Of a stretch of 64,000 nucleotides of DNA, positions 1 to 64,000 are shown one piece after another. Origin of the DNA: Neobacillus sp. OS1-2 (lineage in GTDB: Bacteria > Bacillota > Bacilli > Bacillales > Cytobacillaceae); assembly GCF_030915505.1 (NCBI RefSeq), contig NZ_CP133265.1, positions 1,364,001-1,428,000 on the forward strand, written 5' to 3'. Below the pieces are notes generated by a model. It was not told the DNA's origin. It worked only from the letters and a program-made list of their open reading frames with translations, and made no database searches. The position numbers were made by a program, and so were the translations under genes. Numbering within the stretch: position 1 is the stretch's first letter; each line of letters opens with the position of its first letter.

Positions 1-606
1 TGCTACTTCTGCCACTTTTGCTAAACCTTCTGCAATAATGGTTTCAGCTTGTGCTGGGTTAGCATTGTGACCTTCGATGATGACTTCATTAACGATTTGC
101 ATACCGAAAACGCCGCCAAATACATTTTTCATATAAGTTGCCGCCATTTCCATTGGGGCTGCTTCTGGTGTGGAATAAATGCCGCCGCGTGCACTGAGAA
201 TTACAGCCTTTTTATCAGTCATTAAGCTGACTAATTGGCCATTTTCATCGTATTTGAAGGCAAAACCTGATGCATATACATAGTCAACAAATGTTTGTAA
301 TTTAGCTGGGATGGTTAAGTTCCACAATGGGAAAGCAAATACAACGACATCTGCCGCTGATAGAGCATCCATTGCTTTTTGCTTCGCTGCTAAAATACGT
401 TGCTCAACATCCATTAACTCTTCGCCAGACTGCATTTTTCCAAAAGCGTTGAATAAATCCTGGCCAAAGTAAGGCATATCCTCTGCAAATACATCGTAGG
501 TCGTAACGTTCACACCTTCTACGTTCTCCATGAAAGTCTCATACATTTTACTAGACACAGCTTGAGAAGATGGACGGTTATTTGCTTTTACTACTAATAT
601 GTTCAT
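1..606 (-). CDS. azoR: FMN-dependent NADH-azoreductase (C-terminus cut by window edge)
   Basis: Flavodoxin-fold azo/quinone reductase, a cytosolic FMN enzyme that reduces azo dyes and quinones by two electrons and so detoxifies them. The start ATG (604-606) follows a good AAGGGAG ribosome site. The visible 200 or so residues include an N-terminal beta strand (MNILVVKANNRPSS), the FPLWNLTIPAKLQTF active-site segment near residue 100, and the SARGGIY FMN-binding loop near 145, all typical of AzoR. The stop codon lies outside the window. An MhqR-like operator overlaps its promoter region, which fits induction by quinone-like electrophiles. Family assignment is firm; the preferred substrate cannot be read from sequence. 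Confidence 0.9.
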   Translation of the reverse strand, partial: MNILVVKANNRPSSQAVSSKMYETFMENVEGVNVTTYDVFAEDMPYFGQDLFNAFGKMQSGEELMDVEQRILAAKQKAMDALSAADVVVFAFPLWNLTIPAKLQTFVDYVYASGFAFKYDENGQLVSLMTDKKAVILSARGGIYSTPEAAPMEMAATYMKNVFGGVFGMQIVNEVIIEGHNANPAQAETIIAEGLAKVAEVA

Positions 607-641
607 TTATTTTAATCTCCCTTAGTTATCTTGGTTGTGAT

Positions 642-661
642 TATCTCGAATTCATATTATA
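642..661 (-). promoter_or_regulatory. Candidate MhqR-type operator and -10 of azoR
   Basis: The plus strand reads TATCTCGAATTC at 642-653. This matches the left half of the B. subtilis MhqR box as I remember it (TATCTCGAATTCAAGATA). A TATAAT -10 on the minus strand lies at 656-661, so the site would sit just downstream of the -10 and block transcription. No convincing -35 is visible. Operator identity is inferred from the motif and from the target gene type. Confidence 0.5.
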
Positions 662-909
662 TGAATTTAAAAATTATTTCAATCAAAATGATTTGGAAAC
701 AGCGGAAACTTTTCCCCTGTTTCAAATGGACAGAGAGACTTCGGTTTTCTCATTTCTTTTTTGTCTGACAACCCATCCCCGTTCCTCTCGACCTGATCTG
801 GCAAAGATTTCACCATTTCAAAGAGTAAGCAATTCTTGTCATAAAAAAGCGAAATTAGGAATAGATATAGATCACTAAATTTTTTAAAAAAATGGATGGT
901 GAAATAAAA

Positions 910-1077
910 ATGGAAATGAATGAAGTGCTATACGAGGGTAAGCTTTACGCGGTGATCTATAAGTATACCTCAGGTTATTTGGAAATTCGGGAGAAGAGCA
1001 ATAGATTTCATATCGAATTAGTTCACGAATCTGATGTACAAAACGTGTCTGAAATGCCGTATGTTCAAGAAGTGTAG
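910..1077 (+). CDS. Small conserved-looking hypothetical protein (55 aa)
   Basis: A 55-residue soluble acidic protein with no signal peptide or membrane segment. It begins MEMNEVLYEGKLYAVIYKY and shows alternating hydrophobic residues suggesting a small beta-rich fold. The ATG at 910 is preferred over 892 because the upstream GGATGGTG can serve as a weak ribosome site. No terminator is visible for it: the hairpin at 1118-1152 has its T-run in the minus direction. I do not recognise a named family and assign no function. It could be a spurious ORF, but the composition looks protein-like. Confidence 0.5.
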   Translation: MEMNEVLYEGKLYAVIYKYTSGYLEIREKSNRFHIELVHESDVQNVSEMPYVQEV

Positions 1078-1117
1078 GTTCCAGGGGCAAAGGTGCATGC
1101 ACGGTACTAGTAATTTT

Positions 1118-1152
1118 AAAAAAGAGGCTGTTCCCCACCGGAACTAGCCTCT
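1118..1152 (-). terminator. Rho-independent terminator of the histidine kinase gene
   Basis: On the minus strand GAGGCTAGTTCC, a short loop and GGAACAGCCTC are followed by TTTTTT, just beyond the kinase stop codon at 1159. Confidence 0.85.
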
Positions 1153-1158
1153 CTCCCT

Positions 1159-2466
1159 TTAACTGATTTTCTCATGATCTAAAATTCCATCCATATTCGA
1201 CAAACTTACAGACGTGCTGGGCGCGGGCAGCCTTGGGAACCTAATCGTAAAGGCCGTCCCCTGCCCTAGATGGCTTTCTACCGAAATGACTCCTTTCATG
1301 GCGTGAATAAGTTGAAAGGAAATGGTTAATCCCACACCGGTCCCCTTTTCTTTTGTTGTATAAAAAGGCGTCCCTAATCTGGCTAGCTGGCTCTTGGTCA
1401 TCCCTTTGCCACTGTCAATGATCTGGATAACAATCTCTCCGCCCTCTTCAAAGGTATCAACATGAAGATCCCCACCTGTCTCCAATGCTTCAATGCCATT
1501 TTTGATAATATTGACTAAAACCTGTTTCACTTCACCTTTATTTCCTTTTATGTAAAGCCCATCTTGCACATTCATTCGAATCGAAATATTTTGGATATTC
1601 GAATATGAAGTCATAAGTGCGACCGTCTTCTTCACCTCTTCAGAAATATCGACAATCGTCAAACCTTCCGTGTTCGGTTTGGCTAGGGACAGATAATCAT
1701 TGATGATGGATTGCGCATGGTCTAGTTCCGTTATAGCAATCTCAATATACTGTTTCTGTTCATTTTTTAAATTCTCGTCTTCTTGCATTAACTGTAAGAA
1801 GCCACGAACAGAGGTTAACGGATTTCTGACTTCATGGGCAACCGAGGCGGACAACTGACTAATTACATTTAATCGTTCATCTTTCTGTAATCTCTCCCGC
1901 ATTTCGGCCTGCTGATTGACATTTTCCATGATAAAAACAACCATCACCAAGCAAATCCATGTGATAAAATAAAACACAAACATAAAGGGAATTTGCGCCA
2001 ATTGATTCTTTGTCAGTAGCGTGAGGATGACAATGATCGTGTTAGCCCAGAACACCAAACTAACAAACATCAACTTATTTTTCTTTTTAAAAAGCTCATA
2101 TTGATCTTGCATCAAAATGAAAACGATGCAAGAAAGCGAATAATTGATCAAAACGATATAAAAGCCATCTCCGCCAATGAAATAACGGTATCCTAAAAGA
2201 ACCGCCGCACTTAGTAAACCTGGAAAGGTTCCACCATACACAAATGCAATAATAAAGGGGACAATTCTGAAATCATATATATACCCCGTAGAAAACTTCA
2301 CTGGGAATGACATCGCAAGTACTAGAATCATAATCAGGATGAAGGAAAGTTTTGATAGAGGTTTTCTCCGCTCACTGTCTTGTTCATGAAAAAATAAATG
2401 ATAGACGGAGATGGGCAAGAGGACACTAACGACTTGATATAAAAGAATGTCAACATCTAGATTCAT
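1159..2466 (-). CDS. Membrane sensor histidine kinase, KinB/sporulation-kinase type
   Basis: A 435-residue orphan sensor kinase. The N-terminal half (about residues 1-185) has five to six hydrophobic segments of the 5TMR-LYT type found in KinB and KinD. It is followed by the dimerisation/phosphoacceptor helix with the H-box SASVAHEVRNPLTSVRGF (His about 211), an N box (NIIKNGIEAL), a G1 box (DSGKGM) and a G2 box (GTGVGLTIS). In Bacillaceae such kinases feed phosphate into the Spo0F-Spo0B-Spo0A relay; no response regulator gene is adjacent, which fits an orphan. The ATG at 2466 is chosen because AAGGAG lies seven bases upstream; an in-frame start at 2493 has no such site. The sporulation role is inferred. 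Confidence 0.85.
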   Translation of the reverse strand: MNLDVDILLYQVVSVLLPISVYHLFFHEQDSERRKPLSKLSFILIMILVLAMSFPVKFSTGYIYDFRIVPFIIAFVYGGTFPGLLSAAVLLGYRYFIGGDGFYIVLINYSLSCIVFILMQDQYELFKKKNKLMFVSLVFWANTIIVILTLLTKNQLAQIPFMFVFYFITWICLVMVVFIMENVNQQAEMRERLQKDERLNVISQLSASVAHEVRNPLTSVRGFLQLMQEDENLKNEQKQYIEIAITELDHAQSIINDYLSLAKPNTEGLTIVDISEEVKKTVALMTSYSNIQNISIRMNVQDGLYIKGNKGEVKQVLVNIIKNGIEALETGGDLHVDTFEEGGEIVIQIIDSGKGMTKSQLARLGTPFYTTKEKGTGVGLTISFQLIHAMKGVISVESHLGQGTAFTIRFPRLPAPSTSVSLSNMDGILDHEKIS

Positions 2467-2525
2467 AGAAAAACTCCTTGGCTTTATGATCAATCAAGGT
2501 AAACTATCCCATTCATGTATATTCT

Positions 2526-2554
2526 ATTATAAAAAATTATTTAAATCATGTAAA
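2526..2554 (-). promoter_or_regulatory. Sigma-A promoter of the kinase gene
   Basis: On the minus strand TTTACA (2554-2549) and TATAAT (2531-2526) are separated by 17 bases, about 60 bases upstream of the kinase start. Confidence 0.65.
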
Positions 2555-2577
2555 TTTTAAAAATAGTAAGGCAATAA

Positions 2578-2645
2578 GGCAGGGGACGGTTCTTGCGCTT
2601 CACAGAGTACCAGGAAATGATGCAGGAGAACCGTCCCTTGCTTTA
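2578..2645. repeat. REP-like palindrome, copy 1 (GGGACGGTTCT family)
   Basis: AGGGGACGGTTCT at the left and AGAACCGTCCC at the right form a long imperfect hairpin between the kinase promoter and the end of the OsmC gene, whose stop codon it touches. The same core occurs at 14783, 15261, 41412 and 42891. Confidence 0.8.
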
Positions 2646-3068
2646 AATGCTTTTTTCACCTTTCACACCATTGATGGAGTAGCTTACGGTGATTTCTGCG
2701 TTTAAGGAATGGGACACGGAACAATATTTATCCTTTGATAGTTGGATGGCTCGGATCACCTTATCTTCCGGCAAGTCTCCGTCGAATGCATAATGAATGG
2801 TAATGGCCGTGAACCGCTTGGGATGCTCTTTGGCACGTTCACCTGTAACATCCATTTGGAAGGAAGATGGCTCAAGGCGCATTTTATGCAAAATGGAGAT
2901 GATGTCCATTCCTGTACAACCCGCAACCGCCTGTAATAGTAATTCTGTCGGTCTTGGGCCGCCGTTCTCTCCCCCTACTTCTGATGCTGCATCCATGTTA
3001 AATTCATGGCCGGATGGAGCAACACCCCCAAATGCCATTTTCCCTTTCCAGTTAATTGTAAAATCCAT
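2643..3068 (-). CDS. OsmC/Ohr-family protein
   Basis: A 141-residue OsmC-domain protein. Members act as small cytosolic thiol peroxidases on organic hydroperoxides or fatty-acid peroxides. The conserved cysteine positions are visible: one in VAGCTGMDI (about residue 50) and one in DKYCSVSHSL (about residue 114), the pair that forms the redox disulfide. It begins MDFTINWKGKMAF, close to the YhfA/YmaD-like subgroup. The start at 3068 follows AAGGGGG. The palindrome ATAGTATACTAT at 3153-3164 lies 85 bases upstream and could be an operator. The gene shares its upstream region with the divergent ribonucleotide reductase operon. Confidence 0.85.
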   Translation of the reverse strand: MDFTINWKGKMAFGGVAPSGHEFNMDAASEVGGENGGPRPTELLLQAVAGCTGMDIISILHKMRLEPSSFQMDVTGERAKEHPKRFTAITIHYAFDGDLPEDKVIRAIQLSKDKYCSVSHSLNAEITVSYSINGVKGEKSI

Positions 3069-3181
3069 TTTCAACCCCCTTTCATTTTTTATCATAACCA
3101 ATTGAATCCGACCTTATTTTTTCTCACTAATAAAATCCTTGTCATTTCAACTATAGTATACTATGATTAATTTTAGCATAT

Positions 3182-3228
3182 TATCTACATATCGTTTATT
3201 TATTCGAAAATAAAACTATATATTGTAT
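3182..3228 (+). promoter_or_regulatory. Tandem NrdR-like boxes upstream of the ribonucleotide reductase operon
   Basis: AAACTATATATTGTAT at 3213-3228 matches 14 of 16 positions of the NrdR consensus ACACWAWATATWGTGT. A weaker match (10 of 16, keeping the central pattern) lies exactly 31 bases upstream at 3182-3197. Two boxes about three helical turns apart is the known architecture for the NrdR repressor, which senses ATP/dATP. The promoter -10 probably lies within the right-hand box. Confidence 0.65.
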
Positions 3229-3231
3229 TTA

Positions 3232-3537
3232 CCTTAGGAAAAGATGCCGCTAGCGGCTTAAAAGGGAATCCGGTGTGAATCCGGAGCTGCCCCCGCAACT
3301 GTAAATGCTGACGAAATGAGCAAACCACTGTATGAGAGAGTTTATGAACATAGACGCTTATATGGGAAGGGCTCAGAAGTAGGACGAAGCATAAGTCAGG
3401 AGACCTGTCTTTCTTAAGTAGTTTCACCTCTTCGGGGACTTAAGAGGATGAACGGTGGCAGCACAAGGCAGCTTTTATTTTTCCTTTTGTGTAGTGTTCC
3501 GTTTCATCCGCTCAGGATTTCCCGAGTGGATTTTTTT
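3232..3537 (+). ncRNA. Cobalamin (adenosylcobalamin) riboswitch with intrinsic terminator
   Basis: The leader has the hallmark cobalamin elements: a GCCGCTAGCGGC arm, AAAAGGGAA, a GAATCCGG repeat, GCTGCCCCCGCAACTGTAA near 3288-3306, and the B12 box AGTCAGGAGACCTG at 3394-3407. Downstream, ATCCGCTC (3506-3513) pairs with GAGTGGAT (3524-3531) and is followed by seven T residues, an intrinsic terminator three bases before the ribosome site of the reductase gene. The layout predicts transcription termination when B12 binds. The aptamer is certain; the direction of control is inferred from this layout. Confidence 0.95.
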
Positions 3538-3555
3538 ATTGAAGGAGATAGATTT

Positions 3556-5838
3556 ATGACCACGAAGGTAAATGATGAAATGCAACTGGTACTAGATTGT
3601 ATCAAACAAGCTTCAGAGAAATACCAATTAGATACGAAGGTACTTGAAAAACAAATCAGTGAATGGGATGCGGCAGACGCCTGCCAGCAAGCGCTTCTCT
3701 ATGCTGTCAATCAGATTGCAATGGACCAGCCAAATTGGACGTTTGTCGCGGCCCACTTATATTTGAATGAATTATACCAACAGGCGGCAACGAACCGCGG
3801 TTATGAGCGCCAGCTGAAATACGGGGATTTTTTTCACCTCATTAAACAATTAACGGAAATCGGCATATATTCTACCCATCTACTAGGCAGTTATACAAAA
3901 AGGGAAATCGATGAATTTGCGAAAGAGATCGACGCTGAGCGGGATGGCCTTTTTACCTACATCGGTCTATTTTTACTGGCAGACCGCTACCTTGCCCACG
4001 ATCATGAGCGAAAGGTGTATGAGTTGCCACAAGAGCGATTTATGATCATTGCGATGACGATCATGCAAAATGAACATCCATCTAAACGGTCCCACCTAGT
4101 AAAAGAAGCCTATTGGGCACTTAGCAATCTCTATATGACCGTTGCCACACCAACACTCGCGAATGCCGGCAAACGTTTCGGCCAGCTTTCCTCCTGTTTT
4201 ATCGATACGGTCGACGATTCGCTCGACAGCATTTATTTAAATAACTGGGATATTGCCCGGTTAAGTAAAGATGGCGGCGGGATTGGGCTCTATTACGGAA
4301 AGGTCCGTGCCCTCGGCTCCGATATTAAAAAATTCAAGGGCAACTCTTCGGGGGTTGTGCCGTGGATTAAGCTTGTCAATGATACAGCTGTCAGCGTCGA
4401 TCAGCTGGGGCAGCGCCAAGGCGCCATTGCCGTGTACTTGGATGTTTTTCATAAAGATATCATGAACGGGTTTCTTGATTTGAAAACGAATAATGGCGAT
4501 GAGCGCCGCAAAGCCCATGATATTTTTACCGGCGTGGCCATCCCCGATCTGTTTATGAAAAAACTGCAGGAAACTGACGAGTATGGCAGAAGTATCGGCG
4601 AGTGGCACACGTTTTGCCCGCATCAGGTGAAGCAGTGCATGGGCTGGAAGGATGCAAACGGGGAGCCCCTTGGACTCGAGGATTTTTATGATGAAACCGA
4701 CAATCTTTATTTTTCCAAAAAATATGAAGAAGCTGCAGCACACCCGCTCCTGCCCCGAAAAACGTACAGGGCAATGGATATCATGGCGCGGATCATGGTG
4801 TCACAGTTGGAAACCGGTACTCCCTATATGTTCTACCGAGATGAAGTAAACCGGCAAAATCCGAATAAGCATCTTTCCGGCGCTGGGCGCACCTCGATTT
4901 ACTGCAGCAACCTCTGCACGGAAATTGCACAAAATATGTCGGCCACAACCATTATCAACGAGTATCAAGATGAGGAAGGAAACATTGTCATCGTTCGCAG
5001 GCCTGGTGATTTCGTGGTTTGCAATCTATCTTCTATTAATCTTGCAAAGGCGATTCCGGCCGGGGTGGTAGAACGATTAATCGGCATTCAAGTAAGAATG
5101 CTGGATAACGTCATCGATTTCAATACCATTTCGGTGGGACAGGCACAGGTAACCAATCAAAAGTTCAGAGCCATCGGCCTCGGAACATTCGGCTGGCATC
5201 ATCTGCTTGCCCTAAAAGGCATTCACTGGGAATCCGAAGCTGCGGTTGAATTTGCCGACCAACTGTATGAGGATATTGCCTACTACACCATTCGTACCTC
5301 TAAGGAATTGGCGGTTGAAAAAGGAGTCTATCGCGCGTTTGAAGGCTCCGAGTGGCAAACGGGTGCCTATTTTTCGCGGAAAGATTATCGTTCTGACCGG
5401 TGGCTGAAGTTAGCAACGGACATTGCTGAACACGGGATCCGCAATGGCTGGTTAATGGCAGTTGCACCTAACTCTTCTACAGCGAAAATCGGCGGCTCTA
5501 CGGATGGAATTGACCCGATTTATTCCGTTGAATATGCGGAGGAGAAGAAAAATTTTAAATTCAAAGTCACAGCACCGGATTTAACGCATCGAACCTATCC
5601 CTATTACCGCCGGGCGCGACATGAATTGGATCAGGTATGGAGCATTAAACAAAATGCCGCCCGCCAGCGCCACATTGACCAGGGGATCAGCTTTAATCTG
5701 TATGTCCGCCATGATATTAAAGCAAGGGATTTATTAAATTTACATATGGAAGCTTGGCGGCATAGACTAAAGACTACGTATTACGTTAGAAGCACATCGC
5801 AAGCGGAAATTACCGAATGTGAGGCGTGTCAAAGTTAG
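3556..5838 (+). CDS. nrdE: Ribonucleoside-diphosphate reductase, large (alpha) subunit, class I
   Basis: A 760-residue catalytic subunit that reduces ribonucleotides to deoxyribonucleotides. Conserved cysteines are visible: SSCF (about residue 215), the thiyl-radical cysteine in SNLCTEI (about 452) and VCNLSSINL (about 487). A phosphate-binding APNSSTAKIGGS loop follows near 636, and the C-terminal CEAC pair (ends CEACQS) is the usual dithiol shuttle. No ATP-cone is evident at the N-terminus, so allosteric activity control may be absent. The start at 3556 follows GAAGGAG; an open frame back to 3448 runs through the riboswitch terminator and is rejected. With the cobalamin riboswitch this should be the B12-independent enzyme. 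The exact subclass (Ia/Ib-like) is uncertain. Confidence 0.93.
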   Translation: MTTKVNDEMQLVLDCIKQASEKYQLDTKVLEKQISEWDAADACQQALLYAVNQIAMDQPNWTFVAAHLYLNELYQQAATNRGYERQLKYGDFFHLIKQLTEIGIYSTHLLGSYTKREIDEFAKEIDAERDGLFTYIGLFLLADRYLAHDHERKVYELPQERFMIIAMTIMQNEHPSKRSHLVKEAYWALSNLYMTVATPTLANAGKRFGQLSSCFIDTVDDSLDSIYLNNWDIARLSKDGGGIGLYYGKVRALGSDIKKFKGNSSGVVPWIKLVNDTAVSVDQLGQRQGAIAVYLDVFHKDIMNGFLDLKTNNGDERRKAHDIFTGVAIPDLFMKKLQETDEYGRSIGEWHTFCPHQVKQCMGWKDANGEPLGLEDFYDETDNLYFSKKYEEAAAHPLLPRKTYRAMDIMARIMVSQLETGTPYMFYRDEVNRQNPNKHLSGAGRTSIYCSNLCTEIAQNMSATTIINEYQDEEGNIVIVRRPGDFVVCNLSSINLAKAIPAGVVERLIGIQVRMLDNVIDFNTISVGQAQVTNQKFRAIGLGTFGWHHLLALKGIHWESEAAVEFADQLYEDIAYYTIRTSKELAVEKGVYRAFEGSEWQTGAYFSRKDYRSDRWLKLATDIAEHGIRNGWLMAVAPNSSTAKIGGSTDGIDPIYSVEYAEEKKNFKFKVTAPDLTHRTYPYYRRARHELDQVWSIKQNAARQRHIDQGISFNLYVRHDIKARDLLNLHMEAWRHRLKTTYYVRSTSQAEITECEACQS

Positions 5839-5892
5839 CTTCGACATTTAATGAGGCTGTATTCGTAAAAAAGTCGGAGTTAATCTGATCTA

Positions 5893-5932
5893 TCAGCGCA
5901 TTTAAAAATGCAACAAACTTTTATAAAAGAGC
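5893..5932. repeat. Dispersed repeat, TATCAGCG...CAACAAACTTTTATAA, copy A
   Basis: This piece of the 121-base gap between the two reductase genes resembles 13291-13330 (TATCAGCG at one end, ACAACAAACTTTTTATAA at the other). It appears to be a short interspersed repeat inserted inside the operon. Confidence 0.5.
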
Positions 5933-5959
5933 CCATAATGAACAAGGAGGTTTTTTCAA

Positions 5960-7006
5960 ATGGATCCCCATGCACCATTAGCAAAAATAAAACTATTAAA
6001 CCCACAGTTTCCTAATAAATCAACCGGAATCATCAACGGTGAGTCCTCTGGCCTGCTTAACTGGAATGATATCGCCTATCCGCAGATGTACGGCTTTTAT
6101 CAGACCCTATTGGGCAATTTTTGGAAGGCCCAAGAGATCAATATGCAGGATGACATTAAACAATGGGACACACTCAGTGCAACAGAAAAGGATGTTTTTC
6201 TAAGAATTAACACCCAGCTGGCATCGCTCGACAGTTTGCAGACACCAACGATGATGCAGGTGATGGATTATGTGACGGATTCCAGCTTTAAATCGATCAT
6301 TGCCGTCATTGCCCAGCAGGAGGCGGTGCATACTGAATCGTATTCATACATTCTTAGCTCCCTTGTCTCTTTAAGTGAGCAGAATGCTCGGTTCAATCAA
6401 GCAAAAAGTGACCCGATCGTGCAGAAGCGGAATCACTTGATCCTACAGGCATATGAGTGTTTCCGCGAGAATCCGACGCCACAGCATTTGTTTCAGTTGG
6501 CGGTGAACTCGATTAATCTTGAGGGGATTTATTTTTATGCAGGTTTTGCCTTTTTCTATCATCTTGCCCGCCAGCAGAAAATGCTGAAAACGAGCACGAT
6601 GATTAGCTATATCCAACGGGATGAAATGCAGCACGCCTATTTCATTGCTCAATTTATCCGGATACTGCTGACCGAGAATCCTGAATTGAATCATCAGGAA
6701 AATATCCAGTATATCTATCAAACCATTGAACAAGCTGTCGAATTAGAAAAGGAATGGGCCGCTTTTATTCTCAGGGATATTACGGGGATTGATTTGGACG
6801 AATATAATGGCTACACGGAATACTTGGCAAATAAGCGTTTGCGCCAGCTTGGATTAGCGAATTTATATGAAGACCGCAGCAACCCGATGCCATGGATTCA
6901 TGTGTTTAGCGATGAAATGATGAACGGCACCAAGTCGGATTTCTTTGAGCAAAAATCACGGACCTATGCGAAGGTATCACAATCGAACGGATTCGATGAA
7001 CTATGA
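5960..7006 (+). CDS. nrdF: Ribonucleoside-diphosphate reductase, small (beta) subunit
   Basis: A 348-residue ferritin-like radical subunit carrying a dimetal site and a tyrosyl radical. All ligands can be placed: Asp in LASLDSLQT, Glu-x-x-His and the radical Tyr in QEAVHTESYSY (about residues 117-125), Glu in NLEGIYFY (about 190) and Glu/His in RDEMQHAYF. It starts nine bases after AAGGAGG and follows the large subunit gene after a 121-base gap that holds a dispersed repeat. The end overlaps the flavodoxin gene by four bases (ATGA), showing translational coupling. Whether the metal is Fe or Mn cannot be read. Confidence 0.93.
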   Translation: MDPHAPLAKIKLLNPQFPNKSTGIINGESSGLLNWNDIAYPQMYGFYQTLLGNFWKAQEINMQDDIKQWDTLSATEKDVFLRINTQLASLDSLQTPTMMQVMDYVTDSSFKSIIAVIAQQEAVHTESYSYILSSLVSLSEQNARFNQAKSDPIVQKRNHLILQAYECFRENPTPQHLFQLAVNSINLEGIYFYAGFAFFYHLARQQKMLKTSTMISYIQRDEMQHAYFIAQFIRILLTENPELNHQENIQYIYQTIEQAVELEKEWAAFILRDITGIDLDEYNGYTEYLANKRLRQLGLANLYEDRSNPMPWIHVFSDEMMNGTKSDFFEQKSRTYAKVSQSNGFDEL

Positions 7007-7446
7007 AACTAGCCATCGTGTATACCTCGAAAACAGGGAATACAGAAGATCTAGTCCAGTTCATAAGAGATTTATTTTTAGAGAAAAGGATCATGGCGGA
7101 ACTTTTTCGGATTGAGGATGTTCCCGTAGTGAAGCTATTTACCTTTGATGCGGTCATTATTGGTACGTACACATGGGGTGATGGGGAGATTCCAGTTGAA
7201 ATGCTCGCGCTTTACCACGCATTTGAAACCGAGGAGGTAGACCATATCGTGACCGGTATAATCGGAAGCGGGGATAGCTTTTACCCTCAATTTTGCGGTG
7301 CAGTCGATGCTTTCAGGGACATGCTCTATGTTCAAAGTCGCTTGGCGGCCACCCTGAAAATCGAAGTCGCCATGCAAGTGGCAGACCAAGAACGCTGCAG
7401 TAGATTTGTTGATATCATTTGGAATAAAATTGAAAATGGTGCCTGA
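7003..7446 (+). CDS. Flavodoxin, probable electron donor to the reductase
   Basis: A 147-residue flavodoxin with the FMN phosphate loop YTSKTGNTE at the N-terminus, a TYTWGDGEIP second loop (about residues 50-60) and GSGDSFYPQFCGA (about 89-101). It overlaps the end of nrdF by four bases, so it belongs to the B12-repressed operon. It could act like NrdI, activating the metal site, or as a reductant for the small subunit. Its length and loops look like an ordinary flavodoxin rather than classical NrdI. The stop codon lies inside the small palindrome GGTGCCTGACACC, suggesting that the C-terminus was altered by a repeat. Confidence 0.85.
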   Translation: MKLAIVYTSKTGNTEDLVQFIRDLFLEKRIMAELFRIEDVPVVKLFTFDAVIIGTYTWGDGEIPVEMLALYHAFETEEVDHIVTGIIGSGDSFYPQFCGAVDAFRDMLYVQSRLAATLKIEVAMQVADQERCSRFVDIIWNKIENGA

Positions 7447-7450
7447 CACC
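7438..7450. repeat. Short palindrome GGTGCCTGACACC
   Basis: A small inverted repeat that supplies the stop codon of the flavodoxin gene. I believe this word is a frequent short repeat in some Bacillaceae genomes, but that cannot be counted here. Confidence 0.45.
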
Positions 7451-7462
7451 AAATGAAAGGAA

Positions 7463-7507
7463 AAAAGCATTCCGCAAAAAATAGGACTTTTTTGTGGGAT
7501 GCTTTAG
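7463..7507. terminator. Bidirectional terminator between flavodoxin and sinI-like genes
   Basis: AAAGCATTCCGCAAAAAA and TTTTTTGTGGGATGCTTT form a long stem with T-runs in both directions, between two convergent genes. Confidence 0.8.
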
Positions 7508-7541
7508 CTTGATGTATGTAGGTTATGGTTTTTCATAGGTA

Positions 7542-7673
7542 TTATGCTTGTTGTTCCTTTTGATTTAAAAAGGCTTGAATGGATTGAATGGATAATCCCA
7601 ATTCTTTTGCCTCTAAAATGAGTTTCAACCATTCTTCGTCAATGTCCATCATTTCCTTGTCTACCGTTAACAT
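7542..7673 (-). CDS. SinI-family anti-repressor, 43 aa
   Basis: A 43-residue protein consisting almost only of a Sin dimerisation domain. The core IDEEWLKLILEAKELGLSI followed by IQAFLNQ matches B. subtilis SinI (DQEWVELMVEAKEANIS then IRKYL). SinI binds the repressor SinR and releases biofilm-matrix genes. The ATG at 7671-7673 follows AGGGGTGAT. A class I c-di-GMP riboswitch lies immediately upstream on the same strand, so production should respond to c-di-GMP. The partner (SinR or a paralogue) is not in the window. Family membership is strong by motif; the biological role is inferred. Confidence 0.8.
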   Translation of the reverse strand: MLTVDKEMMDIDEEWLKLILEAKELGLSIQSIQAFLNQKEQQA

Positions 7674-7702
7674 TCTTATCACCCCTAAAATACAATCGTA
7701 TT

Positions 7703-7790
7703 CCAGGTAACCCGGCCATCATAGCAAGCAACCACCTGCCTTAGATCCGCGGCTTTGCGTCCCCTTTTTTCAAAAGGTTTGCCTTTTTCT
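7703..7790 (-). ncRNA. Cyclic-di-GMP-I (GEMM-I) riboswitch
   Basis: Read on the minus strand, the segment has the GEMM-I signature in order: GGCAAACC, a GAAA tetraloop, GGGGACGCAAAGCC, a CTAAGG turn, then TATGATGGCCGGGTTACC. These are the conserved nucleotides of the c-di-GMP-I aptamer. It ends about 30 bases before the SinI-like start codon. No terminator hairpin is evident in between, so control may act on the ribosome site. A TATAAT at 7877-7882 is a candidate -10 for this transcript. Confidence 0.88.
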
Positions 7791-7904
7791 GCCCCTAATC
7801 CCAATGAAACGACACCATCTTATCATTTCTGCTCAAACCCCATAGGGCCATATACTCACTCTTGAGTGTTATATTTATTATACCTAGTCCCAATTAATCA
7901 TTTT

Positions 7905-8660
7905 GTTACATTTTGTCGATTTGCTTCATTTCTTCCATTTTTTTATTTTTACATATTTCTACAAAAAAACAGATTTCCCCCCATACCCAAACAGTAAAAA
8001 TGGAACAGTGAATATGGAGTCGAAGAATATGTTCTTTATAGTGAACCAATGTATCGAGTATAAAACAAAATACCGTATTAGAAAAACCCGATAAACAGGC
8101 ATTTTCGCCCGAATAAGTGCAATTATTGTTCTTTTTATCGCCCATTCCCCTGTTTTCTCATAATTTGCACTTTTCTAAGAACTAACTGCTCATTATTTCA
8201 AGTAGGATCCTCGAATTAAAGTTTGCTTTTTTCTATCATTTTACCTATATTTTTGTTAATCTACTAAATGAACGTGGTACGAAACGACTACCTCTGCACA
8301 TGTGCAACGTAATTTAAATTCAAAATAGAGCACTCGAAGAAGCAATGACTTTAGTAGGCAAATACAAGCGACATAAAATAATGGAAGAAAAAAATAGATT
8401 CAATCACTTATAGGGGGTTTTTCGAGAAGCAAACTACATGCCTTTGTATTAATGAATAATTTTGCTAATAAGCATCTAATAAAGTATAAAGAGCATCAGG
8501 TATAGAATAACCAGTCAGTGGCTACGCCGATAACAGTGAATCTGCCATGAAAGCTTATGGGAAAAATAAAGGAATATTGGGAATGAATGTAACGTAAACT
8601 TCCACAATTTTTTTGTATCCACACTTCCTTTTTTTTGCTATTCTATATGGTAGATGTAAA
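7905..8660. other. AT-rich gap without a supported gene
   Basis: Short open frames occur on both strands (for example 7903-8094 plus and 7906-8145 minus) but lack ribosome sites and look like AT-rich noise. Protein-like fragments on the plus strand near 8336-8413 and 8521-8598 could be remnants of a decayed gene; I do not recognise them. Leader and promoter sequences of the following LCP gene must lie near 8600-8690. Confidence 0.4.
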
Positions 8661-8691
8661 ATAATTGTATATTTTTTGGAGGAATTGTCGA

Positions 8692-9618
8692 ATGAGGACT
8701 GCTAAAAAGAAGAAAAGAAAGTGGCTAAGGGTAACAGGAATTATCTTGTTGGTTCTACTAGTTGCCGGTGGTGCCTATGCCTTCACCGTCTATAAATCTT
8801 TTAAAAATGCCGTAGATACGATGCACCAGCCAATTGACCGGAAACAATCCGAAAAGCGCCAAGAACCAGTAAAGTTCAAGGAAAAAGACCCATTTTCTGT
8901 ATTGATGTTAGGAGTCGATGAACGTAAAGGTGACAAAGGCCGTTCCGATACCATGATCGTATTAACGGTTAATCCGAACAACAATTCAGTCAAAATGCTC
9001 AGCATTCCACGTGACACCCGTACGGAAATCGTTGGAAAGGGAAAAGAAGATAAGATTAATCACGCCTATGCCTTTGGTGGGATTCCGATGTCAATGGATA
9101 CGGTTGAAAACTTCCTTGATATTCCAATTGATTATTATATGCAGGTGAATATGGAAGGATTTAAGGATATCGTCAATGCGGTGGGCGGCATTACCGTCCA
9201 GAATGATTTAGACTTTACACAAGATGGATTCCATTTTACAAAAGGACCCTTAACACTAAATGGTGATAAGGCCTTAAGTTACACACGTATGCGATACGAG
9301 GACCCTAGAGGGGACTTTGGTCGTCAAACCAGACAGCGTCAAATCATTCAAGGGGTCATTCAAGAAGGAGCAAGTGTATCAAGCTTGACTAACTTCTCAG
9401 ATATCTTCGCTGCCCTTGGCAAAAACGTAAAGACGAACCTAACGTTTGATCAACTAATGGACATTCAAAAGAATTACAAAGAAGCAGGCAAGAACATTCA
9501 GCAAATGGAAATAAAAGAACAAGGAACAAAGATTAATTCAATTTATTATGGATTAGTGTCACCCGAAGAGAAGCAAAGAGTCCAAAATGAATTAAAAGCA
9601 CAATTAGAACTGAACTAA
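8692..9618 (+). CDS. LytR-CpsA-Psr (LCP) family cell-wall glycopolymer ligase
   Basis: A 308-residue membrane-anchored transferase with a basic N-terminus (RTAKKKKRKW), one transmembrane helix (about residues 10-30) and an extracytoplasmic LCP domain. Conserved elements are VLMLGVDERKGDKGRSDTM (about 79-97), SIPRDTR, KINHAYAFGG, VGGITV and RMRYEDPRGDFGRQTRQRQ, which carry the Arg and Asp residues that bind the polyprenyl pyrophosphate substrate. Such enzymes (TagTUV in B. subtilis) attach wall teichoic acid or other anionic polymers to peptidoglycan. The start at 8692 follows TTTGGAGGA. It is monocistronic, with a terminator just downstream. Confidence 0.92.
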   Translation: MRTAKKKKRKWLRVTGIILLVLLVAGGAYAFTVYKSFKNAVDTMHQPIDRKQSEKRQEPVKFKEKDPFSVLMLGVDERKGDKGRSDTMIVLTVNPNNNSVKMLSIPRDTRTEIVGKGKEDKINHAYAFGGIPMSMDTVENFLDIPIDYYMQVNMEGFKDIVNAVGGITVQNDLDFTQDGFHFTKGPLTLNGDKALSYTRMRYEDPRGDFGRQTRQRQIIQGVIQEGASVSSLTNFSDIFAALGKNVKTNLTFDQLMDIQKNYKEAGKNIQQMEIKEQGTKINSIYYGLVSPEEKQRVQNELKAQLELN

Positions 9619-9625
9619 AGGTAGC

Positions 9626-9664
9626 AAAAGCTGAATGGATAATGGGTCCATTCGGCTTTTTTCT
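9626..9664 (+). terminator. Rho-independent terminator of the LCP gene
   Basis: AAAAGCTGAATGGA pairs with TCCATTCGGCTTTT, followed by more T residues. Confidence 0.85.
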
Positions 9665-9913
9665 ATTAATACGGAGAATTGACAGTAAACATAAATCATT
9701 TCCGATAAATTAGAAAATCAAATTGAGCAACATTCCGTTTTACGATATATTAAATCTATACTATCAAAATATAATGAAAAGTCTAAAATTGACAAAAGAA
9801 ATAATGTAATCAATCTCTGAACTATTTTGAGGATGATTTGAATGGAGGCTTTTACCAGGTTGAGTAATTTAATGAAAAATTAACCTACTATCCATTTTTA
9901 AGGAGCGAATGCC

Positions 9914-10393
9914 ATGAAAACCGTGTATGACTTTCAAGTAAAAATGCCGAATGGTGAAGAAAAATCATTGCAAGAGTACGAGGGCAAACCATTAATTATC
10001 GTCAATACAGCCAGCAAATGCGGGTTTACTCCCCAATTTACAGGACTTCAGAAATTATATGATACCTATCATGAGCGCGGGTTGGAGATTTTAGGCTTCC
10101 CATGTTCCCAGTTCAACAATCAGGAATTTGCTGAAATCGATAAAACAACTGAATTTTGCCAGATTAACTACGGGGTTACCTTTCCTATTTTTGCAAAGAT
10201 TGACGTAAACGGCCCTTTTTCGGACCCCCTATTCAAGTATTTAAAGGAACAAAAGACGGGACTTCTATCCCCGCGGATTAAATGGAACTTTACCAAATTC
10301 CTTGTCGACCGTAACGGCCAGGTAATCAAACGCTATGCGCCAACGGTGGATCCGAGTAGTATCGAGGCGGATTTAGTAAAGATATTGGCTTAA
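9914..10393 (+). CDS. Glutathione peroxidase family thiol peroxidase
   Basis: A 159-residue BsaA/Gpx-type peroxidase, cytosolic, that reduces hydroperoxides with thioredoxin-like donors. The peroxidatic Cys36 is in NTASKCGFTPQ, Gln in FPCSQFNNQ (about 66), Trp-Asn in KWNFTKF (about 124-125) and a probable resolving Cys82 in EFCQINYG. This is the cysteine (not selenocysteine) form. The start follows AAGGAG. It is monocistronic, with a strong terminator immediately downstream. Confidence 0.93.
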   Translation: MKTVYDFQVKMPNGEEKSLQEYEGKPLIIVNTASKCGFTPQFTGLQKLYDTYHERGLEILGFPCSQFNNQEFAEIDKTTEFCQINYGVTFPIFAKIDVNGPFSDPLFKYLKEQKTGLLSPRIKWNFTKFLVDRNGQVIKRYAPTVDPSSIEADLVKILA

Positions 10394-10399
10394 GCTTAA

Positions 10400-10429
10400 G
10401 AGCTTTCCTTCGCGGAAAGCTCGTTTTTT
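10400..10429 (+). terminator. Rho-independent terminator of the peroxidase gene
   Basis: GAGCTTTCC, a TTCGC loop and GGAAAGCTC are followed by GTTTTTT. Confidence 0.88.
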
Positions 10430-10444
10430 ATTCCACTCCCTGCT

Positions 10445-11275
10445 TCAAAACGGATTATAAAACCGATTGCCGTCATGAAAGGTGATAGAAAGTGAAGCCC
10501 CCAAAATCAGAATGAATAGAATAATAGTAACAATATCTATTTTTTGAAAAGGACGTGCGCGATACCAGGTGCGCCTTTTGTTTTTTCCAAAGCCGCGCAG
10601 TTCCATCGCATTACTGATGATTTCGATCTTATCAAGACTTGAAAGAATAAGCGGGATGATGATCGAGGCGGCATTTTTGATCCGCTTCGGTAGTTTTTCC
10701 TTACGCGACATATCCATTCCCCGTGCCTGCTGGGAAAGCGCAATCGTCCGAAAATCCCGTTGAATATCAGGAATATAGCGTAGCGCCAGTGCGACAGCAT
10801 AAGAAATTCGGTAGCTGATGCCGACGCGGTTTAACGATGCAGCAAATTCACTCGGGTTGGTGGTCACGATAAACAAGATCGCCGCCGGAATGACAGTGAA
10901 ATATTTAAGCGTGACATTCATTTGGTAAAATAGCTGCTCTAGCGTAAGCGAATAGCGCCCGCCACCGATGTCTACCAGCACATGGCTCGTACCATAAATC
11001 GCCACACCCTCTTGCGGTGAAAACACATAGATGGCTAGATTATTAATCATGAGAAAAGATAGTATAAATAAGAGGACAAAAGCTACTTCCTTCAGCTTTA
11101 CCTTGGAAACGATAAAAACGCCTACACTTAATAGAAGAAGAAAGACCAAAACACGCGTGTCATAGGTGAGCATCGCAATTGTCGACCAAGTTATAAAACA
11201 AATCAGCTTGGTAACACCGGTAAGCCTGTGGACCGGTGATTGCCGCTCAATATAGGAAAGCATCTCTACTGCCAT
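10445..11275 (-). CDS. ECF transporter transmembrane (T) component, probably methionine
   Basis: A 276-residue EcfT protein with about five membrane helices. The two coupling-helix motifs that contact the ATPases are visible: QQARGMDMSRKEK (about residue 180) and ELRGFGKNKRR (about 225). The start overlaps the end of the ATPase gene by ten bases. It belongs to the operon headed by a methionine-type T-box, together with a SAM hydrolase, a UPF0397 S component and a double ATPase. This matches the predicted MtsTUV methionine transporters known from comparative genomics. Substrate is inferred from the regulator and S component. Confidence 0.88.
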   Translation of the reverse strand: MAVEMLSYIERQSPVHRLTGVTKLICFITWSTIAMLTYDTRVLVFLLLLSVGVFIVSKVKLKEVAFVLLFILSFLMINNLAIYVFSPQEGVAIYGTSHVLVDIGGGRYSLTLEQLFYQMNVTLKYFTVIPAAILFIVTTNPSEFAASLNRVGISYRISYAVALALRYIPDIQRDFRTIALSQQARGMDMSRKEKLPKRIKNAASIIIPLILSSLDKIEIISNAMELRGFGKNKRRTWYRARPFQKIDIVTIILFILILGASLSITFHDGNRFYNPF

Positions 11276-12978
11276 TTCTGCCTCACCCCTCGATCATACG
11301 CAATAAATCGCCGGACAAACTCCTTCGTTTCATTAATTCCCGCTCGCTCCGCCAGTTTAAAAAGGGAGGTTTCCTTTAGGTTTGCCTGTTCGATCATCGC
11401 AGAATCGGCCAATACGTGAATCGCTGTGTCATCGGCTATTTTTCTCCCGCCTGCCATCACAATCGCCCGCGGTGTGTATTCGAGCATGAGATGCATATCA
11501 TGAGTAATCATGATGATTGTGACCCCATGTCGGTTGAGTTCCACCAAGAATTCCATTATGTCAGTATAATGGCGAAAGTCCTGCCCTGCCGTCGGTTCAT
11601 CGAGAATCAGCACCTCTGGTTCTAAAACCAAGATCGAAGCAATCGTCACCCGCTTTTTCTGGCCAAAGCTTAGCGCCGAAATCGGCCAGTTTCGAAACGG
11701 ATACAAGCCGCAAATTTTCAACGTCTTTAGGACACGCTCTTTTATTTCGTCCTCCGGGATACCGCGAATGAAAAGACCCAGCGCCACCTCATCAAAGATC
11801 ATTTGCTTGGAAATCATCTGATTCGGATTTTGCATCACCATGCCAATCCGTGCTGCCCGTTCTTTAATGCTATCGCCGCTGCTATCCTGGCCGCGATAAT
11901 AAATTCCTCCTGCGCTCGGCTTCTCAAAGCCACAGATTAATTTGGACAATGTCGATTTGCCGGCGCCATTTTTTCCCACAATACAGACCATTTCTCCTTT
12001 TTCAATTGAAAAAGAAACATCATGAATGGTCTCTTGTCCAGGTTTGTACCCAAATGTGATATCCTTTACTTCCAAAATAACCTCTGCTTTCACTCTTGGC
12101 TGCGGGGAGTTCACTTTTGTAAACCAGTCTACCAACTGAGATTTGCAGCTTTCGACTTGGAAGCTATCAAGATGGGCAGGCTTCATTTCCGGCGTGATCG
12201 CACACCCGGCATATTTGGCTGCTTTCACATATAAGGGCTCGCGGACAGAACACCGCTCCAACAGCGGTGAAGCCAATAATTCATCGGGAGTCATGTCACC
12301 GATAATCCTGCCTTCATCTATGACAATGATGCGGTCAACCGAGCAATGTAAGACATCCTCTAGGCGGTGCTCAATAATCACGACTGTTTTGTTTGTTTTC
12401 TTTTGAATCTGGTCAATGAGTTCAATTGCATATTTTCCTGTTGCCGGATCAAGATTGGCAAGCGGCTCATCGAATAACAGTACCTCAACGTCATCGACCA
12501 TGACACCCGCGAGCGAGACCCGTTGCTTTTGTCCCCCAGAAAGATGATGGAGCGAGGAATCCAAATACTCCTCCATTTCGACCATTTTCACAACGTCTCC
12601 AACCTTTTCAAGCATTTGTGGTTGTGGTGCACAATCATTTTCGAGCGCAAATGCGATATCTTCTGCAACCGTAAGTCCAATGAATTGTCCATCAGGATCT
12701 TGGAGAACGGTCCCTACCTTTTTGGAAAGTGTGAAAATATCAAGGTCCATTGTATCCTCACCATTGATTTTCAAACTTCCGGACACATTTCCTTTATACG
12801 AAAAGGGAACAAGGCCATTGAGACAATGACCAAGTGTGCTTTTTCCAGACCCAGAAGGGCCGACAATCAGAACCTTTTCTCCTTGGTGTATCGTTAAATT
12901 GATCTCATACAAGGTTGGTGCCGTCTGACTGCTATATTGAAAACTATAATTCTCAAATTGAATAACTGGTATTTTCAT
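11266..12978 (-). CDS. ECF transporter fused double ATPase (A components)
   Basis: A 570-residue protein with two ABC ATPase domains. Domain one has Walker A GPSGSGKSTLG, signature LSGGQKQRVSL and Walker B LLFDEPLANLD. Domain two (from about residue 300) has GKNGAGKSTLS, LSFGQKKRVTI and LILDEPTAGQD. Both sites look catalytically complete. The start at 12978 (MKIPVIQFEN) is chosen because AGGAG lies nine bases upstream. The frame stays open 70 codons further into a tandem repeat, giving a repetitive SEF/SEFYHA-like extension that is probably not translated. It powers uptake with the T and S components of the same operon. Confidence 0.9.
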   Translation of the reverse strand: MKIPVIQFENYSFQYSSQTAPTLYEINLTIHQGEKVLIVGPSGSGKSTLGHCLNGLVPFSYKGNVSGSLKINGEDTMDLDIFTLSKKVGTVLQDPDGQFIGLTVAEDIAFALENDCAPQPQMLEKVGDVVKMVEMEEYLDSSLHHLSGGQKQRVSLAGVMVDDVEVLLFDEPLANLDPATGKYAIELIDQIQKKTNKTVVIIEHRLEDVLHCSVDRIIVIDEGRIIGDMTPDELLASPLLERCSVREPLYVKAAKYAGCAITPEMKPAHLDSFQVESCKSQLVDWFTKVNSPQPRVKAEVILEVKDITFGYKPGQETIHDVSFSIEKGEMVCIVGKNGAGKSTLSKLICGFEKPSAGGIYYRGQDSSGDSIKERAARIGMVMQNPNQMISKQMIFDEVALGLFIRGIPEDEIKERVLKTLKICGLYPFRNWPISALSFGQKKRVTIASILVLEPEVLILDEPTAGQDFRHYTDIMEFLVELNRHGVTIIMITHDMHLMLEYTPRAIVMAGGRKIADDTAIHVLADSAMIEQANLKETSLFKLAERAGINETKEFVRRFIAYDRGVRQKWQ

Positions 12979-13010
12979 AAAATTTCTCCTAGGGATTGTT
13001 GCTTTTTGGA

Positions 13011-13199
13011 ATTCGCTCATTGCATGATAAAATTCGCTCATTGAACAGAGGAATTCGCTCATTGCATGATAAAATTCGCTCGTTGAACAGCGAAATTCGC
13101 TCATTGCATGATAAAATTCGCTCATTGAACAGCGAAATTCGCTCATTGCATGATAAAATTCGCTCGTTGAACAGCGAAATTCGCTCATTGAGGGATTAA
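13011..13199. repeat. Tandem array of nine 21-bp repeats
   Basis: Nine head-to-tail units of exactly 21 bases, each beginning ATTCGCTCATT or ATTCGCTCGTT, start at 13011, 13032, 13053, 13074, 13095, 13116, 13137, 13158 and 13179. Two types alternate (…GCATGATAAA and …GAACAGCGAA), so the higher-order period is 42 bases. Because 21 is a multiple of three, frames stay open on both strands. The array lies immediately upstream of the ECF ATPase gene. Confidence 0.92.
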
Positions 13200-13270
13200 A
13201 TAGTTAAATAAATTATGAAATATATATAGTAGTGGTGTAAATTTACACCTTTTCAGAGAGCCAATTTGAT

Positions 13271-13330
13271 TTATCAGCGAATCGAACCACTATATCAGCG
13301 AATCCAATAGCACAACAAACTTTTTATAAC
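13271..13330. repeat. TATCAGCGAAT repeats and dispersed element copy B
   Basis: TATCAGCGAATC occurs at 13272 and 13293, 21 bases apart. It is followed by ACAACAAACTTTTTATAA, the same arrangement as the element at 5893. TATCAGCGAAT is nearly the reverse complement of the array unit ATTCGCTCATT, linking the two families. Confidence 0.6.
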
Positions 13331-13335
13331 AACAC

Positions 13336-13893
13336 CTAAACATCTTTCGTTAAACTGCCGCTTTGACTGCGGCTTTTTGCATAAATGCTTAGCAGTAACG
13401 TGCCTAGGACAGCGACCGTTACCATGTTTAAACCCCCGGCGACAAGGCCTTGTAAATAAACCTTGTTCACTGGTTCAGCATAAATCAATACATCCAATGT
13501 TGGCGCAATCACGAACCAGCCAATCGCTTGGACGACGATCTGAACCACGTTAAAGAGAATAATCTTTTTTACCGTAAAAGCACCCGATTCAATCTGGATT
13601 TTCTTCGCTGCCAGGCCAATTAAGAAACCGACGATCCCCGAGACAACCACCCAGCTCCACCACGGCGTTCCGTAGAAGATCGCATCCTTTAAGGCATGGC
13701 CGATTAACCCAATCAAGCCACCGGCAACGGGTCCGAAGATAATAGCCATTAACGCCAAAAAGCCATAGGAAGTATCAAAGTTTGTATTCGGAACCCCAGT
13801 TGGAATCGCCGCAAATCTTCCCAAAATCACGAATACAGCTGCTCCGATGCCAATGGCCACAATCGTTTTAATTGATAATTGACTTCTTTTCAT
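13336..13893 (-). CDS. ECF transporter S component, UPF0397 family (predicted methionine)
   Basis: A 185-residue integral membrane substrate-binding component with five to six helices. It begins [20 protein letters not shown] and contains [20 protein letters not shown] and [20 protein letters not shown], features I recognise from UPF0397 proteins. Comparative work named this family MtsU and predicted methionine as substrate. It sits between the SAM hydrolase (20 bases upstream) and the ATPase. The T-box with an AUG specifier at the head of the operon independently points to methionine. Transport has not been shown from this sequence. Confidence 0.87.
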
Positions 13894-13913
13894 TTTCTAA
13901 AACCCCCTTGTGA

Positions 13914-14753
13914 TTAAAGTTTTCGGATGATGATTTTCCAAGAAGCCCCCGTTTCAATATGATACGCCTTGGCAAAAGATCCTTGGTTTAGCGCCACGCC
14001 AATTTTGTCGAGTGAATTCACATAGAGTAATGGTTCCCCTAAATGAATATCAGCGAAGGTCCGGCCAAAGGTCATGATATTTTTATAGACTTGGCGGGTA
14101 TCATTTTCAATGGTCACCTCAAAGGAATCGCCATATCCGGCAGATAAATCTTTAAAAAGGACGCGGTCAATATTAGTCCATAAATTCCCGAATCGTATGT
14201 CTAAAATATCGATGTGACCGGTTAGGACTTGATTGGTGATGCTTGGCTCCGCCATGGGCAGCTCAATAAGGGAATCCACCGGCACCTCGGGACCTACCTG
14301 CTCAAATGGAATCAGGTTGGAAGCAAGCCGTGCTCCGGTAAAGGCATAAACATCACGTCCATGAAACGTATAGGATTCACCGGAGCGTGGCAGGCGATTG
14401 ATCGTCTCATCAATGATTCTCGCTTCGGCAATGCCCATACATTTTTTCAAATGGGTAAGCGTCCCGTTATCCGGAGTAATAATAAACTGACCTAACGCCG
14501 TTTTCACGGCAATACTTCTCCGTTCAGAGCCAACACCCGGATCCACAACTGAAACAAATACCGTGCCAGCCGGCCAATAAGAAACCGTCTGGTATAAGCG
14601 GTAGGAGCCTTCCCAAATATGATATTGCGGGATGTCATGGGTTAGATCAAAAATCCGAATGGCCGGATTCACTCCAATTGCCACACCATACATCGCACTG
14701 ACAGCACCATCACTTATACCAAAATCAGTTTGCAACACGAGATTGTTATTCAT
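13914..14753 (-). CDS. SAM hydroxide adenosyltransferase (SAM hydrolase, DUF62)
   Basis: A 279-residue member of the fluorinase/chlorinase-like family. Family members without halogenase features use water to split S-adenosylmethionine into adenosine and L-methionine. Recognisable segments are TDFGISDGAVSAMYGV (about residue 9), IFDLTHDIPQYHIWEGS, VVDPGVGSERR (about 68-79), TPDNGTLTHL and FHGRDVYAFTGA (about 130). The short DPGVGSERRSI and HGRD motifs favour the hydrolase over halogenases. The start at 14753 follows GGAGGAGG. It is the first gene of the methionine T-box operon, so both uptake and SAM cleavage would yield methionine. Confidence 0.88.
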   Translation of the reverse strand: MNNNLVLQTDFGISDGAVSAMYGVAIGVNPAIRIFDLTHDIPQYHIWEGSYRLYQTVSYWPAGTVFVSVVDPGVGSERRSIAVKTALGQFIITPDNGTLTHLKKCMGIAEARIIDETINRLPRSGESYTFHGRDVYAFTGARLASNLIPFEQVGPEVPVDSLIELPMAEPSITNQVLTGHIDILDIRFGNLWTNIDRVLFKDLSAGYGDSFEVTIENDTRQVYKNIMTFGRTFADIHLGEPLLYVNSLDKIGVALNQGSFAKAYHIETGASWKIIIRKL

Positions 14754-14782
14754 TATATTTGCCTCCTCCGTTTTATATTCTT

Positions 14783-14811
14783 GAAGCAGGGGACGGTTCC
14801 CACTGCTTCCC
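14783..14811 (+). repeat. REP-like palindrome, copy 2
   Basis: GAAGCAGGGGACGGTTC at 14783-14799 followed by a GCTTC arm. It lies between the T-box terminator and the ribosome site of the SAM hydrolase gene and is an exact inverted match (17 of 17) to 15269-15285. Confidence 0.85.
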
Positions 14812-14821
14812 ACATCCCAAC

Positions 14822-15147
14822 AAAAAAACCACGCCCCTATCCATTTAAAGAAAATAGATAAGGACGTGGTTGTTCGCCACGTGGTACCACCTTAATTCAC
14901 TGTTTGCTCACACAAAACAGCCTCTGCAAGTACGCAAGCACAAATGCTGCTCTTCATACTGTGGTTTGGATAACGAGTACCAACTCTCGTCGGAACCTAC
15001 TCCAATCTAGTGGGATTGTTTCAGCCCGAAGCTCTGAGGCCATTCTTCGGATTCGTATTTTTGCTTCTTTTCAGCTCCCGAAGCTCTCTGTGTAAAATAC
15101 CCGAATCGTACTTTCCCTCTTCATCGCCACGTAATTATCAGAAATTT
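14822..15147 (-). ncRNA. T-box riboswitch, methionine specifier
   Basis: On the minus strand a stem I with the AGTA-type loop (GGGAAAGTACGATTC), distal loops, the T-box sequence AAGGTGGTACCACG (14893-14880) and a terminator are all present. The terminator pairs CCACGTCCTTATC with GGATAGGGGCGTGG and ends in seven T residues (14828-14822). In the specifier loop GAATGGCCTC places AUG at 15043-15041, just before the pairing CCTC/GAGG. Uncharged tRNA-Met would pair with the specifier and its NCCA end with the T-box, allowing read-through into the SAM hydrolase/ECF operon. The specifier is my reading of the fold. Confidence 0.92.
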
Positions 15148-15153
15148 ATAAAA

Positions 15154-15182
15154 ATTATATTATTTATCCTTTAAATAGTCAA
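15154..15182 (-). promoter_or_regulatory. Sigma-A promoter of the T-box operon
   Basis: On the minus strand TTGACT (15182-15177), a 17-base spacer and TATAAT (15159-15154) stand just upstream of the T-box RNA. Confidence 0.88.
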
Positions 15183-15260
15183 GCGTCTACTTGTCAGAGA
15201 ATACCTTTTCCCATTAAGCGCATTCACTGTATTCCTAACTTCATAACCTAATAACAAAAT

Positions 15261-15286
15261 GAAGCAGAGAACCGTCCCCTGCTTCT
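15261..15286 (-). repeat. REP-like palindrome, copy 3
   Basis: On the minus strand GAAGCAG, GGGACGGTTCT and CTGCTTC form a hairpin followed by ATTTTG, five bases after the exporter stop codon, so it may double as its terminator. It is inverted relative to copy 2. Confidence 0.8.
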
Positions 15287-15290
15287 CCGC

Positions 15291-17111
15291 TTAGCCCACG
15301 TTGAGCATTCTGTATTGGGCTTTTATTAGTTCATAGTAAGCTCCTTGTTCTGCCATTAATGTGTTGTGGTTTCCATGTTCCAGGATATTTCCGTGGTCGA
15401 GGACAATGATTTTATCTGCTTCTCTAATGGTGGATAATCTGTGGGCAATCATGATGGCTGTTCTGCCTTTTAATAACGTTTTTAAGGCTTTTTGTATTTT
15501 TACTTCTGCTTCCGTGTCAATGCTTGCTGTTGCTTCATCTAGAATAAGAATTTTCGGATCAGCCAACAGCGCTCTTGCAAAGGAAAGCAGTTGGCGTTCT
15601 CCAACAGATAAGGCGTTTCCGCGCTCTTCCACCTCTGTCAGATAACCATTTGATAACTGGTTGATAAATTCATCCGCACCCACTGCCTTCGCCGCGGCCA
15701 TCACCTCTTCATCACTTGCCTCGGGATTGCCAAAGCGGATATTCTCCTGGATCGTCCCCGAAAAAATAAACGTATCCTGCAGCACGGCACTAATTTGCGA
15801 ACGCAGGCCTGGGATGGACAATTCTTGAATGGGATGACCATCAATTTTGACAACTCCCGCGGTCGCATCATAAAAACGGCTGACTAAATTCGCAATGGTT
15901 GTCTTTCCGGATCCAGTATGCCCAACCAGTGCCGCGGTTTCACCTGCTTTTATCGAAAAAGAAACCCCATTTAACGCCTTCCGTGTGGCATCATAAGAAA
16001 ATTCGACATCCACAAAATCGATATCCCCTTTGATGGACGGAAGTGCCCGTGGTTTTGCGGCCTCTGCCACAAGCGGCTTTTCATCTAAAAACTCAAAAAT
16101 CCGCTCCGATGAAGCCATCCCGATCAGAAGTTGGTTATACAACTGTCCAAGCCTGGAAATGGGTTCCCAAAACATGCCTAAATAAAAGGCAAAGGATACG
16201 AATTCTCCAATCGTACATGCACCACCAGAAACAAGATAGGCCCCGTACCAAATTAGGATTGCCGTCCCCACCGCATTGGTCATCTCGACAAAAGGGCCAA
16301 ACATCGCATTTTTTTGAACGGCCTGCTTCCAATTTTCATAATTATCATGGTTAATTCCTTTAAAAAATTGAATGTTTTCCTTTTCCTGGCTAAATGCCTG
16401 TGTAACCCGAATTCCTTGTATACTTTCATTTAAATGGGAATTCATTTTTGACTGAATCAGCCGAACCTCCTGCCACGACATCCGGATTTTTTTTCTAAGG
16501 CTAGTGGAAATGAAAAACATAATCGGCAAAATAACCATAATCGCAATGGTGAGTTTTGCGTTCAAGGAAAACAAAATAAAAATGGTAGCAAACAAAAGCA
16601 GAAAATCGGTTAATAGATTAATCACACCACTTGTAAACAATTCCTGCAGGGAGTTAATATCATTCATAATCCGTACCAGAATAGAACCGGCCGACCGCTG
16701 GTCAAAGAATCTATGCGATAAGGACTGGACATGTGTGAATAAATGCTTTCGTAAGTCATAAATAACATTTTGCCCAAGCTCGTTCATCCAGCGGATTCGT
16801 AGTAAATTGACGACATACGATACGAGATAAAGCACCGAAATAATGAAAACAAGCTTCATTAATAATGGCGTATCTTTTTCAATAATCGCCTTATCAAGGG
16901 TGTAAACGCCAATCAAAATCGGAATAAGTAAACGGATGGCGGTTGAGATGATGACCGTGATAAACGAAAGAGGCAGTAACGTTTTGGCATAGGGTTTTAG
17001 ATATTGCAATAATCGCCACATTTGTTTCCAGTTGAATGATTTATCAATCACTTGATCCTGTGAGTAATGGAACCTCTCCACGATCAGTTGTTTCTTTTGA
17101 TCCTTTTCCAT
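15291..17111 (-). CDS. ABC exporter half-transporter, YfiC-like
   Basis: A 606-residue half-transporter: six-helix membrane domain (about residues 30-330) then an ATPase domain. Walker A is GHTGSGKTT, the signature is LSVGERQ rather than LSGGQ, and Walker B is LILDEATASID with the catalytic glutamate. It begins with a soluble segment like B. subtilis YfiC (ERFHYSQDQVID). The start follows the partner gene by seven bases. It probably forms a heterodimer with that partner in the plasma membrane and exports a lipid-like or drug-like compound. The substrate cannot be read. Confidence 0.88.
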   Translation of the reverse strand: MEKDQKKQLIVERFHYSQDQVIDKSFNWKQMWRLLQYLKPYAKTLLPLSFITVIISTAIRLLIPILIGVYTLDKAIIEKDTPLLMKLVFIISVLYLVSYVVNLLRIRWMNELGQNVIYDLRKHLFTHVQSLSHRFFDQRSAGSILVRIMNDINSLQELFTSGVINLLTDFLLLFATIFILFSLNAKLTIAIMVILPIMFFISTSLRKKIRMSWQEVRLIQSKMNSHLNESIQGIRVTQAFSQEKENIQFFKGINHDNYENWKQAVQKNAMFGPFVEMTNAVGTAILIWYGAYLVSGGACTIGEFVSFAFYLGMFWEPISRLGQLYNQLLIGMASSERIFEFLDEKPLVAEAAKPRALPSIKGDIDFVDVEFSYDATRKALNGVSFSIKAGETAALVGHTGSGKTTIANLVSRFYDATAGVVKIDGHPIQELSIPGLRSQISAVLQDTFIFSGTIQENIRFGNPEASDEEVMAAAKAVGADEFINQLSNGYLTEVEERGNALSVGERQLLSFARALLADPKILILDEATASIDTEAEVKIQKALKTLLKGRTAIMIAHRLSTIREADKIIVLDHGNILEHGNHNTLMAEQGAYYELIKAQYRMLNVG

Positions 17112-17118
17112 GATCCAC

Positions 17119-18873
17119 CTACCTTACAGCCTTTTGAATAATTGCTTCTTGGTCCTGGTATTGAATGTCATAAATTCGTTGATACGTTCCATTGCTGGCC
17201 ACTAGCTGCTCGTGTGTTCCGCGTTCAATAATTTTTCCATGATCCAATACTAAAATTTCATCTGCCTGTTTCAAGGATGAAATACGATGGGCAATAATAA
17301 AGGTGGTCCGTCCCTTCATGACCTCCCGAAGGGCTTGTTGAATGTGAAATTCGGTTTCCATATCCACGGCACTTGTGGAATCATCTAAGATGAGGATAGT
17401 GGGATTCAGACAAATCGCGCGGGCAATCGCGATCCTCTGTTTTTGGCCCCCGGATAGGCCCATTCCCCGTTCTCCCAGCATCGTGTCATAGCCATCCTTC
17501 AACTCCATGATAAAATCATGTGCTTGAGCACGCTTAGCAGCATCGATAATCTCTTCCATCGACGCATCTGGTCTTCCGAACGCAATGTTTGCCTTAATGG
17601 TGGAGGAGAACAGGAACGTTTCCTGCAATACGATGCCGATTTGCGAACGGAGCATTTTTAACCCATATTCCTTAATCGGGCGGCCGTCAATCAGGATATC
17701 TCCTGCCGTTGGTTCATAAAAGCGGGATAGAAGCTGGATGACACTGGTCTTTCCCGATCCGGCAGCGCCAATGAAGCCAATGGTTGAGCCCGGAGCAGCA
17801 TCAAAGCTCACCTCTTCTAGGGCAGCTGTTTCCTCCTGATGATAGTGAAAGGAAACATGCCGAAAAACAACATGCCCATCCAGTTCCCCGCTGCATCTTA
17901 CATTTTCTTTATCGTAAATAGTTTCATCCGCTTCCAATACTTCAAGAAGCCGCTCCCCCGAGGCCTTTGCCTGTGAGAACATATTAATGGTAAATCCGAG
18001 GTTCATGATCGGCCATAAAATATACCAAACCAAGCTGTAAAAGGCTACCAGCTCCCCTGGTTTTAAGACCCCCTCAATCACCTGATAGCCGCCAAATGCT
18101 AGTAAAGCGACAACAGAGATATTTCCGATCAGCTCCATTAAAGGAAAATACGTTGACCAAACCGATGCCGTATGAAGCTGTTTCAGCCTGTAATGTTGAT
18201 TGGAGGCAGTAAAGCGCTCGATCTCTACCCCTTCTTTCGAAAGGGCTTTAACTGTATGGATCCCGCTTATATTCTCCTGTACCTTTGTATTTAAGCGGCC
18301 GAACGATTCACGAATCCCACGAAAAGCCGGGTGTACCGCTTTGTCAAACTTATAAACAACAATACTCAAGAAGGGGAGTGCGATAATGGTGACAAGGGTA
18401 AGGGAAACAGAATAATAGAACATGACACATAAACTGGCACTGACTTGAATAACAAAACGAAGTACCTCCGCAAACCCGAATGAGACAAAAAAGCGAAAGC
18501 CTTCCACATCTGCGGTTAAGCGTGACATTAAATCTCCTGTCTTCGCATTATCATAATAGCTGAATGACAGCCGCTGCAGTTTTTCGTATAAGGCATTTCG
18601 CAAACTGTACACGGATTTAATGCCGAACATATCAGCCAAATAATGCTGAATATAGGTGGACAGTCCTTTTACAGCCATAATCATGATAAATCCAAGGGAA
18701 ATCCATGGCACCCAGCGATAGTGTCCGCCAAGTACTACATCATCAATTGTCAGCTGTAAAATGACCGGATAAACAACGGTGATCCCCGCCATGATGATGA
18801 GAAAGAGCGTTGACCAAATGAAATCCCTTTTATATGGAAGATAAAACGATTGTAACTTTTTAAAAACTAACAT
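17119..18873 (-). CDS. ABC exporter half-transporter, YfiB-like, with degenerate Walker B
   Basis: A 584-residue half-transporter with an N-terminal six-helix domain and a C-terminal ATPase. Walker A is GAAGSGKTS and the signature is canonical LSGGQKQR, but Walker B reads LILDDSTSAVD, with Asp replacing the catalytic glutamate. Combined with the partner's changed signature this gives one degenerate and one working nucleotide site, the pattern of heterodimeric exporters such as BmrCD or TM287/288. The start at 18873 (MLVFKKLQSF) follows GGGAGG; an upstream in-frame start has no ribosome site. Confidence 0.88.
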   Translation of the reverse strand: MLVFKKLQSFYLPYKRDFIWSTLFLIIMAGITVVYPVILQLTIDDVVLGGHYRWVPWISLGFIMIMAVKGLSTYIQHYLADMFGIKSVYSLRNALYEKLQRLSFSYYDNAKTGDLMSRLTADVEGFRFFVSFGFAEVLRFVIQVSASLCVMFYYSVSLTLVTIIALPFLSIVVYKFDKAVHPAFRGIRESFGRLNTKVQENISGIHTVKALSKEGVEIERFTASNQHYRLKQLHTASVWSTYFPLMELIGNISVVALLAFGGYQVIEGVLKPGELVAFYSLVWYILWPIMNLGFTINMFSQAKASGERLLEVLEADETIYDKENVRCSGELDGHVVFRHVSFHYHQEETAALEEVSFDAAPGSTIGFIGAAGSGKTSVIQLLSRFYEPTAGDILIDGRPIKEYGLKMLRSQIGIVLQETFLFSSTIKANIAFGRPDASMEEIIDAAKRAQAHDFIMELKDGYDTMLGERGMGLSGGQKQRIAIARAICLNPTILILDDSTSAVDMETEFHIQQALREVMKGRTTFIIAHRISSLKQADEILVLDHGKIIERGTHEQLVASNGTYQRIYDIQYQDQEAIIQKAVR

Positions 18874-19015
18874 TTTTTCCTCCCATTGATTAATATTTTG
18901 GCATGCTTTAATCATATAAAGTAGGACACAAAAATATTTCTACATTTTAAAATTTCGTTTATCTAAATTTATTTCAACAAAAATTTTTCCATAGAATATG
19001 ATCAAGATGTAGATA

Positions 19016-19044
19016 GAAAAAGGCCGATTCATCATGACCCGGCC
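19016..19044 (-). terminator. Terminator of the glycan transport/kinase operon
   Basis: On the minus strand GGCCG and CGGCC form a stem followed by TTTTT, 25 bases beyond the ROK kinase stop codon. Confidence 0.7.
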
Positions 19045-19068
19045 ACTTGCAATTTGTATCGTTGAAAC

Positions 19069-19932
19069 CTACTCTCCATTGAATGCCTGCTGCGCAAGCA
19101 AAAGAGAGCCTGTAATCCCAGCATCATCGCCTAGTCCGGGACTTACTATATATTCCCTCAGATCTGGCAAGGAAACATAACCCTGAACCAGCTCCGGCAG
19201 GTACTTATAAATGGAGGAGAATACTTGCTTTTGGTTCATTACCCCACCGCCAAGAATAATCCTTTTTGGGGATAGGATTAAAATATATTGCATCAGTGCT
19301 TGCGCAATATAGTAGCCTTCTACATCCCATACTTCCAATCGTTCTACTAGCTCGAACCCTTTGTGCCCCCAGCGTTCTTCGATTGCCGGACCTGCTGCAA
19401 GACCTTCTAAACAATCCCCATGATAGGGGCATTTACCTTGATACTCATCATTCGGATGGCGCCTTACAAGAATATGGCCCATTTCGGGGTGGGACAGTCC
19501 TTGAAGAAGCCTTCCTTGAACCACTGCACCCGCGCCGATTCCCGTCCCAACCGTAATATAAAGGCAGCTATCCAACCCTTTTGCCGCACCGTAAACGGCT
19601 TCCCCTAATGCCGCTGCATTCACGTCGGTATTGAAACCAATCGGTACGGAAAAAGCATCTTGTAATGCCTGGACAAACGGAAAGTTCCTCCATGCCAATT
19701 TCGGTGTAGAGGTAATCATCCCATAGGTGGGACTTTCCGGATTCACATCAATAGGGCCAAATGAGCCGATTCCAATGGCATCAAGCTCATATTTTTTAAA
19801 AAAGGCGAATACCTCAGTCATCGTTTCCTCCGGAACTGTCGTAGGAATCTTAATCCTGTCAATAATCGTCCCTCCCTTGTCTCCAACCGCACATACAAAC
19901 TTTGTTCCACCAGCTTCAATTGCACCAAACAT
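19069..19932 (-). CDS. ROK-family sugar kinase (fructokinase/mannokinase type)
   Basis: A 287-residue ATP-dependent hexokinase-like enzyme. It has the phosphate-1 loop GAIEAGGTKFVCAVG at the N-terminus, the catalytic Asp in GFNTDVNAAALGEA (about residue 104), the loop VGTGIGAGAV and the ROK zinc site HPEMGH...CPYHGDCLEG (about 152-178). The sequence resembles B. subtilis GmuE/YdhR, which phosphorylates fructose and mannose. It is the last gene of the glycan importer operon, so it may phosphorylate the mannose released by the mannosidases. Substrate is inferred. Confidence 0.87.
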   Translation of the reverse strand: MFGAIEAGGTKFVCAVGDKGGTIIDRIKIPTTVPEETMTEVFAFFKKYELDAIGIGSFGPIDVNPESPTYGMITSTPKLAWRNFPFVQALQDAFSVPIGFNTDVNAAALGEAVYGAAKGLDSCLYITVGTGIGAGAVVQGRLLQGLSHPEMGHILVRRHPNDEYQGKCPYHGDCLEGLAAGPAIEERWGHKGFELVERLEVWDVEGYYIAQALMQYILILSPKRIILGGGVMNQKQVFSSIYKYLPELVQGYVSLPDLREYIVSPGLGDDAGITGSLLLAQQAFNGE

Positions 19933-19974
19933 TTAGGTTCCTCCCTGTCGTTTCTTTTATCTTCCTGATGCTGC

Positions 19975-20061
19975 TTATCCCTTCAAGAAATGAAACAAAG
20001 CTCCAATTAAATTGGCCTCGTTATCAAATTGGCATGCCTCCACTTCAGTTAAAAACCATTG
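19975..20061 (-). pseudogene. Possible C-terminal remnant of another ROK protein
   Basis: In a frame shifted from the end of the GH1 gene, the minus strand encodes a short tail with NEANLIGALFHFLKG and a stop at 19975. This resembles the extreme C-terminus of ROK kinases or repressors (…NDANLIGA…). It has no start or body, overlaps the GH1 end and precedes an intact ROK kinase, so it looks like the scar of a deleted ROK gene. Only about 27 residues support this. Confidence 0.4.
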
Positions 20062-21464
20062 TGTTCAGCTACCTGTTTATACCATCTGCCGGATTTTTTA
20101 ATCGTTCGTTTAAAATTGTTCTCTCTATCTACCTCTACTAATCCATAGCGGTTCTTATAGGCATTTGTCCATGACCAGTTATCCATAAAGGTCCAAAGGT
20201 GATAGCCAAGGCAATTCGCCCCTTCTTGCAGACCTTTATGCACCCACTTCAAGTGTTCCTGGATAAACTCAATCCGGTAATCATCCTCGATAAATCCTTC
20301 GGGATTACGGAACTTCGCTTCCCCTTCCACCCCCATCCCATTCTCTGAGATAAAGAATGGAAGATTGCCATAGTGGTCACGAATATCGATCATTATGTCA
20401 TAGATGACTTCCTCACAAATTTCCCAGCCCCGATGCGGATTGATTTTCCGGCCTGGCATGATATATGGATCAAATAGATGCTCCGGCATAAACGGAGTCC
20501 CTGCTGGTACCGGCTCTTCTTTTGCTTTGACACGTCGCGGCTGGTAGTAGTTCACACCTAATAGATCAATGGGATTGTTCCTGATGACCTCTAAATCTCC
20601 CGGTTCCACTGTCGGAAGTACCTCTTTATCTTTTAAAATCTCAATCAAGTCTTTCGGATATTCCCCTTTTGTGACGGGATCAAGGAAGCTGCGGTTAAAG
20701 AATTGATCGGCAATATGAGCAGCTTTCACATCTTCCGGATCCTGACTTCTTGGATAGGACGGCGTTAAGTTTAGGATAATGCCAATCTTTGCATCGCCGA
20801 GATGTACCTTTTTAAATGCTTCTACAGCCTTAGCATGGGCCACAATCGTGTTGTGAGCCACAGCCGCACCTCGTTTGAAATCTATTATATGGGGGTAATG
20901 CAAATCATATAAATAACTAGCCTCAACGGGAACGATCGGTTCGTTAAAGGTAAACCAATACTTCACCCGATCCCCAAATAATTGAAAACAGGTTGCCGCA
21001 TAATTCACATACGCATCGACGACTTCCCGGCTTTCCCAGCCGCCTTTTTCCTGCATGCACATCGGCATATCGAAATGGTAGAGATTCATGAATGGTTCAA
21101 TATCAGTTGCAATTAGTTCATCAATGACACGATTGTAAAAATCAACTGCCTGCTGATTCACTTCCCCGACTCCATTTGGAATCAACCGCGACCATTGAAT
21201 CGAGGTTCGGAAGGAATTATGACCCGTTTCCTTCATTAGTTGAATATCTTCTTTAAACTGATGATAGAAGTTAGATGTATTCTCGGGCCCTACACCATGA
21301 TGGAAACAATTTGGTTCAATGCTGTACCAGTAATCCCAGATACTTGGTTTCCTTCCATCCAAATCCGCAGCACCTTCTGTTTGTGGACCTGAAGCCGCAC
21401 TCCCCCACCAGAATCCGTTCGGAAAACGATAGTTTACTTGATTTTCACATGAAACTTTCTCCAT
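20049..21464 (-). CDS. GH1 beta-glycosidase (beta-glucosidase or beta-mannosidase)
   Basis: A 471-residue retaining glycosidase, cytosolic (no signal peptide). The acid/base Glu is in TFNEP (about residue 175) and the nucleophile in ISENGMG (about 374); the substrate loop WTFMDNWSWTNAYKNRYGL lies near the C-terminus. This loop lacks an obvious phosphate-binding pattern, so unphosphorylated substrates are likely, unlike PTS-linked GH1 enzymes. In an N-glycan locus it could cleave the remaining Man-beta-1,4-GlcNAc, a reaction some GH1 enzymes perform. The gene follows yesN by 21 bases in one operon. Confidence 0.9.
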   Translation of the reverse strand: MEKVSCENQVNYRFPNGFWWGSAASGPQTEGAADLDGRKPSIWDYWYSIEPNCFHHGVGPENTSNFYHQFKEDIQLMKETGHNSFRTSIQWSRLIPNGVGEVNQQAVDFYNRVIDELIATDIEPFMNLYHFDMPMCMQEKGGWESREVVDAYVNYAATCFQLFGDRVKYWFTFNEPIVPVEASYLYDLHYPHIIDFKRGAAVAHNTIVAHAKAVEAFKKVHLGDAKIGIILNLTPSYPRSQDPEDVKAAHIADQFFNRSFLDPVTKGEYPKDLIEILKDKEVLPTVEPGDLEVIRNNPIDLLGVNYYQPRRVKAKEEPVPAGTPFMPEHLFDPYIMPGRKINPHRGWEICEEVIYDIMIDIRDHYGNLPFFISENGMGVEGEAKFRNPEGFIEDDYRIEFIQEHLKWVHKGLQEGANCLGYHLWTFMDNWSWTNAYKNRYGLVEVDRENNFKRTIKKSGRWYKQVAEHNGF

Positions 21465-21485
21465 ACATTCATCACCGTTTCTGTT

Positions 21486-22991
21486 TTAAATTTTCCTCCA
21501 CTCACTTGGTGTCGTACCAACCGTTTTCTTAAATTGTTTATAAAAGTAAGTCGTATCGGAATAGCCTACTTTTTTTCCAATTTCACCTGCACGATAATGG
21601 GTGGTTTTTAATAATTCCTTTGCTTTTTCTAATCGATAGCGATTCAGGTATTCAGAAAAGACAACCCCGACTTCTTTTTGAAATAATTGCCCAAGATAGA
21701 TGGCGTTTACATGAAACTGTTGACCTAAAGTTTTCAAGGATATCCCTTCATCGTAGTGGGCATGAATAAACTTTAGAATATTTTGTACAATGGGGCTTCG
21801 CATATGAACTTGATTATTAATAGAAAGAAGTAATCCTTGGCAATACTCCTCCAAAATGGCCTTCAGCTGAGTAACATCCGAACTATATACCATTTTTTCA
21901 ACGGCCGCAGTGTACTCAGAAAGGTCATCTGGCTGGATGGAATAATGAATATACGAAATTAAGTCAAATGTATATTTTTTCGCCACTTGTGGGGATATGA
22001 ATTTTGCCTTCCTCGTAAGATATTGAAAAAACAAATCAACCATCTGCAATGTTTCTTCATTTGCTTTAACAAGTTGTTTTACGATATTTTCTTTACATTC
22101 CTGCTGTTTTTTTAATTCGTCTTGTTTATCTACCGAGATTCTGCCTGATAGAAGAACATTTGGTTCTGAATAAAGTTGAAGAAGGCTGTATTCACTTGCA
22201 ATGGTAAAACTCTTTTCTAATTCATCAATGGTAGTAACCGGCTTTCCCATAGATAAATAGAATTGACCGATTCCCCATTGCTCCTCACAAAGTTGACTCA
22301 CAAGGAGTTTATTCCATTTACCTAATTCTTCTTCATTCGTACTTCCAAAGAGAATGATTAATTCTTGATTTGGACTATAGAGACATGTCGCAGAGTAATA
22401 TTCTTCGATAAAGTTCCGAATATCCGTTAATACCGGAGTCTTATGGTAATGTTCAAAATTTAAAATCGATACAAGATAATGCGGTTGGTTAAATTGGATA
22501 TCATATAATGCCATTCTTTCAAGCACATCATTTTTGTCAATTTCACCATTGATAAAACGCCATAAGGTATTATCCCGCAATGTGGTCGTTTCTTGTGGAT
22601 GATCGGAACCCATCACAGCATTCAATTTCTGGCCAACATTTTGGATGGTCGTTAATAACTCTTCCTCATCCACAGGCTTTACCAAATAGTTTTCAATGCC
22701 TAATAGCAGCCCTTGTTTAACAAAACCAAACTCTTGATAGCCAGTTAATACAATACTTTTCATCTGGGGCTGAATTTCTCTCACCGCATGAATTAATTCC
22801 AATCCAGACATTTCCCCCATTAAAATATCGGTGATCAGTAGGTCAACCGGATGATCCTTAAGAAAGCTGAGGGCTTCTTCTCCGCTTTCCGCTGTATAAA
22901 CAATTTCAAACCCGTAATCCTCCCAATCCAGAAGCGCCTGCAATCCTAATGTTATTAGAGACTCATCATCAGCCAGCAGGACTCTAAACAT
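21486..22991 (-). CDS. Response regulator with AraC-type DNA-binding domain, YesN-like
   Basis: A 501-residue regulator. The receiver domain (1-120) has the acidic pair ADDE, phosphoacceptor Asp55 in LLITDILMG and Lys in YLVKPVD. A central linker domain and a C-terminal AraC double helix-turn-helix (about 400-500; LGQQFHVNAIYLGQLFQKE and VGYSDTTYFYKQFKK) follow. The gene overlaps the sensor kinase by eight bases. It probably activates the importer and mannosidase operons when glycan is present; operator sites are not identified. Confidence 0.92.
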   Translation of the reverse strand: MFRVLLADDESLITLGLQALLDWEDYGFEIVYTAESGEEALSFLKDHPVDLLITDILMGEMSGLELIHAVREIQPQMKSIVLTGYQEFGFVKQGLLLGIENYLVKPVDEEELLTTIQNVGQKLNAVMGSDHPQETTTLRDNTLWRFINGEIDKNDVLERMALYDIQFNQPHYLVSILNFEHYHKTPVLTDIRNFIEEYYSATCLYSPNQELIILFGSTNEEELGKWNKLLVSQLCEEQWGIGQFYLSMGKPVTTIDELEKSFTIASEYSLLQLYSEPNVLLSGRISVDKQDELKKQQECKENIVKQLVKANEETLQMVDLFFQYLTRKAKFISPQVAKKYTFDLISYIHYSIQPDDLSEYTAAVEKMVYSSDVTQLKAILEEYCQGLLLSINNQVHMRSPIVQNILKFIHAHYDEGISLKTLGQQFHVNAIYLGQLFQKEVGVVFSEYLNRYRLEKAKELLKTTHYRAGEIGKKVGYSDTTYFYKQFKKTVGTTPSEWRKI

Positions 22992-24780
22992 GGTTAGTCC
23001 CCTGCACTGGAATGGTTAGAGTGACAATTGTTCCTTGATTTTGAAAGCTTTTCAGTGTAATCCCAAACTGGTCTCCATATCTAATTTTTAACCGTTGATG
23101 GATATTTCTTAACCCGATTGAATTCATTTCATCGCCCTCTTCACGATTGATATGATGCACAAGGTTGGAAAGTTCTTCTTCGGACATTCCCTTACCATTG
23201 TCTTCTACACGTATTTCAATTTTGTCTCCCAGGTTTACAGCACGAATGAATAGCTCATTATCAGGCCGATCCTTTTTAAACCCATGGACAAAATAATTTT
23301 CAATAATCGGTTGCAGAATTAATTTTTGCACGGGTGCTTGTTCCAGTTCACTTGGAATATCAATATGCACCTCTAGTTTATTGGGATATTTGAACTGCAT
23401 TAATTTCAAATATTGATTGACATATTCGATTTCGGTATAAAATGGAACCATATCTTTGGACTCTAACGAGTATCGAAAAAGCTTGGCTAAATGGAAGATC
23501 ATTTTACTCGAGGTTTTTGACCCCTCTACCACTGCAACCATCCGGATCGCTTCAAGCGTATTAAATAAAAAATGAGGATCAATTTGTGCTTGAAGGGCTT
23601 TCAATTCTGCCTGCTGCTGCTTCATATTCAGCAGGTAAAATTGTTCGATATAATTATTCAATTCCGTCAACATTGAATTGATATTAACAGCAATCTTGGA
23701 TAATTCGTCCTCGTGCTTAGATTCCGGTATCCGCGCATCAAGGTTTCCTTTTTCTACCTGGCGGATAATAGAAACAATGGTATTAATTCGCCGCGAGTAA
23801 TTGAACGTAAACGAATATGAGATTAAAATGGCAATACTAATAAGGAAGATAATAACGACCCACATGGTTCCCCTTACAATAGATAACTTAAGCCAGTCTT
23901 TGTCAGGAATCACACTGACATACGTATAATCTCCCTTGTTCGCGATGGTATTAATATAATAATTTTCCTGTTTCCACTTTACCTTCGTCTCATTCGTTTC
24001 ATGTTCTACCTGACTGATCATCTCTAGAGGAACACCATTATTAAGCGAATAGAGGATCTTGCCGTGCGCATCCAGTAAGAAGAAAGAAGCTGGCGCCCCA
24101 TCATGCCTTTTCAACATTTTATCTAGACGTTCTGTTGAGTAGAAAATGGATAGTTCCCCCATTTTCGTAAGTGTAACCGGATTGTTAATTTCAACCTTTC
24201 TCGTAATGGTGTTTCTTAATTCCCTTCCCTTTGGAAGACCCTCTTCCATTACTCTTGGCGGCCCTTGGGAGAGCGATGGTTCTGAAGGGGTGACATGACC
24301 AATAATGCTGTTATTCCATCGTAAATTATTATTGATTAACAAATATTCAATTGACGAATTTTCCACCGAACGTAAACTAATCGCATTTAAATCACTATCT
24401 TGGCTGAAATAGCCTTTAAAATAGGTTTCAATATTGCTCGGTGTAAACGATTTGCTTTCCGAATATTTATCTAAGCGGTATTCTAAATATTTCCCATAAC
24501 CATTGTGAAGGGCAAAGGAAATATCATCAATCATATCGCCATTCGTATAAAGATCCCTCATCGCCCTACTAATATCTGAATCCTTAGCAGAAAAGTAATC
24601 CTCTACTCTTTCTAATATTCTTGTATTTATATTGACTTCCTTTTGAATAATCACATCTGAATAATAGTTGGTAATCGTAACAATTAAGATAATGACCGTC
24701 ATAATGATGGTAATGGAAGATGTTAAAAATAATTTATTAAAAATGTTTTGAGTAACGCGTCTCTTTTTTCTTATCTCCAT
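22984..24780 (-). CDS. Sensor histidine kinase, YesM-like
   Basis: A 598-residue membrane sensor: helix near residues 15-40, a large extracellular sensing domain, a second helix near 300-320, a HAMP linker (NYSRRINTIVSIIRQVEKG), then a His_kinase domain with phosphoacceptor in QIDPHFLFNTLEAIRMVA and an ATPase domain with DNGKGMSEEEL and GLRNIHQRL. YesM-type kinases sense extracellular oligosaccharides, often together with the neighbouring binding protein. The start follows AGAGGA. A terminator-like hairpin precedes it after the binding-protein gene, so the kinase may be expressed at a lower level. Confidence 0.93.
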   Translation of the reverse strand: MEIRKKRRVTQNIFNKLFLTSSITIIMTVIILIVTITNYYSDVIIQKEVNINTRILERVEDYFSAKDSDISRAMRDLYTNGDMIDDISFALHNGYGKYLEYRLDKYSESKSFTPSNIETYFKGYFSQDSDLNAISLRSVENSSIEYLLINNNLRWNNSIIGHVTPSEPSLSQGPPRVMEEGLPKGRELRNTITRKVEINNPVTLTKMGELSIFYSTERLDKMLKRHDGAPASFFLLDAHGKILYSLNNGVPLEMISQVEHETNETKVKWKQENYYINTIANKGDYTYVSVIPDKDWLKLSIVRGTMWVVIIFLISIAILISYSFTFNYSRRINTIVSIIRQVEKGNLDARIPESKHEDELSKIAVNINSMLTELNNYIEQFYLLNMKQQQAELKALQAQIDPHFLFNTLEAIRMVAVVEGSKTSSKMIFHLAKLFRYSLESKDMVPFYTEIEYVNQYLKLMQFKYPNKLEVHIDIPSELEQAPVQKLILQPIIENYFVHGFKKDRPDNELFIRAVNLGDKIEIRVEDNGKGMSEEELSNLVHHINREEGDEMNSIGLRNIHQRLKIRYGDQFGITLKSFQNQGTIVTLTIPVQGTNHV

Positions 24781-24805
24781 TTAGCTGTCCTCTGATTTGG
24801 CTGAA

Positions 24806-24843
24806 ATAAAATCAAGCTGGAATATTCCACCCAGCTTGATTTT
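24806..24843 (-). terminator. Intrinsic hairpin between binding protein and yesM
   Basis: AATCAAGCTGG and CCAGCTTGATT form a strong stem followed by TTATTT on the minus strand. It probably partially stops transcription or protects the abundant binding-protein message. Confidence 0.75.
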
Positions 24844-24848
24844 TACTC

Positions 24849-26303
24849 TTATTTTTGCTTGCTTTTCCAGTCATCAAATTGCTTTTGAATCTCTTTTAAT
24901 ACCTTATCAATTCCAGCTTCTTTTAACTTTTTATTGTATTTTGGCAGATATTCTTCTGGATCAACAGAACCTGTTGCCAGTGCTGGATAGAATTCTTTAG
25001 AAATATTTGTAATCGAAGCAATTTCTGATCTCACTGGATCACTGTTAAAATGGAAGCCAAGGGTTGGTGCTGGTTTAGCAGCGTCATTAAATTCCTTGAA
25101 CTTCTCCCATTTATCCTTTGGATCATCTTTATATAAATCCAAGACGAAGAAGTTACCGATTGAATAGGTTGGGATATTATAGTTATCAATACGTGCTGGA
25201 AGATCTTCAATTGTGCCATCATCATTCTTTTTGTAATGCACGCCTTCAATTCCTTTATCAACAAGGTTGCGAAGGTATGAATCTGTGTTAAGAAGAGTTA
25301 AGAACTCCATTGCTTTTTTAGGATTCTTAGATGTAGCAGAAATGGCCTGAATAGAACCAGAAACAGAATCGTTAAATGTGGTTGGCTCTTCAGCCGGTAC
25401 AGAAACGACGTCATATTTTGCTGAACGGGACCATAGTAAGTCAGCATATGGCTGAGAATCACCCATACGGACAAACCAATTCTCTACATCCATTGGCCAG
25501 CTGTCTTTGCTTGTTGCTGCATCTTCTTTAAGGTAGCCTGCTTTGTAATACGAATGCATGGTTTTGTAGGTTGACATCGCTAAATCCGTTTCAAATTGGT
25601 TCATCACATGGTCTCTGTCACCCTCAAGCGGGAACGCAAATGGCATTTCATTATTAAAGGTATAGTCAAAGGGAAGATACGCTTTAAAGGTTGCCATTGG
25701 AGTAATGCCTGGTTCATTTTCCTTAATGGTTTTCAACATTGGTGCAAGATCTTCTAAGGTTTTTACTTTTGTAAGATCAAACTTGTATTTATCAACAAGA
25801 CGTTTGTTGAACGTATAAACGGACTGTCTTGCCGCTTCTTTATTCGTAGGAACACCATAAATTTTACCATTAATCTTATTTCCCTCTAAAAGGGCTGGAT
25901 CGATGGCATTCTTCAGATCCTTGCCTTCTTTATTTAACATATCATCGAGTGCCACAAAAGCACCCTTTTGTGCATTTTGGACATAATCAGTACCATTTGT
26001 AAAGATTATATCAAATGATTCACCCGCATTGATCATTACTTGGGATTTTTGTGTCCAATCTCCCCAGTCAATTTGCTGCATTTTAACTGTAGCATTAATT
26101 TTCTTTTTGACATACTTATTGACTTCAGCAAATACCTTATCCGTATCCTTTTGCGGAGTTCCAATCGTGTACCATTTAATTTCATATGGCTCTCCATCTT
26201 TCCCGCCTTTCTCCGAAGTAGAACTTTCTTTACCGCTGCAGGCAGAAAGTATCGTTCCAATGGATAAAACGAGCGCCAGTAAAAATACTAACCTTTTCTT
26301 CAT
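24849..26303 (-). CDS. Oligosaccharide-binding lipoprotein, LplA/YtcQ type
   Basis: A 484-residue extracellular binding protein of the CUT1-like Lpl family. Lipobox: LSIGTILSACSG, with the lipidated Cys at about residue 22, preceded by a basic start (MKKRL). The mature part shows family-typical segments (EIKWYTIGTPQKD, VNKYVKKKINATVKM, NGTDYVQNAQKGAFVAL). It should hand an oligosaccharide to the two permeases encoded upstream. In this context the ligand is probably a mannose-rich N-glycan released by the GH85 enzyme. No ATPase gene is adjacent, as is normal for this family, which shares MsmX-type ATPases. Confidence 0.92.
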   Translation of the reverse strand: MKKRLVFLLALVLSIGTILSACSGKESSTSEKGGKDGEPYEIKWYTIGTPQKDTDKVFAEVNKYVKKKINATVKMQQIDWGDWTQKSQVMINAGESFDIIFTNGTDYVQNAQKGAFVALDDMLNKEGKDLKNAIDPALLEGNKINGKIYGVPTNKEAARQSVYTFNKRLVDKYKFDLTKVKTLEDLAPMLKTIKENEPGITPMATFKAYLPFDYTFNNEMPFAFPLEGDRDHVMNQFETDLAMSTYKTMHSYYKAGYLKEDAATSKDSWPMDVENWFVRMGDSQPYADLLWSRSAKYDVVSVPAEEPTTFNDSVSGSIQAISATSKNPKKAMEFLTLLNTDSYLRNLVDKGIEGVHYKKNDDGTIEDLPARIDNYNIPTYSIGNFFVLDLYKDDPKDKWEKFKEFNDAAKPAPTLGFHFNSDPVRSEIASITNISKEFYPALATGSVDPEEYLPKYNKKLKEAGIDKVLKEIQKQFDDWKSKQK

Positions 26304-26326
26304 CGTATCTCTCCCCTTTTCTTTTT

Positions 26327-27319
26327 TTATTCTTTAACGCCGCCAATAGTCAATCCGCTAATAAAGTACTTTTGAAAGAACGGATAAGAGACTGCTATCG
26401 GTAGTGTGGCGATAACGACCATGGCCATTTTGGCTGAATCCTGCGGCAACGTATCAAATAAACTTTGCTGCATGATCCCCACTTCAACATTTTGCCTCAT
26501 GAATTCAAGGTTTGCCTCGATCTTCATCAATAAGGCTTGGAGCGGCACTAATTTTGGATCATCAATATAGAGTAATGCCGTAAACCAATCATTCCAATAC
26601 CCCAATGTACTGAACAAAGCAATCGTCGCAATGCCCGGAAGCGAGAGCGGAAAGACGATTTGAAAGAAGATTCTCCATTCACTTGCCCCATCAATCCGCG
26701 CAGATTCCAAAATGGATTCGGAAACGGATTTCATAAAGAAGGTTCTCATGATGATAATATAAAAAGCATTCATAACAAGGGGCAGGATTAACGCCCATAT
26801 GGAGTTTTTCAATCCTAAAAATTGCGTAACCACAATATAGGTTGGTACCAATCCACCACTAAACAGCATCGTAAAGAATGCTAGGAAGGTGAAAAATTTT
26901 CTATATTTAAATTGAGGTCGTGAAATCGCATACGCATAAAAGGAGATCATCAACACACTAATGATGGTTCCCACTACCGTAATCAATAGTGTTACACCAT
27001 AAGACCCCAGCAATTGATCCTTCACATTCCATAAGTAATGGTACGCATCGGTACTCCATTCCGCCGGGAAAATTTGAAAGCCATGTCTGACAATACTTTC
27101 CTCACTTGTAAAGGAAATAATGATAACATAGATAAATGGAAAGACACACATGATGGTGAAAATACCTAACAGTACACTGAAAATGGTATTGACAACGGGA
27201 TGCAGTTCATGATAATTCCTTGTCTTTTTCCGTTTAATCTTTGTTCCACCCCCTTTCAACTGATCCAACGGCTGTGATGCGACGACTGAAACTTGAGCTT
27301 GATTTAGATCATTGGGCAT
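26327..27319 (-). CDS. ABC sugar permease, LplC/YtcP type
   Basis: A 330-residue inner permease with six helices after a long cytoplasmic N-terminus. The EAA coupling loop is ESARIDGASEWRIFFQIVFP (about residue 220). The C-terminus FQKYFISGLTIGGVKE is characteristic of the LplC/YtcP branch. The start follows GGAGGGG. It pairs with the LplB-like permease encoded 61 bases upstream. Confidence 0.92.
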   Translation of the reverse strand: MPNDLNQAQVSVVASQPLDQLKGGGTKIKRKKTRNYHELHPVVNTIFSVLLGIFTIMCVFPFIYVIIISFTSEESIVRHGFQIFPAEWSTDAYHYLWNVKDQLLGSYGVTLLITVVGTIISVLMISFYAYAISRPQFKYRKFFTFLAFFTMLFSGGLVPTYIVVTQFLGLKNSIWALILPLVMNAFYIIIMRTFFMKSVSESILESARIDGASEWRIFFQIVFPLSLPGIATIALFSTLGYWNDWFTALLYIDDPKLVPLQALLMKIEANLEFMRQNVEVGIMQQSLFDTLPQDSAKMAMVVIATLPIAVSYPFFQKYFISGLTIGGVKE

Positions 27320-27380
27320 TTATTTTCCCCTCCTCTCTGAGAAATGCGTAAGCGCCTTGGTCAGCCCCGACATGCAGCTA

Positions 27381-28310
27381 TTAAAACAACGCACTTTCCT
27401 CATCGACTTTTCTTACTATATAGTTTGTTATCATCACAAGGATGAAACCTACAGCTGACTGATAAAGACCTGCTGCCGTACTCATACCAATATCACCCAA
27501 CGTCATGAGCCCCCGATATACGAATGTATCGATAACATTTGTGACTGGAAATAGGGCTCCGGAATCTCTTGGCACTTGATAAAATAGTCCAAAATCCGAG
27601 TTGAAGATCCGGCCAATATTCATGATGGTTAAGATAATCATCAATGGCTTTAGCATGGGAAGGGTAACATGCTTAATCTGCTTCCATTTTGTTGCACCAT
27701 CGATCATAGCTGCTTCATAATACGTTCGATCAATTCCGACAATCGATGCTAAATACACGATGCTGCCATATCCGACACCCTTCCAAATGCTCATAAAAAC
27801 GATGATATATGGCCAATATTTAGGCTCGCTGTACCACGAAACAGCGTCAATATGGAACCAGCCAAGAACATGGTTTAACAGACCACGATCCGAACTTAAG
27901 AAGGTAAAGACAAAGTAGCTGCCAATAACCCATGAAATAAAATGCGGGAACAGCATTCCAGTCTGATAAACCTTAGATAACCTTTTATTTACTAACTCGC
28001 TGAGGAGTATGGCAGTTGCAACAGCCGCCACAAGCCCTAAGACGATAAAGACGAGATTGTACAGGATCGTATTTCTTGTAATGACAAAGGCATCATTTGT
28101 ACTGAACAAATACGTAAAGTTCTCCCAGCCGACCCATTCACTGTTCATCACACTCGCGAAAAAGCCATCCGGATCAATTCGAAACTTTTTAAAGGCCAAT
28201 ACTTGACCAAACATCGGCAAATAAGAGAATAATAGCAGCCAGATGGTTCCTGGTAAAACCATTAGTAACCAGATTCTATTTTGATAGATATCACTCACTA
28301 TCTTTTTCAC
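27381..28310 (-). CDS. ABC sugar permease, LplB/YteP type
   Basis: A 309-residue permease with six helices and the EAA loop YEAAMIDGATKWKQIKHVTLP (about residue 190). It is the first gene of the importer operon (permease, permease, binding protein, YesM, YesN, GH1, ROK). The start lies ten bases after AGAGGAGG. A weak cre-like site and AT-rich promoter sequence lie just upstream. Confidence 0.92.
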   Translation of the reverse strand: MKKIVSDIYQNRIWLLMVLPGTIWLLLFSYLPMFGQVLAFKKFRIDPDGFFASVMNSEWVGWENFTYLFSTNDAFVITRNTILYNLVFIVLGLVAAVATAILLSELVNKRLSKVYQTGMLFPHFISWVIGSYFVFTFLSSDRGLLNHVLGWFHIDAVSWYSEPKYWPYIIVFMSIWKGVGYGSIVYLASIVGIDRTYYEAAMIDGATKWKQIKHVTLPMLKPLMIILTIMNIGRIFNSDFGLFYQVPRDSGALFPVTNVIDTFVYRGLMTLGDIGMSTAAGLYQSAVGFILVMITNYIVRKVDEESALF

Positions 28311-28332
28311 ACTTATCCTCCTCTCACTTCAA

Positions 28333-28347
28333 TGTAAGCACTTCCAT
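28333..28347 (-). promoter_or_regulatory. Weak cre-like site before the importer operon
   Basis: ATGGAAGTGCTTACA on the minus strand matches the cre pattern except that the central CG is TG. It may allow weak CcpA repression. Confidence 0.3.
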
Positions 28348-28472
28348 ATTTATATTTTATAGTGGATAGAAATTGATTTATAGTTGACTAATTTGGGATT
28401 AAGTGCAAAAATCTTAGAAATCACGACATGCTATCTATATTTAGCCATGGAAAAGATAGAGTAAACATGAAA

Positions 28473-28500
28473 TGACCGACTGGAACATGCCGGTCGGTCA
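28473..28500. terminator. Inverted repeat after the first GH38 gene
   Basis: TGACCGAC and GTCGGTCA form an 8-11 bp stem 11 bases beyond the GH38 stop. The T-run is on the plus side (TTTTTT), so its strength for the minus-strand gene is doubtful. Confidence 0.45.
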
Positions 28501-28510
28501 TCCATTTTTT

Positions 28511-31500
28511 CTATACGATTCTGAATGTCTTAATTTCATATGGTTTAATTTCAAACTCAAATGGTGATGGTGCTGCCTCTGCAATAGGTTCTTCCATCAA
28601 ATTGGTCTCCACCCATGATGTGATGGGTTTTCGAACGTTCAGAGACACCTTGCCTCGTCTGCCCTCATACTCATGTAAACGGATAATCAGGCCATTGCCA
28701 TCGTAAGCAGGCTTTATCGCATCAATCCAAATATGGTCTGTATCGCATTCAATAAACGAATCTTCCTTCGTCCATTTCCCTTCAACAGCGAAAACGGGGT
28801 CATTTAAATCCCAGGCCTTTTCCACTGTCTTCGCCTGCCGCCAATCGCCTATATGCGGATATAGTGAATAGGTAAAGGAATGCATGCCCTGATCTGCCTC
28901 AGGATCCGGATGTGTGGCTGCTTTTAATAAGGTTAACCGCATCACATTTTCTTTGATATCATAGCCATATTTGGAGTCATTCAGTAAACTTACCCCATAA
29001 TCTGGCTCGGAAAGATCTGCCCACTGGTGTCCGACTGATTCAAATTTCGCCATTTCCCAACTGGTATTCCAATGGGTCGGGCGCTTTACATTACCATATT
29101 GAATATCATAGGTTGCCTCTGTCGCGCGAACATCCACAGGGAATGAAGCCTTAAGTAATTTACGCTTTTCATGCCAGTCTACCTTGGTTTCAAAATCAAT
29201 CCGACGATCATTTTTATAAAAAACAATCCGCTGAGAAATGTCCGAATGATGATACGACCATTTACTATCAATCGCAAGAGTCAGTTCCCCGTTCTCCACT
29301 ACCTCGAATGTGGCGATATTTCGGATTTCCTCCATCTTCTCGTGATAGAAAATATCAATATCCCAGGCATCATGGGCAAGCGGTTTATCTTCAAAGATTT
29401 GCAGTACATTGCCGCTTTGACCATCTGCTAGCACATGGCGCTGTGCTTCTTTATCATAAAGCGTTGTAATCTGTCCGTACTCATTCCACTCCACCTCATA
29501 AAACGGTGTTTCTACCTTTCGTTCATGATACGTGAAATGCGTTGTTTCCGGTGCTGCTTCAGCCGGTTCAAAATACAATTGCTTCGCACCAAAGGATGGA
29601 AGAGAATCGACTGCAACAAGCCAGCCATCAGGGCGTTTTTGAGAAGGAAACACCGTGCCCTTGCCATCTGTCCAAACCCCAGCTGCACAATCAGCAAACT
29701 GAGACATGACCACATTTCTTTTGCCGGTTTGGTGCGTGGAATTGAAAACAACGACGGAACGGTCGGCCTGGTCGACTCCGCTTTCCACAAGCATGGTTTC
29801 CACTTGCTGAACGATTTGCAGCGCTTCCGCATATTCTTCCCTGGCATCTTCATAGACTTCATGAATCGAAGACCCTGGGATAATATCATGAAATTGATTT
29901 CTTAAAATAATCTTCCAGCCGTCTTTCATTGCAGCATCGCCAAGCCATACGCCATTTTCAGACAGCCAAGAGGATAGGAATTCAGCTCTGCGATAGAGCA
30001 GCTCCAGTTTACGATTCATTTTTTTCATAAAGGCCTGACTTGTATAGGTACCACGGTGGTATTCCAGGTACAGTTCGCCGTCCCACTTATGAATATAACC
30101 GGTCGATTTCTCGACATTTTCATGCAGTTTTTCGAAAAATTCACCTGCCGTTGTTGTCTTCACCTTTGGCATTCCAGGCATTTGGTCAAATCTGCGGCGC
30201 ATTTCAAGCATATGACGATTAACACCGCCACCGCCGTCACCATACCCGTATGAAAGAAGCAGGTCCTTTGATAAGTCTTTGTCACGATAGCCGTTCCAAG
30301 CTCCCTTAACGGTTTTCGCGGTAATGTAGCCATTATACGTATAGAACCATGAATCCGGTCCATTCCATGGTTCCGGTGTGGTGATAAAGTGTGTTAAGAT
30401 CTCCGAACCGTCGATTCCCTTCCAGTGAAAAGTATCATGAGGCATCCGGTTGTATTGATTCCAGCTAATTTTTGTTGTCATCATTGTGTTAATGCCGGAT
30501 TTTTTCAAGATTTGCGGCAGCGCCCAGCTATAACCGAAAACGTCCGGAAGCCAAAGGTATTGACAATCGACACCAAACTCTTCTTTAAAAAAGTTCTTCC
30601 CATGGAGGATTTGCCGGACCAACGACTCACCGCTCGGGATATTACAGTCGGCTTCGAGCCACATTGCTCCACCAGCTTCCCACTGGGCTGCCGCAATTCT
30701 ATCCTTTATTTGCTCGTAAATGTCTGGGTAGTCGGTTTTGATATACTCATAGAGCTGCGGCTGGGTTTGCAGGAATTGGTATTCAGGGAACTGCCTCATT
30801 AAATGCAGGACCGTTGAAAAGGAACGGGCGGCCTTCTCCCTTGTGTTCCTTAAGCGCCAAAGCCAAGCCACATCAATATGGGTGTGACCGACAGTATGAA
30901 TCGTAATAGCGGATGTTTTTTCAATAGACTGAAGCGCCTCTGTAAGACTCGTTTCGGCTTCGTAGCAGGATTCATAGAACGCTAGGCTTCCAGGTTCCGT
31001 CCAATCCATTCGCAGTAGGGCATCCTGAAGCATTTGTTTCAAAACTGAATAAGTAGGGTCTGCTTCATTCGTCTCCTTTAACACCTCATATGCCGCTAAA
31101 AGGGTGTAGTATAAATTATCGACCCTTGTGTCCAGCCAGCCGATTTCAGCCTGCTCCAGCTTAAATTCATTCTCAACCGGCACACCACCGCCTTCAAGTC
31201 CGGACCAGAGTCGGAAGTCTAAACGCATTGGACCCTTAGCCATATGCTCATCAAACAGTACTTCTTCATGGTTGGAGTCGACACCTTGGTATGGTTTACC
31301 GTTTACAAAAAGTAATGATTCAAACCCGGAATTATTCCCGCCGCCCGTCTTGCCAAATGAAAAGATACCTGCCACTTGTTGAACGCTGTTTGGCAGATGG
31401 CAATCTACCACCGCATGAAGCCAAATATAGCGATCGCGTCCCTTCCAATAGTCGCCAATCCTCATGGTGCTTTTTTCATCGAAGGCCTTTGGTGGATGGG

Positions 31501-31618
31501 CACCAATCTCGCCATCATCCTCATGTGTGTAAAATAGCTCGATGCTAACGCAATCACGATACCGGAAACCTTCTAATTCCCTTATGCGCGCTTCAAATTT
31601 TCTTTCGGTCAAAAACAT
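28511..31618 (-). CDS. GH38 alpha-mannosidase (large, 1035 aa)
   Basis: A retaining zinc-dependent alpha-mannosidase, cytosolic. Residues 1-230 are an N-terminal jelly-roll-like domain. The catalytic domain starts with GHTHIDVAWLW (zinc ligands His247, Asp249), followed by the nucleophile Asp359 in WLPDVFGYSWALP and the histidine motif NQFHDIIPGSS (about 610). A beta-rich C-terminal domain follows. The start at 31618 is preceded by GGGGTGA. It is the last gene of the five-gene trimming operon. The linkage specificity (alpha-1,2, 1,3 or 1,6) cannot be read. Confidence 0.93.
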   Translation of the reverse strand: MFLTERKFEARIRELEGFRYRDCVSIELFYTHEDDGEIGAHPPKAFDEKSTMRIGDYWKGRDRYIWLHAVVDCHLPNSVQQVAGIFSFGKTGGGNNSGFESLLFVNGKPYQGVDSNHEEVLFDEHMAKGPMRLDFRLWSGLEGGGVPVENEFKLEQAEIGWLDTRVDNLYYTLLAAYEVLKETNEADPTYSVLKQMLQDALLRMDWTEPGSLAFYESCYEAETSLTEALQSIEKTSAITIHTVGHTHIDVAWLWRLRNTREKAARSFSTVLHLMRQFPEYQFLQTQPQLYEYIKTDYPDIYEQIKDRIAAAQWEAGGAMWLEADCNIPSGESLVRQILHGKNFFKEEFGVDCQYLWLPDVFGYSWALPQILKKSGINTMMTTKISWNQYNRMPHDTFHWKGIDGSEILTHFITTPEPWNGPDSWFYTYNGYITAKTVKGAWNGYRDKDLSKDLLLSYGYGDGGGGVNRHMLEMRRRFDQMPGMPKVKTTTAGEFFEKLHENVEKSTGYIHKWDGELYLEYHRGTYTSQAFMKKMNRKLELLYRRAEFLSSWLSENGVWLGDAAMKDGWKIILRNQFHDIIPGSSIHEVYEDAREEYAEALQIVQQVETMLVESGVDQADRSVVVFNSTHQTGKRNVVMSQFADCAAGVWTDGKGTVFPSQKRPDGWLVAVDSLPSFGAKQLYFEPAEAAPETTHFTYHERKVETPFYEVEWNEYGQITTLYDKEAQRHVLADGQSGNVLQIFEDKPLAHDAWDIDIFYHEKMEEIRNIATFEVVENGELTLAIDSKWSYHHSDISQRIVFYKNDRRIDFETKVDWHEKRKLLKASFPVDVRATEATYDIQYGNVKRPTHWNTSWEMAKFESVGHQWADLSEPDYGVSLLNDSKYGYDIKENVMRLTLLKAATHPDPEADQGMHSFTYSLYPHIGDWRQAKTVEKAWDLNDPVFAVEGKWTKEDSFIECDTDHIWIDAIKPAYDGNGLIIRLHEYEGRRGKVSLNVRKPITSWVETNLMEEPIAEAAPSPFEFEIKPYEIKTFRIV

Positions 31619-31678
31619 GCTTTCACCCCGTTTGGTCAAATTCGTGAACCTGTCACGCTTATGGGCACTGCGACCCAC

Positions 31679-33559
31679 TTAGAGCGAGAAGTTCCCGGCC
31701 GTTACAATTCGATGATACACATTGCCACCTACTAATCCGTCGACAACTTCCCATGGTCCATCATGGCGCAGGCGTTTTTCTTCTAGCTCTTCTAAACTAG
31801 TCATTCTGCCATCGAGCCACTCGTTAATCCGATATTTGACCGAATCAATTCGTGTAATCACGCCACCATATCGAATATCAATCACTTCCCAGCCGAATGG
31901 CTTATAGGCCGCAAACCATACTTTGCGGTGCTTTTGGCGTAAAAGATCCACATTGGTTTGAATCACATCCAATTTAACCAGGATGGATTTCATTTGTTGG
32001 TAATCTTTTTCCTTATAAGCCTCTGTTAGTCTAAGGCCGATTTCCGCCTTCTCACTGAGTACCCTTGCTAATTGCTCGTAAAAACCAAATAGACTCGCCC
32101 AGCCTGGATTATTTTTCTTTGCCTTTTCAAGCTCTGGGACTAATTTTTGATAATGCTCGCCTAAAGACAGGCCGCGGATATTTTCGTCATATAATCCAAT
32201 TAAAATATCCTGGTAGAGTAACACTTTAGACGTCATAGAGGTGTTCATATTATCCTTCATGACACCGGGGGTTTCATCCAGCCTTTTTAACATCATGAAA
32301 TCATCAAAATGACCCTCGCTACAAAATTCAAACCGCTTCGCTACCTGTTCTAGCGTAACTTCCTGATGATAGGTATGTTCTGCGAATAATTGCAGGATGG
32401 GCAGTGAAGTGGAGAACGGTGTTTCTGCCCCGTTATCGCCCCACATCGTAACAAAGACTTCCTTAATGCCTTCTTTTTTACAGGCGGCAATCGCCGCTTC
32501 TGTTGTCACAATGGCTTTCCCATAGTTTGGTGCGATTCCGTTCCACGTCCAGGCCCCGCCAGCGAAAATTGGCGTTTTGCCCAGCAGCATATGGCGATGA
32601 AAGTCCGTTTCATAGACTTCCTGGTCTTGACTATAATAATTCCAGTACACGAGCTCCACATCCGGAATTTGCGCAATAAGCTCTTCCGGTATCTTGCCGT
32701 TCTCATCTTTATATTTGCTGTCTTCCGCGAACAATGGAAAATACATATCGCTCCAAATCATGGGTTTAAGCCCATGCTTTTCTGTAATCGTCACGACCTC
32801 TTGAAGATGACGGTTCATCAAATCGATATGGTTTTCATAGCCATGCTGCTGCAGGTATTTTCCTAGCCCAAGCTGGAACGTCTCATCCATGCCGATATGA
32901 ATCCGTTTTGTCCGAAATGGTTCCGATGCTGCCTTTATACAATTCTCTAAAAACTCATATGTTTTCGGCTCTTCGACTAGTAAAATATCATCTGTATCCC
33001 GAATGTCCGCCGCATAATTCCATTTGAGCGCTTCTCGTAAGTGACCCAATGTTTGAATACAAGGAATCATCTCAACGCCCAGCTTCGCGGCATAATCATC
33101 AAGGGATGTTAACTCTTCTGCTGTATAGCGTCCCCGCATATAGCCGAAATACGGATGTTCCTTTACCTCATACGTATCCTCGGTATAAAGCATCAAGGTA
33201 TCGAGACCCATTACAGCCATTCTTCGCAGTAAATTTTCTACCTCAGCCATTGTTGGCACAGCATTTCTCGAGGCATCGAGCATAACACCACTCATGTCAA
33301 ACTGCGGCACTTCTGTTACATCAAATTCAACTTCATTTTGAAAGTGTTCCACCCAAAGTCCTACTGCCCGGAAAAAGTGAACCGTTTTTTCAAAATAAAT
33401 TTGCCCACTGTCACTTTGATTTACAACCCTAATGGGACCATTTTGTTTTCTTATCTGCACAGGGTATCCGTCAGGTGAAAGTTGAATACCTATACTCTCC
33501 AATACCAGTTTAAGCCCATCGGCAACGGCAGCTGTCGCGCCAGTTAGGTGAAGTTTCAT
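31679..33559 (-). CDS. GH20 beta-N-acetylhexosaminidase (GcnA-like)
   Basis: A 626-residue glycosidase of family GH20, without a signal peptide. The catalytic pair is Asp225-Glu226 in HIGMDETFQLG, typical of substrate-assisted hydrolysis, and VMLDASRNAVPT (about 93) opens the TIM barrel. Compared with secreted hexosaminidases it lacks wall anchors, suggesting intracellular removal of terminal GlcNAc from imported glycans, as proposed for the streptococcal GH20C enzymes. The start at 33559 follows AGGGGAG. The gene lies between the DUF624 and GH38 genes. Confidence 0.87.
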   Translation of the reverse strand: MKLHLTGATAAVADGLKLVLESIGIQLSPDGYPVQIRKQNGPIRVVNQSDSGQIYFEKTVHFFRAVGLWVEHFQNEVEFDVTEVPQFDMSGVMLDASRNAVPTMAEVENLLRRMAVMGLDTLMLYTEDTYEVKEHPYFGYMRGRYTAEELTSLDDYAAKLGVEMIPCIQTLGHLREALKWNYAADIRDTDDILLVEEPKTYEFLENCIKAASEPFRTKRIHIGMDETFQLGLGKYLQQHGYENHIDLMNRHLQEVVTITEKHGLKPMIWSDMYFPLFAEDSKYKDENGKIPEELIAQIPDVELVYWNYYSQDQEVYETDFHRHMLLGKTPIFAGGAWTWNGIAPNYGKAIVTTEAAIAACKKEGIKEVFVTMWGDNGAETPFSTSLPILQLFAEHTYHQEVTLEQVAKRFEFCSEGHFDDFMMLKRLDETPGVMKDNMNTSMTSKVLLYQDILIGLYDENIRGLSLGEHYQKLVPELEKAKKNNPGWASLFGFYEQLARVLSEKAEIGLRLTEAYKEKDYQQMKSILVKLDVIQTNVDLLRQKHRKVWFAAYKPFGWEVIDIRYGGVITRIDSVKYRINEWLDGRMTSLEELEEKRLRHDGPWEVVDGLVGGNVYHRIVTAGNFSL

Positions 33560-33587
33560 CGTGCTCTCCCCTATCTCATTCAAATTT

Positions 33588-34208
33588 TTATGATGGTTGA
33601 TTGGCGATTCTTTCAAGCTTCGAAAAGCGGCTCAGACAGACCCGCATCATCCAATAGGCTGGTGCAACCCCAGAAATAAAGAGGAGTAAGCCTGGAATCT
33701 TCCACATGACCATGCCTACCATTAACAGCCCGGCTCCAATCCAAATGGTAGGCCCAAAGCTTGTCACAGCAAAGAGAAAGGATTGTTTGATATATTCCTT
33801 AGTGGATAACTGATAATGAACATAAATCGAAAAGAAATAGCCAATAGACATGATAAACAGGAAGGCGACAAAGTATAAAAATACGAGCAGAAAGATAGAA
33901 AAAACACCCGTCATGATTCCCATTACAATCCGTATATCGACAAAGAGGAAAAGGCCAATGCTGTAAAACACAAGGCCAATTCCATTCGTTCTTTTCCATT
34001 CTTTAACGTACACATGCTTAAACGTCTTCCATACAGACAAATCTGTATCATGTCTAATCCATTTCCGGACAATGGTAAAAAGGGCAACCGACGAAGGAAA
34101 AAAGCCCAAAACCCCTAATCCCAGAATGGTAAAGGCAATCCAGCACAAATTGGCCGAAATCACCCTCCATATCCAGTCAAACACATTCACCCAAGAACCT
34201 TTTTTCAT
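33588..34208 (-). CDS. DUF624 (YesL-like) membrane protein
   Basis: A 206-residue membrane protein with four to five helices and a short polar C-terminus. The N-terminal NVFDWIWRVISANLCWI followed by GLGVLGFFPSSVALFTIVRKW matches the YesL/DUF624 family. Such genes typically accompany YesMN/Lpl-type sugar import loci; their function is unknown. Gaps of 28 and 42 bases to the neighbours place it inside the mannosidase operon. Confidence 0.85.
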   Translation of the reverse strand: MKKGSWVNVFDWIWRVISANLCWIAFTILGLGVLGFFPSSVALFTIVRKWIRHDTDLSVWKTFKHVYVKEWKRTNGIGLVFYSIGLFLFVDIRIVMGIMTGVFSIFLLVFLYFVAFLFIMSIGYFFSIYVHYQLSTKEYIKQSFLFAVTSFGPTIWIGAGLLMVGMVMWKIPGLLLFISGVAPAYWMMRVCLSRFSKLERIANQPS

Positions 34209-34250
34209 CCTGCATCATCCTTTCCCTTCGACTCCACGAAATTACCCCAT

Positions 34251-35579
34251 TTACTTAACGAAATTGATTTTCTGTAATTGGTGATAAAGCGGACTGCCCT
34301 TAACCGCTTTTCCCGTTAAACTTAAGACAAATTCACTGAACATAGTGTTTGCCCATGCAAACCAGTCCCTTGTGAATTCCTCCGGACAATCGGCATTAAA
34401 GCCTTCATGCATGAAATGGGTACCGCCATCTGTCTGAAGAAAATAAGCTATTATCTCCTGTTTTTCCGTTTCATTTGTCGTTGTCATTCCTTGAATTGCA
34501 AGGGCAATATGCCAAATGTAATGATCAGGAGTATGTGGACTGCCTATTCCATTCGCATATTTTCCTTCATAATAGTAGGGATTATCTCTGCTTAGTAGAA
34601 ATTTGCGCGTATTTATATAGGTCGGATCCTCAAATGAAAGGTAGCCTAAATACGGTACGGCCAGTAAGCTCGGTACATTGGCGTCATCCATCAAATTGAC
34701 CCTGCCTTCACCGTCGGTTTCATAGACGTACAGTTCGCCGTGAATCGGATGATCCAGTTTGGCATAGTGCTCAATTCCACTTTGGATTTCCGAACGGAGC
34801 ATGAGGCATTCCTCTTGTAATGATGGATTGATTAACAATTCCTCACACATTTCAGCTGCATACCCTAGGATCACCACGGCAAACATATTCGCCGGTACCA
34901 GATATCCGTAGGTGCAGGCATCGTCACTCGGACGGAAGGCGCTCCATGTCATTCCGGTCGGAACCACCCGGCCTCCCTTGCCCTCACGAATTAACGTATC
35001 GGATTGACGGCATTCCGAACGCCTAAAGCGGTAAGAAGAATCTTTCTCATGGTCTTGTTCCGTTCTCCATACTTGGATAATCGTTTCTACCACCTGCTGG
35101 AACGTTTCATTAATATGTGAGGTACGTCCTGTTGACTTCCAAAATAAGTACGCCAACTGCACCGGATAGCACAAGGAATCAATTTCATATTTTCGTTCCC
35201 AAACATGCGCTGTCATGTTTGTATCGTCATTTTGATGGCCTTTGCCATTCGCACTTTCATTAAAGGCATTGGCATATGGATCGTGCAGGATAAAAGCATA
35301 TTGCTGGCGGATCACTCCTTCGAGCAAATCCGCGATTTCTTCATCCTCTTCCGCAGCCAATAAATACGGCCGAACCTGGGCAGCTGAATCCCGCAGCCAC
35401 ATTGCCGGAATATCGCCTGTAATGACAAACGTTTTGCCATCTCCTTGTTTTTTCATGGTAGTTGTATACGTATTGACAAAACATTGCTCAAACATCTGCT
35501 GCAGCTTGAGGTTATCAGGGAAAAATTCCTTGACGTGATGGATAAGTTTTTTCATTGATTCAGGAATCACTGTCGTCAT
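34251..35579 (-). CDS. GH125 exo-alpha-1,6-mannosidase
   Basis: A 442-residue (alpha/alpha)6-barrel glycosidase of family GH125, cytosolic. Family-typical motifs are GDIPAMWLRDSAAQVRPYL (about residues 55-74), ANGKGHQNDDTNM, VVPTGMTWSAFRPSDDAC (about 210-230) and SPHTPDHYIWHIALA near the C-terminus. Characterised GH125 enzymes invert alpha-1,6-linked mannose, the core linkage of N-glycans. The start at 35579 follows AAAAGGAG, 20 bases after the preceding mannosidase gene. Confidence 0.9.
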   Translation of the reverse strand: MTTVIPESMKKLIHHVKEFFPDNLKLQQMFEQCFVNTYTTTMKKQGDGKTFVITGDIPAMWLRDSAAQVRPYLLAAEEDEEIADLLEGVIRQQYAFILHDPYANAFNESANGKGHQNDDTNMTAHVWERKYEIDSLCYPVQLAYLFWKSTGRTSHINETFQQVVETIIQVWRTEQDHEKDSSYRFRRSECRQSDTLIREGKGGRVVPTGMTWSAFRPSDDACTYGYLVPANMFAVVILGYAAEMCEELLINPSLQEECLMLRSEIQSGIEHYAKLDHPIHGELYVYETDGEGRVNLMDDANVPSLLAVPYLGYLSFEDPTYINTRKFLLSRDNPYYYEGKYANGIGSPHTPDHYIWHIALAIQGMTTTNETEKQEIIAYFLQTDGGTHFMHEGFNADCPEEFTRDWFAWANTMFSEFVLSLTGKAVKGSPLYHQLQKINFVK

Positions 35580-35598
35580 GTTTACCACACTCCTTTTC

Positions 35599-38295
35599 CT
35601 ATTTTTCGAAACCAAGGGTAATAATTTCGTATTTTTCTACTTCATATAAATCTATTGATGGATTTATTCTTTCTTCAAGAATCGTACTCTTATAGGATTG
35701 GTAATCATGAATAGTAGCGCTTAGGCTTGCTTGTTTCTCAGACGGATTAAACCAGCGAATCATGACATCATTCTTCGCTTCCCCCACCTTCATCGATGTC
35801 CATACAAGACCGGTTGCCTCGGTGTGTACAAACTGATAGGTCACCGGTAATGTTCCCTCATGAGTATCGGTCTGAATAACCATCAGCGGCACTTTATATT
35901 GGTAAGCGTCTACAAATGCCTGTGACTTAATGACATCCTTTTCATGGGGAAGCACCTGCCATTGCGCTGTTTGCATCCCTAAGCATTGGGCTTCAGGTGT
36001 CGGGAAGTAGCCCCAGTCACCCAGTTCCGCCGTCGAGCGCAGCACGGTAACGGCAATTGTTCCGTCTGCCGGCAAGATTTCATATTCCTGAAGACCATCG
36101 GTTGCGACGGTTAAGCCCATCTTGTCATCTGAGAGGCTGGCAAATCGCTGCTGATGATGGCAAAAGCTTGGATTCTCCCATTCCTTCTCCGCTGTATTCG
36201 GGCGGGTGACAATTTCAAAAATACTATCTGCTTGATGTGTTTCGGTCTTTAGTCCGGTCGGGAAGAGAACGCGCAGACGGTGATCCGTTGCTTGGTTATC
36301 TATCGTAAGCTTAAAGGCTGGACCCTTCATTCCTTTTTCCAGGGTGACCATTGTTCTTAGTTCGATGGTTGTCATTTCTCTTGATCTGCCTGCTTCTCTT
36401 TCTTTATGCCAAATCAATTTATTCCGTTCAATGGCTAGTCGGTCATCGGCAGAAACCGGAATCGATAGAGTGTGCGTGAACGCTAGAACCGTTCTGAGGG
36501 CATTTTTTTCTACAAGGGTAAATTTCGCCGGCACTCCTTTTGTTGTGATCGCCGCATGACCCTTTGCTTCTTTGTACATATATTCATTTCCGACATCCCC
36601 AGTATCTTCGTACATGCCAAGATTATGGAAGATTACGCCGGATTGCTTCTCGGTTAAATCGTAGCTTCCATCCAAATGGAACGCTACATGCACATATTCA
36701 TTTTCCATTTCAAGCCTGTTGTCAGGCGCAGGCTGCACCTTTTCCTGTTGCTGGATCTGTTGATCAGCAGGCACAAGATAGAATGTTTTATAGCCAAATG
36801 ACGGAACACACTCCGCAAAGAAAGACAACTTCGCCCGTTTAGCAAAAAACGGCTGGCGGAATTGATCGTCCGGTAAATCATAGCCAAATTCGATTGTTGC
36901 TTCTTCGAGCTGACAGTGAATTTCTTTGCCTTGATCATCTACTAGGCGGTATTCCGGCATTTCTTTATCCTGCAGGTAAGCAGGAATTTCTTCAAAATGC
37001 ATGTGTGAAAAATACACCTTTTCAAGATCTAGGGTTTTCGTAACGACTTCATTTTTCTCCCATCCTGTTGTGTTCATGACAACAAGTGGAATACCGCCTT
37101 CCGGTGTTTGTGAAGTATCAATCGTTTGGGCAAGCAATACGGCCTGTTCCTGTACGAATACTTCACCCATTTGCGCGACGCTTTCAAAACGGGTGACCAT
37201 TTCGCGGTGAACTTCATCAACACTGCAGCCGCAAATGCTGTCATGCGGGTGATTCTTCATCAGCGATTTCCACATAAAGCGGATGTATTCACGGGGGTAG
37301 GTTCCGCCCGCTAAATAATTCATCGCAGCCAGTGGTTCAGCTGTTTTCTCCAACAGGTTTTGACAAAGGTTGTTCCATTGCTTCAGGTAAATCCGACTTG
37401 ACGCGGTGTTGACAAGTGTAGACCAGCCGTCTGTCCGCTGGTTGCGCAGCTCTCCTTCAATCACTTGCAGCTTTTCTGGAAGAGAACCTTTTACCGCCTC
37501 TGTATATTCGTCAAAGCTGGAATGCTTGAAATGGTAATCAGGATATAGGGCAGCGGCTGTTTCAATCGCCTTTGGTATCGTCTTTTGCAGCGGCTGGTGA
37601 TCACAGCCATTCATAAACAATAACTGATTCGTCGATGCATATTTTTCAGCATCTTGAAGTTTTTTATCCCAGAATGCTTTTGCTTCGTCTTCGTTCACCG
37701 GGATTTCATTCCCATTTGAATACCAATTGGCAAATAAAATACCTAAAACACTGGAGCCATCAGGTGATTTCCAAATCATCTCGGAATAAGGAGATTCAAA
37801 ATCAGGAGTGTCTGATACCGTGTTATTAAAGCCGGTCGGTTTCACGCCCCGTCCGAAGGCTGCGGTATCAATCCCCGCTTGTTTCAGAATCTGCGGTGCC
37901 TGCCCGTAAATGCCGAATGTATCAGGAAAATAGCCAATTTTTGAAGCATGACCATAGGCTAATGTATCATTCAGGCCAATCTGCAGGTTGCGGATATTGG
38001 CCTCAGAGCTAGTTAAGAAGGCATCCTGCAGTACATACCAAGGACCAATATATAGTTTTTTCTCTTCAATTAATTGTTTCACGATTTCACGCTTTTCCGG
38101 ATGCACTGCAAAATAATCCTCTAATAGAACCGTCTGCCCATCTAGATGAAAGGATTGAAACGTATTTCCTTCCTTTTTAAACTGTTCAATAAGTTGATTC
38201 ATTAGTTTGATAAAGTAGTAGCGATGTTTTTCAAAAGGTAAATACCATTCCCTGTCCCAATGAGAATGAGAGATAATATGGGCTGTCTTCTTCAT
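35599..38295 (-). CDS. GH38 alpha-mannosidase (MngB-like, 898 aa)
   Basis: A second, unrelated-length GH38 enzyme. The catalytic domain begins directly at the N-terminus: HSHWDREWYLPFEKHR (zinc ligands His12, Asp14), nucleophile Asp125 in YFPDTFGIYGQAPQ and NHPHDSICGCSVDEVH (about 310), followed by a beta-rich C-terminal half. This architecture resembles MngB and streptococcal alpha-mannosidases. The start at 38295 follows GGAGGGG. It is the first gene of the trimming operon (GH38, GH125, DUF624, GH20, GH38). Confidence 0.92.
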   Translation of the reverse strand: MKKTAHIISHSHWDREWYLPFEKHRYYFIKLMNQLIEQFKKEGNTFQSFHLDGQTVLLEDYFAVHPEKREIVKQLIEEKKLYIGPWYVLQDAFLTSSEANIRNLQIGLNDTLAYGHASKIGYFPDTFGIYGQAPQILKQAGIDTAAFGRGVKPTGFNNTVSDTPDFESPYSEMIWKSPDGSSVLGILFANWYSNGNEIPVNEDEAKAFWDKKLQDAEKYASTNQLLFMNGCDHQPLQKTIPKAIETAAALYPDYHFKHSSFDEYTEAVKGSLPEKLQVIEGELRNQRTDGWSTLVNTASSRIYLKQWNNLCQNLLEKTAEPLAAMNYLAGGTYPREYIRFMWKSLMKNHPHDSICGCSVDEVHREMVTRFESVAQMGEVFVQEQAVLLAQTIDTSQTPEGGIPLVVMNTTGWEKNEVVTKTLDLEKVYFSHMHFEEIPAYLQDKEMPEYRLVDDQGKEIHCQLEEATIEFGYDLPDDQFRQPFFAKRAKLSFFAECVPSFGYKTFYLVPADQQIQQQEKVQPAPDNRLEMENEYVHVAFHLDGSYDLTEKQSGVIFHNLGMYEDTGDVGNEYMYKEAKGHAAITTKGVPAKFTLVEKNALRTVLAFTHTLSIPVSADDRLAIERNKLIWHKEREAGRSREMTTIELRTMVTLEKGMKGPAFKLTIDNQATDHRLRVLFPTGLKTETHQADSIFEIVTRPNTAEKEWENPSFCHHQQRFASLSDDKMGLTVATDGLQEYEILPADGTIAVTVLRSTAELGDWGYFPTPEAQCLGMQTAQWQVLPHEKDVIKSQAFVDAYQYKVPLMVIQTDTHEGTLPVTYQFVHTEATGLVWTSMKVGEAKNDVMIRWFNPSEKQASLSATIHDYQSYKSTILEERINPSIDLYEVEKYEIITLGFEK

Positions 38296-38331
38296 AAGAC
38301 GTCCCCTCCTTCGATGATTTATATACCGGTG

Positions 38332-38346
38332 CGAAAACGCTGTCAT
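38332..38346 (-). promoter_or_regulatory. Candidate cre site before the mannosidase operon
   Basis: ATGACAGCGTTTTCG on the minus strand matches 13 of 15 cre positions, 37 bases upstream of the first GH38 start codon. Confidence 0.4.
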
Positions 38347-38464
38347 TTTAGTGTGATAGAATTCCTTCACCACTAACAATAAAAAAACCTACCAAAAGTA
38401 GCAATAGAATCCCGGCAAGTCATAAAGATATTACAGTGGATATTAAATTAATCCATTGATTGGC

Positions 38465-38508
38465 CAAAAAAAGGGTAGTCTCCCACTGCGGCAGTGGGGG
38501 ACGTACCC
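38465..38508 (-). terminator. Rho-independent terminator of the GH85 gene
   Basis: On the minus strand GGGTACGTCCCCCACTGC pairs with GCAGTGGGAGACTACCC and is followed by TTTTTTT. Confidence 0.92.
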
Positions 38509-38522
38509 AAATTTTCATTCTT

Positions 38523-41192
38523 CTATGGAGTTGGAAATCCATGGACTTCGAATTCATAGATTCTTGCGGCTTGGTCGCCGCCCTGTGTTGGCTTATCCGT
38601 CCATAAGCGGACATAGCGTGCCTTTGTTAAGGTAATGCTGTGTTCCGAAACAGCTGCCGTATTGTCCGTCACTTTCACAGCTTCTGTCCAGTTTTCTCCG
38701 TCGATACTCACTTCAATTCTAAATGCTTGAGTATTAAAGGCTCCCGGCTCTCCGCCGGCTTGGGCATGGTGAACAACGAATTTTGCAATGGCATATTGAT
38801 CGCCAAGATCGACCTTTAGCCAATGAGGGGCATCTCCTAAGGCGCACCATTTACTTTTAACGTTCCCGTCAAAGGCATATTTTGCCGCTTCACTCGGAGC
38901 ACACTGTCCGCTCGCAATGGCGATCTTATTCAACGCAACATTTTTAATATCCTTAGCGGCTGCAGAAATGGTAATCAACGCTTCTTTTGTTAGAACACTT
39001 TCACCCTCGCTATTTTTGGCAATCAACGTAACAGGGTAAGTGCCTTCTTTTTCATAGGTAACAAATGGATCTTTCTCATTACTGACAGCCGGTGAGCCAC
39101 CCTCAAAATGCCATTCCACTTGTTCCGTTACTTCTGATGAAGCATTGAAAAATTGAATCTTCTCCCCCGGTGCCGCTACCGTTTTATCCGCACGGAAATC
39201 TGCTTCCGGTTTTGGATATGGCGGCCATTCGAACGTGACGGCTGCACTCTCGCTTCGTTTGAATTCTTTGTTCACCGCAACAATTTCTAATTTGGTACTG
39301 CTCTCCTTCCCATTCCGCTTTAGATTAGAAAGGGAATAAACATGGTTAGGTGTAGCGCCGACAAACTCTTTTGTATGGTTTGGCAGCGTCCGGTAAATTT
39401 CATAATGACTCACATCGGAATCAGACGGCTCCCATGCAAGTGCGACATCCGCATAGATTCCTTTGGTAAAATCAACCTTACTTACCTTTCCTTGCTTCGG
39501 GGCATGGACCGCATTGTGTTTCTCTTGTTTGTTAAAAACCTTGATTTCGCCAATGTTTGTCGTAAAATCCTTCACCATTTGATCACTATCTATCAAAAGC
39601 GAGATGGCTGCGATATGTTTATCACTGTATTTTTTCAACTTAAACGAATCGGTTATCCATTGTTGATGACTTTGTTTTCTCACATCAAAGAAGACAAATT
39701 GATCCGGATTGTCAGTAAAGCTTACTCCAAGTTTCATGTTTGGCTTTTTCAAATCGGTTTTGTATGTCAGTGAAATTTCCGTATCCTTTTGAATCGGCAG
39801 ATTGGTTTTATAAAGCTTAATATGCGTAGGATTGTTAGCATCAACAGCACCAGAAAGCTTCAATGAGCTTCCGCCGTCATAAGCTGTTTCCCAATCAAAG
39901 TCCACGTTAACAGCTTGCCCGCCTTCTTTTAACCAGCGCCAGGTTGGCAGAAGATCCTGCAGACTGCGATTATTCCAGGACTGGTCACTTACTACGTTTC
40001 CATCGACGGCAAAAAACGTGCCACTGCCTGTATTAAAATGAGTGACAAAAGGCAGTTCCTCGATTGCCGTTTTGGCAGTGAAATAATGTGCCATTCCCTT
40101 CCACGTACCGTTATCAGTTGATACTGCAGGATTTCCGGACTTCCCAATCCAGAATTCATTTTCCTTTTGATAAAACTGTTCCATCGTTTCAGCTGTTTTA
40201 AAGGCCCAGTCTGGACGATAAATTCCTAAAGATGTGACAGGCGCTTTGCCTTCAGGGAAGATTCCCTGCCAAGGAATAGATGTACTTGTTCCATTCGCCT
40301 CCACATCAATCCCGGTAAACACGTCATATGGACTTCTGCCGAGTTCCTTGGCTTTAGTGGCGGAAGACTGCTGGTCCTGCCACCAGAAGTTTAAAAACAT
40401 GCTGTCAGAAACCCGTTTGCTGCCGTCCTGAAAAAAGCTGCTATTTTTATCATTTAGCGCATTTTGCCAATTGATACGCCCATCCTTCGTCATCGAGTCG
40501 TACCACATGATGTGCATATCTTGCTGTTTATGTTTTTGAAGATATCCAAGGAATTCTTGCATTTTGACAGCCGTCTGGGCGTTTCCACCTTCAGTTTCTT
40601 GGTTAATAAACCAGCCATCAAACCCATAATAGTTTGCCACTTCTAACAGCTTGTCTGCTGCAGGAAAGGTTCCATCCTCCCGCTGTGCTAGCATTTGGTT
40701 GACCCATTCAGCCTTCCCGCCATAAACAGTAGGAGGGAAGAAAACGTTGCCTAAGATCGGTACGCCGTTTTTATGGGCATTATCAATCACGTCTGCACTT
40801 GGCGGGACAATAATACCTTCACCAGCGGAACCTGCCCAATACACCATCAGGTCAACATATTGCCAATAACTAAAGGTGTTGGCATAGAAATCCTTCCCGC
40901 CTTGCGATGGCACACCGCTCGTCGTAGGGTTTAGGGCAGACAACGCCACTAACTTTGCATCAGATTGGGCATGGTCATTGACCTTGTATAACACCTCCCG
41001 TTTGGCTAGTGGAATCTGGCTGCGGTTAAACACAGCGCTTGGATCCTTCTCTGGAGTCCAGTTTACTAGTTGTTCGGGATACCAGTAAGATGATTCCGGT
41101 TGTTTTGCAAAGCTTGCATTCGGCCATAATAGGATGAAACACATGCCGAAAAAGGCAGCCATCAGCCACTGGCTTTTCTTCCAATCAATCAT
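38523..41192 (-). CDS. Secreted GH85 endo-beta-N-acetylglucosaminidase
   Basis: An 889-residue secreted enzyme. Signal peptide residues 1-29 (hydrophobic core MAAFFGMCFILLW, cleavage after FAK or ASFA). GH85 catalytic barrel with the Asn-x-Glu pair in DGWFINQETEGG (Asn187, Glu189), then jelly-roll regions, a fibronectin-like segment (about 575-640), a PKD-like domain (about 660-745; VTLIAKNSEGE) and a C-terminal F5/8 discoidin/CBM32 domain (about 755-885). GH85 cuts between the two core GlcNAc residues of N-glycans. No LPXTG or wall anchor is seen, so it is probably released. It has its own promoter, cre site and terminator. Confidence 0.93.
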   Translation of the reverse strand: MIDWKKSQWLMAAFFGMCFILLWPNASFAKQPESSYWYPEQLVNWTPEKDPSAVFNRSQIPLAKREVLYKVNDHAQSDAKLVALSALNPTTSGVPSQGGKDFYANTFSYWQYVDLMVYWAGSAGEGIIVPPSADVIDNAHKNGVPILGNVFFPPTVYGGKAEWVNQMLAQREDGTFPAADKLLEVANYYGFDGWFINQETEGGNAQTAVKMQEFLGYLQKHKQQDMHIMWYDSMTKDGRINWQNALNDKNSSFFQDGSKRVSDSMFLNFWWQDQQSSATKAKELGRSPYDVFTGIDVEANGTSTSIPWQGIFPEGKAPVTSLGIYRPDWAFKTAETMEQFYQKENEFWIGKSGNPAVSTDNGTWKGMAHYFTAKTAIEELPFVTHFNTGSGTFFAVDGNVVSDQSWNNRSLQDLLPTWRWLKEGGQAVNVDFDWETAYDGGSSLKLSGAVDANNPTHIKLYKTNLPIQKDTEISLTYKTDLKKPNMKLGVSFTDNPDQFVFFDVRKQSHQQWITDSFKLKKYSDKHIAAISLLIDSDQMVKDFTTNIGEIKVFNKQEKHNAVHAPKQGKVSKVDFTKGIYADVALAWEPSDSDVSHYEIYRTLPNHTKEFVGATPNHVYSLSNLKRNGKESSTKLEIVAVNKEFKRSESAAVTFEWPPYPKPEADFRADKTVAAPGEKIQFFNASSEVTEQVEWHFEGGSPAVSNEKDPFVTYEKEGTYPVTLIAKNSEGESVLTKEALITISAAAKDIKNVALNKIAIASGQCAPSEAAKYAFDGNVKSKWCALGDAPHWLKVDLGDQYAIAKFVVHHAQAGGEPGAFNTQAFRIEVSIDGENWTEAVKVTDNTAAVSEHSITLTKARYVRLWTDKPTQGGDQAARIYEFEVHGFPTP

Positions 41193-41274
41193 TTTCCAAC
41201 TCTCCCCATTCTATTATTTTTATCGTGAAGCTTTTTACAGCGAGCTTCTGAAACCCTTACCTCTCTCCAAAGTC

Positions 41275-41289
41275 GGATAACGCTTTCAT
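41275..41289 (-). promoter_or_regulatory. Candidate cre site in the GH85 leader
   Basis: ATGAAAGCGTTATCC on the minus strand matches 14 of 15 cre positions. It lies about 30 bases downstream of the predicted transcription start, a road-block position for CcpA. Confidence 0.6.
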
Positions 41290-41322
41290 TTTTTTAAATA
41301 TTCTATCAACCTGCTTCCTCCT

Positions 41323-41351
41323 ACAATATTCTGACTCAAATGCCCCGTCAA
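41323..41351 (-). promoter_or_regulatory. Predicted sigma-A promoter of the GH85 gene
   Basis: On the minus strand TTGACG (41351-41346), a 17-base spacer and TATTGT (41328-41323). Confidence 0.55.
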
Positions 41352-41411
41352 TGAGCTGGAAAAAGGTAATATGGTTTTTCCATTGTTTCTATAATTAATC
41401 CAGTGAAAAGG

Positions 41412-41440
41412 GAGGCAGGGAACGGTTCTTACGCTTTAAG
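41412..41440 (+). repeat. REP-like element, copy 4 (partial)
   Basis: GCAGGGAACGGTTCTTACGC is a diverged single arm of the GGGACGGTTCT family; the matching right arm is not evident. Confidence 0.6.
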
Positions 41441-41526
41441 TGCTCAACTGTTTGTGTCGTAGGGAACTTCTAGCTTGAGAACAGCATGTGTCATGGATTG
41501 GATGAAAAAAATGATTGAAAAGGCTT

Positions 41527-41682
41527 ATGAAGATGATAGAAAATAGCAGTAATATGATGGGGGCATTGATTCTTGGCAAAGGGTTTCTACTTGTGGATCT
41601 GATTCGATATACGGTTGGGATAGGGCTAGCAGCTGGCATGGATAAAGTAATGATGATGTTGAATCTACGTAAACAAAATTAG
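41527..41682 (+). CDS. Possible small membrane protein (51 aa)
   Basis: A 51-residue frame with one hydrophobic stretch (ALILGKGFLLVDLIRYTVGIG) and a basic tail (NLRKQN). AAAAGG lies close upstream as a weak ribosome site. I recognise no family. It lies between the REP-like arm and the convergent terminator of the amidase gene, and could be spurious. Confidence 0.3.
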   Translation: MKMIENSSNMMGALILGKGFLLVDLIRYTVGIGLAAGMDKVMMMLNLRKQN

Positions 41683-41715
41683 TTGAGAAGCAGTACAAAC
41701 AGAGAATTGCACGTA

Positions 41716-41752
41716 AAAAGGCACAACTAGCGAAAGAAACTAGCTGTGCCTT
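41716..41752 (-). terminator. Terminator of the nitrilase-family gene
   Basis: AAGGCACAGCTAG and CTAGTTGTGCCTT form a 13-bp stem followed by TTT on the minus strand. Confidence 0.88.
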
Positions 41753-41764
41753 ACGAGGGTTCTA

Positions 41765-42565
41765 TCAAATTGTCGGATAAAATTCAGGCTTGCGATTTTT
41801 GACACTAGGAAGTTTTCCCCTTACTCGTTGAATGCGATCAAGGTCAATATCGGACAAAATTAACGTTTCTTCTTCGCCTCCACTAGCTTGAATGACACCC
41901 ATTGGATCGACAATCACACTGCGTCCGGTAAAAATATCGCCCACTAGGTTTGCACCGCAGACAAACAGGGTGTTTTCAATCGCTCGTGCTCGAATAAGCG
42001 TTTGCCAATGGTCCTCTTTCATCGGCCCTGCCACCCATCCGGCAGGAACAACCAGAATATCTGCCTCTTGAAGCGCAAATTGCCTCGCAATTTCTGGGAA
42101 TCGTAATTCGTAACATACCATTAATCCGATTTTTCCAAACTCGGTTTCTACTATTTTATACTGGTTATCACCCGGAATAATCGTATCAGATTCATGATAA
42201 CTAAAAGCATCGTATAAATGTGTCTTACGATAAGAATGGACGAGCTGTCCTGAACGATTAATAAGGACGGTGGTGTTATACGCACGTTTTTGATCATCTG
42301 GTTTGGATTCATATAAACCGCAAACCACATAAATTTCATTTTGGCGGGCAGCCTCCATTAGCCCGGTAACAAACGGGCCATCCAAGGGCTCCGCCACATC
42401 AACAGGTAAGACACCAGACTTTGGGGTAGCCAGTGCCATAAAAAATTCAGGTAAGATGACAAAATCCGCGCCCAACCCTTTCGCTTTCGAAATGTATTCT
42501 ATGGCTTTCTCTAAATTAGCAAATTTATCAACACTTGTGGATAACTGTGCAATGGCTACTCTCAT
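41765..42565 (-). CDS. Carbon-nitrogen hydrolase (nitrilase superfamily)
   Basis: A 266-residue cytosolic amidase of the nitrilase fold. The catalytic triad is complete: Glu40 in ILPEFFMA, Lys114 in SYRKTHLYDAF and Cys151 in VCYELRFPE. The sequence is close to omega-amidase/YafV/MtnU-like enzymes that hydrolyse small omega-amides. The ATG at 42565 follows AGGAGG (a TTG one codon earlier is rejected). It is monocistronic; a 12-bp palindrome sits just upstream of its ribosome site. Confidence 0.9.
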   Translation of the reverse strand: MRVAIAQLSTSVDKFANLEKAIEYISKAKGLGADFVILPEFFMALATPKSGVLPVDVAEPLDGPFVTGLMEAARQNEIYVVCGLYESKPDDQKRAYNTTVLINRSGQLVHSYRKTHLYDAFSYHESDTIIPGDNQYKIVETEFGKIGLMVCYELRFPEIARQFALQEADILVVPAGWVAGPMKEDHWQTLIRARAIENTLFVCGANLVGDIFTGRSVIVDPMGVIQASGGEEETLILSDIDLDRIQRVRGKLPSVKNRKPEFYPTI

Positions 42566-42584
42566 CAAAATACCTCCTGGATAG

Positions 42585-42596
42585 TAAACTAGTTTA
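42585..42596. promoter_or_regulatory. Candidate operator palindrome TAAACTAGTTTA
   Basis: A perfect 12-bp palindrome between the candidate -10 (TATAAT on the minus strand, near 42615) and the ribosome site of the nitrilase gene. The cognate regulator is not identifiable. Confidence 0.45.
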
Positions 42597-42732
42597 GTAT
42601 TTTTCTTCTATTATATTATAGTCTATTATTTATCATTCACACTAATTAATTCCTACTATTCTAAAAATTACAGCTGGCATAAAACGAGGCGTAACAAGGA
42701 ATGCCAAATCTCAAATAGAAAACAACGGAAAG

Positions 42733-42872
42733 GTCTTCATCATGTTAATGAAGACCAAATTGCTCATCGATTACATGCAAAATGGCCTTCATCCTGTCGA
42801 TGAAGACCAAAACTCCAAAGGGATTCCCACAAAACGGTCTTCATCGAAGACGTCGCACTTGCGCAATATCCC
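42733..42872. repeat. TTCATC hairpin repeat, locus 1
   Basis: Three stem-loops occur in series: GTCTTCAT…ATGAAGAC, CCTTCATC…GATGAAG and GTCTTCATCGAAGAC, ending in GTCGCACTTGCGCA. The second half aligns with the element at 62909-62993. Confidence 0.7.
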
Positions 42873-42890
42873 AATTCACTCATTTCATTC

Positions 42891-42914
42891 CGCAAGAACC
42901 GTCCCCTGCTTCAC
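42891..42914 (-). repeat. REP-like element, copy 5 (single arm)
   Basis: GCAAGAACCGTCCCCTGCTTC, in the opposite orientation to copy 1's left arm, touching the end of the dgoD gene at 42911. Confidence 0.7.
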
Positions 42915-44062
42915 CATTCCGCTATACTGCCATCCTTGTGGCGCCAAACTGGATTCTTCCAGTTGTGACTGACTTCTGCTTGTTTTCTTACATATTCTTC
43001 ATTGATTTCAATGCCTAGGCCTGGGCCTTGCGGGATGCTGACATAGCCGTCTTTATATTCAAATACGGATTTATCGACGATATAATCGAGCAGGTCGCTG
43101 CCTTGGTTGTAATGGATCCCTAAACTTTGCTCTTGAATAAAGGCATTATGGGCCGTCGCATCTACTTGCAAACAGGCCGCGAGTGCGATTGGACCAAGCG
43201 GACAATGCGGTGCCAGCGCGACATCATAGGCTTCAGCCATTGTGGCGATTTTCTTGCATTCGGTAATGCCGCCCGCATGGGATACATCCGGCTGAATGAT
43301 ATCGACATAGCCATTGGCCAGCACCGATTTGAAGTCCCAGCGTGAAAACATCCGCTCTCCTGTAGCAATCGGAATCGATGTATGCTGCGCAATTTCTCGT
43401 AAGGCTTCATTATTTTCAGCCAGTACCGGCTCTTCAATAAACATCGGGCGGAACTGCTCCAATTCCTTCGCAAGAATCTTCGCCATTGGTTTATGGACCC
43501 GCCCATGAAAATCAATCCCAATTCCTACGTATTGCCCAGCCGCCTCCCGAACCGCTGCAATTCGTTCTACTACCTGATCAATCTTTTCATAGGAATCAAT
43601 ATATTGCAGTTCTTCCGTTCCATTCATTTTGACAGCCGTGAAGCCCGCATCGACTATTTTTTTAGCCGCTTCTCCCACATCAGATGGCCGGTCGCCGCCA
43701 ATCCAAGAATACACTTTAATCGAATCCCGGCAGGCGCCACCAAGCAACTGATAGACAGGCGCATGAAAATATTTTCCTTTAATATCCCAAAGGGCCTGGT
43801 CAATTCCAGCAATCGCACTCATCAAAATCGGGCCGCCGCGATAAAATCCGGAGCGATATAACATGTTCCAATGATCTTCGATTCGTAAGGGATCCTTACC
43901 AATTAAATATTCCATTAATTCTTCCACACAAGCTTTAACCGTCGAAGCCCTTCCTTCAATGACCGGTTCGCCCCAGCCAATGATGCCTTCATCGGTTTCT
44001 ATTTTTAAAAATAACCAGCGCGGTGGAACCTGGAAAAGCTCATAGCTGCGAATTTTCATCAT
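42911..44062 (-). CDS. dgoD: D-galactonate dehydratase
   Basis: A 383-residue enolase-superfamily dehydratase converting D-galactonate to 2-keto-3-deoxygalactonate. Visible motifs: [12 protein letters not shown] (metal-side Lys region), DFHGR, FIEEP, the third ligand region [12 protein letters not shown] and the catalytic His in [10 protein letters not shown]. It begins [20 protein letters not shown] like E. coli DgoD. The start follows AAGGGAG and lies inside the end of dgoK (overlap 23 bases). It is the last gene of the galactonate operon. Related sugar-acid dehydratases cannot be excluded, but DgoK and DgoA neighbours support galactonate. Confidence 0.93.
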
Positions 44063-45119
44063 ACGCACTCCCTTTTACATCATTTTTTAAAAATAAATCC
44101 TGACAATTGGCTAAAATCTCCGTTGCCCCAAAGACAAGAGAATCCTCCACCTGCTGATCCAGCGCTTCCATAATGGCCCAGTTCTTATTCATATACCGTA
44201 ACAAATGGGTAAAGGCCTTTCGTAAGGGATCTGAACCCCCGACAATCATCCATTCGATTTCATCCATTCCATCCCGCGATTGAGAAAGAGCCTGAAGATC
44301 ACTATAGATGACCGATCCGGCATAATAATTCGCCCGCTGATTCGCATCCAAATCCGTAAATAAATCCAATAAGCGAATATGATAAAAACTTCTTGTTACG
44401 CCATGCCGTTTTGCCGCCTCGAACCCACCTTCCAGCATCCTCTGATCAACGCTTTTAATCAGACCTGAACCCAAGGAATTAGAAAGAATGGTTTCCTTCT
44501 GGAGGGCACTTAGTGTTTCGCCTCCTAGTGTCGATAGACAATATAACAAATCCCTGCGCTCATCTACAGCAACAAATTTGGTATGTGAACCAGGCAGAAC
44601 AATCATCCCCTTGCCCGTCACATCAAACTGTTTCAGCAAGCCAAAGGATTCAACTTCCTCGCCGCGCATCACATCAAATTCGTTAATACACGCAACCAAA
44701 TCCTTCGTATCCGTTGGATCAATCCTATTTTTCATCCCCGGAATAAAGACACAAGGGATATCCAAGAATTCCTCCAGCCGGGTCACTTTTGAGCACTTGG
44801 CAAACTCTTCTAATCCCGCAGGACTTGGAATATGCGGGACTTCATAAAGGCCTAAATTGGACGTAATCATTCCGGATGCTGCAATATACGCTATATCTGA
44901 AGAGGTTAATTGATGTTTAGCTAATAGTCGTTCCAGTCCCTGCTTTAATTCAATTTTCAGGTTGTGATTGCTGCCTGAAATAGCTGTGTCCCTTACACCT
45001 ACTCGTATTTTTTCGGTATCAAGGACCCTACTCGTTGTTTTGTCATATAGTCTAAGTCTGGAGTTAGTCGTTCCAGAATCAATCAGGATTACTTTCACAT
45101 TCACCACCGCTTTTCTCAT
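44040..45119 (-). CDS. dgoK: 2-keto-3-deoxygalactonate kinase
   Basis: A 359-residue sugar-acid kinase. [17 protein letters not shown] (phosphate loop) stands near the N-terminus, [12 protein letters not shown] (about 75) and PGSHTKFV (about 165) follow. It phosphorylates KDGal at C6 with ATP. The start is not certain: the ATG at 45119 follows the aldolase stop closely but has no clear ribosome site, and a GTG a few codons further in is possible. It overlaps dgoD at its end. Confidence 0.88.
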
Positions 45120-45123
45120 CGAT

Positions 45124-45768
45124 TCAATTTGGTGATTGGACTTCATGGACAATCTCTACGAAACGAGCTGCCCGTCTTTCAATTTCTGTAAAATCACCAT
45201 GTTGTACGAGCTTGTCATCCACAAGCGAACTGCCAATTCCTAAGCAATGCGCCCCTGCCTTTAAAAAAACATCTGCATTCTCTAAAGAGACACCACCAAC
45301 AGCCATTGTTTCCACAAACGGCAAGGGTCCCTTTAGGTCCGTTAAATATTTAGGACCAAGCGGACGAATCGGGAAGATCTTGACCATTTTAGCCCCATAT
45401 TCATAGGCCGTTAACACCTCTGTCGGGGTCATGACCCCAGGGATAATCGGCACCTGATAGTACCTGGCGGTTTCAATCGTTTCCTTTTTTAAAGTCGGGG
45501 TGAGCAGGAAGCTTGCACCTGATGCAATCGCCAGTCTAGCAGACTCCGAATCTAGTACAGTCCCGGCCCCAATCAGCAGTTCAGGAAACTTTTGTTTCAT
45601 CCGTTCAATTCCGGTAAAAGCTCCGGGGGTATTCAACGTGATTTCTACCGCCCGGATCCCTCCTTGATAAAGACTTCTAACCGTATTTTCTAGCCCCTCA
45701 GAAGATTGGCTACGAATAATGGCCACGAGCTTCGCCCTCTTTATTTCCTCTAATGCCGCGGTGCACAT
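45124..45768 (-). CDS. dgoA: 2-keto-3-deoxy-6-phosphogalactonate aldolase
   Basis: A 214-residue KDPG/KDPGal aldolase. Residues AIIRSQ (about 18), VEITLNTPGAF (about 40), GAGTVLD (about 70) and the Schiff-base lysine in KMVKIFPIRPLGP (about 133) are visible. It splits KDPGal into pyruvate and glyceraldehyde 3-phosphate. It follows the ABC permease gene by 29 bases. Confidence 0.92.
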   Translation of the reverse strand: MCTAALEEIKRAKLVAIIRSQSSEGLENTVRSLYQGGIRAVEITLNTPGAFTGIERMKQKFPELLIGAGTVLDSESARLAIASGASFLLTPTLKKETIETARYYQVPIIPGVMTPTEVLTAYEYGAKMVKIFPIRPLGPKYLTDLKGPLPFVETMAVGGVSLENADVFLKAGAHCLGIGSSLVDDKLVQHGDFTEIERRAARFVEIVHEVQSPN

Positions 45769-45797
45769 TTCACTTCATCTCCCATTGTGGTAGTGAT

Positions 45798-46622
45798 TTA
45801 GCCTTTTACACTGCCTCCCGTTAGTCCCGCAATAATATACTTTTGGGCAAAGAGTGCCAAAATAAGAACCGGTGCGGTGATGATCACGGAAGCAGCCATC
45901 AGTCCTCCCCAGTTTATATCTGAGTAGGAAATAAAATTAAAGACGGCAATCGGCAATGTCTTTGTTTTATCACCGGCAAGAATCAAGGAAAACATGAAGT
46001 TATTCCAGGAGAAAATAAACGCTAAGATCGATGAGGTTACAATTCCCGGCCCTGATATGGGAAGCATAACTCTTACAAAGGCAGACGGGATGGAACAGCC
46101 ATCCACACGAGCGGATTCTTCCAGCTCATGCGGCAGACCCTCAAAAAACGGGATCATGACCCAGATAATAAACGGCATGGTGACAAGCATATGACTGAGA
46201 ATAAGGGATGTATACGTATCGATTAAGTTTAATTTTGAGAAAATGATAAACCAGGGAATAAGGAAGGAAATACCCGGGACAATCCTCGCAACTAGGATTA
46301 ACAGCCCAAGCCCCTGCTGCTTGTATTTCGCAATGGCATAGGCGGCGGGTAATCCCAGGATGAGCCCAAAGATCGTCGCTCCAACCCCAACGATAAAGCT
46401 GTTCCAAATAAAGGTAAGAAAAGAATATTCATTAAAAACACTTACATAGTTTTTAAAACTTGCCGTAATTTCAAATAGCTTTGATGTATCCAGTATTTGT
46501 ACTTGCGTTTTAAATGACGCAAGGAGCATCCAAAGGAAAGGGAGCAAAAACAAAAACAGGGATAAGTAGACACCAACATGAGTCAAGATGACTTTAACTG
46601 GTTTTGGTTTTTTTCCACTCAT
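45798..46622 (-). CDS. CUT1 ABC permease, MalG-like
   Basis: A 274-residue permease with six helices and the EAA loop ELEESARVDGCSIPSAFVRV (about 190). The C-terminus AQKYIIAGLTGGSVKG is typical of MalG-type permeases. Overlaps the preceding permease gene by four bases. Subunit of the importer of the galactonate operon. Confidence 0.92.
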   Translation of the reverse strand: MSGKKPKPVKVILTHVGVYLSLFLFLLPFLWMLLASFKTQVQILDTSKLFEITASFKNYVSVFNEYSFLTFIWNSFIVGVGATIFGLILGLPAAYAIAKYKQQGLGLLILVARIVPGISFLIPWFIIFSKLNLIDTYTSLILSHMLVTMPFIIWVMIPFFEGLPHELEESARVDGCSIPSAFVRVMLPISGPGIVTSSILAFIFSWNNFMFSLILAGDKTKTLPIAVFNFISYSDINWGGLMAASVIITAPVLILALFAQKYIIAGLTGGSVKG

Positions 46623-47497
46623 AGGTTTACCCCCGCTCTGTTCCGTAAAAGAATCGTAAATATACTAATGGATAGGACAATAATGAAAAATATCATCAGT
46701 AAGGCAGATGCCTGACCAATTTTAAAATATTGAAAGCCCAAAACATACCCGTAAATATTAATCGTCTGTGAAGAGGTACCTGGTCCGCCTTGTGTGGTCG
46801 CATAAATAATATCGAACGTTTTCAAGGCATCAATCATTCTTAGCAGGACAGCCGAATAAAGCGTCGGCTTCAATAAAGGCAGGGTAATTTTTGAAAAAGA
46901 TTGCCATGTATTGGCGCCATCAATCATCGCTGCCTCATATGGATCCTTTGGCAGTGATACGAGACCCGCCAGCACGATTAACGCAATCATTGGCGTCCAT
47001 TCCCACACGTCAATAAAAATTAACGAAGGCATAACAAGATTCTGTGACGTTAACCATTCCTGACCTGGGAGTCCTAATTTTTCCAAGAACACATTGGCAA
47101 TCCCGATATTAGGTTCGTAGATGAGCACCCAGATTAAACCTACTGCAACCGGTGTTGCTACCATTGGCAATAGGAACAATGTTTTGACGAGCCCTTTGCC
47201 AACAATATTTTGGTTCATTAGGACAGCTAGTCCCACACCTAACACCGTTTCAACTGCTACCGCTACAATGGTAAAATAAAACATTAGCTTCAATGATTTG
47301 ATAAAAAGCTCATCATGAAATAAATCGAGGTAATTTTGCAATGCTACCCATAACGGCGGGGTAATATTCGACATATTCCAGTCATGAAAACTGAGCCAAA
47401 AGGTGTATCCAACAGGCATAACCATCATGAGTCCTACAAAGATTACAGCAGGCATGGTAAAAACCCACTTGATGTTACGATCAATCCAATTTGACAT
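46619..47497 (-). CDS. CUT1 ABC permease, MalF-like
   Basis: A 292-residue permease with six helices and EAA loop YEAAMIDGANTWQSFSKITLP (about 195), plus TTQGGPGTSSQTINIY near the C-terminus, common in MalF-type proteins. The start follows AAGGAGG. It is separated from the binding-protein gene by a 122-base gap holding a large hairpin. Confidence 0.92.
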   Translation of the reverse strand: MSNWIDRNIKWVFTMPAVIFVGLMMVMPVGYTFWLSFHDWNMSNITPPLWVALQNYLDLFHDELFIKSLKLMFYFTIVAVAVETVLGVGLAVLMNQNIVGKGLVKTLFLLPMVATPVAVGLIWVLIYEPNIGIANVFLEKLGLPGQEWLTSQNLVMPSLIFIDVWEWTPMIALIVLAGLVSLPKDPYEAAMIDGANTWQSFSKITLPLLKPTLYSAVLLRMIDALKTFDIIYATTQGGPGTSSQTINIYGYVLGFQYFKIGQASALLMIFFIIVLSISIFTILLRNRAGVNL

Positions 47498-47529
47498 TCT
47501 TCTGCTCCTCCTTACTCAATGATACTCGC

Positions 47530-47600
47530 CTTTTAAAAAAAACGGCCTCCAAGCGAGCATCCAGAAATTCCACCCCAGATTGCTAACCGAAAGCCGTTTC
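47530..47600 (-). terminator. Large hairpin between binding protein and permeases
   Basis: AAACGGC and GCCGTTT bracket a long imperfect stem followed by TTTTTT on the minus strand. Probably an attenuating or stabilising structure that makes the binding protein more abundant than the permeases. Confidence 0.55.
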
Positions 47601-47619
47601 GAATTAGGTGTTATCGGTT

Positions 47620-48948
47620 TTATTTTTTCTCGCTGTCAAGAATCTTTTGGAATTCTCCATCTGCTTTTTCTGCAGCTGCTTTCACATCTTTTCCTTCAAT
47701 TCCGGCAAGGATAACATCACCAATCACGTCACGTGCAGCTCCTACATTCACAATAACTGGTCGGTCGTAAGGGACACCTTTATCGCCGCCATTCGCTGCA
47801 ATCGCTTCTGCTAGATCTTTCGGGAATTTTGCTATTCCTTCTGGAGAGTTCCAGACAGAAATACGTGCACCAGGATTTCCATCCGCTTGCAGCTTTAGAA
47901 CCATTTCTTTACTTTCTGCCCACTTAATGAATTCCCATGCTGCATCTTTCTTTTCAGAGTTAGCTCCGACTCCAAGCGCCCAAGAAGTAACATTATAAGG
48001 CTTCGCTCCGTTTGGACCCGCTGGGAATGGGGCAAAACCAACTTTATCGGCTACCTGTGATTTAGAAGCATCCGTCGCGTTAGTAAATAGGGATGAAGCA
48101 TCTGTATAGAATGCTGCTTTTCCTTGGGTAAACACAGCCATCGCTTCAGGCCAGCTCATGTTTAACGTCCCTTTAGGGCCATATTTATTTAGCATGTTGC
48201 CGTAGTAATTAAACGCTTCAAGCGCTTCTGGGGAAGTAATGGTGGACTTGCCATCCTTCATGAAGTCACCGCCAAAAGCATACAAGTAGCTAGAGAACTG
48301 AGTAACAGCTGCAGCCCGCTTACCACGGGAAACAAAACCAGATACCCCATTATCAGGATCATTTAATTTCTTTGCTGCTTTCTCAAGTTCCTCAAGTGTT
48401 TTCGGAACTTCAATTCCAGCCTTCTCCAACAGATCCTTACGATAGTATAAAACCTGTGTTTCAGTTACAAGAGGCAGTCCATAAAACTTATCTCCCTCTT
48501 TGACACTTCCAAGGGAAGAAGGAATAAAGTCAGCTGTATAGTCTTTATCTTTTGTGACATAGTCAGTCATATCTGCGAAGTATCCACTCTGTTGGTACAT
48601 TTTCCCGTCTTGTAGCGGACGGAACATAACAACATCGATACCCTTTGAATTAGAAGCAAACTCGACGGATGTTTTTTGTGTCAGTTGATCCTCAAAGTAG
48701 CTATCAATCTTAACCTTAATTCCTGTCTCTTTCTCGAATTCAGGTAATTCCTTTTTAATCGATTCTGTCCATGGATGGTTAGCGGCCACCACGCGAATCT
48801 CTTGTACCTTTTTCTCCGTTTTATCTGATGATTTAGATCCTGTTGAGGTATCAGACCCGCCACTACAGCCTGCAAGCGCGGAACTAATCCCTACAGCTAA
48901 TGCAAGATAACCAGCTGCCTTTTTAAACCCTACGAAACTATTTCTCAT
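47620..48948 (-). CDS. Extracellular solute-binding lipoprotein (CUT1), galactonate operon
   Basis: A 442-residue binding protein. The lipobox is GISSALAGCSG with the lipidated Cys at about 27. Mature residues (EIRVVAANHPWTESIKKELP, PLVTETQVLYYRKDLLEKAGI) are typical of the MalE/UgpB family. The start at 48948 (MRNSFVGFKK) follows GAGGGAAG; the longer open frame is rejected. It probably feeds galactonate or a galactonate-containing glycoside to the permeases; the true ligand is uncertain because CUT1 systems usually carry neutral sugars. Confidence 0.9.
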   Translation of the reverse strand: MRNSFVGFKKAAGYLALAVGISSALAGCSGGSDTSTGSKSSDKTEKKVQEIRVVAANHPWTESIKKELPEFEKETGIKVKIDSYFEDQLTQKTSVEFASNSKGIDVVMFRPLQDGKMYQQSGYFADMTDYVTKDKDYTADFIPSSLGSVKEGDKFYGLPLVTETQVLYYRKDLLEKAGIEVPKTLEELEKAAKKLNDPDNGVSGFVSRGKRAAAVTQFSSYLYAFGGDFMKDGKSTITSPEALEAFNYYGNMLNKYGPKGTLNMSWPEAMAVFTQGKAAFYTDASSLFTNATDASKSQVADKVGFAPFPAGPNGAKPYNVTSWALGVGANSEKKDAAWEFIKWAESKEMVLKLQADGNPGARISVWNSPEGIAKFPKDLAEAIAANGGDKGVPYDRPVIVNVGAARDVIGDVILAGIEGKDVKAAAEKADGEFQKILDSEKK

Positions 48949-48990
48949 TTTCTTCCCTCTCTTTCTAAAAATAAAAATAATTACAAAAAG

Positions 48991-49009
48991 TGATAGCGTT
49001 TTCATTATA
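48991..49009 (-). promoter_or_regulatory. Perfect cre site overlapping the -10 of the galactonate operon
   Basis: ATGAAAACGCTATCA (49005-48991 on the minus strand) matches every position of the cre consensus. It overlaps a TATAAT -10 (49009-49004), so CcpA should block initiation when preferred sugars are present. Confidence 0.75.
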
Positions 49010-49077
49010 TGGCAAAAAAAATTTGGTTTCATAAATCTCTTAAAATATGGAATTCTGCGCTATCATACTTATTTTAA

Positions 49078-49094
49078 ATGGTTTACAAAACCAT
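49078..49094. promoter_or_regulatory. Palindrome ATGGTTTACAAAACCAT, possible IclR-type operator
   Basis: Seven-base arms with a three-base spacer lie about 70 bases upstream of the -10 of the galactonate operon and 46 bases from the end of the IclR gene. Different from the palindromes upstream of iclR, so the cognate protein is unclear. Confidence 0.5.
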
Positions 49095-49139
49095 ATAATG
49101 ACCCATTCATTTAACCAAATTTGATAAAGACGATTTTAT

Positions 49140-49886
49140 TTATCTGTATCCAATGCTGCATGATATGTTCATCGCGGCAGCGAGCAGTTTATCGATAACC
49201 ATTTCCTTCTGTTTAAGCATTCGTTCTTTCGGTCCTGCTACGCTAATGGCTGCCTGAATGGTCTGGTCTACTCCATAAACAGGAGCCGCAAGACAATAGA
49301 GGCCTTCTTCATTCTCTTCATCGTCAATTGAGTAACCCTGTTTCGCAAACATGTCTAATTGCTGCAGAAGGTCCTCCTTTTTCGTAATGGTCTTTTGCGT
49401 GATCGGTTCAAGTCGTAATTGACCTAAAATTTCTCTTTTCTTATTTTCAGGAAGAAAAGTTAAAAATGCTTTGCCTAAACCCGTACAGTACAGCGGTTTA
49501 CTTTTTCCAGGCTCTGCCGTGGTTCGTATGGAGCGATTACTATTTATTTTTGCTACATACACCAATTCAGATTGTTCAAGAGTGGCCATAAATACCGTTT
49601 CCTGAACCGTTTCCATTAATCTTTCCAGAAAAGGGTACCCTTGCGCAGAAAGGTCAAATGCATCCTTTGCCGCACCGCCAAGCTGGATTAACTTGGGCCC
49701 TAGCTTATATTTCCGAAAATGATCTACGGTCAGGTAGCTGTTTTTATAAAGCGTTTCAACCAAGCCTGAAGTACTGCTTTGAGGAAAGGAAAGGATTTCG
49801 CTAATTTCCTTTATCGTTAATCCAACTGGATGCTGGGCAAGTAAATCAAATACCTTCAATACCCGCTCTGCTGATTTCACCGACAT
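49140..49886 (-). CDS. IclR-family transcriptional regulator
   Basis: A 248-residue regulator. The winged helix-turn-helix (residues 5-60; AERVLKVFDLLAQHPVGLTIKEISEILSFPQ region) is followed by an effector-binding GAF-like domain with YCTGLGKAFLTFLPE (about 125) and a C-terminal DDEENEEGLYCLAAPVY motif. IclR members commonly sense sugar acids; position beside the galactonate operon suggests 2-keto-3-deoxygalactonate or galactonate as effector. The start at 49886 follows GGGGAGG. Paired palindromes directly upstream imply autoregulation. Confidence 0.9.
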   Translation of the reverse strand: MSVKSAERVLKVFDLLAQHPVGLTIKEISEILSFPQSSTSGLVETLYKNSYLTVDHFRKYKLGPKLIQLGGAAKDAFDLSAQGYPFLERLMETVQETVFMATLEQSELVYVAKINSNRSIRTTAEPGKSKPLYCTGLGKAFLTFLPENKKREILGQLRLEPITQKTITKKEDLLQQLDMFAKQGYSIDDEENEEGLYCLAAPVYGVDQTIQAAISVAGPKERMLKQKEMVIDKLLAAAMNISCSIGYR

Positions 49887-49902
49887 CTTACTACCTCCCC
49901 AA

Positions 49903-49936
49903 ATCACATATGTGATGCAAAATCATATATGTGATT
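49903..49936. promoter_or_regulatory. Paired palindromes before iclR (ATCACATATGTGAT)
   Basis: A perfect 14-bp palindrome (49903-49916) and a one-mismatch copy AATCATATATGTGATT (49921-49936) are centred 19 bases apart, just upstream of the ribosome site. Likely the regulator's own operator. Confidence 0.65.
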
Positions 49937-50074
49937 CTTTAACTAAATCATACAATACACCTACTTTTCTTGCAACAATTTATTTTAATATTTAGACATT
50001 AATTCCTACCCATTGTGTCACGTCACACTGGAAATGGATTATGGTGACGAAGGAAAATTTCCTCAAAGGCAAAT

Positions 50075-50101
50075 AAGGAGAAGCCTCAAAGCCTCTCCTT
50101 T
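50075..50101 (-). terminator. Terminator of the hydroxyacid dehydrogenase gene
   Basis: AAGGAGA…TCTCCTT stem followed by ATTTG on the minus strand. Confidence 0.6.
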
Positions 50102-50109
50102 CTTGTTTA

Positions 50110-51096
50110 TCATTTTACTAGACTTTGTAATTCTGGGACTACATGTTCTGGCACTTGTCCTGTAACACCTGCTACTAGGTTCTTAGCAGCAACCATGGCC
50201 ATATCAAATCGTGTTTTTTCTGTAGCAGAGCCAATATGCGGCAATGTGACAACATTGGCCATGTTCAGAAGCGGATTATCCATTTCAATAGGTTCTGCTT
50301 CATACACATCCAGACCCGCTCCATAAATTTTGCCTTCTTTTAATGCACGAATAAGAGCTTTTTCATCAACGACCTGCCCTCTAGCACAATTAATAAAAAT
50401 GGCCGTTGATTTCATCCTATGAAACTGCTCTTCTCCCATAAAATGATAGGTAGATTCATTCAATGGAAGCATCAGTAACACAAAATCTGAGCCCTCTAAT
50501 AAAGGGTTCAGTTCACAATATTGAATTCCATACTTTTCCTCTAGCGCATACTTTCTCCTTGGACTGTTATACAAAACATTCATTTCAAATCCCAGCGCAG
50601 CTCTCCTGGCAATCTTTTCACCGACCCGTCCCATGCCAATAATCCCTATTGTGGCATGGTGCACATCTTGACCAAAAATGAAGGAGTCAGTAAATGGCTT
50701 TTCCCACCTTTTGTCCTTTACTACATTATTTAATTCCGGGATTCTTCTGGCAGCAGAAAGAATTAACCCAAAGGCCAAGTCCGCCACCGTTTCATCTAGG
50801 ACAAAGGGGGTATGTGTGCCTACTACCCCGCATTGTTTCATAGCAGCGGTATCAAAGTTATCATAGCCAACTCCAAATTTGCTAACAATTTTCAAATGGG
50901 GAGCATGGTTTAAAAACTCCCTATTAATGGCGCCTTTTGATGTCATCAGCCCTTCCACTTCCGCTGCTTCCTTCAAAAGAACCTCCATTGGGATTGGCTC
51001 CTGTTTATTCCATATCTTATACTCGCAATAGTGTGCGATGTATTCCTCCACTTCTATTGGAATAGGTTTAGCAATAAAGACTTTTGGTTTCATCAT
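50110..51096 (-). CDS. D-isomer specific 2-hydroxyacid dehydrogenase (hydroxypyruvate/glyoxylate reductase type)
   Basis: A 328-residue NAD(P)-dependent dehydrogenase. The nucleotide-binding loop GIIGMGRVGEKIARRA is near residue 153, the catalytic Arg in NCARGQVVDEKAL (about 235), Glu in DVYEAEPIE (about 265) and His in TLPHIGSATEKTR (about 286). Substrates of this family are small 2-oxo acids such as glyoxylate, hydroxypyruvate or phosphonate-like acids. The start follows GGGGGTGA, 36 bases after the DeoR regulator gene. It fits reduction or oxidation of a C3-C4 acid in the tetrose/sugar-acid cluster, but this is inference. Confidence 0.9.
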   Translation of the reverse strand: MMKPKVFIAKPIPIEVEEYIAHYCEYKIWNKQEPIPMEVLLKEAAEVEGLMTSKGAINREFLNHAPHLKIVSKFGVGYDNFDTAAMKQCGVVGTHTPFVLDETVADLAFGLILSAARRIPELNNVVKDKRWEKPFTDSFIFGQDVHHATIGIIGMGRVGEKIARRAALGFEMNVLYNSPRRKYALEEKYGIQYCELNPLLEGSDFVLLMLPLNESTYHFMGEEQFHRMKSTAIFINCARGQVVDEKALIRALKEGKIYGAGLDVYEAEPIEMDNPLLNMANVVTLPHIGSATEKTRFDMAMVAAKNLVAGVTGQVPEHVVPELQSLVK

Positions 51097-51132
51097 GGTT
51101 CACCCCCAAATTCCTCCATTTGACACTGATTC

Positions 51133-51906
51133 CTATTCGGCAATTTCTAAATTGATCTGGTTATCAGCAAAGTAATTTCTTATTTCTTCTGTAACCTGTT
51201 GATCTGTAATAAATGTATCAATCTCATTCGGGCGTGCGAATGTCGCACTTGAGCTTTTATCTATTTTACTATGATCTAGTAAAACAATGACTTTATTAGC
51301 TACAGATACCATGGTCCGTTTTAATTCCACTTCATAAAAACTAAAATCGGATAATCCATCCCGTGTATTAAATGCATATGCTGACGTGAAAAGCAGATCA
51401 ATATTAATTTTTCTTAAAAGCTCTTCCCCGAGCAGTCCTTCCACTGAATTAGAAGAATGGCGGACAATACCACCAATAATAATGACGGTTAAATTTGGAT
51501 TTTCCTTTAACAATGCTGCTGTAGCTATACCACTGGTAACGACCGTAAGTCTCATTTTCGTTTCACTTAAATACTTGGCAAGCTCAAAACAGGTCGTACT
51601 TGCGTCTAAAAGGATACACTGGCCTTGTTGAATATACTTTAGTGCGCTATAGCCGATTCGTTGTTTTTCCGCGTGGAATTTCTTTCCCCGATTCTCATAC
51701 GTTTTATCGATTGGATCCGGTTCATCTCCTTTAAGCATCGCCCCGCCATGTGTGCGGATAAGGAGGCCTTGTTTCTCCATTTGATTTAAATCAGACCTGA
51801 TCGTAGCTGCAGAAATCTTAAGCAAATCAGTCAAATCATTTACATTGACCGTGCCTTTTTCTGTCAGCATTTCAATTATTAGTTTTCTCCGTTGATCGGC
51901 GAACAT
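51133..51906 (-). CDS. DeoR-family transcriptional repressor
   Basis: A 257-residue repressor. The N-terminal helix-turn-helix (VNVNDLTDLLKISAATIRSD, about 19-38) and the DeoR sensor domain (LLDASTTCFELAKYL about 96; LLDHSKIDKSS near 210) are visible. It precedes the dehydrogenase gene. A motif CTTTCATTTCCTTTCGTT overlaps its own ribosome site and recurs at the divergent rpiB promoter, so this protein is the likely controller of the whole tetrose cluster. DeoR proteins usually sense phosphorylated sugars. Confidence 0.92.
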   Translation of the reverse strand: MFADQRRKLIIEMLTEKGTVNVNDLTDLLKISAATIRSDLNQMEKQGLLIRTHGGAMLKGDEPDPIDKTYENRGKKFHAEKQRIGYSALKYIQQGQCILLDASTTCFELAKYLSETKMRLTVVTSGIATAALLKENPNLTVIIIGGIVRHSSNSVEGLLGEELLRKINIDLLFTSAYAFNTRDGLSDFSFYEVELKRTMVSVANKVIVLLDHSKIDKSSSATFARPNEIDTFITDQQVTEEIRNYFADNQINLEIAE

Positions 51907-51915
51907 CTTATCACC

Positions 51916-51933
51916 CTTTCATTTCCTTTCGTT
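51916..51933. promoter_or_regulatory. DeoR operator-like motif, autoregulatory copy
   Basis: CTTTCATTTCCTTTCGTT, ten bases upstream of the deoR-type gene start. It differs from the left arm at 61317-61334 in only two positions. A -10 TATAAT lies upstream at 51974-51979 (minus strand). Confidence 0.6.
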
Positions 51934-52137
51934 AATTCCTCAAACATTCTCCCGAAATAATATTAGTACTCCTATTATATAAGTTTCTAGATAAAAAGTC
52001 CTGTAAAAGGTTCAGAAATGATAAAATATCCTTTTCCTTTTCATTAAAGATATTTTCACTTTGTATTGTTTTTCGTTACTTCAACGCAGTGATTGAATAA
52101 ATACTAAAGCAAACAGAGAGAAACATAACAAGCCGCT

Positions 52138-52200
52138 AAAAAAATCCCCTCCATTGTAGATAGAGTAGAATCTTCCTAGTCTATCTACAATGGAGGGGAT
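52138..52200 (-). terminator. Terminator of the tetrose operon (21-bp perfect stem)
   Basis: A 21-base arm (52144-52164) and its exact complement (52180-52200) enclose a 15-base loop, followed by seven T residues on the minus strand. It follows the TpiA-like gene stop at 52229. Confidence 0.9.
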
Positions 52201-52228
52201 ATTCCATAAAGGAACTCATGTATACATT

Positions 52229-53002
52229 CTACACACCTAATTTCGCCTCAAGCGTGTAAAGGATTTTTTGAAAACTCTCAATATCCCAAGCTGCCCTCCC
52301 AATAAATAAGCCATTAACATTTTCAAGTTTACTATATTCAAGGAAATTTTCTTGATTAACACTCCCGCCATACAAGAGTGGAATAGTCAAGCCAACTTCC
52401 TCAAACAGCTCTACCAAGGTACTCCGAAGAAAATGATGGATGTCTGCAACGTAAGCAGCATCAGCCGGAACCCCCTGATCTCCTATTGCCCAGACAGGTT
52501 CATAAGCAATTAGAATCTCCTTAGCCATTTCCTTTGATAGGCCCTGTAAGCAAACTTTAAGCTGTGCCGCCAATGTTTCCTTCGAAATCAGCTGCTCCTT
52601 TTGATCCAAGTTTTCACCAATACAAATCAGTGGTTTAATAGAATAGTTTAAGGCAGCATGGACCTTTTTATTAATGGCCACGTCCGTTTCATTAAAATAT
52701 TGCCTGCGTTCCGAATGGCCCAACTCAATCAAATCAATGCCAATTTCAGCTAACATCCGTGGGGAAATCTCACCCGTATAAGCGCCGCTATCTTCCCAGT
52801 GCATGTTTTGTGCCCCTAAATACATGTCGGTTTCCGTCGTTAGCTCCTTAATCGGAACAAGGGCGGTGTGGGAAGGAATGATAAATAATTGTATAGAAGA
52901 GGGAATCGCTTCTGAAATGGACCGCAGCTCTTTTGTGAACGCGACTCCTTCTGCGATTGTCTTTGTCATCTTCCAATTGGTCCCGATCCAAATCTTGTTC
53001 AT
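52229..53002 (-). CDS. Triosephosphate isomerase paralogue (EryH/TpiA2-like)
   Basis: A 257-residue TIM barrel with the complete catalytic set: Lys11 in TNWKMTK, His96 in ELGHSERR and Glu168 in AYEPVWAIG. Glycolytic TPI genes normally lie with gap-pgk-gpmI; this one sits with tetrulose-type genes and is therefore probably specialised, as in EryH (TpiA2) of erythritol-using bacteria, where it interconverts tetrulose phosphates. The start at 53002 follows GAGGATG. Dihydroxyacetone phosphate remains an alternative substrate, especially with DhaKL in the same operon. Confidence 0.87.
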   Translation of the reverse strand: MNKIWIGTNWKMTKTIAEGVAFTKELRSISEAIPSSIQLFIIPSHTALVPIKELTTETDMYLGAQNMHWEDSGAYTGEISPRMLAEIGIDLIELGHSERRQYFNETDVAINKKVHAALNYSIKPLICIGENLDQKEQLISKETLAAQLKVCLQGLSKEMAKEILIAYEPVWAIGDQGVPADAAYVADIHHFLRSTLVELFEEVGLTIPLLYGGSVNQENFLEYSKLENVNGLFIGRAAWDIESFQKILYTLEAKLGV

Positions 53003-53042
53003 ATCAGCATCCTCTTTCATCCATTCTCCTAGTAACCTCACA

Positions 53043-53942
53043 TTATCTACTAGCTACTAAACCCAATGCTTTTTCTAAAATCGACCGTACCGTTTTTTCA
53101 TTCGCTTGGTAATTGTCTTTATCCGTTCCCCGCACTTCTACAGCCACCCGTAAACCACGCTCGGATTGGAGACTGAGTTCATCAGCCTTTCGTAATATAT
53201 CACTTATCTTCTCAATCGTTAAGAAACCAGGCTCTCCAATTGGCATATGGAAATCCCCATATAAATTATTAGTTGGATCAACCACTGCATTGGAAAAATG
53301 AATCTGGTGAATCTCGACTTTAGCTAGCTCTAACGCCTCGGCAATGCCTTCCTTATTTAATGCAGCATGCGCCGTATCAAAGGCTAAACCAATGTTATCG
53401 TGTTTCTCCGCCACCCGTGAAAGTAATTCGACCGTATCTTTCATCGGCCCTATCAGACGTTTTTTATGGGCAAAGCGATCAAGATGTTCGACTAAAACAT
53501 TCATCTGATATTTAGCGGCTTCTTCACAAATATCACACAAGGCATGGTAAAAACCTTCCATTGCCTCTAGCCGCCGTTCCGGGCCAGGGTCTGGCCCAGG
53601 GACAAAGGCAATATTGCTCGCCCCGCATTCTGCAGCTAAATAGATGTTTTCCTTGATCTGGCGAACGGACTCTGAGCGAAGTTGCGAATCAACTGACGAA
53701 ACATCAAGTTTGTTTTTATCTATTAAAAAGGTTAACCATTGTGTTAGTTGAAAATGGTATTGTTCCTTTAAAGCCAAGATGCGTTTGCGCTCCTGTTGAT
53801 CTTGCCCATCGGCAATTTCAAACGAACGATAGAATCCGTCAGCTGCCATTTTTTCAAGTAAATTGACCGTAAAACCTTTTTCATGATGAACAGGAAAATA
53901 GATTTCAGGTACAAGTAGGGAAGGAATAAACTGTGTACTCAT
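53043..53942 (-). CDS. Xylose-isomerase-like TIM barrel sugar isomerase/epimerase, paralogue 1
   Basis: A 299-residue AP-endonuclease-2 fold protein. Metal ligands expected of the fold are visible: Glu in VLVEHLDR (about 160), Asp/His in AFDTAHAAL (about 197), HFSNAVVDP and Glu near VAVEVRG (about 280). It starts MSTQFIPSLLVPEIYFPV after AAAGGAG. It is clearly paralogous to the gene at 59300 (IPSLLV, FYRSFEI, AAECG, FVPGPDPG and HMPIGEPGFLT shared). EryC, which isomerises tetrulose phosphate, belongs to the same fold. Exact reaction unknown. Confidence 0.82.
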   Translation of the reverse strand: MSTQFIPSLLVPEIYFPVHHEKGFTVNLLEKMAADGFYRSFEIADGQDQQERKRILALKEQYHFQLTQWLTFLIDKNKLDVSSVDSQLRSESVRQIKENIYLAAECGASNIAFVPGPDPGPERRLEAMEGFYHALCDICEEAAKYQMNVLVEHLDRFAHKKRLIGPMKDTVELLSRVAEKHDNIGLAFDTAHAALNKEGIAEALELAKVEIHQIHFSNAVVDPTNNLYGDFHMPIGEPGFLTIEKISDILRKADELSLQSERGLRVAVEVRGTDKDNYQANEKTVRSILEKALGLVASR

Positions 53943-54028
53943 TCTACATTTCTCCTTTACTGATTGATTCAATTACTTCTTCCTGGGCAGGTCTTTAAGC
54001 AGCTACCACCAACCATGCGGCCTGAACC

Positions 54029-54841
54029 TTAAGCTTCGAGTAGTGCCAGGCTATTTTGATAGCATTGATAGGCCTCTTCCGCTGTCCCGTTGCGGTGAAT
54101 GATGGTATTTAACCCAGCAACGACACCAATGGGATTTTCGTCAAGTGTAATATTCCGACCAACAGCCACACCCTTGGCCCCCACATCCATGCAATGCTTC
54201 ACATATGTAAAGTAGTCTAGAATGGTTTCCGTTTTTGGCCCCCCCAACACGAGGACAGGACGTTTGGCCGCTTCAATGATTCTCCGATCTTCTGGTTCCC
54301 CGGTTAATCTTGTTTTAATAATATCTGCGCCTAGCTCTGTCCCAATCCTTGCAGCCATAGCAATCGTTTCGATTTGATTCGATTCCGGACTTGTCACATG
54401 GTAGCTATACGGCAGGGTTTCACACATATATGGAACATTCCAGTGATCCGCTGCCTTGGCAAGATCCCAGGCCATTTTGTGTGAGGCCGCTTCATCAGCT
54501 GCTCCAGGGAAAGTCATCGAAATCACACTATCCGCTCCAAGCTTTAACGCATCTTCAACCGAGAGAAGCTCTGTTGTCCGAGGAATCCGTGCATCGTATA
54601 CACTGGTAGAGATGTCAGCACGCACCACTAAACCCGCGCCGGCAAATGCCTCTGCATACAGTTTCGCCATACCATATGTAACAATCACGGCATCAAGTCC
54701 GTTTTCAATCAGCTGTGGCATAATAGCCATGGTTTGATCAATACCGGCTGTTTTGGTAGAAAAATAGTATCCATCCAGCGCCAGTGTAATCGATTTTCCA
54801 TCATTTGAAAAAAGGTGTGACAGTCTTCGTGCTTTGGACAT
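54029..54841 (-). CDS. DhnA/LacD-like class I aldolase
   Basis: A 270-residue class I (Schiff-base) aldolase of the DhnA type. Lys176 in ELGADIIKTRLTG is the probable Schiff-base residue, and the C-terminal VGRNITLDENPIG (about 227) is the phosphate-binding region. LacD and DhnA split or form ketose bisphosphates. In this cluster it may cleave a phosphorylated sugar acid or condense DHAP with erythrose 4-phosphate. A hairpin separates it from the DapA-like gene upstream. Confidence 0.87.
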   Translation of the reverse strand: MSKARRLSHLFSNDGKSITLALDGYYFSTKTAGIDQTMAIMPQLIENGLDAVIVTYGMAKLYAEAFAGAGLVVRADISTSVYDARIPRTTELLSVEDALKLGADSVISMTFPGAADEAASHKMAWDLAKAADHWNVPYMCETLPYSYHVTSPESNQIETIAMAARIGTELGADIIKTRLTGEPEDRRIIEAAKRPVLVLGGPKTETILDYFTYVKHCMDVGAKGVAVGRNITLDENPIGVVAGLNTIIHRNGTAEEAYQCYQNSLALLEA

Positions 54842-54879
54842 AACAGCCCCCTCTTCCCTGTCAAATTAGCAAAATCTTG

Positions 54880-54910
54880 TAAAAAAGATCCCACGGTGGA
54901 GATCTTTTTT
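54880..54910 (-). terminator. Intergenic hairpin between DapA-like and aldolase genes
   Basis: AAAAAAGATC and GATCTTTTTT form a symmetrical stem with a CCAC/GTGG inner pair. It may act as a partial terminator. Confidence 0.6.
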
Positions 54911-54916
54911 TAAACA

Positions 54917-55840
54917 TTATTGAACTGGTGCACTTTCTAACAAGTCCGCTTGAACGAGAATCTTTTTAAGCTCCTCGATTTTTTCAGTACGTAACGAACA
55001 AGCCGGTGCAAGAACATGTGTCGAAATATCCAATCCTGTTAATTTCATCGCCTCTTTTACCACACTAACAAACGGTGAATCGAGTTTGTACATGGTTGGC
55101 AAGATTGCCATGCGTTGATGAAAAGCCACAGCCTCATCGATACGGTTCTCTCTGTATGCCTTGTAAACACCAAGCGCTAGTTGTGGGGCAAAATTAATGG
55201 AAGCACTAATCACGCCATCCCCGCCAAGTGTCAAGGTTTGTAAGAAATGATCATCAAAACCGGAGAACACAGCAAAATCTGGATGCTTTCCTTTAACGGT
55301 TAAAATCATATCGCGAATATGTGCCACACTTTCAACCGTTTCCTTAATTCCGACGATATTTTCATGTGCATCAACCAATTTAAGAACGAATTCCGGACTC
55401 AAATCCTGTCCTGACATGGTAGGGAAATTGTAAAGGTAAATCGGTACGTGAACGGAGTTGGCAATCTCACTGTAATGAGCAAATAAATTTTCCTCTGTCA
55501 ATGACCAATAGTATGGATTGATGATGACAACCGCATCGACACCTACCGATTCCGCATGTTGACTAAGAAGAACCACTTCACGCGTACTAGTGCTTCCCGT
55601 CCCAATCAGGACTGGCACCCTGCCGCCCACATATTCCGTCGTAAACAATGCTACTTCCTTTCGTTCTTCCACAGACATTTGCGAGAACTCGCCACCTGTT
55701 CCCAGAAAGAACAATCCATCCACACCCGAATCAATTAAAAAATCAATAACAGTTGCCATTCCTTTTTTATCAAGTCCACCTTGTTCGTCAAAAATGATTG
55801 ATACCGGGGGGATAACCCCTTGAAGTTTTTTGGTTGTCAT
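54917..55840 (-). CDS. DapA/NAL-family class I aldolase
   Basis: A 307-residue member of the dihydrodipicolinate synthase/N-acetylneuraminate lyase family. The Schiff-base Lys166 is in ENIVGIKETVES, the catalytic Tyr137 in IYLYNFP, and GTGGEF (about 47-52) is the substrate carboxylate loop. Family members form or split pyruvate-containing keto acids. True lysine biosynthesis is unlikely here because of the sugar context; a 2-keto-3-deoxy sugar acid is more probable. It lies 76 bases downstream of DhaL. Confidence 0.9.
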   Translation of the reverse strand: MTTKKLQGVIPPVSIIFDEQGGLDKKGMATVIDFLIDSGVDGLFFLGTGGEFSQMSVEERKEVALFTTEYVGGRVPVLIGTGSTSTREVVLLSQHAESVGVDAVVIINPYYWSLTEENLFAHYSEIANSVHVPIYLYNFPTMSGQDLSPEFVLKLVDAHENIVGIKETVESVAHIRDMILTVKGKHPDFAVFSGFDDHFLQTLTLGGDGVISASINFAPQLALGVYKAYRENRIDEAVAFHQRMAILPTMYKLDSPFVSVVKEAMKLTGLDISTHVLAPACSLRTEKIEELKKILVQADLLESAPVQ

Positions 55841-55930
55841 CCTATTTCCTCCTGTTCCTCACTAAGTTTTACTCCATTTGCTTCATTGGCTGATGGGCAT
55901 GGGTTTCGATTGATCAATGATACTCCAGCT

Positions 55931-56599
55931 TTATTGTTGAGCAGCGGCTTTCTCGACCCATTCTCTCATTGATTTAAACATAATCCAGACCGTCGTTGCC
56001 CCGGCATCTTGATGACCAATCGCTCGTTCGCCAAGCGACTTCGCCCTGCCAAACTTGGCAACATATTCCTTTGATTTTTCTACACCGTCTGCTGCACATT
56101 TCTCAGCCACAACAAGTCCTTCTAGTAAACTATGATTGGCTTCGATACTTTGTTTGATCCCCGCGGCTGCAGGTTCAAGTGCATCGATCATCGTTTTATC
56201 GCCTAATTCAGCCTTCCCACGTTCCTTAATCGACTTCACTGCCCCTTCAAGAATTTGTCCTAATAATGGCAGTGTCAATTCCTCCTGTGGGTTGAGACCT
56301 TTCACGCCACCAGTAAACAATGTACCGAAAATAACACCGGATGCTCCGCCCATGTTCGCAATCATCGACATTCCAATGGTTTTAAAAACGTCATTGATGG
56401 TGGTAAATTCTTTTTTGTTTAAGTTTTCATCTGCCTTTTTAAACCCAACAGACATGCCGATTCCATGGTCTCCATCGCCGATAGCGCTATCAATTTTGGT
56501 TAAAAACGGCTTGTTCTCGATAACTTGCTCTCCCACATACAGGAACATATCTTTCACCTGTTCGGCATTTAGCTTGACTTCATAGGTACTATTTGACAT
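55931..56599 (-). CDS. dhaL: Dihydroxyacetone/tetrulose kinase subunit DhaL
   Basis: A 222-residue nucleotide-binding subunit. The magnesium-binding loop IDSAIGDGDHGIGMSVG is at about residues 35-51, and MIANMGGASGVIFGTLF (about 80) and DAGATTVWIMFKSM close the site. No DhaM (PTS phospho-carrier) gene is present in the window, so the phosphate donor is probably ATP, as in erythrulose kinases. The start at 56599 follows GGAGG and overlaps the end of dhaK by 11 bases. Confidence 0.9.
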   Translation of the reverse strand: MSNSTYEVKLNAEQVKDMFLYVGEQVIENKPFLTKIDSAIGDGDHGIGMSVGFKKADENLNKKEFTTINDVFKTIGMSMIANMGGASGVIFGTLFTGGVKGLNPQEELTLPLLGQILEGAVKSIKERGKAELGDKTMIDALEPAAAGIKQSIEANHSLLEGLVVAEKCAADGVEKSKEYVAKFGRAKSLGERAIGHQDAGATTVWIMFKSMREWVEKAAAQQ

Positions 56600-57620
56600 A
56601 AACGCTGCCTCCGATACTAGTTGATGACAATCCCTTTTTGTAATACGGTGAATCAGCTGGTGCATTATATAAATCTTTTAATTCATCATCTAACTTTAGG
56701 AACGTGATAGAGAATCCCGCCATTTCCTGTGTCGTACAATAGCTATTAACATCCATGTCATACGCTTTAATCCCTTTTTCTTCTAACATTTGCGCCACTC
56801 TGCGGTTTACAATTAATAGCTCCATTAACGTCGTTGAGCCAAGGCCATTGACTAATACAGCCACTTCATCACCGGACTCAATATGGCTTTCAGCAAGCAA
56901 TGTTTCCATCAACTTATCTGTCAACACATCGGCAAACATCATTTTTGTACGTTCCATTCCTGGTTCTCCATGGATGCCCATGCCAATCTCAATTTCATCA
57001 TCACCAAGTGTGTACGGCAGCTCTGTTGCACCAGGGATGGACCCAGGAGCCAAGGCAACACCAATCGAGAAAGTATGATCATTCGCTTTCTGGGTCACCT
57101 GGGTAACTTCTTCTAAAGACAGCCCTCTTTCTGCCGCGGCACCCGCAATCTTGACGACAAAAATGTCTCCGGCAATCCCTCTGCGATCTCCTTTGCGTTC
57201 AACAGGGGCTGATGCTACATCATCCGTAACGAGGACTGTACGAGTCTGAATATCTTCCATTTCTAGTAGTTCTTCTGCCATGCCGAAGTTTAATATATCA
57301 CCGGAATAATTTCCGTAGATAAAGAGAACACCTTTACCAGAGTCAACAGCTTTCGCCACTTCAAACACATTTGTTGGTGGCGGAGCCGCAAAAACATTCC
57401 CCAATGTGACGCCATCAGCGAGTCCTTCACCAATTAACCCCAAAAACAATGGTTCATGGCCACTGCCGCCTCCTGTAACGATCGCTACTTTATCTTTACG
57501 ATTCCGACGAATGAGTCCGTTTACATTTTCAACTTTTTGATATGTACGTTTATATGCTGCCAAGAAACCTTCAATTGTTTCTTCAACTACGCATTCAGGT
57601 TGGTTGATAATTTTCTTCAA
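56589..57620 (-). CDS. dhaK: Dihydroxyacetone/erythrulose kinase subunit DhaK
   Basis: A 343-residue substrate-binding subunit. The substrate forms a hemiaminal with His217 in GMGIHGEPGM; His55 in GGGSGHEPLF is the second active-site histidine. In tetritol-using bacteria, paralogues (LerK, DerK) act on erythrulose rather than dihydroxyacetone, and the isomerase genes here favour that reading. It is the first gene of its operon, with its own promoter at 57689-57717. Confidence 0.9.
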   Translation of the reverse strand: MKKIINQPECVVEETIEGFLAAYKRTYQKVENVNGLIRRNRKDKVAIVTGGGSGHEPLFLGLIGEGLADGVTLGNVFAAPPPTNVFEVAKAVDSGKGVLFIYGNYSGDILNFGMAEELLEMEDIQTRTVLVTDDVASAPVERKGDRRGIAGDIFVVKIAGAAAERGLSLEEVTQVTQKANDHTFSIGVALAPGSIPGATELPYTLGDDEIEIGMGIHGEPGMERTKMMFADVLTDKLMETLLAESHIESGDEVAVLVNGLGSTTLMELLIVNRRVAQMLEEKGIKAYDMDVNSYCTTQEMAGFSITFLKLDDELKDLYNAPADSPYYKKGLSSTSIGGSVYVK

Positions 57621-57656
57621 AGTAAACTCCCCTTTCCATAAAAGGAAAAACTTGTA

Positions 57657-57670
57657 TTTTCATTTGTTTG
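57657..57670. promoter_or_regulatory. DeoR operator-like motif before dhaK
   Basis: TTTTCATTTGTTTG, downstream of the dhaK promoter. It shares the TTTCATT half with the other operator-like sites. Confidence 0.4.
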
Positions 57671-57688
57671 TGTTTATTGTTATTTACT

Positions 57689-57717
57689 ATCATAAACTTC
57701 TATTTTAATTGTGTCAA
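57689..57717 (-). promoter_or_regulatory. Sigma-A promoter of the dhaK operon
   Basis: On the minus strand TTGACA (57717-57712), a 17-base spacer and TATGAT (57694-57689). Confidence 0.8.
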
Positions 57718-57792
57718 TTTTCATATTATTGTTATTAGGTTAAATTTTCCGCATTATTTCGACAAAAATCATCATCATTTTTTAAAAAAGGG

Positions 57793-57835
57793 AAAAAACG
57801 AAACAAGAAGGCTACTTACTAGCAGCCCTCTTGTT
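57793..57835 (-). terminator. Terminator of the MFS transporter gene
   Basis: AACAAGAGGGCT and AGCCTTCTTGTT form a stem followed by TCGTTTTTT on the minus strand. Confidence 0.88.
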
Positions 57836-57846
57836 CATTCTAAAGA

Positions 57847-59163
57847 CTATGCTTTCGCTGGTTTAATTGGATCTTTCACAATGAACCAATAGAAGAAGGC
57901 TGCAAAACCAGCGATAATCCCACCAGAAATAAAGGCGATTGAATAAGAACCTGTTGTATCTAAAATGATACCCGTTACCAATGGGGCAAATGCACCGCCA
58001 AAGTAACCACCGAAGTTTTGAATCGCACCAACAGATCCAACCATAGCAGGGGGTGCTACATCACCAGCCAATGCCCACGCACTGCCCGTAATGGCAGAAA
58101 CGACAGCAAGTGCTAACGTCATCAAGGTAATCGTGATCGCTAATCCATGTACAAATGGAAGCATAATGACAAATGCAGCAGCAAGAATCGCACTGATTGC
58201 AATCAGACCGCGTTTCGCGTTAATCGGGGAACAAATCCCTTTATCCGCTAACACCTTTGTGATGTATCCTCCGCCTAAGTTGCCGGCAATCCCGCCAATA
58301 TAGGGAACAGCCGCATAAAAACCAAGTTCTTTAAAAGAAATATCTTGTGTGTTTAATAGATATAATGGTAAGAAGGTAAGGAAAATATTCCAGATCCAAA
58401 TGGTACAGAAGAAGCCAAGAATCATTCCCCAAACACTTCTATACTTAAATAGTTCTCTCCATTTAATATTGGTCGATTCAACGGTATCGTTGCTTGCGCC
58501 GCCTTGGGCTTTGATATAATCATATTCCTCTTTGGAAAGGAGCTTACTTTGATCAGGTGATTTATAGAATTTCATAAATAAAAGGATAAAGATAATACCA
58601 ATACCACCGGTAATGAAGAATAGGGCACGCCAGCCAAACGCTACCTGAATCGCAACTAGAATAGGTGGTGCAATGGCAGGACCCACTTTTGAGGACGCAT
58701 CCCAGAACCCTGTTGCTAGTCCACGTTCACTCTTTGGAAACCACTGTGCAGTAATTTTAGCATTAGATGGCATACATGGCGCTTCCCCGACCCCTAGCAA
58801 GAACCTTGCTCCGACTAAGGTAAGTAGCTTGTTACAGGCGCCAGTTAAAGCGGTTGCAACACTCCACCAAAGAACGGCAATCGAATAAACCCGCTTCGCT
58901 CCAAATTTATCAATGAGCCAGCCCGAAGGAAGCTGCATGCACGCATAGGTCCAAGAAAAGATCGTTCCTAAAAGGCCAATATGCGTCATATTTAAATCTA
59001 ATTCTTTAATCATAGCTGGAGCCGCAATCGAAAGATTCGTTCGGTCCAGGTAGTTAATGATCCCACCAATTAATAGCCAAATAACCACCGTCCAACGAAA
59101 CTTCTTATTCGTTTTTGCTGACTTGACCGGAAAATCCGTCTGAAGCGCCTGTTCTGTTTTCAT
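57847..59163 (-). CDS. MFS transporter, anion:cation symporter (ACS) family
   Basis: A 438-residue transporter with 12 helices. The ACS-type signature is seen near the start: GGIINYLDRTNLSIAAP (about 36-52) and GWLIDKFGAKRVYS (about 82-95). Relatives include GudP, DgoT and ExuT, which carry sugar acids by proton symport. This indicates that the tetrose cluster's substrate is likely an acidic sugar derivative, or that a neutral tetrose is taken up by another route. The start at 59163 follows GGAGGA, with a cre site about 45 bases upstream. Confidence 0.88.
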   Translation of the reverse strand: MKTEQALQTDFPVKSAKTNKKFRWTVVIWLLIGGIINYLDRTNLSIAAPAMIKELDLNMTHIGLLGTIFSWTYACMQLPSGWLIDKFGAKRVYSIAVLWWSVATALTGACNKLLTLVGARFLLGVGEAPCMPSNAKITAQWFPKSERGLATGFWDASSKVGPAIAPPILVAIQVAFGWRALFFITGGIGIIFILLFMKFYKSPDQSKLLSKEEYDYIKAQGGASNDTVESTNIKWRELFKYRSVWGMILGFFCTIWIWNIFLTFLPLYLLNTQDISFKELGFYAAVPYIGGIAGNLGGGYITKVLADKGICSPINAKRGLIAISAILAAAFVIMLPFVHGLAITITLMTLALAVVSAITGSAWALAGDVAPPAMVGSVGAIQNFGGYFGGAFAPLVTGIILDTTGSYSIAFISGGIIAGFAAFFYWFIVKDPIKPAKA

Positions 59164-59208
59164 GTTTTTCCTCCTCATATACTCATTTTTTTCTAACGTA
59201 AAGGTCTC

Positions 59209-59223
59209 AGATAGCGCTTTCAC
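59209..59223 (-). promoter_or_regulatory. Candidate cre site before the MFS gene
   Basis: GTGAAAGCGCTATCT on the minus strand matches 14 of 15 cre positions. Confidence 0.6.
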
Positions 59224-59230
59224 AAATGGT

Positions 59231-59269
59231 AAAAAAATCTATCCCCATCTCACGTAAAGAAAAGGATAG
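59231..59269 (-). terminator. Terminator after the TIM-barrel gene pair
   Basis: CTATCC and GGATAG form a short stem followed by ATTTTTTT on the minus strand. Modest stem, good T-run. Confidence 0.55.
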
Positions 59270-59299
59270 TCATACTGCTTGCCCCTGAATGACATAGGC

Positions 59300-60199
59300 T
59301 CAGTTACTTTCGACAAGGTTCATCGCACTTTCTAATGCAGCTCTAATGGTTCGCTCATTTGCAAAATAATCAATCTTGTCTCTCCCTTGCACTTCTACTG
59401 CAACAGGTAAGCCTTTTTCAGCCTGAATGCCAAGTTCATCTGCCTTTCGCAAAATACGCGACATCTTTTCGACTGTTAAAAAGCCTGGTTCACCTATTGG
59501 CATGTGGTTATCACCATATAAAGGGCTTTCAGGATCTAAGACGACATTTGCAAAATGAAGGCGATCCATTGTTGCTTTCGCTAAATCTAATGAGGTAAAA
59601 ATATCCTCGCCATTAAGTGCTACATGGGCTGTATCAAATACGAGCCCAACATTTGAAAACTTTTCCTTCACCTTAGAAATGATCGGAACAGCTTCACTTG
59701 TGGGACCTAGTACTCGTTTTTTGTGTACTTCGCGGTCCATCGCTTCAATCGATACATGCATATTAAACGTAGCTGCTTCCTCACAAATTTCACAAAGACT
59801 TTCATAAAATGCTTCAAGTCCCTGTTTGCGTAAATGGATGCCTGGGTCAGGACCCGGAACAAATGCAACAGTTGAAACGCCGCACTCTGCTGCCAAATAT
59901 AAGCTTTCTTTAATCTGCTTGACGGTCTTTCCTCTTAAACTAGCATCTATCGCCGAAACATTTAGATCCGTCTTATACGTTAAAAAAGTTAACCACTGCA
60001 AGATCGATAAGTTATTTTGTTCCTTCGCACGTAAAATTCGGTTTCGATCCTCTTGATCATACCCATCACCGATTTCAAAAGAACGGTAAAATCCTTGAGA
60101 CCCCAAATTTTCTACTACACCAGCGGCAAACCCCTTTTCATCCTTCACCGGAAAAAACACTTCTGTAACGAGCAAGGATGGAATGATTCGGTTCCCCAT
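59300..60199 (-). CDS. Xylose-isomerase-like TIM barrel, paralogue 2
   Basis: A 299-residue AP-endonuclease-2 fold enzyme closely paralogous to the gene at 53043 (same length; shared FYRSFEI, LYLAAECG, AFVPGPDPG, HMPIGEPGFLT). Glu in SIEAMDRE (about 160), Asp-x-x-His in VFDTAHVAL and Glu in VAVEVQGRD (about 275) are the expected metal and catalytic residues. Two diverged copies in one cluster suggest two related steps or two stereoisomers. The start overlaps the preceding stop by one base (TAATG). Confidence 0.82.
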   Translation of the reverse strand: MGNRIIPSLLVTEVFFPVKDEKGFAAGVVENLGSQGFYRSFEIGDGYDQEDRNRILRAKEQNNLSILQWLTFLTYKTDLNVSAIDASLRGKTVKQIKESLYLAAECGVSTVAFVPGPDPGIHLRKQGLEAFYESLCEICEEAATFNMHVSIEAMDREVHKKRVLGPTSEAVPIISKVKEKFSNVGLVFDTAHVALNGEDIFTSLDLAKATMDRLHFANVVLDPESPLYGDNHMPIGEPGFLTVEKMSRILRKADELGIQAEKGLPVAVEVQGRDKIDYFANERTIRAALESAMNLVESN

Positions 60200-61026
60200 T
60201 ATATTTTCACTCCGTTAACAATCGGCTTCAATTTCTCATCCACATATTTACTAATATCATAGATACATTGATCAGCATTTGTTTTGGTTTCTTCCGTTTC
60301 TTCTTCGACCATAATCCAGCCATCATAACCATACTCAACTAAAGATTGAACAATCGCAGGAAAATCGATATCTCCAGTCCCCATCTTCTTCCACTCGAAG
60401 TCTTTCGAGCAATCCTTAAAATGAACATGTTTGATAATTGGCAGGTACTTTTTAACCACTTCAACTGGATCCATCCCACCAGCGGCAATATGACCGACAT
60501 CAGGTGTGTAAGCTACATACCGTGTATCTAATTCTTCAAAAAGAAGGGTATAATCACTTTCTGTTCTAAAATAGGAGGTTGCTGGAGAATGTGGGTGGAA
60601 TACAGCAACAACGCCATTTTCGACAGCACGTTTACTAACAGCATTCACGCAGCTAATAATCTCTCGTTGTCTTTTTACGAGATTATCACGATTAGGTCCT
60701 ACTCGTGCTGGTAAATTTAACTTTGCATTCGGGAAGTGCTTTAAATAGTTAATATAATAATCGGCACGTTGCTTCTCTTCTTCCGATTCTTTATCACTTT
60801 CCCAACTGAATGGTAAAGTGATTGCCGCTAGCTCAAGATCCATGCGAGCAAGCTTCTCTTTTAGTTTTTGAGGTGCTGCATTATATTTCCCCAATAAAGC
60901 ATACTGAACATCAATCCCCTTGAATCCAGCTTCCTTAACCGTATCAAGCATATGATCTAAGCAATCGACTTTTTCATCATAATCAAGTACCCATGTCGAT
61001 CCGTGACAACCAAATTTAATCGTCAT
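60199..61026 (-). CDS. Sugar phosphate isomerase/epimerase, IolE/IolH-like TIM barrel
   Basis: A 275-residue TIM-barrel protein more distant from the two paralogues. Metal-site residues: Glu/His region VAVFHPHSPAT (about 142-152), PDVGHIAAGG (about 175), HVHFKDCSKDFEW (about 199) and IMVEEETEE (about 247), the pattern of inosose isomerases/dehydratases and hydroxypyruvate isomerases. It is the first gene of its operon and is transcribed away from rpiB. Confidence 0.82.
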   Translation of the reverse strand: MTIKFGCHGSTWVLDYDEKVDCLDHMLDTVKEAGFKGIDVQYALLGKYNAAPQKLKEKLARMDLELAAITLPFSWESDKESEEEKQRADYYINYLKHFPNAKLNLPARVGPNRDNLVKRQREIISCVNAVSKRAVENGVVAVFHPHSPATSYFRTESDYTLLFEELDTRYVAYTPDVGHIAAGGMDPVEVVKKYLPIIKHVHFKDCSKDFEWKKMGTGDIDFPAIVQSLVEYGYDGWIMVEEETEETKTNADQCIYDISKYVDEKLKPIVNGVKI

Positions 61027-61096
61027 TTGCCATTTCCCCCTTTTCCGCTATTCAACTACTTAACTACGAAATCTTTCAATCCTTATTAAATGTTTG

Positions 61097-61148
61097 CAAA
61101 TGATAATGGGCAAACAAGTTGTTCCTCTATTTAGAATATTATCATTTG
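61097..61148. promoter_or_regulatory. Inverted pair CAAATGATAAT / ATTATCATTTG
   Basis: Two 11-base arms with exact inverted complementarity and a 30-base spacer. A minus-strand promoter (TTGACA, 16 bases, TAATAT with extended TG) overlaps the right arm. Tandem GAAAGCAAATGAAAGCAAAA near 61193-61212 adds more TTTCATT-like half-sites. Confidence 0.55.
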
Positions 61149-61317
61149 TTTTTGTTTTGTCAATTGTTTTTTGAAAATTTTATTTTATATGAAAGCAAAT
61201 GAAAGCAAAAGTCTCTAAACGTAGGAATGATTCAACTGTTTAACTATTTTTGACGATTCCCTCATATAATACAACAATTTAATAGAGAATTAACAAAGGA
61301 CTGTGTTAATCATTTAC

Positions 61318-61373
61318 TTTCATTATCTTTCGTTTGTGAAGAAAAATATTGACATAAACGAAAATAAATGAAA
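61318..61373. promoter_or_regulatory. DeoR operator-like inverted repeat at the rpiB-glpX promoter
   Basis: TTTCATTATCTTTCGTTT (61318-61335) and AAACGAAAATAAATGAAA (61356-61373) are near-exact inverted copies with 20 bases between. A TTGACA -35 (61349-61354) is trapped between them, consistent with repression of the rpiB-glpX operon. Confidence 0.65.
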
Positions 61374-61408
61374 AAATATGGATAATCAAACAAATTGGAG
61401 TGATAATT

Positions 61409-61873
61409 ATGAAAATTGGAATTGGTTCAGATCATAATGCCTTTCAAATGAAGGAGGAAGTAAAATTATATATTACTAGTTTAGGGCATGAAGTGATCGA
61501 TTATGGCTGTTATTCAGAAGATGAAGTCGATTACCCTGGTGTGGCATTTCATGTAGCAACTGACGTGACAACGAACAAACTAGAACGCGGCATTCTTTTT
61601 TGCGGAACAGGAATTGGCATGTCGATTGCAGCCAATAAGGTTCCAGGGATCCGTTCGGCCCAATGCCATGATGTATTTTCTGCAGAACGCGCCCAACTTA
61701 GTAACAACGCCCAAATCATGACCATCGGAGCAAAAGTAATTGGTGTAGAGCTTGCAAAAAAAGTGGCTGCAGCCTACTTAAGCGTTTCCTTCCAAGATGG
61801 TAATTCTTCAAGAAAAATCAATCAAATCATGGATAAAGAAAAGGAATATCTACTTAACGGGTCATGCTGCTAA
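61409..61873 (+). CDS. RpiB/LacAB-family sugar-phosphate isomerase (EryI-like)
   Basis: A 154-residue RpiB fold isomerase with Asp8-His9 in GIGSDHNAF, the catalytic base Cys65 in LFCGTGIGMSIAANK and QCHDVFSAERAQLSNNA (about 84-100). RpiB normally interconverts ribose and ribulose 5-phosphate; in erythritol pathways EryI converts tetrulose 4-phosphate to erythrose 4-phosphate. The start at 61409 follows GGAGTGAT. Together with glpX it forms a short divergent operon. Confidence 0.9.
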   Translation: MKIGIGSDHNAFQMKEEVKLYITSLGHEVIDYGCYSEDEVDYPGVAFHVATDVTTNKLERGILFCGTGIGMSIAANKVPGIRSAQCHDVFSAERAQLSNNAQIMTIGAKVIGVELAKKVAAAYLSVSFQDGNSSRKINQIMDKEKEYLLNGSCC

Positions 61874-61929
61874 TCTCACTTTACTTTCGGTCACTAAAGG
61901 TAAAAGTATAAATACAGGGAGATGACACT

Positions 61930-62901
61930 ATGCAAACGAAAAGTAAAGTCTGCACACGGGGCTTGGTGATGGATTTTCTCGCAGTCACACAACAGGCAGC
62001 GATTGCATCCTTTCCTTGGATTGGCAAAGGAAACAAAATGGAAGCAGATGGCGCGGGTACTGCGGCGATGCGCACCCTCATGAACGCGATTGATATGCGG
62101 GGCAAAATTGTCATCGGTGAGGGTGAAATGGATGAAGCCCCCATGCTATACATTAATGAGGAACTCGGAACTGGAATCGGCCCCATGGTGGATATCGCTG
62201 TTGACCCTGTCGAAGGAACAACCTTAATGGCAAACGGGCAAGGAAATTCACTTGCCGTTATTGCCGTTGCTGAGCGCGGAAGTTTACTACATGCCCCTGA
62301 TATGTACATGAAAAAGATTGCGGTTGGACCAAAAGCGAAGGGCTGTATCGATATTGAATTACCATTAATCGATAACATGAGAGCGGTAGCAAAGGCACTT
62401 GGTAAGGACATGAAGGATTTAACTGTTATGATGCAGGATCGGCCGCGACATAACGAGCTCATGAATGTGGTGATTGCTGCCGGTGCCAGCATAAAGTTAT
62501 TCTCAGATGTCGATATCACCGGTGCAATTGCGACCGCTATTGATGGGATGGAGGTTGATTTATTAGTTGGAACAGGCGGTGCCCCAGAAGGTGTTATTGC
62601 AGCCACCGCCTTAAAATGCTTAGGAGGAGACTTCCAAGCAATACTACTTCCACAAGATGAAGCTGAATATAACCGGTGTCTCCAGATGGGCATTCCACAT
62701 CCTGAAAAACCGTTAACATTAGATGAGATTGTCAAGACCGAAGATTGTTTCTTTGTCGCAACCGGAATCACCGATGGCTTGCTGCTTGAGGGCGTAAAGA
62801 GAAAAGAGAACACGGCCATTATGACCCACTCTCTCATTACGATAGGCGGAGACAGTAAAAATTCACAATACGTCAATGCCACTTTTCATACCACTCGCTA
62901 G
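61930..62901 (+). CDS. glpX: Class II fructose-1,6-bisphosphatase, GlpX type
   Basis: A 323-residue phosphatase of the GlpX family. Metal-binding motifs: GEGEMDEAP (about 63-71), DPVEGTTLM (about 92-100), DRPRHNELM (about 170) and GTGGAPEGVIAA (about 215). GlpX enzymes hydrolyse fructose 1,6-bisphosphate and some act on sedoheptulose 1,7-bisphosphate. Genomes usually hold a copy elsewhere for gluconeogenesis, so this one is probably pathway-specific. It follows rpiB by 56 bases, with RBS GGGAGATGAC. Confidence 0.92.
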   Translation: MQTKSKVCTRGLVMDFLAVTQQAAIASFPWIGKGNKMEADGAGTAAMRTLMNAIDMRGKIVIGEGEMDEAPMLYINEELGTGIGPMVDIAVDPVEGTTLMANGQGNSLAVIAVAERGSLLHAPDMYMKKIAVGPKAKGCIDIELPLIDNMRAVAKALGKDMKDLTVMMQDRPRHNELMNVVIAAGASIKLFSDVDITGAIATAIDGMEVDLLVGTGGAPEGVIAATALKCLGGDFQAILLPQDEAEYNRCLQMGIPHPEKPLTLDEIVKTEDCFFVATGITDGLLLEGVKRKENTAIMTHSLITIGGDSKNSQYVNATFHTTR

Positions 62902-62908
62902 GAACTCG

Positions 62909-62993
62909 GGTATGTCCTTCATCATGCCAATGAAGGACATATCCTAAAACCCCATGAGAAATGTACTTCATCAAACAACTGTCGCATTCCGCA
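62909..62993. repeat. TTCATC hairpin repeat, locus 2
   Basis: TGTCCTTCAT…ATGAAGGACA stem-loop, then a spacer with CTTCATC and GTCGCATTCCGCA. The layout and about 80-base length match the second half of the element at 42733. Confidence 0.7.
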
Positions 62994-63062
62994 CATAAAG
63001 TAGATCCCCCCCCCTAACGGCTACACTCAAAAAGAAAGAAGCAGGGTCATCACCCCCGCCTC

Positions 63063-64000
63063 CTAAAGTCCATTATTTTCAATCACTTGTTTATACCAGT
63101 AGTAGCTATCCTTTTGGATCCGACGCAAATCGTGAGTTCCCTCTTCGTGTTGATTGACATAGACGAATCCATAGCGTTTTTGAAAGCCATTTAGCCAGCT
63201 CAATAAATCCGTAAAGGACCAGACACAGTAACCCAGCATGTCGACACCATCGGAAATCGCTTCTTGGATGGCCGCAACATGGGCACGAAGATAGGCAATC
63301 CGGTAATCATCATGGATGAAATCCTGACCCTCCAGCTGATCGTATTCCCCCAGTCCATTTTCACTAATCAAAATCGGCAAATCATACCGGTTTGTGATCC
63401 GGCGAAGCGCAATCCGCAGCCCTTGTGGATCAATATTCCAATCCCAGTTCGTCCGTTCCAGATTTGAATTCGCCGTGGTTTTAAACAACCCGGGAATGCC
63501 CGTATCCTTTGACGTCCCTTTAACACCGGTCGTATTCATCTCCCCGGCACCGACACCGCCTTCTAATGGATTCGCTTCAAATGTCGTGGTTTGATAATAG
63601 TTTAAACCCATAAAGTCAGGCTTGCCTTCTTTTAATAAGGTATAGTCTCCCTCTTCCACCACAGGCGCAAGGCCTTGCTCTACTAGGTAGTTCCACGCTG
63701 CTTTCGGGTATTTCCCCCAAGTATAAATGTCCATCCACCAGTGGTTGTTCAATTCCTCTGCATTTTCGGCAGCCAAGATATCCTCCGGCTTTGACGATGC
63801 CGAATAGGCAGGGGAGTAGGCAAAGCTCGGGCCAATTTTCCCATTCGGAACATAGTCGCGGAAAGCCTTGATCACACTGGCATTGGCTAGATTTGCATGA
63901 TGATTAACTTGATAAAATAGTTTCCTATCTTTCACACCCGGTGGATGCGTGGCATGGACATACCCATGGCTCGTAAAAATATTTTGCTCATTCAAGCTGA
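63063..64000 (-). CDS. GH1 beta-glycosidase/6-phospho-beta-glucosidase (N-terminus cut)
   Basis: The C-terminal two thirds (at least 312 residues) of a second GH1 enzyme; the gene runs off the window exactly at the NEQN acid/base motif. The nucleophile is in LPILISENGLGEYD, and CVWSFTDLLSWLNGFQKRYGFVYV is the substrate loop near the C-terminus; the final loop (KRYGFVYVNQHEE) is the type seen in 6-phospho-beta-glucosidases. It is distinct from the GH1 gene at 20049. Substrate uncertain. Confidence 0.87.
   Translation of the reverse strand, partial: SLNEQNIFTSHGYVHATHPPGVKDRKLFYQVNHHANLANASVIKAFRDYVPNGKIGPSFAYSPAYSASSKPEDILAAENAEELNNHWWMDIYTWGKYPKAAWNYLVEQGLAPVVEEGDYTLLKEGKPDFMGLNYYQTTTFEANPLEGGVGAGEMNTTGVKGTSKDTGIPGLFKTTANSNLERTNWDWNIDPQGLRIALRRITNRYDLPILISENGLGEYDQLEGQDFIHDDYRIAYLRAHVAAIQEAISDGVDMLGYCVWSFTDLLSWLNGFQKRYGFVYVNQHEEGTHDLRRIQKDSYYWYKQVIENNGL

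Follow-up and report, generated by a model that had tools for sequence, protein, structure and literature searches.

A putative catabolic regulon for keto sugar acids in Neobacillus sp. OS1-2, predicted to lead via erythrulose to sedoheptulose bisphosphate

Among the systems closest to the locus described here are the pathways for erythritol and L-erythrulose, the enzymes of which are EryH-EryI in Brucella and LerK-LerI-DerI in Mycolicibacterium. Tetronates are degraded via LtnD-OtnI-OtnK-OtnC, where a hydroxyacid dehydrogenase and a TIM-barrel isomerase are followed by a kinase and a decarboxylase, while OiaC, said to have been described by Carter et al. in 2018, is reportedly a decarboxylase of the xylose isomerase family that acts in the degradation of D-apionate. 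According to one study, growth of Brucella on erythritol requires either transaldolase or a route via Fba and a bisphosphatase (PMC11005471). Another notes that two erythritol loci of Mesorhizobium contain a putative FBA gene, and that such a gene adjoins rpiB in Brucella (PMC3599248).

The locus lies in a window of 64,000 nucleotides from Neobacillus sp. OS1-2 (GCF_030915505.1, NZ_CP133265.1 positions 1,364,001-1,428,000) and consists of 12 genes (51133-62901) in four probable transcription units, each preceded by a DeoR-type motif. This layout is common to seven Neobacillus-type loci, i.e., the window and L025, L017, L018, L019, L020 and L022, the cluster proteins of L025 being 95-99% identical to those of the window. 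The genes named in an earlier, sequence-only reading were all recovered as open reading frames in place. Its assignments to DhaK, DhaL, TpiA-like, RpiB-like, DhnA/DeoC-LacD aldolase, DHDPS-family aldolase, GlpX, ACS transporter and DeoR hold, as does its description of two PF01261 paralogues (57% identical) accompanied by a third, distant PF01261 protein. Its list omitted the gene that opens the span, a GhrB-like D-2-hydroxyacid dehydrogenase (50110..51096, minus strand), which as a thirteenth gene follows deoR after 36 bp and in the window is probably co-transcribed with it. This gene is outside the conserved cluster; no relative was found in the fetched stretches of the six other Neobacillus-type loci, and a homologue (70%) adjoins dgoD in L021.

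With moderate confidence we propose that the cluster forms a catabolic regulon, in which five-carbon keto sugar acids would be converted to erythrulose and the latter channeled into central metabolism via sedoheptulose bisphosphate. Protein families, layout, motif, the TpiA2 loop, the GlpX type and the gene combinations in related loci are read directly from the DNA; every reaction, the carbon number of the substrate and the individual roles of the TIM barrels are predicted from them. Uptake of the five-carbon keto sugar acid would be mediated by the ACS-family (TIGR00893) sugar-acid transporter (57847..59223, minus strand; 297 bits, below the cut-off of 395). TIMb (53043..53972, minus strand), a D-tagatose 3-epimerase/IolO-like PF01261 protein and putative keto-acid isomerase or epimerase, and its PF01261 paralogue TIMa (59300..60199, minus strand), likewise of epimerase/isomerase type, would convert the acid to its 3-keto (beta-keto) form, from which the IolE-like TIMc (60199..61026, minus strand) would release CO2 via a metal-bound enediolate, yielding erythrulose. 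DhaKL, composed of the ketose-binding subunit DhaK (56589..57620, minus strand) and the ATP-binding subunit DhaL (55931..56665, minus strand; TIGR02365, 175 bits, cut-off 138), may then form erythrulose 1-phosphate, which the tetrulose-phosphate isomerase-like TpiA2 (52229..53041, minus strand) would transform to D-erythrulose 4-phosphate and the RpiB-like protein (61400..61873, plus strand), a predicted D-erythrulose-4-phosphate isomerase, to D-erythrose 4-phosphate. Condensation with DHAP by a candidate aldolase, the DhnA-type class I enzyme (54029..54841, minus strand), would give sedoheptulose bisphosphate, and GlpX (61930..62901, plus strand) would serve as a sedoheptulose bisphosphatase that bypasses transaldolase. 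The lower half of this scheme is in line with published chemistry; the entry, with CO2 removal by a TIM-barrel protein, is predicted. The YagE-type 2-keto-3-deoxy-aldonate aldolase (54917..55840, minus strand) is not assigned to any step of the scheme, which counts against the proposal. Previously termed DapA-like, this protein does belong to the DHDPS family but is more exactly YagE-type, matching YagE over its full length with 361.8 bits compared to 159 bits for the next of the solved DHDPS-family proteins.

All genes had been suggested to be under one motif, and AACGAAANNAAATGAAA-like sites indeed precede all four transcription units (51917, 57658, 61140-61373); none is located before the ACS gene, which resides inside a transcription unit. 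The site before deoR, AACGAAAGGAAATGAAA, is found at 51917..51933 on the minus strand, and the regulator itself (51133..51906, minus strand) is present in all seven Neobacillus-type loci as well as in L026 and L079. The site before dhaK (57658..57674, minus strand), located a short distance downstream of the top promoter-like match (57717-57689), is weaker, with 2 mismatches in the window and 1 to 3 in the other Neobacillus-type loci. A divergent operator/promoter region (61140..61373) features sites at 61140-61156 (minus), 61188-61204 (plus), 61308-61334 (minus) and 61357-61373 (plus), and promoter-like matches at 61163-61135 (minus) and 61349-61377 (plus) overlap motif sites. A looser motif pattern occurs four times in the 64 kb, always within the cluster, as opposed to 0.15 expected occurrences, a figure that is partly circular because the pattern was derived from those same sites, while a stricter pattern with 3 mismatches returned 22 sites vs. 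8 expected, many of them outside the cluster. Independent support stems from the recurrence of like sites at the corresponding promoters in the six other Neobacillus-type loci and in a cluster from a second genus (L079). DeoR may bind this motif and repress all four units through it. A terminator-like hairpin of 16 pairs follows the transporter gene (57801..57836, minus strand) and has the longest stem among 11 terminator-like sites, 10.9 being expected by shuffling.

The route from erythrulose phosphate to erythrose 4-phosphate, already put forward in the sequence-only reading, is backed by the loop-6 signature of TpiA2 and the recurring trio of kinase, TpiA and RpiB; overall, that interpretation is partly supported. 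Loop 6 of TpiA2 (WAIGDQGVPA vs. WAIGTGKSST in the housekeeping enzyme) follows the pattern WAIGxxGxPA, also seen in the tpi proteins encoded by the loci from R. phaseoli, Aestuarium, Gemmobacter and Thalassospira, and is unlike that of the organism's own TpiA (39% identical to TpiA2) and of the tetrose-type loci from Klebsiella and Enterococcus. Separate housekeeping copies of tpiA and glpX are present in the genome. In L037, L063, L066 and L079 (from Klebsiella, Aestuarium, Enterococcus and Heyndrickxia), genes for a DAK kinase, TpiA and RpiB are accompanied by tkt and either tal or fsa. The Neobacillus genome contains a single copy of DhaK, whose GIHGEPG motif, covering the substrate-binding His region, aligns with E. 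coli DhaK, as expected of a DAK-type kinase; erythrulose is a candidate substrate. As noted earlier, DhaKL comes without DhaM, no gene for which is present within the cluster. As DerI (NF051858), the RpiB-like protein scores 138.5 bits, below the NCBIfam cut-off of 240, and so does RpiB from Klebsiella (179). The Tpi and RpiB pair is the same as in erythritol loci and would also suit the simpler model proposed previously, in which a tetrulose, tetritol or tetronate is imported and the TIM barrels act as tetrose isomerases or epimerases; L093, with alcohol dehydrogenase, MFS transporter, RpiB, DhaKL, GlpX and DeoR, points in the same direction. We consider this model improbable: the cluster lacks a polyol dehydrogenase, its transporter belongs to the sugar-acid ACS family, and acid-type transporters and pentulose kinases are recurrent companions of the TIM barrels. 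A five-carbon sugar acid appears more likely as the substrate than a tetrose or tetritol, which the sequence-only reading had overlooked.

With regard to the final steps, the cluster GlpX is 66% identical to GlpX-P of B. methanolicus and 51% to the GlpX of its own genome, and in an unrooted tree of 12 rows with no outgroup it groups with GlpX-P (100/100), apart from four housekeeping GlpX proteins. PMC7092467 reports GlpX-P, and not the chromosomal GlpX, as a sedoheptulose bisphosphatase, which together with the 66% identity lends support to the earlier idea that GlpX catalyzes the sedoheptulose-bisphosphate step; the protein appears to be of this type and may well function as a sedoheptulose-1,7-bisphosphatase. 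The view that aldolase and bisphosphatase are foreign to the erythritol and erythrulose pathways was not borne out. In R. phaseoli (L062), genes for tkt, FBPase and FBA lie beside tpi and rpiB, and PMC3599248 and PMC11005471 place FBA or a bisphosphatase in erythritol systems already, so that the bypass is not new. Nor would it be strictly needed, since the Neobacillus genome itself encodes a transaldolase-like protein. DhnA as the sedoheptulose-bisphosphate aldolase is a weak assignment because the position of the catalytic Tyr in the FBP aldolase of T. tenax is occupied by Leu. In DhnA the Schiff-base Lys is retained, as are phosphate motifs and the sequences GGPKT and GRN; a His is absent and so, as in LsrF, is the FBP-aldolase Tyr. 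As a class I FBP aldolase (archaeal/DhnA; NF040816) the protein reaches 128 bits, below the cut-off of 430.

The intact Lys, GGPKT and GRN motifs would also fit a scheme in which a six-carbon keto acid gives rise to a pentulose, DhaKL forms its 1-phosphate and DhnA releases DHAP and glycolaldehyde, with TpiA2, RpiB and GlpX serving side streams. TIMc and TIMb indeed occur with xylulokinase and without DhaKL in L021, L027 and L028, and L026 has DhnA and DhaKL with no TpiA2 or GlpX in its stretch. However, the Heyndrickxia genome of L026 carries TpiA2 and GlpX in L079 under the same motif, Klebsiella has tkt and tal instead, and the TpiA2 loop signature and the GlpX-P type favour the tetrose route; we regard the pentulose scheme as quite unlikely.

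The TIM barrels probably constitute the entry to the pathway, a point that the sequence-only reading had missed. Among the 18 loci containing TIMc at an identity of at least 50%, 16 encode a free-ketose kinase (DhaKL in 13, XylB in three; none recognised in L106 and L107) and 16 a sugar-acid-type transporter (none recognised in L104 and L105). A beta-hydroxyacid dehydrogenase is present in seven of them, of the 3HCDH type in L079, L080 and L103 and of the HIBADH type in L104-L107, and TIMa/b were not found in these seven stretches (tblastn 1e-8). The remaining 11 loci, seven of which represent one lineage, feature TIMa/b, and neither dehydrogenase type was found there (tblastn 1e-8), i.e., dehydrogenase and TIMa/b never occur together across the 18 loci. 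In alignments with D-tagatose 3-epimerases and IolO, TIMa/b show both the DTxH motif and the catalytic Glu; TIMc aligns with the lyase IolE and has a His at the strand of the epimerase Glu. We infer that TIMc is a beta-keto-aldonate decarboxylase giving erythrulose, an entry step that, unlike the bypass, looks undescribed. Its nearest characterised relative, IolE, is a dehydratase and not a decarboxylase. TIMc scores 92 bits as IolE (myo-inosose dehydratase, TIGR04379), below the cut-off of 290, and 48.5 bits (TIGR03234, cut-off 353) and 33.9 bits (NF043033, cut-off 325) as hydroxypyruvate/2-oxotetronate isomerase. Tartronate-semialdehyde reductase is the classical partner of hydroxypyruvate isomerase, and the HIBADH-type partners in L104-L106 score best as this reductase, so that TIMc could be an isomerase. 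Distant TIMc relatives (27%) from Palleronia and Rhizobium (L081, L082) reside beside sugar ABC transporters, a Gfo/Idh oxidoreductase and a PfkB kinase, with no acid genes.

The roles could also be swapped, with TIMa and TIMb as 3-keto-acid decarboxylases and TIMc as isomerase or epimerase. Two operons from Clostridia (L041, L061) combine a TIMa-type protein (33%) with YiaL, ACS, FGGY kinase, AraD and UlaE and contain neither UlaD nor TIMc where a decarboxylase is needed, suggesting that TIMa may fill this role; PyrF is the only PF00215 protein of genome G518, and L060, on a contig starting inside YiaL, comprises YiaL, ACS, TIM and FGGY. We nevertheless consider a swap unlikely, given the match of TIMa/b to D-tagatose 3-epimerases/IolO, catalytic residues included, and given L079, L080 and L103-L107, where TIMc is accompanied by the dehydrogenase with TIMa/b not found in the stretch, such that swapped roles would leave no enzyme for the decarboxylation and no obvious function for TIMc.

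Tentatively, the assignment of TIMc as decarboxylase can be generalized: TIMc might found a family of IolE-like beta-keto-aldonate decarboxylases that link the uptake of sugar acids to ketose kinases as an exchangeable module. Where a beta-hydroxyacid dehydrogenase acts upstream, aldonates would lose one carbon oxidatively (C6 to pentulose, C5 to tetrulose); where TIMa/b precede TIMc, 2-keto acids would enter without redox chemistry. Neobacillus would couple the module to the sedoheptulose-bisphosphate bypass, with a non-canonical DhnA as the aldolase of the latter. If true, Bacilli would possess a modular route by which keto sugar acids reach the pentose phosphate pathway, testable reactions would be available for three so far unassigned TIM-barrel types, and the sedoheptulose bisphosphatase of methylotrophy would be linked to tetrose catabolism. 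The layout variants allow precise assays of single enzymes.

In comparison with the erythritol/L-erythrulose pathway, the cluster shares DeoR-type control and the order of a tetrulose kinase followed by TpiA-like and RpiB-like isomerases, but has no polyol dehydrogenase, keeps DhaK and DhaL separate and additionally features a sugar-acid transporter and three TIM barrels. A hydroxyacid dehydrogenase plus a TIM-barrel protein is reminiscent of LtnD-OtnI-OtnK-OtnC; in contrast to that pathway, the kinase is DhaKL, with a free ketose as its presumed substrate, and a decarboxylase of the OtnC type was not recognised in the cluster, so that decarboxylation would precede phosphorylation. OiaC would be a precedent for a decarboxylase among PF01261 proteins, reportedly forming L-erythrulose from a 3-keto acid and thereby supplying LerK, LerI and DerI; unlike in the D-apionate pathway, no candidate apionate oxidoisomerase or lactonase was recognised in the window cluster. 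While the bypass aldolase of Brucella is a class II Fba and the only aldolase candidates of the cluster are DhnA-type and YagE-type, the proposed conversion of erythrose 4-phosphate and DHAP via sedoheptulose bisphosphate to sedoheptulose 7-phosphate, with a GlpX of the GlpX-P type, resembles the bypass described for erythritol use by Brucella (PMC11005471) and for the RuMP cycle of B. methanolicus (PMC7092467).

The gene content described in the sequence-only reading was borne out with regard to both protein families and layout, i.e., TIM barrels, DhaKL, aldolases, TpiA2, RpiB, GlpX, an ACS-type transporter and a DeoR regulator (cluster 51133-62901). On the minus strand, the order of transcription is TIMc, TIMa and the ACS transporter, then dhaK, dhaL, the yagE-like gene, the dhnA-like gene, TIMb and tpiA2, and finally deoR and the gene for a GhrB-like dehydrogenase; rpiB followed by glpX is located on the plus strand, divergent from the minus-strand genes. 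This strand pattern, together with a long hairpin 3' of the transporter gene (57836-57801) and an inverted repeat with a T run 3' of tpiA2 (about 52200-52140, seen by eye and not among the computed terminator-like sites), suggests four transcription units. Promoter-like matches in the region numbered 30 as compared to 31.1 from shuffling, and therefore only their rank and position are informative. The top-ranked matches lie before dhaK (57717-57689), TIMc (61163-61135) and rpiB (61349-61377), and sites of a DeoR-type motif abut or overlap all three. The same three places carry motif sites in the Neobacillus-type locus L025, and in Heyndrickxia (L079) the motif AACGAAAGTAAATGAAA and its relatives occur between rpiB and TIMc and also before dhaK, as in the window. 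The sole match with at most two mismatches in locus L080 is situated directly before the tpi gene, and none of the promoters inspected in L021 and L027 contained a motif site at up to two mismatches. Control of the cluster promoters by a CcpA-type cre was rejected, as the single consensus match in the window is located outside the cluster.

The nearest named relatives of the cluster stem from Bacillus sp. MM2020_4 (98%) and Neobacillus species, and the window genome is Neobacillus-type. Seven Neobacillus-type loci share the twelve-gene layout (the window, L017, L018, L019, L020, L022 and L025). The paralogues TIMa (59300-60199) and TIMb (53043-53972) both occur at cluster-level identity in four of 35 other genomes searched from the same genus, and profiles for TIMa/b (at 1e-40) and TIMc (at 1e-60) matched two and seven of 398 genomes of the class, respectively, the own genome counted. 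The cluster is thus a rare, patchy unit. In L018, TIMa (12322-13221) is interrupted by two stops and DhnA shows a short internal alignment gap, features that may reflect decay or sequencing error. The GhrB-like gene (50110-51096) sits between deoR and an IclR gene, is missing from the otherwise near-identical L025 and has no relative in the other six Neobacillus-type stretches (tblastn, 1e-8). A galactonate-type cluster adjoins at 42911-49907 (IclR, ABC transporter, DgoA-, DgoK- and DgoD-like proteins). In L021, dgoD/K/A genes are strung together with those for TIMc, TIMb and a relative of GhrB, and galactonate-type genes and cluster may therefore be connected in metabolism.

TIMc (60199-61026), an IolE-like TIM barrel, is present with at least 50% identity in 18 loci, namely the seven Neobacillus-type ones, L021, L026, L027, L028, L079, L080 and L103-L107; genome G405, which yielded one further match to the TIMc profile, is outside this set. 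All 18 stretches were searched by tblastn at 1e-8, the window from position 42000 on. A kinase for a free ketose is encoded in 16 of the 18 stretches, DhaKL in 13 and xylulokinase in L021, L027 and L028 (the XylB cut-off was exceeded in L027 and L021, and L028 is 97% identical to L027). Sugar-acid-type transporters likewise occur in 16 of the 18 loci: ACS-type in eleven, KdgT-like in L027 and L028, Tct (labelled by eye) in L021 and GntP in L106 and L107, the family having been tested for L106, to which L107 is 98% identical. No sugar-acid transporter was recognised in L104, and ABC-type genes were seen by eye in L105. In the latter locus (genome G423), glycoside-hydrolase-like genes, also assigned by eye, flank the TIMc-DhaKL genes at 4801-6372 and 18147-19667, the former without NCBIfam match at 1e-20.

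In seven of the 18 loci a beta-hydroxyacid dehydrogenase is encoded beside TIMc, of the 3HCDH type in L079, L080 and L103 and of the HIBADH type in L104-L107 (family tests for L079, L103, L104, L105 and L106; L080 is 79% identical to L079 and L107 66% to L104). TIMa/b was found in none of these seven and in all eleven others, in which neither type of dehydrogenase was detected (all tblastn, 1e-8), although the loci are not independent: seven of the eleven TIMa/b loci represent one lineage, and L103 and L104 as well as L026 and L079 share a genome. Dehydrogenases of the 2-hydroxyacid type (GhrB or Ldh_2) are encoded in the stretches of L021, L027, L028 and the window. A 3HCDH relative in L083 has no TIM protein annotated alongside.

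As an acid enters and a free ketose must emerge, a decarboxylation would take place between uptake and kinase. Entry of the acid by TIM-barrel decarboxylation appears slightly favored, and the chances that TIMc is the decarboxylase are about even. In the dehydrogenase loci, the beta-hydroxyacid dehydrogenase would form a beta-keto acid from which TIMc would remove CO2, since TIMc is the sole remaining candidate there unless the dehydrogenase itself decarboxylates. In the loci lacking the dehydrogenase, TIMa/b would replace it, acting as isomerase/epimerase and converting a 2-keto acid into that beta-keto acid. The TIMa/b sequences can be aligned to D-tagatose 3-epimerases and to TM_0416 (IolO), the Glu and the DTxH motif included. 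TIMc aligns with IolE and features FHPxS where both IolE proteins compared have YHHHM, which on the sequence level supports a putative lyase rather than a two-Glu isomerase; as a counterpoint to a decarboxylase, the aligned relative IolE is a dehydratase. Fold searches with the predicted models of TIMa (moderate, pLDDT 78) and TIMc (better, pLDDT 87) returned epimerases, isomerases and IolE and no decarboxylase among the best 50 matches of each. Profiles of TIMc and TIMa/b gave no significant match to each other by hhalign with shallow alignments, though all belong to PF01261. Also counting against this reading, distant TIMc relatives (27%) in the Palleronia/Rhizobium loci L081 and L082 are accompanied by sugar ABC transporters, a Gfo/Idh oxidoreductase and a PfkB kinase; in L081 the relative adjoins a DhnA relative (28%).

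A TIMa-type protein may instead be the decarboxylase in the Clostridia loci L041 (2712-10705) and L061 (7155-15116), where a TIMa relative (33%) is encoded with a PanE-like protein, YiaL, ACS, FGGY, AraD and UlaE, UlaD being absent; in line with this, genome G518 has only PyrF from UlaD's family. Genome G972 contains a second UlaD/PyrF family protein, of the hexulose-phosphate-synthase type and located elsewhere, and G931 has a single family member, the excerpt tested giving no match. Locus L060 comprises YiaL, ACS, TIM and FGGY only, with the contig beginning in YiaL. The operon of L041 and L061 also encodes a protein of about 350 amino acids, the L041 copy of which has no NCBIfam match at 1e-8.

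The lower half of the proposed pathway, with the steps from the kinase via TpiA2 and RpiB to erythrose 4-phosphate, is probable. TpiA2 shares 39% identity with the housekeeping TpiA of this genome. In a 12-sequence alignment, WAIGxxGxPA is common to TpiA2 of the window, its Neobacillus relatives and proteins from R. phaseoli, Aestuarium, Gemmobacter and Thalassospira, and housekeeping TpiA has WAIGTGKSST at this loop position. Heyndrickxia Tpi carries the former pattern and Alicyclobacillus Tpi only part of it, while the Klebsiella and Enterococcus proteins differ from both. In Klebsiella the kinase/Tpi/RpiB trio is accompanied by tkt and tal; its companions in Aestuarium and Enterococcus are tkt and FSA, plus DhaM in Enterococcus, and Heyndrickxia (L079) combines it with tkt, GlpX and an FSA-type protein. 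In R. phaseoli, tpi and rpiB occur alongside tkt, FBPase and FBA. These companions look like differing solutions for the use of erythrose 4-phosphate, and GlpX of the window therefore fits the bisphosphate solution. DAK homologues from Paenibacillus and Paracoccus have no tetrose neighborhood in the annotation around them. A Pseudalkalibacillus plasmid (L093, 1233-8085) encoding alcohol dehydrogenase, MFS, RpiB, DhaKL, GlpX and DeoR holds the lower module in a polyol-type form.

The GlpX of the cluster shares 66% identity with GlpX-P of the B. methanolicus plasmid pBM19, where fba, tkt and pfk adjoin, and 51% (54% by BLAST) with the housekeeping GlpX of its own genome. GlpX-P groups with the cluster type with 100/100 support in an unrooted tree of 12 rows without outgroup. 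Among plasmid records, GlpX-P of pBM19 (L092, 5613-6575) is the closest match to cluster GlpX, and the methylotroph SBPase may share its origin with tetrose catabolism. One report assigns SBPase activity to GlpX-P only and not to chromosomal GlpX (PMC7092467), and another finds that Brucella requires either transaldolase or the Fba/bisphosphatase route to grow on erythritol (PMC11005471). Of the earlier interpretation, the erythrose-4-phosphate route is thus upheld by the TpiA2 loop and the trio in other genera, and the sedoheptulose-bisphosphate idea is sound in view of the GlpX-P-type GlpX; as a novelty the bypass did not stand, being already published in kind.

With regard to the aldolases, DhnA retains the Schiff-base Lys and the GGPKT and GRN motifs of the MJ0400/T. 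tenax family, has Leu in the position of the catalytic Tyr found in T. tenax and MJ0400 and Gly instead of His after the first Asp; LsrF likewise lacks that Tyr. DhnA scores below every NCBIfam cut-off. It could act on SBP or on a ketose 1-phosphate as an aldolase, or have some other activity; we rate the tentative assignment as SBP aldolase somewhat below even. The DapA-like protein is YagE-type, and the PDB entry for E. coli YagE is labeled probable 2-keto-3-deoxy-galactonate aldolase. Among the 18 TIMc loci, the yagE-like gene is restricted to the seven Neobacillus-type ones (tblastn, 1e-8).

In the parts covered, PMC11747546 lists apiose enzymes of another route, PMC6302742 mentions RuBisCO-like apiose enzymes, and PMC13001218 (E. 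coli apiose cluster) and PMC12780249 (tetrose isolates) hold nothing bearing on TIM proteins. The literature search on the entry step comprised open-licence papers, where finding nothing carries little weight. The TIM proteins encoded next to tpi/rpiB or DAK in L050, L063 and L064 were dismissed, as none is closely related to TIMa, TIMb or TIMc. Distant TIM homologues in Thermus and Enterococcus have no tetrose genes in the surrounding annotation, the Enterococcus neighbors being a TPP enzyme, a 2-hydroxyacid dehydrogenase and glycerate kinase, and a DNA search for the Klebsiella TIM gene found none in E. coli genomes. Sinorhizobium meliloti pSymB (L050, 3708-10725) encodes PdxA, TctCBA, a different TIM barrel and a kinase of the DAK family in a single run of genes and constitutes a further acid-to-ketose layout. 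OiaC of the D-apionate pathway is reportedly a xylose-isomerase-family decarboxylase yielding L-erythrulose, and entry into the cluster pathway would work in a similar way. From the kinase onward, the proposed pathway resembles that for erythritol/erythrulose.
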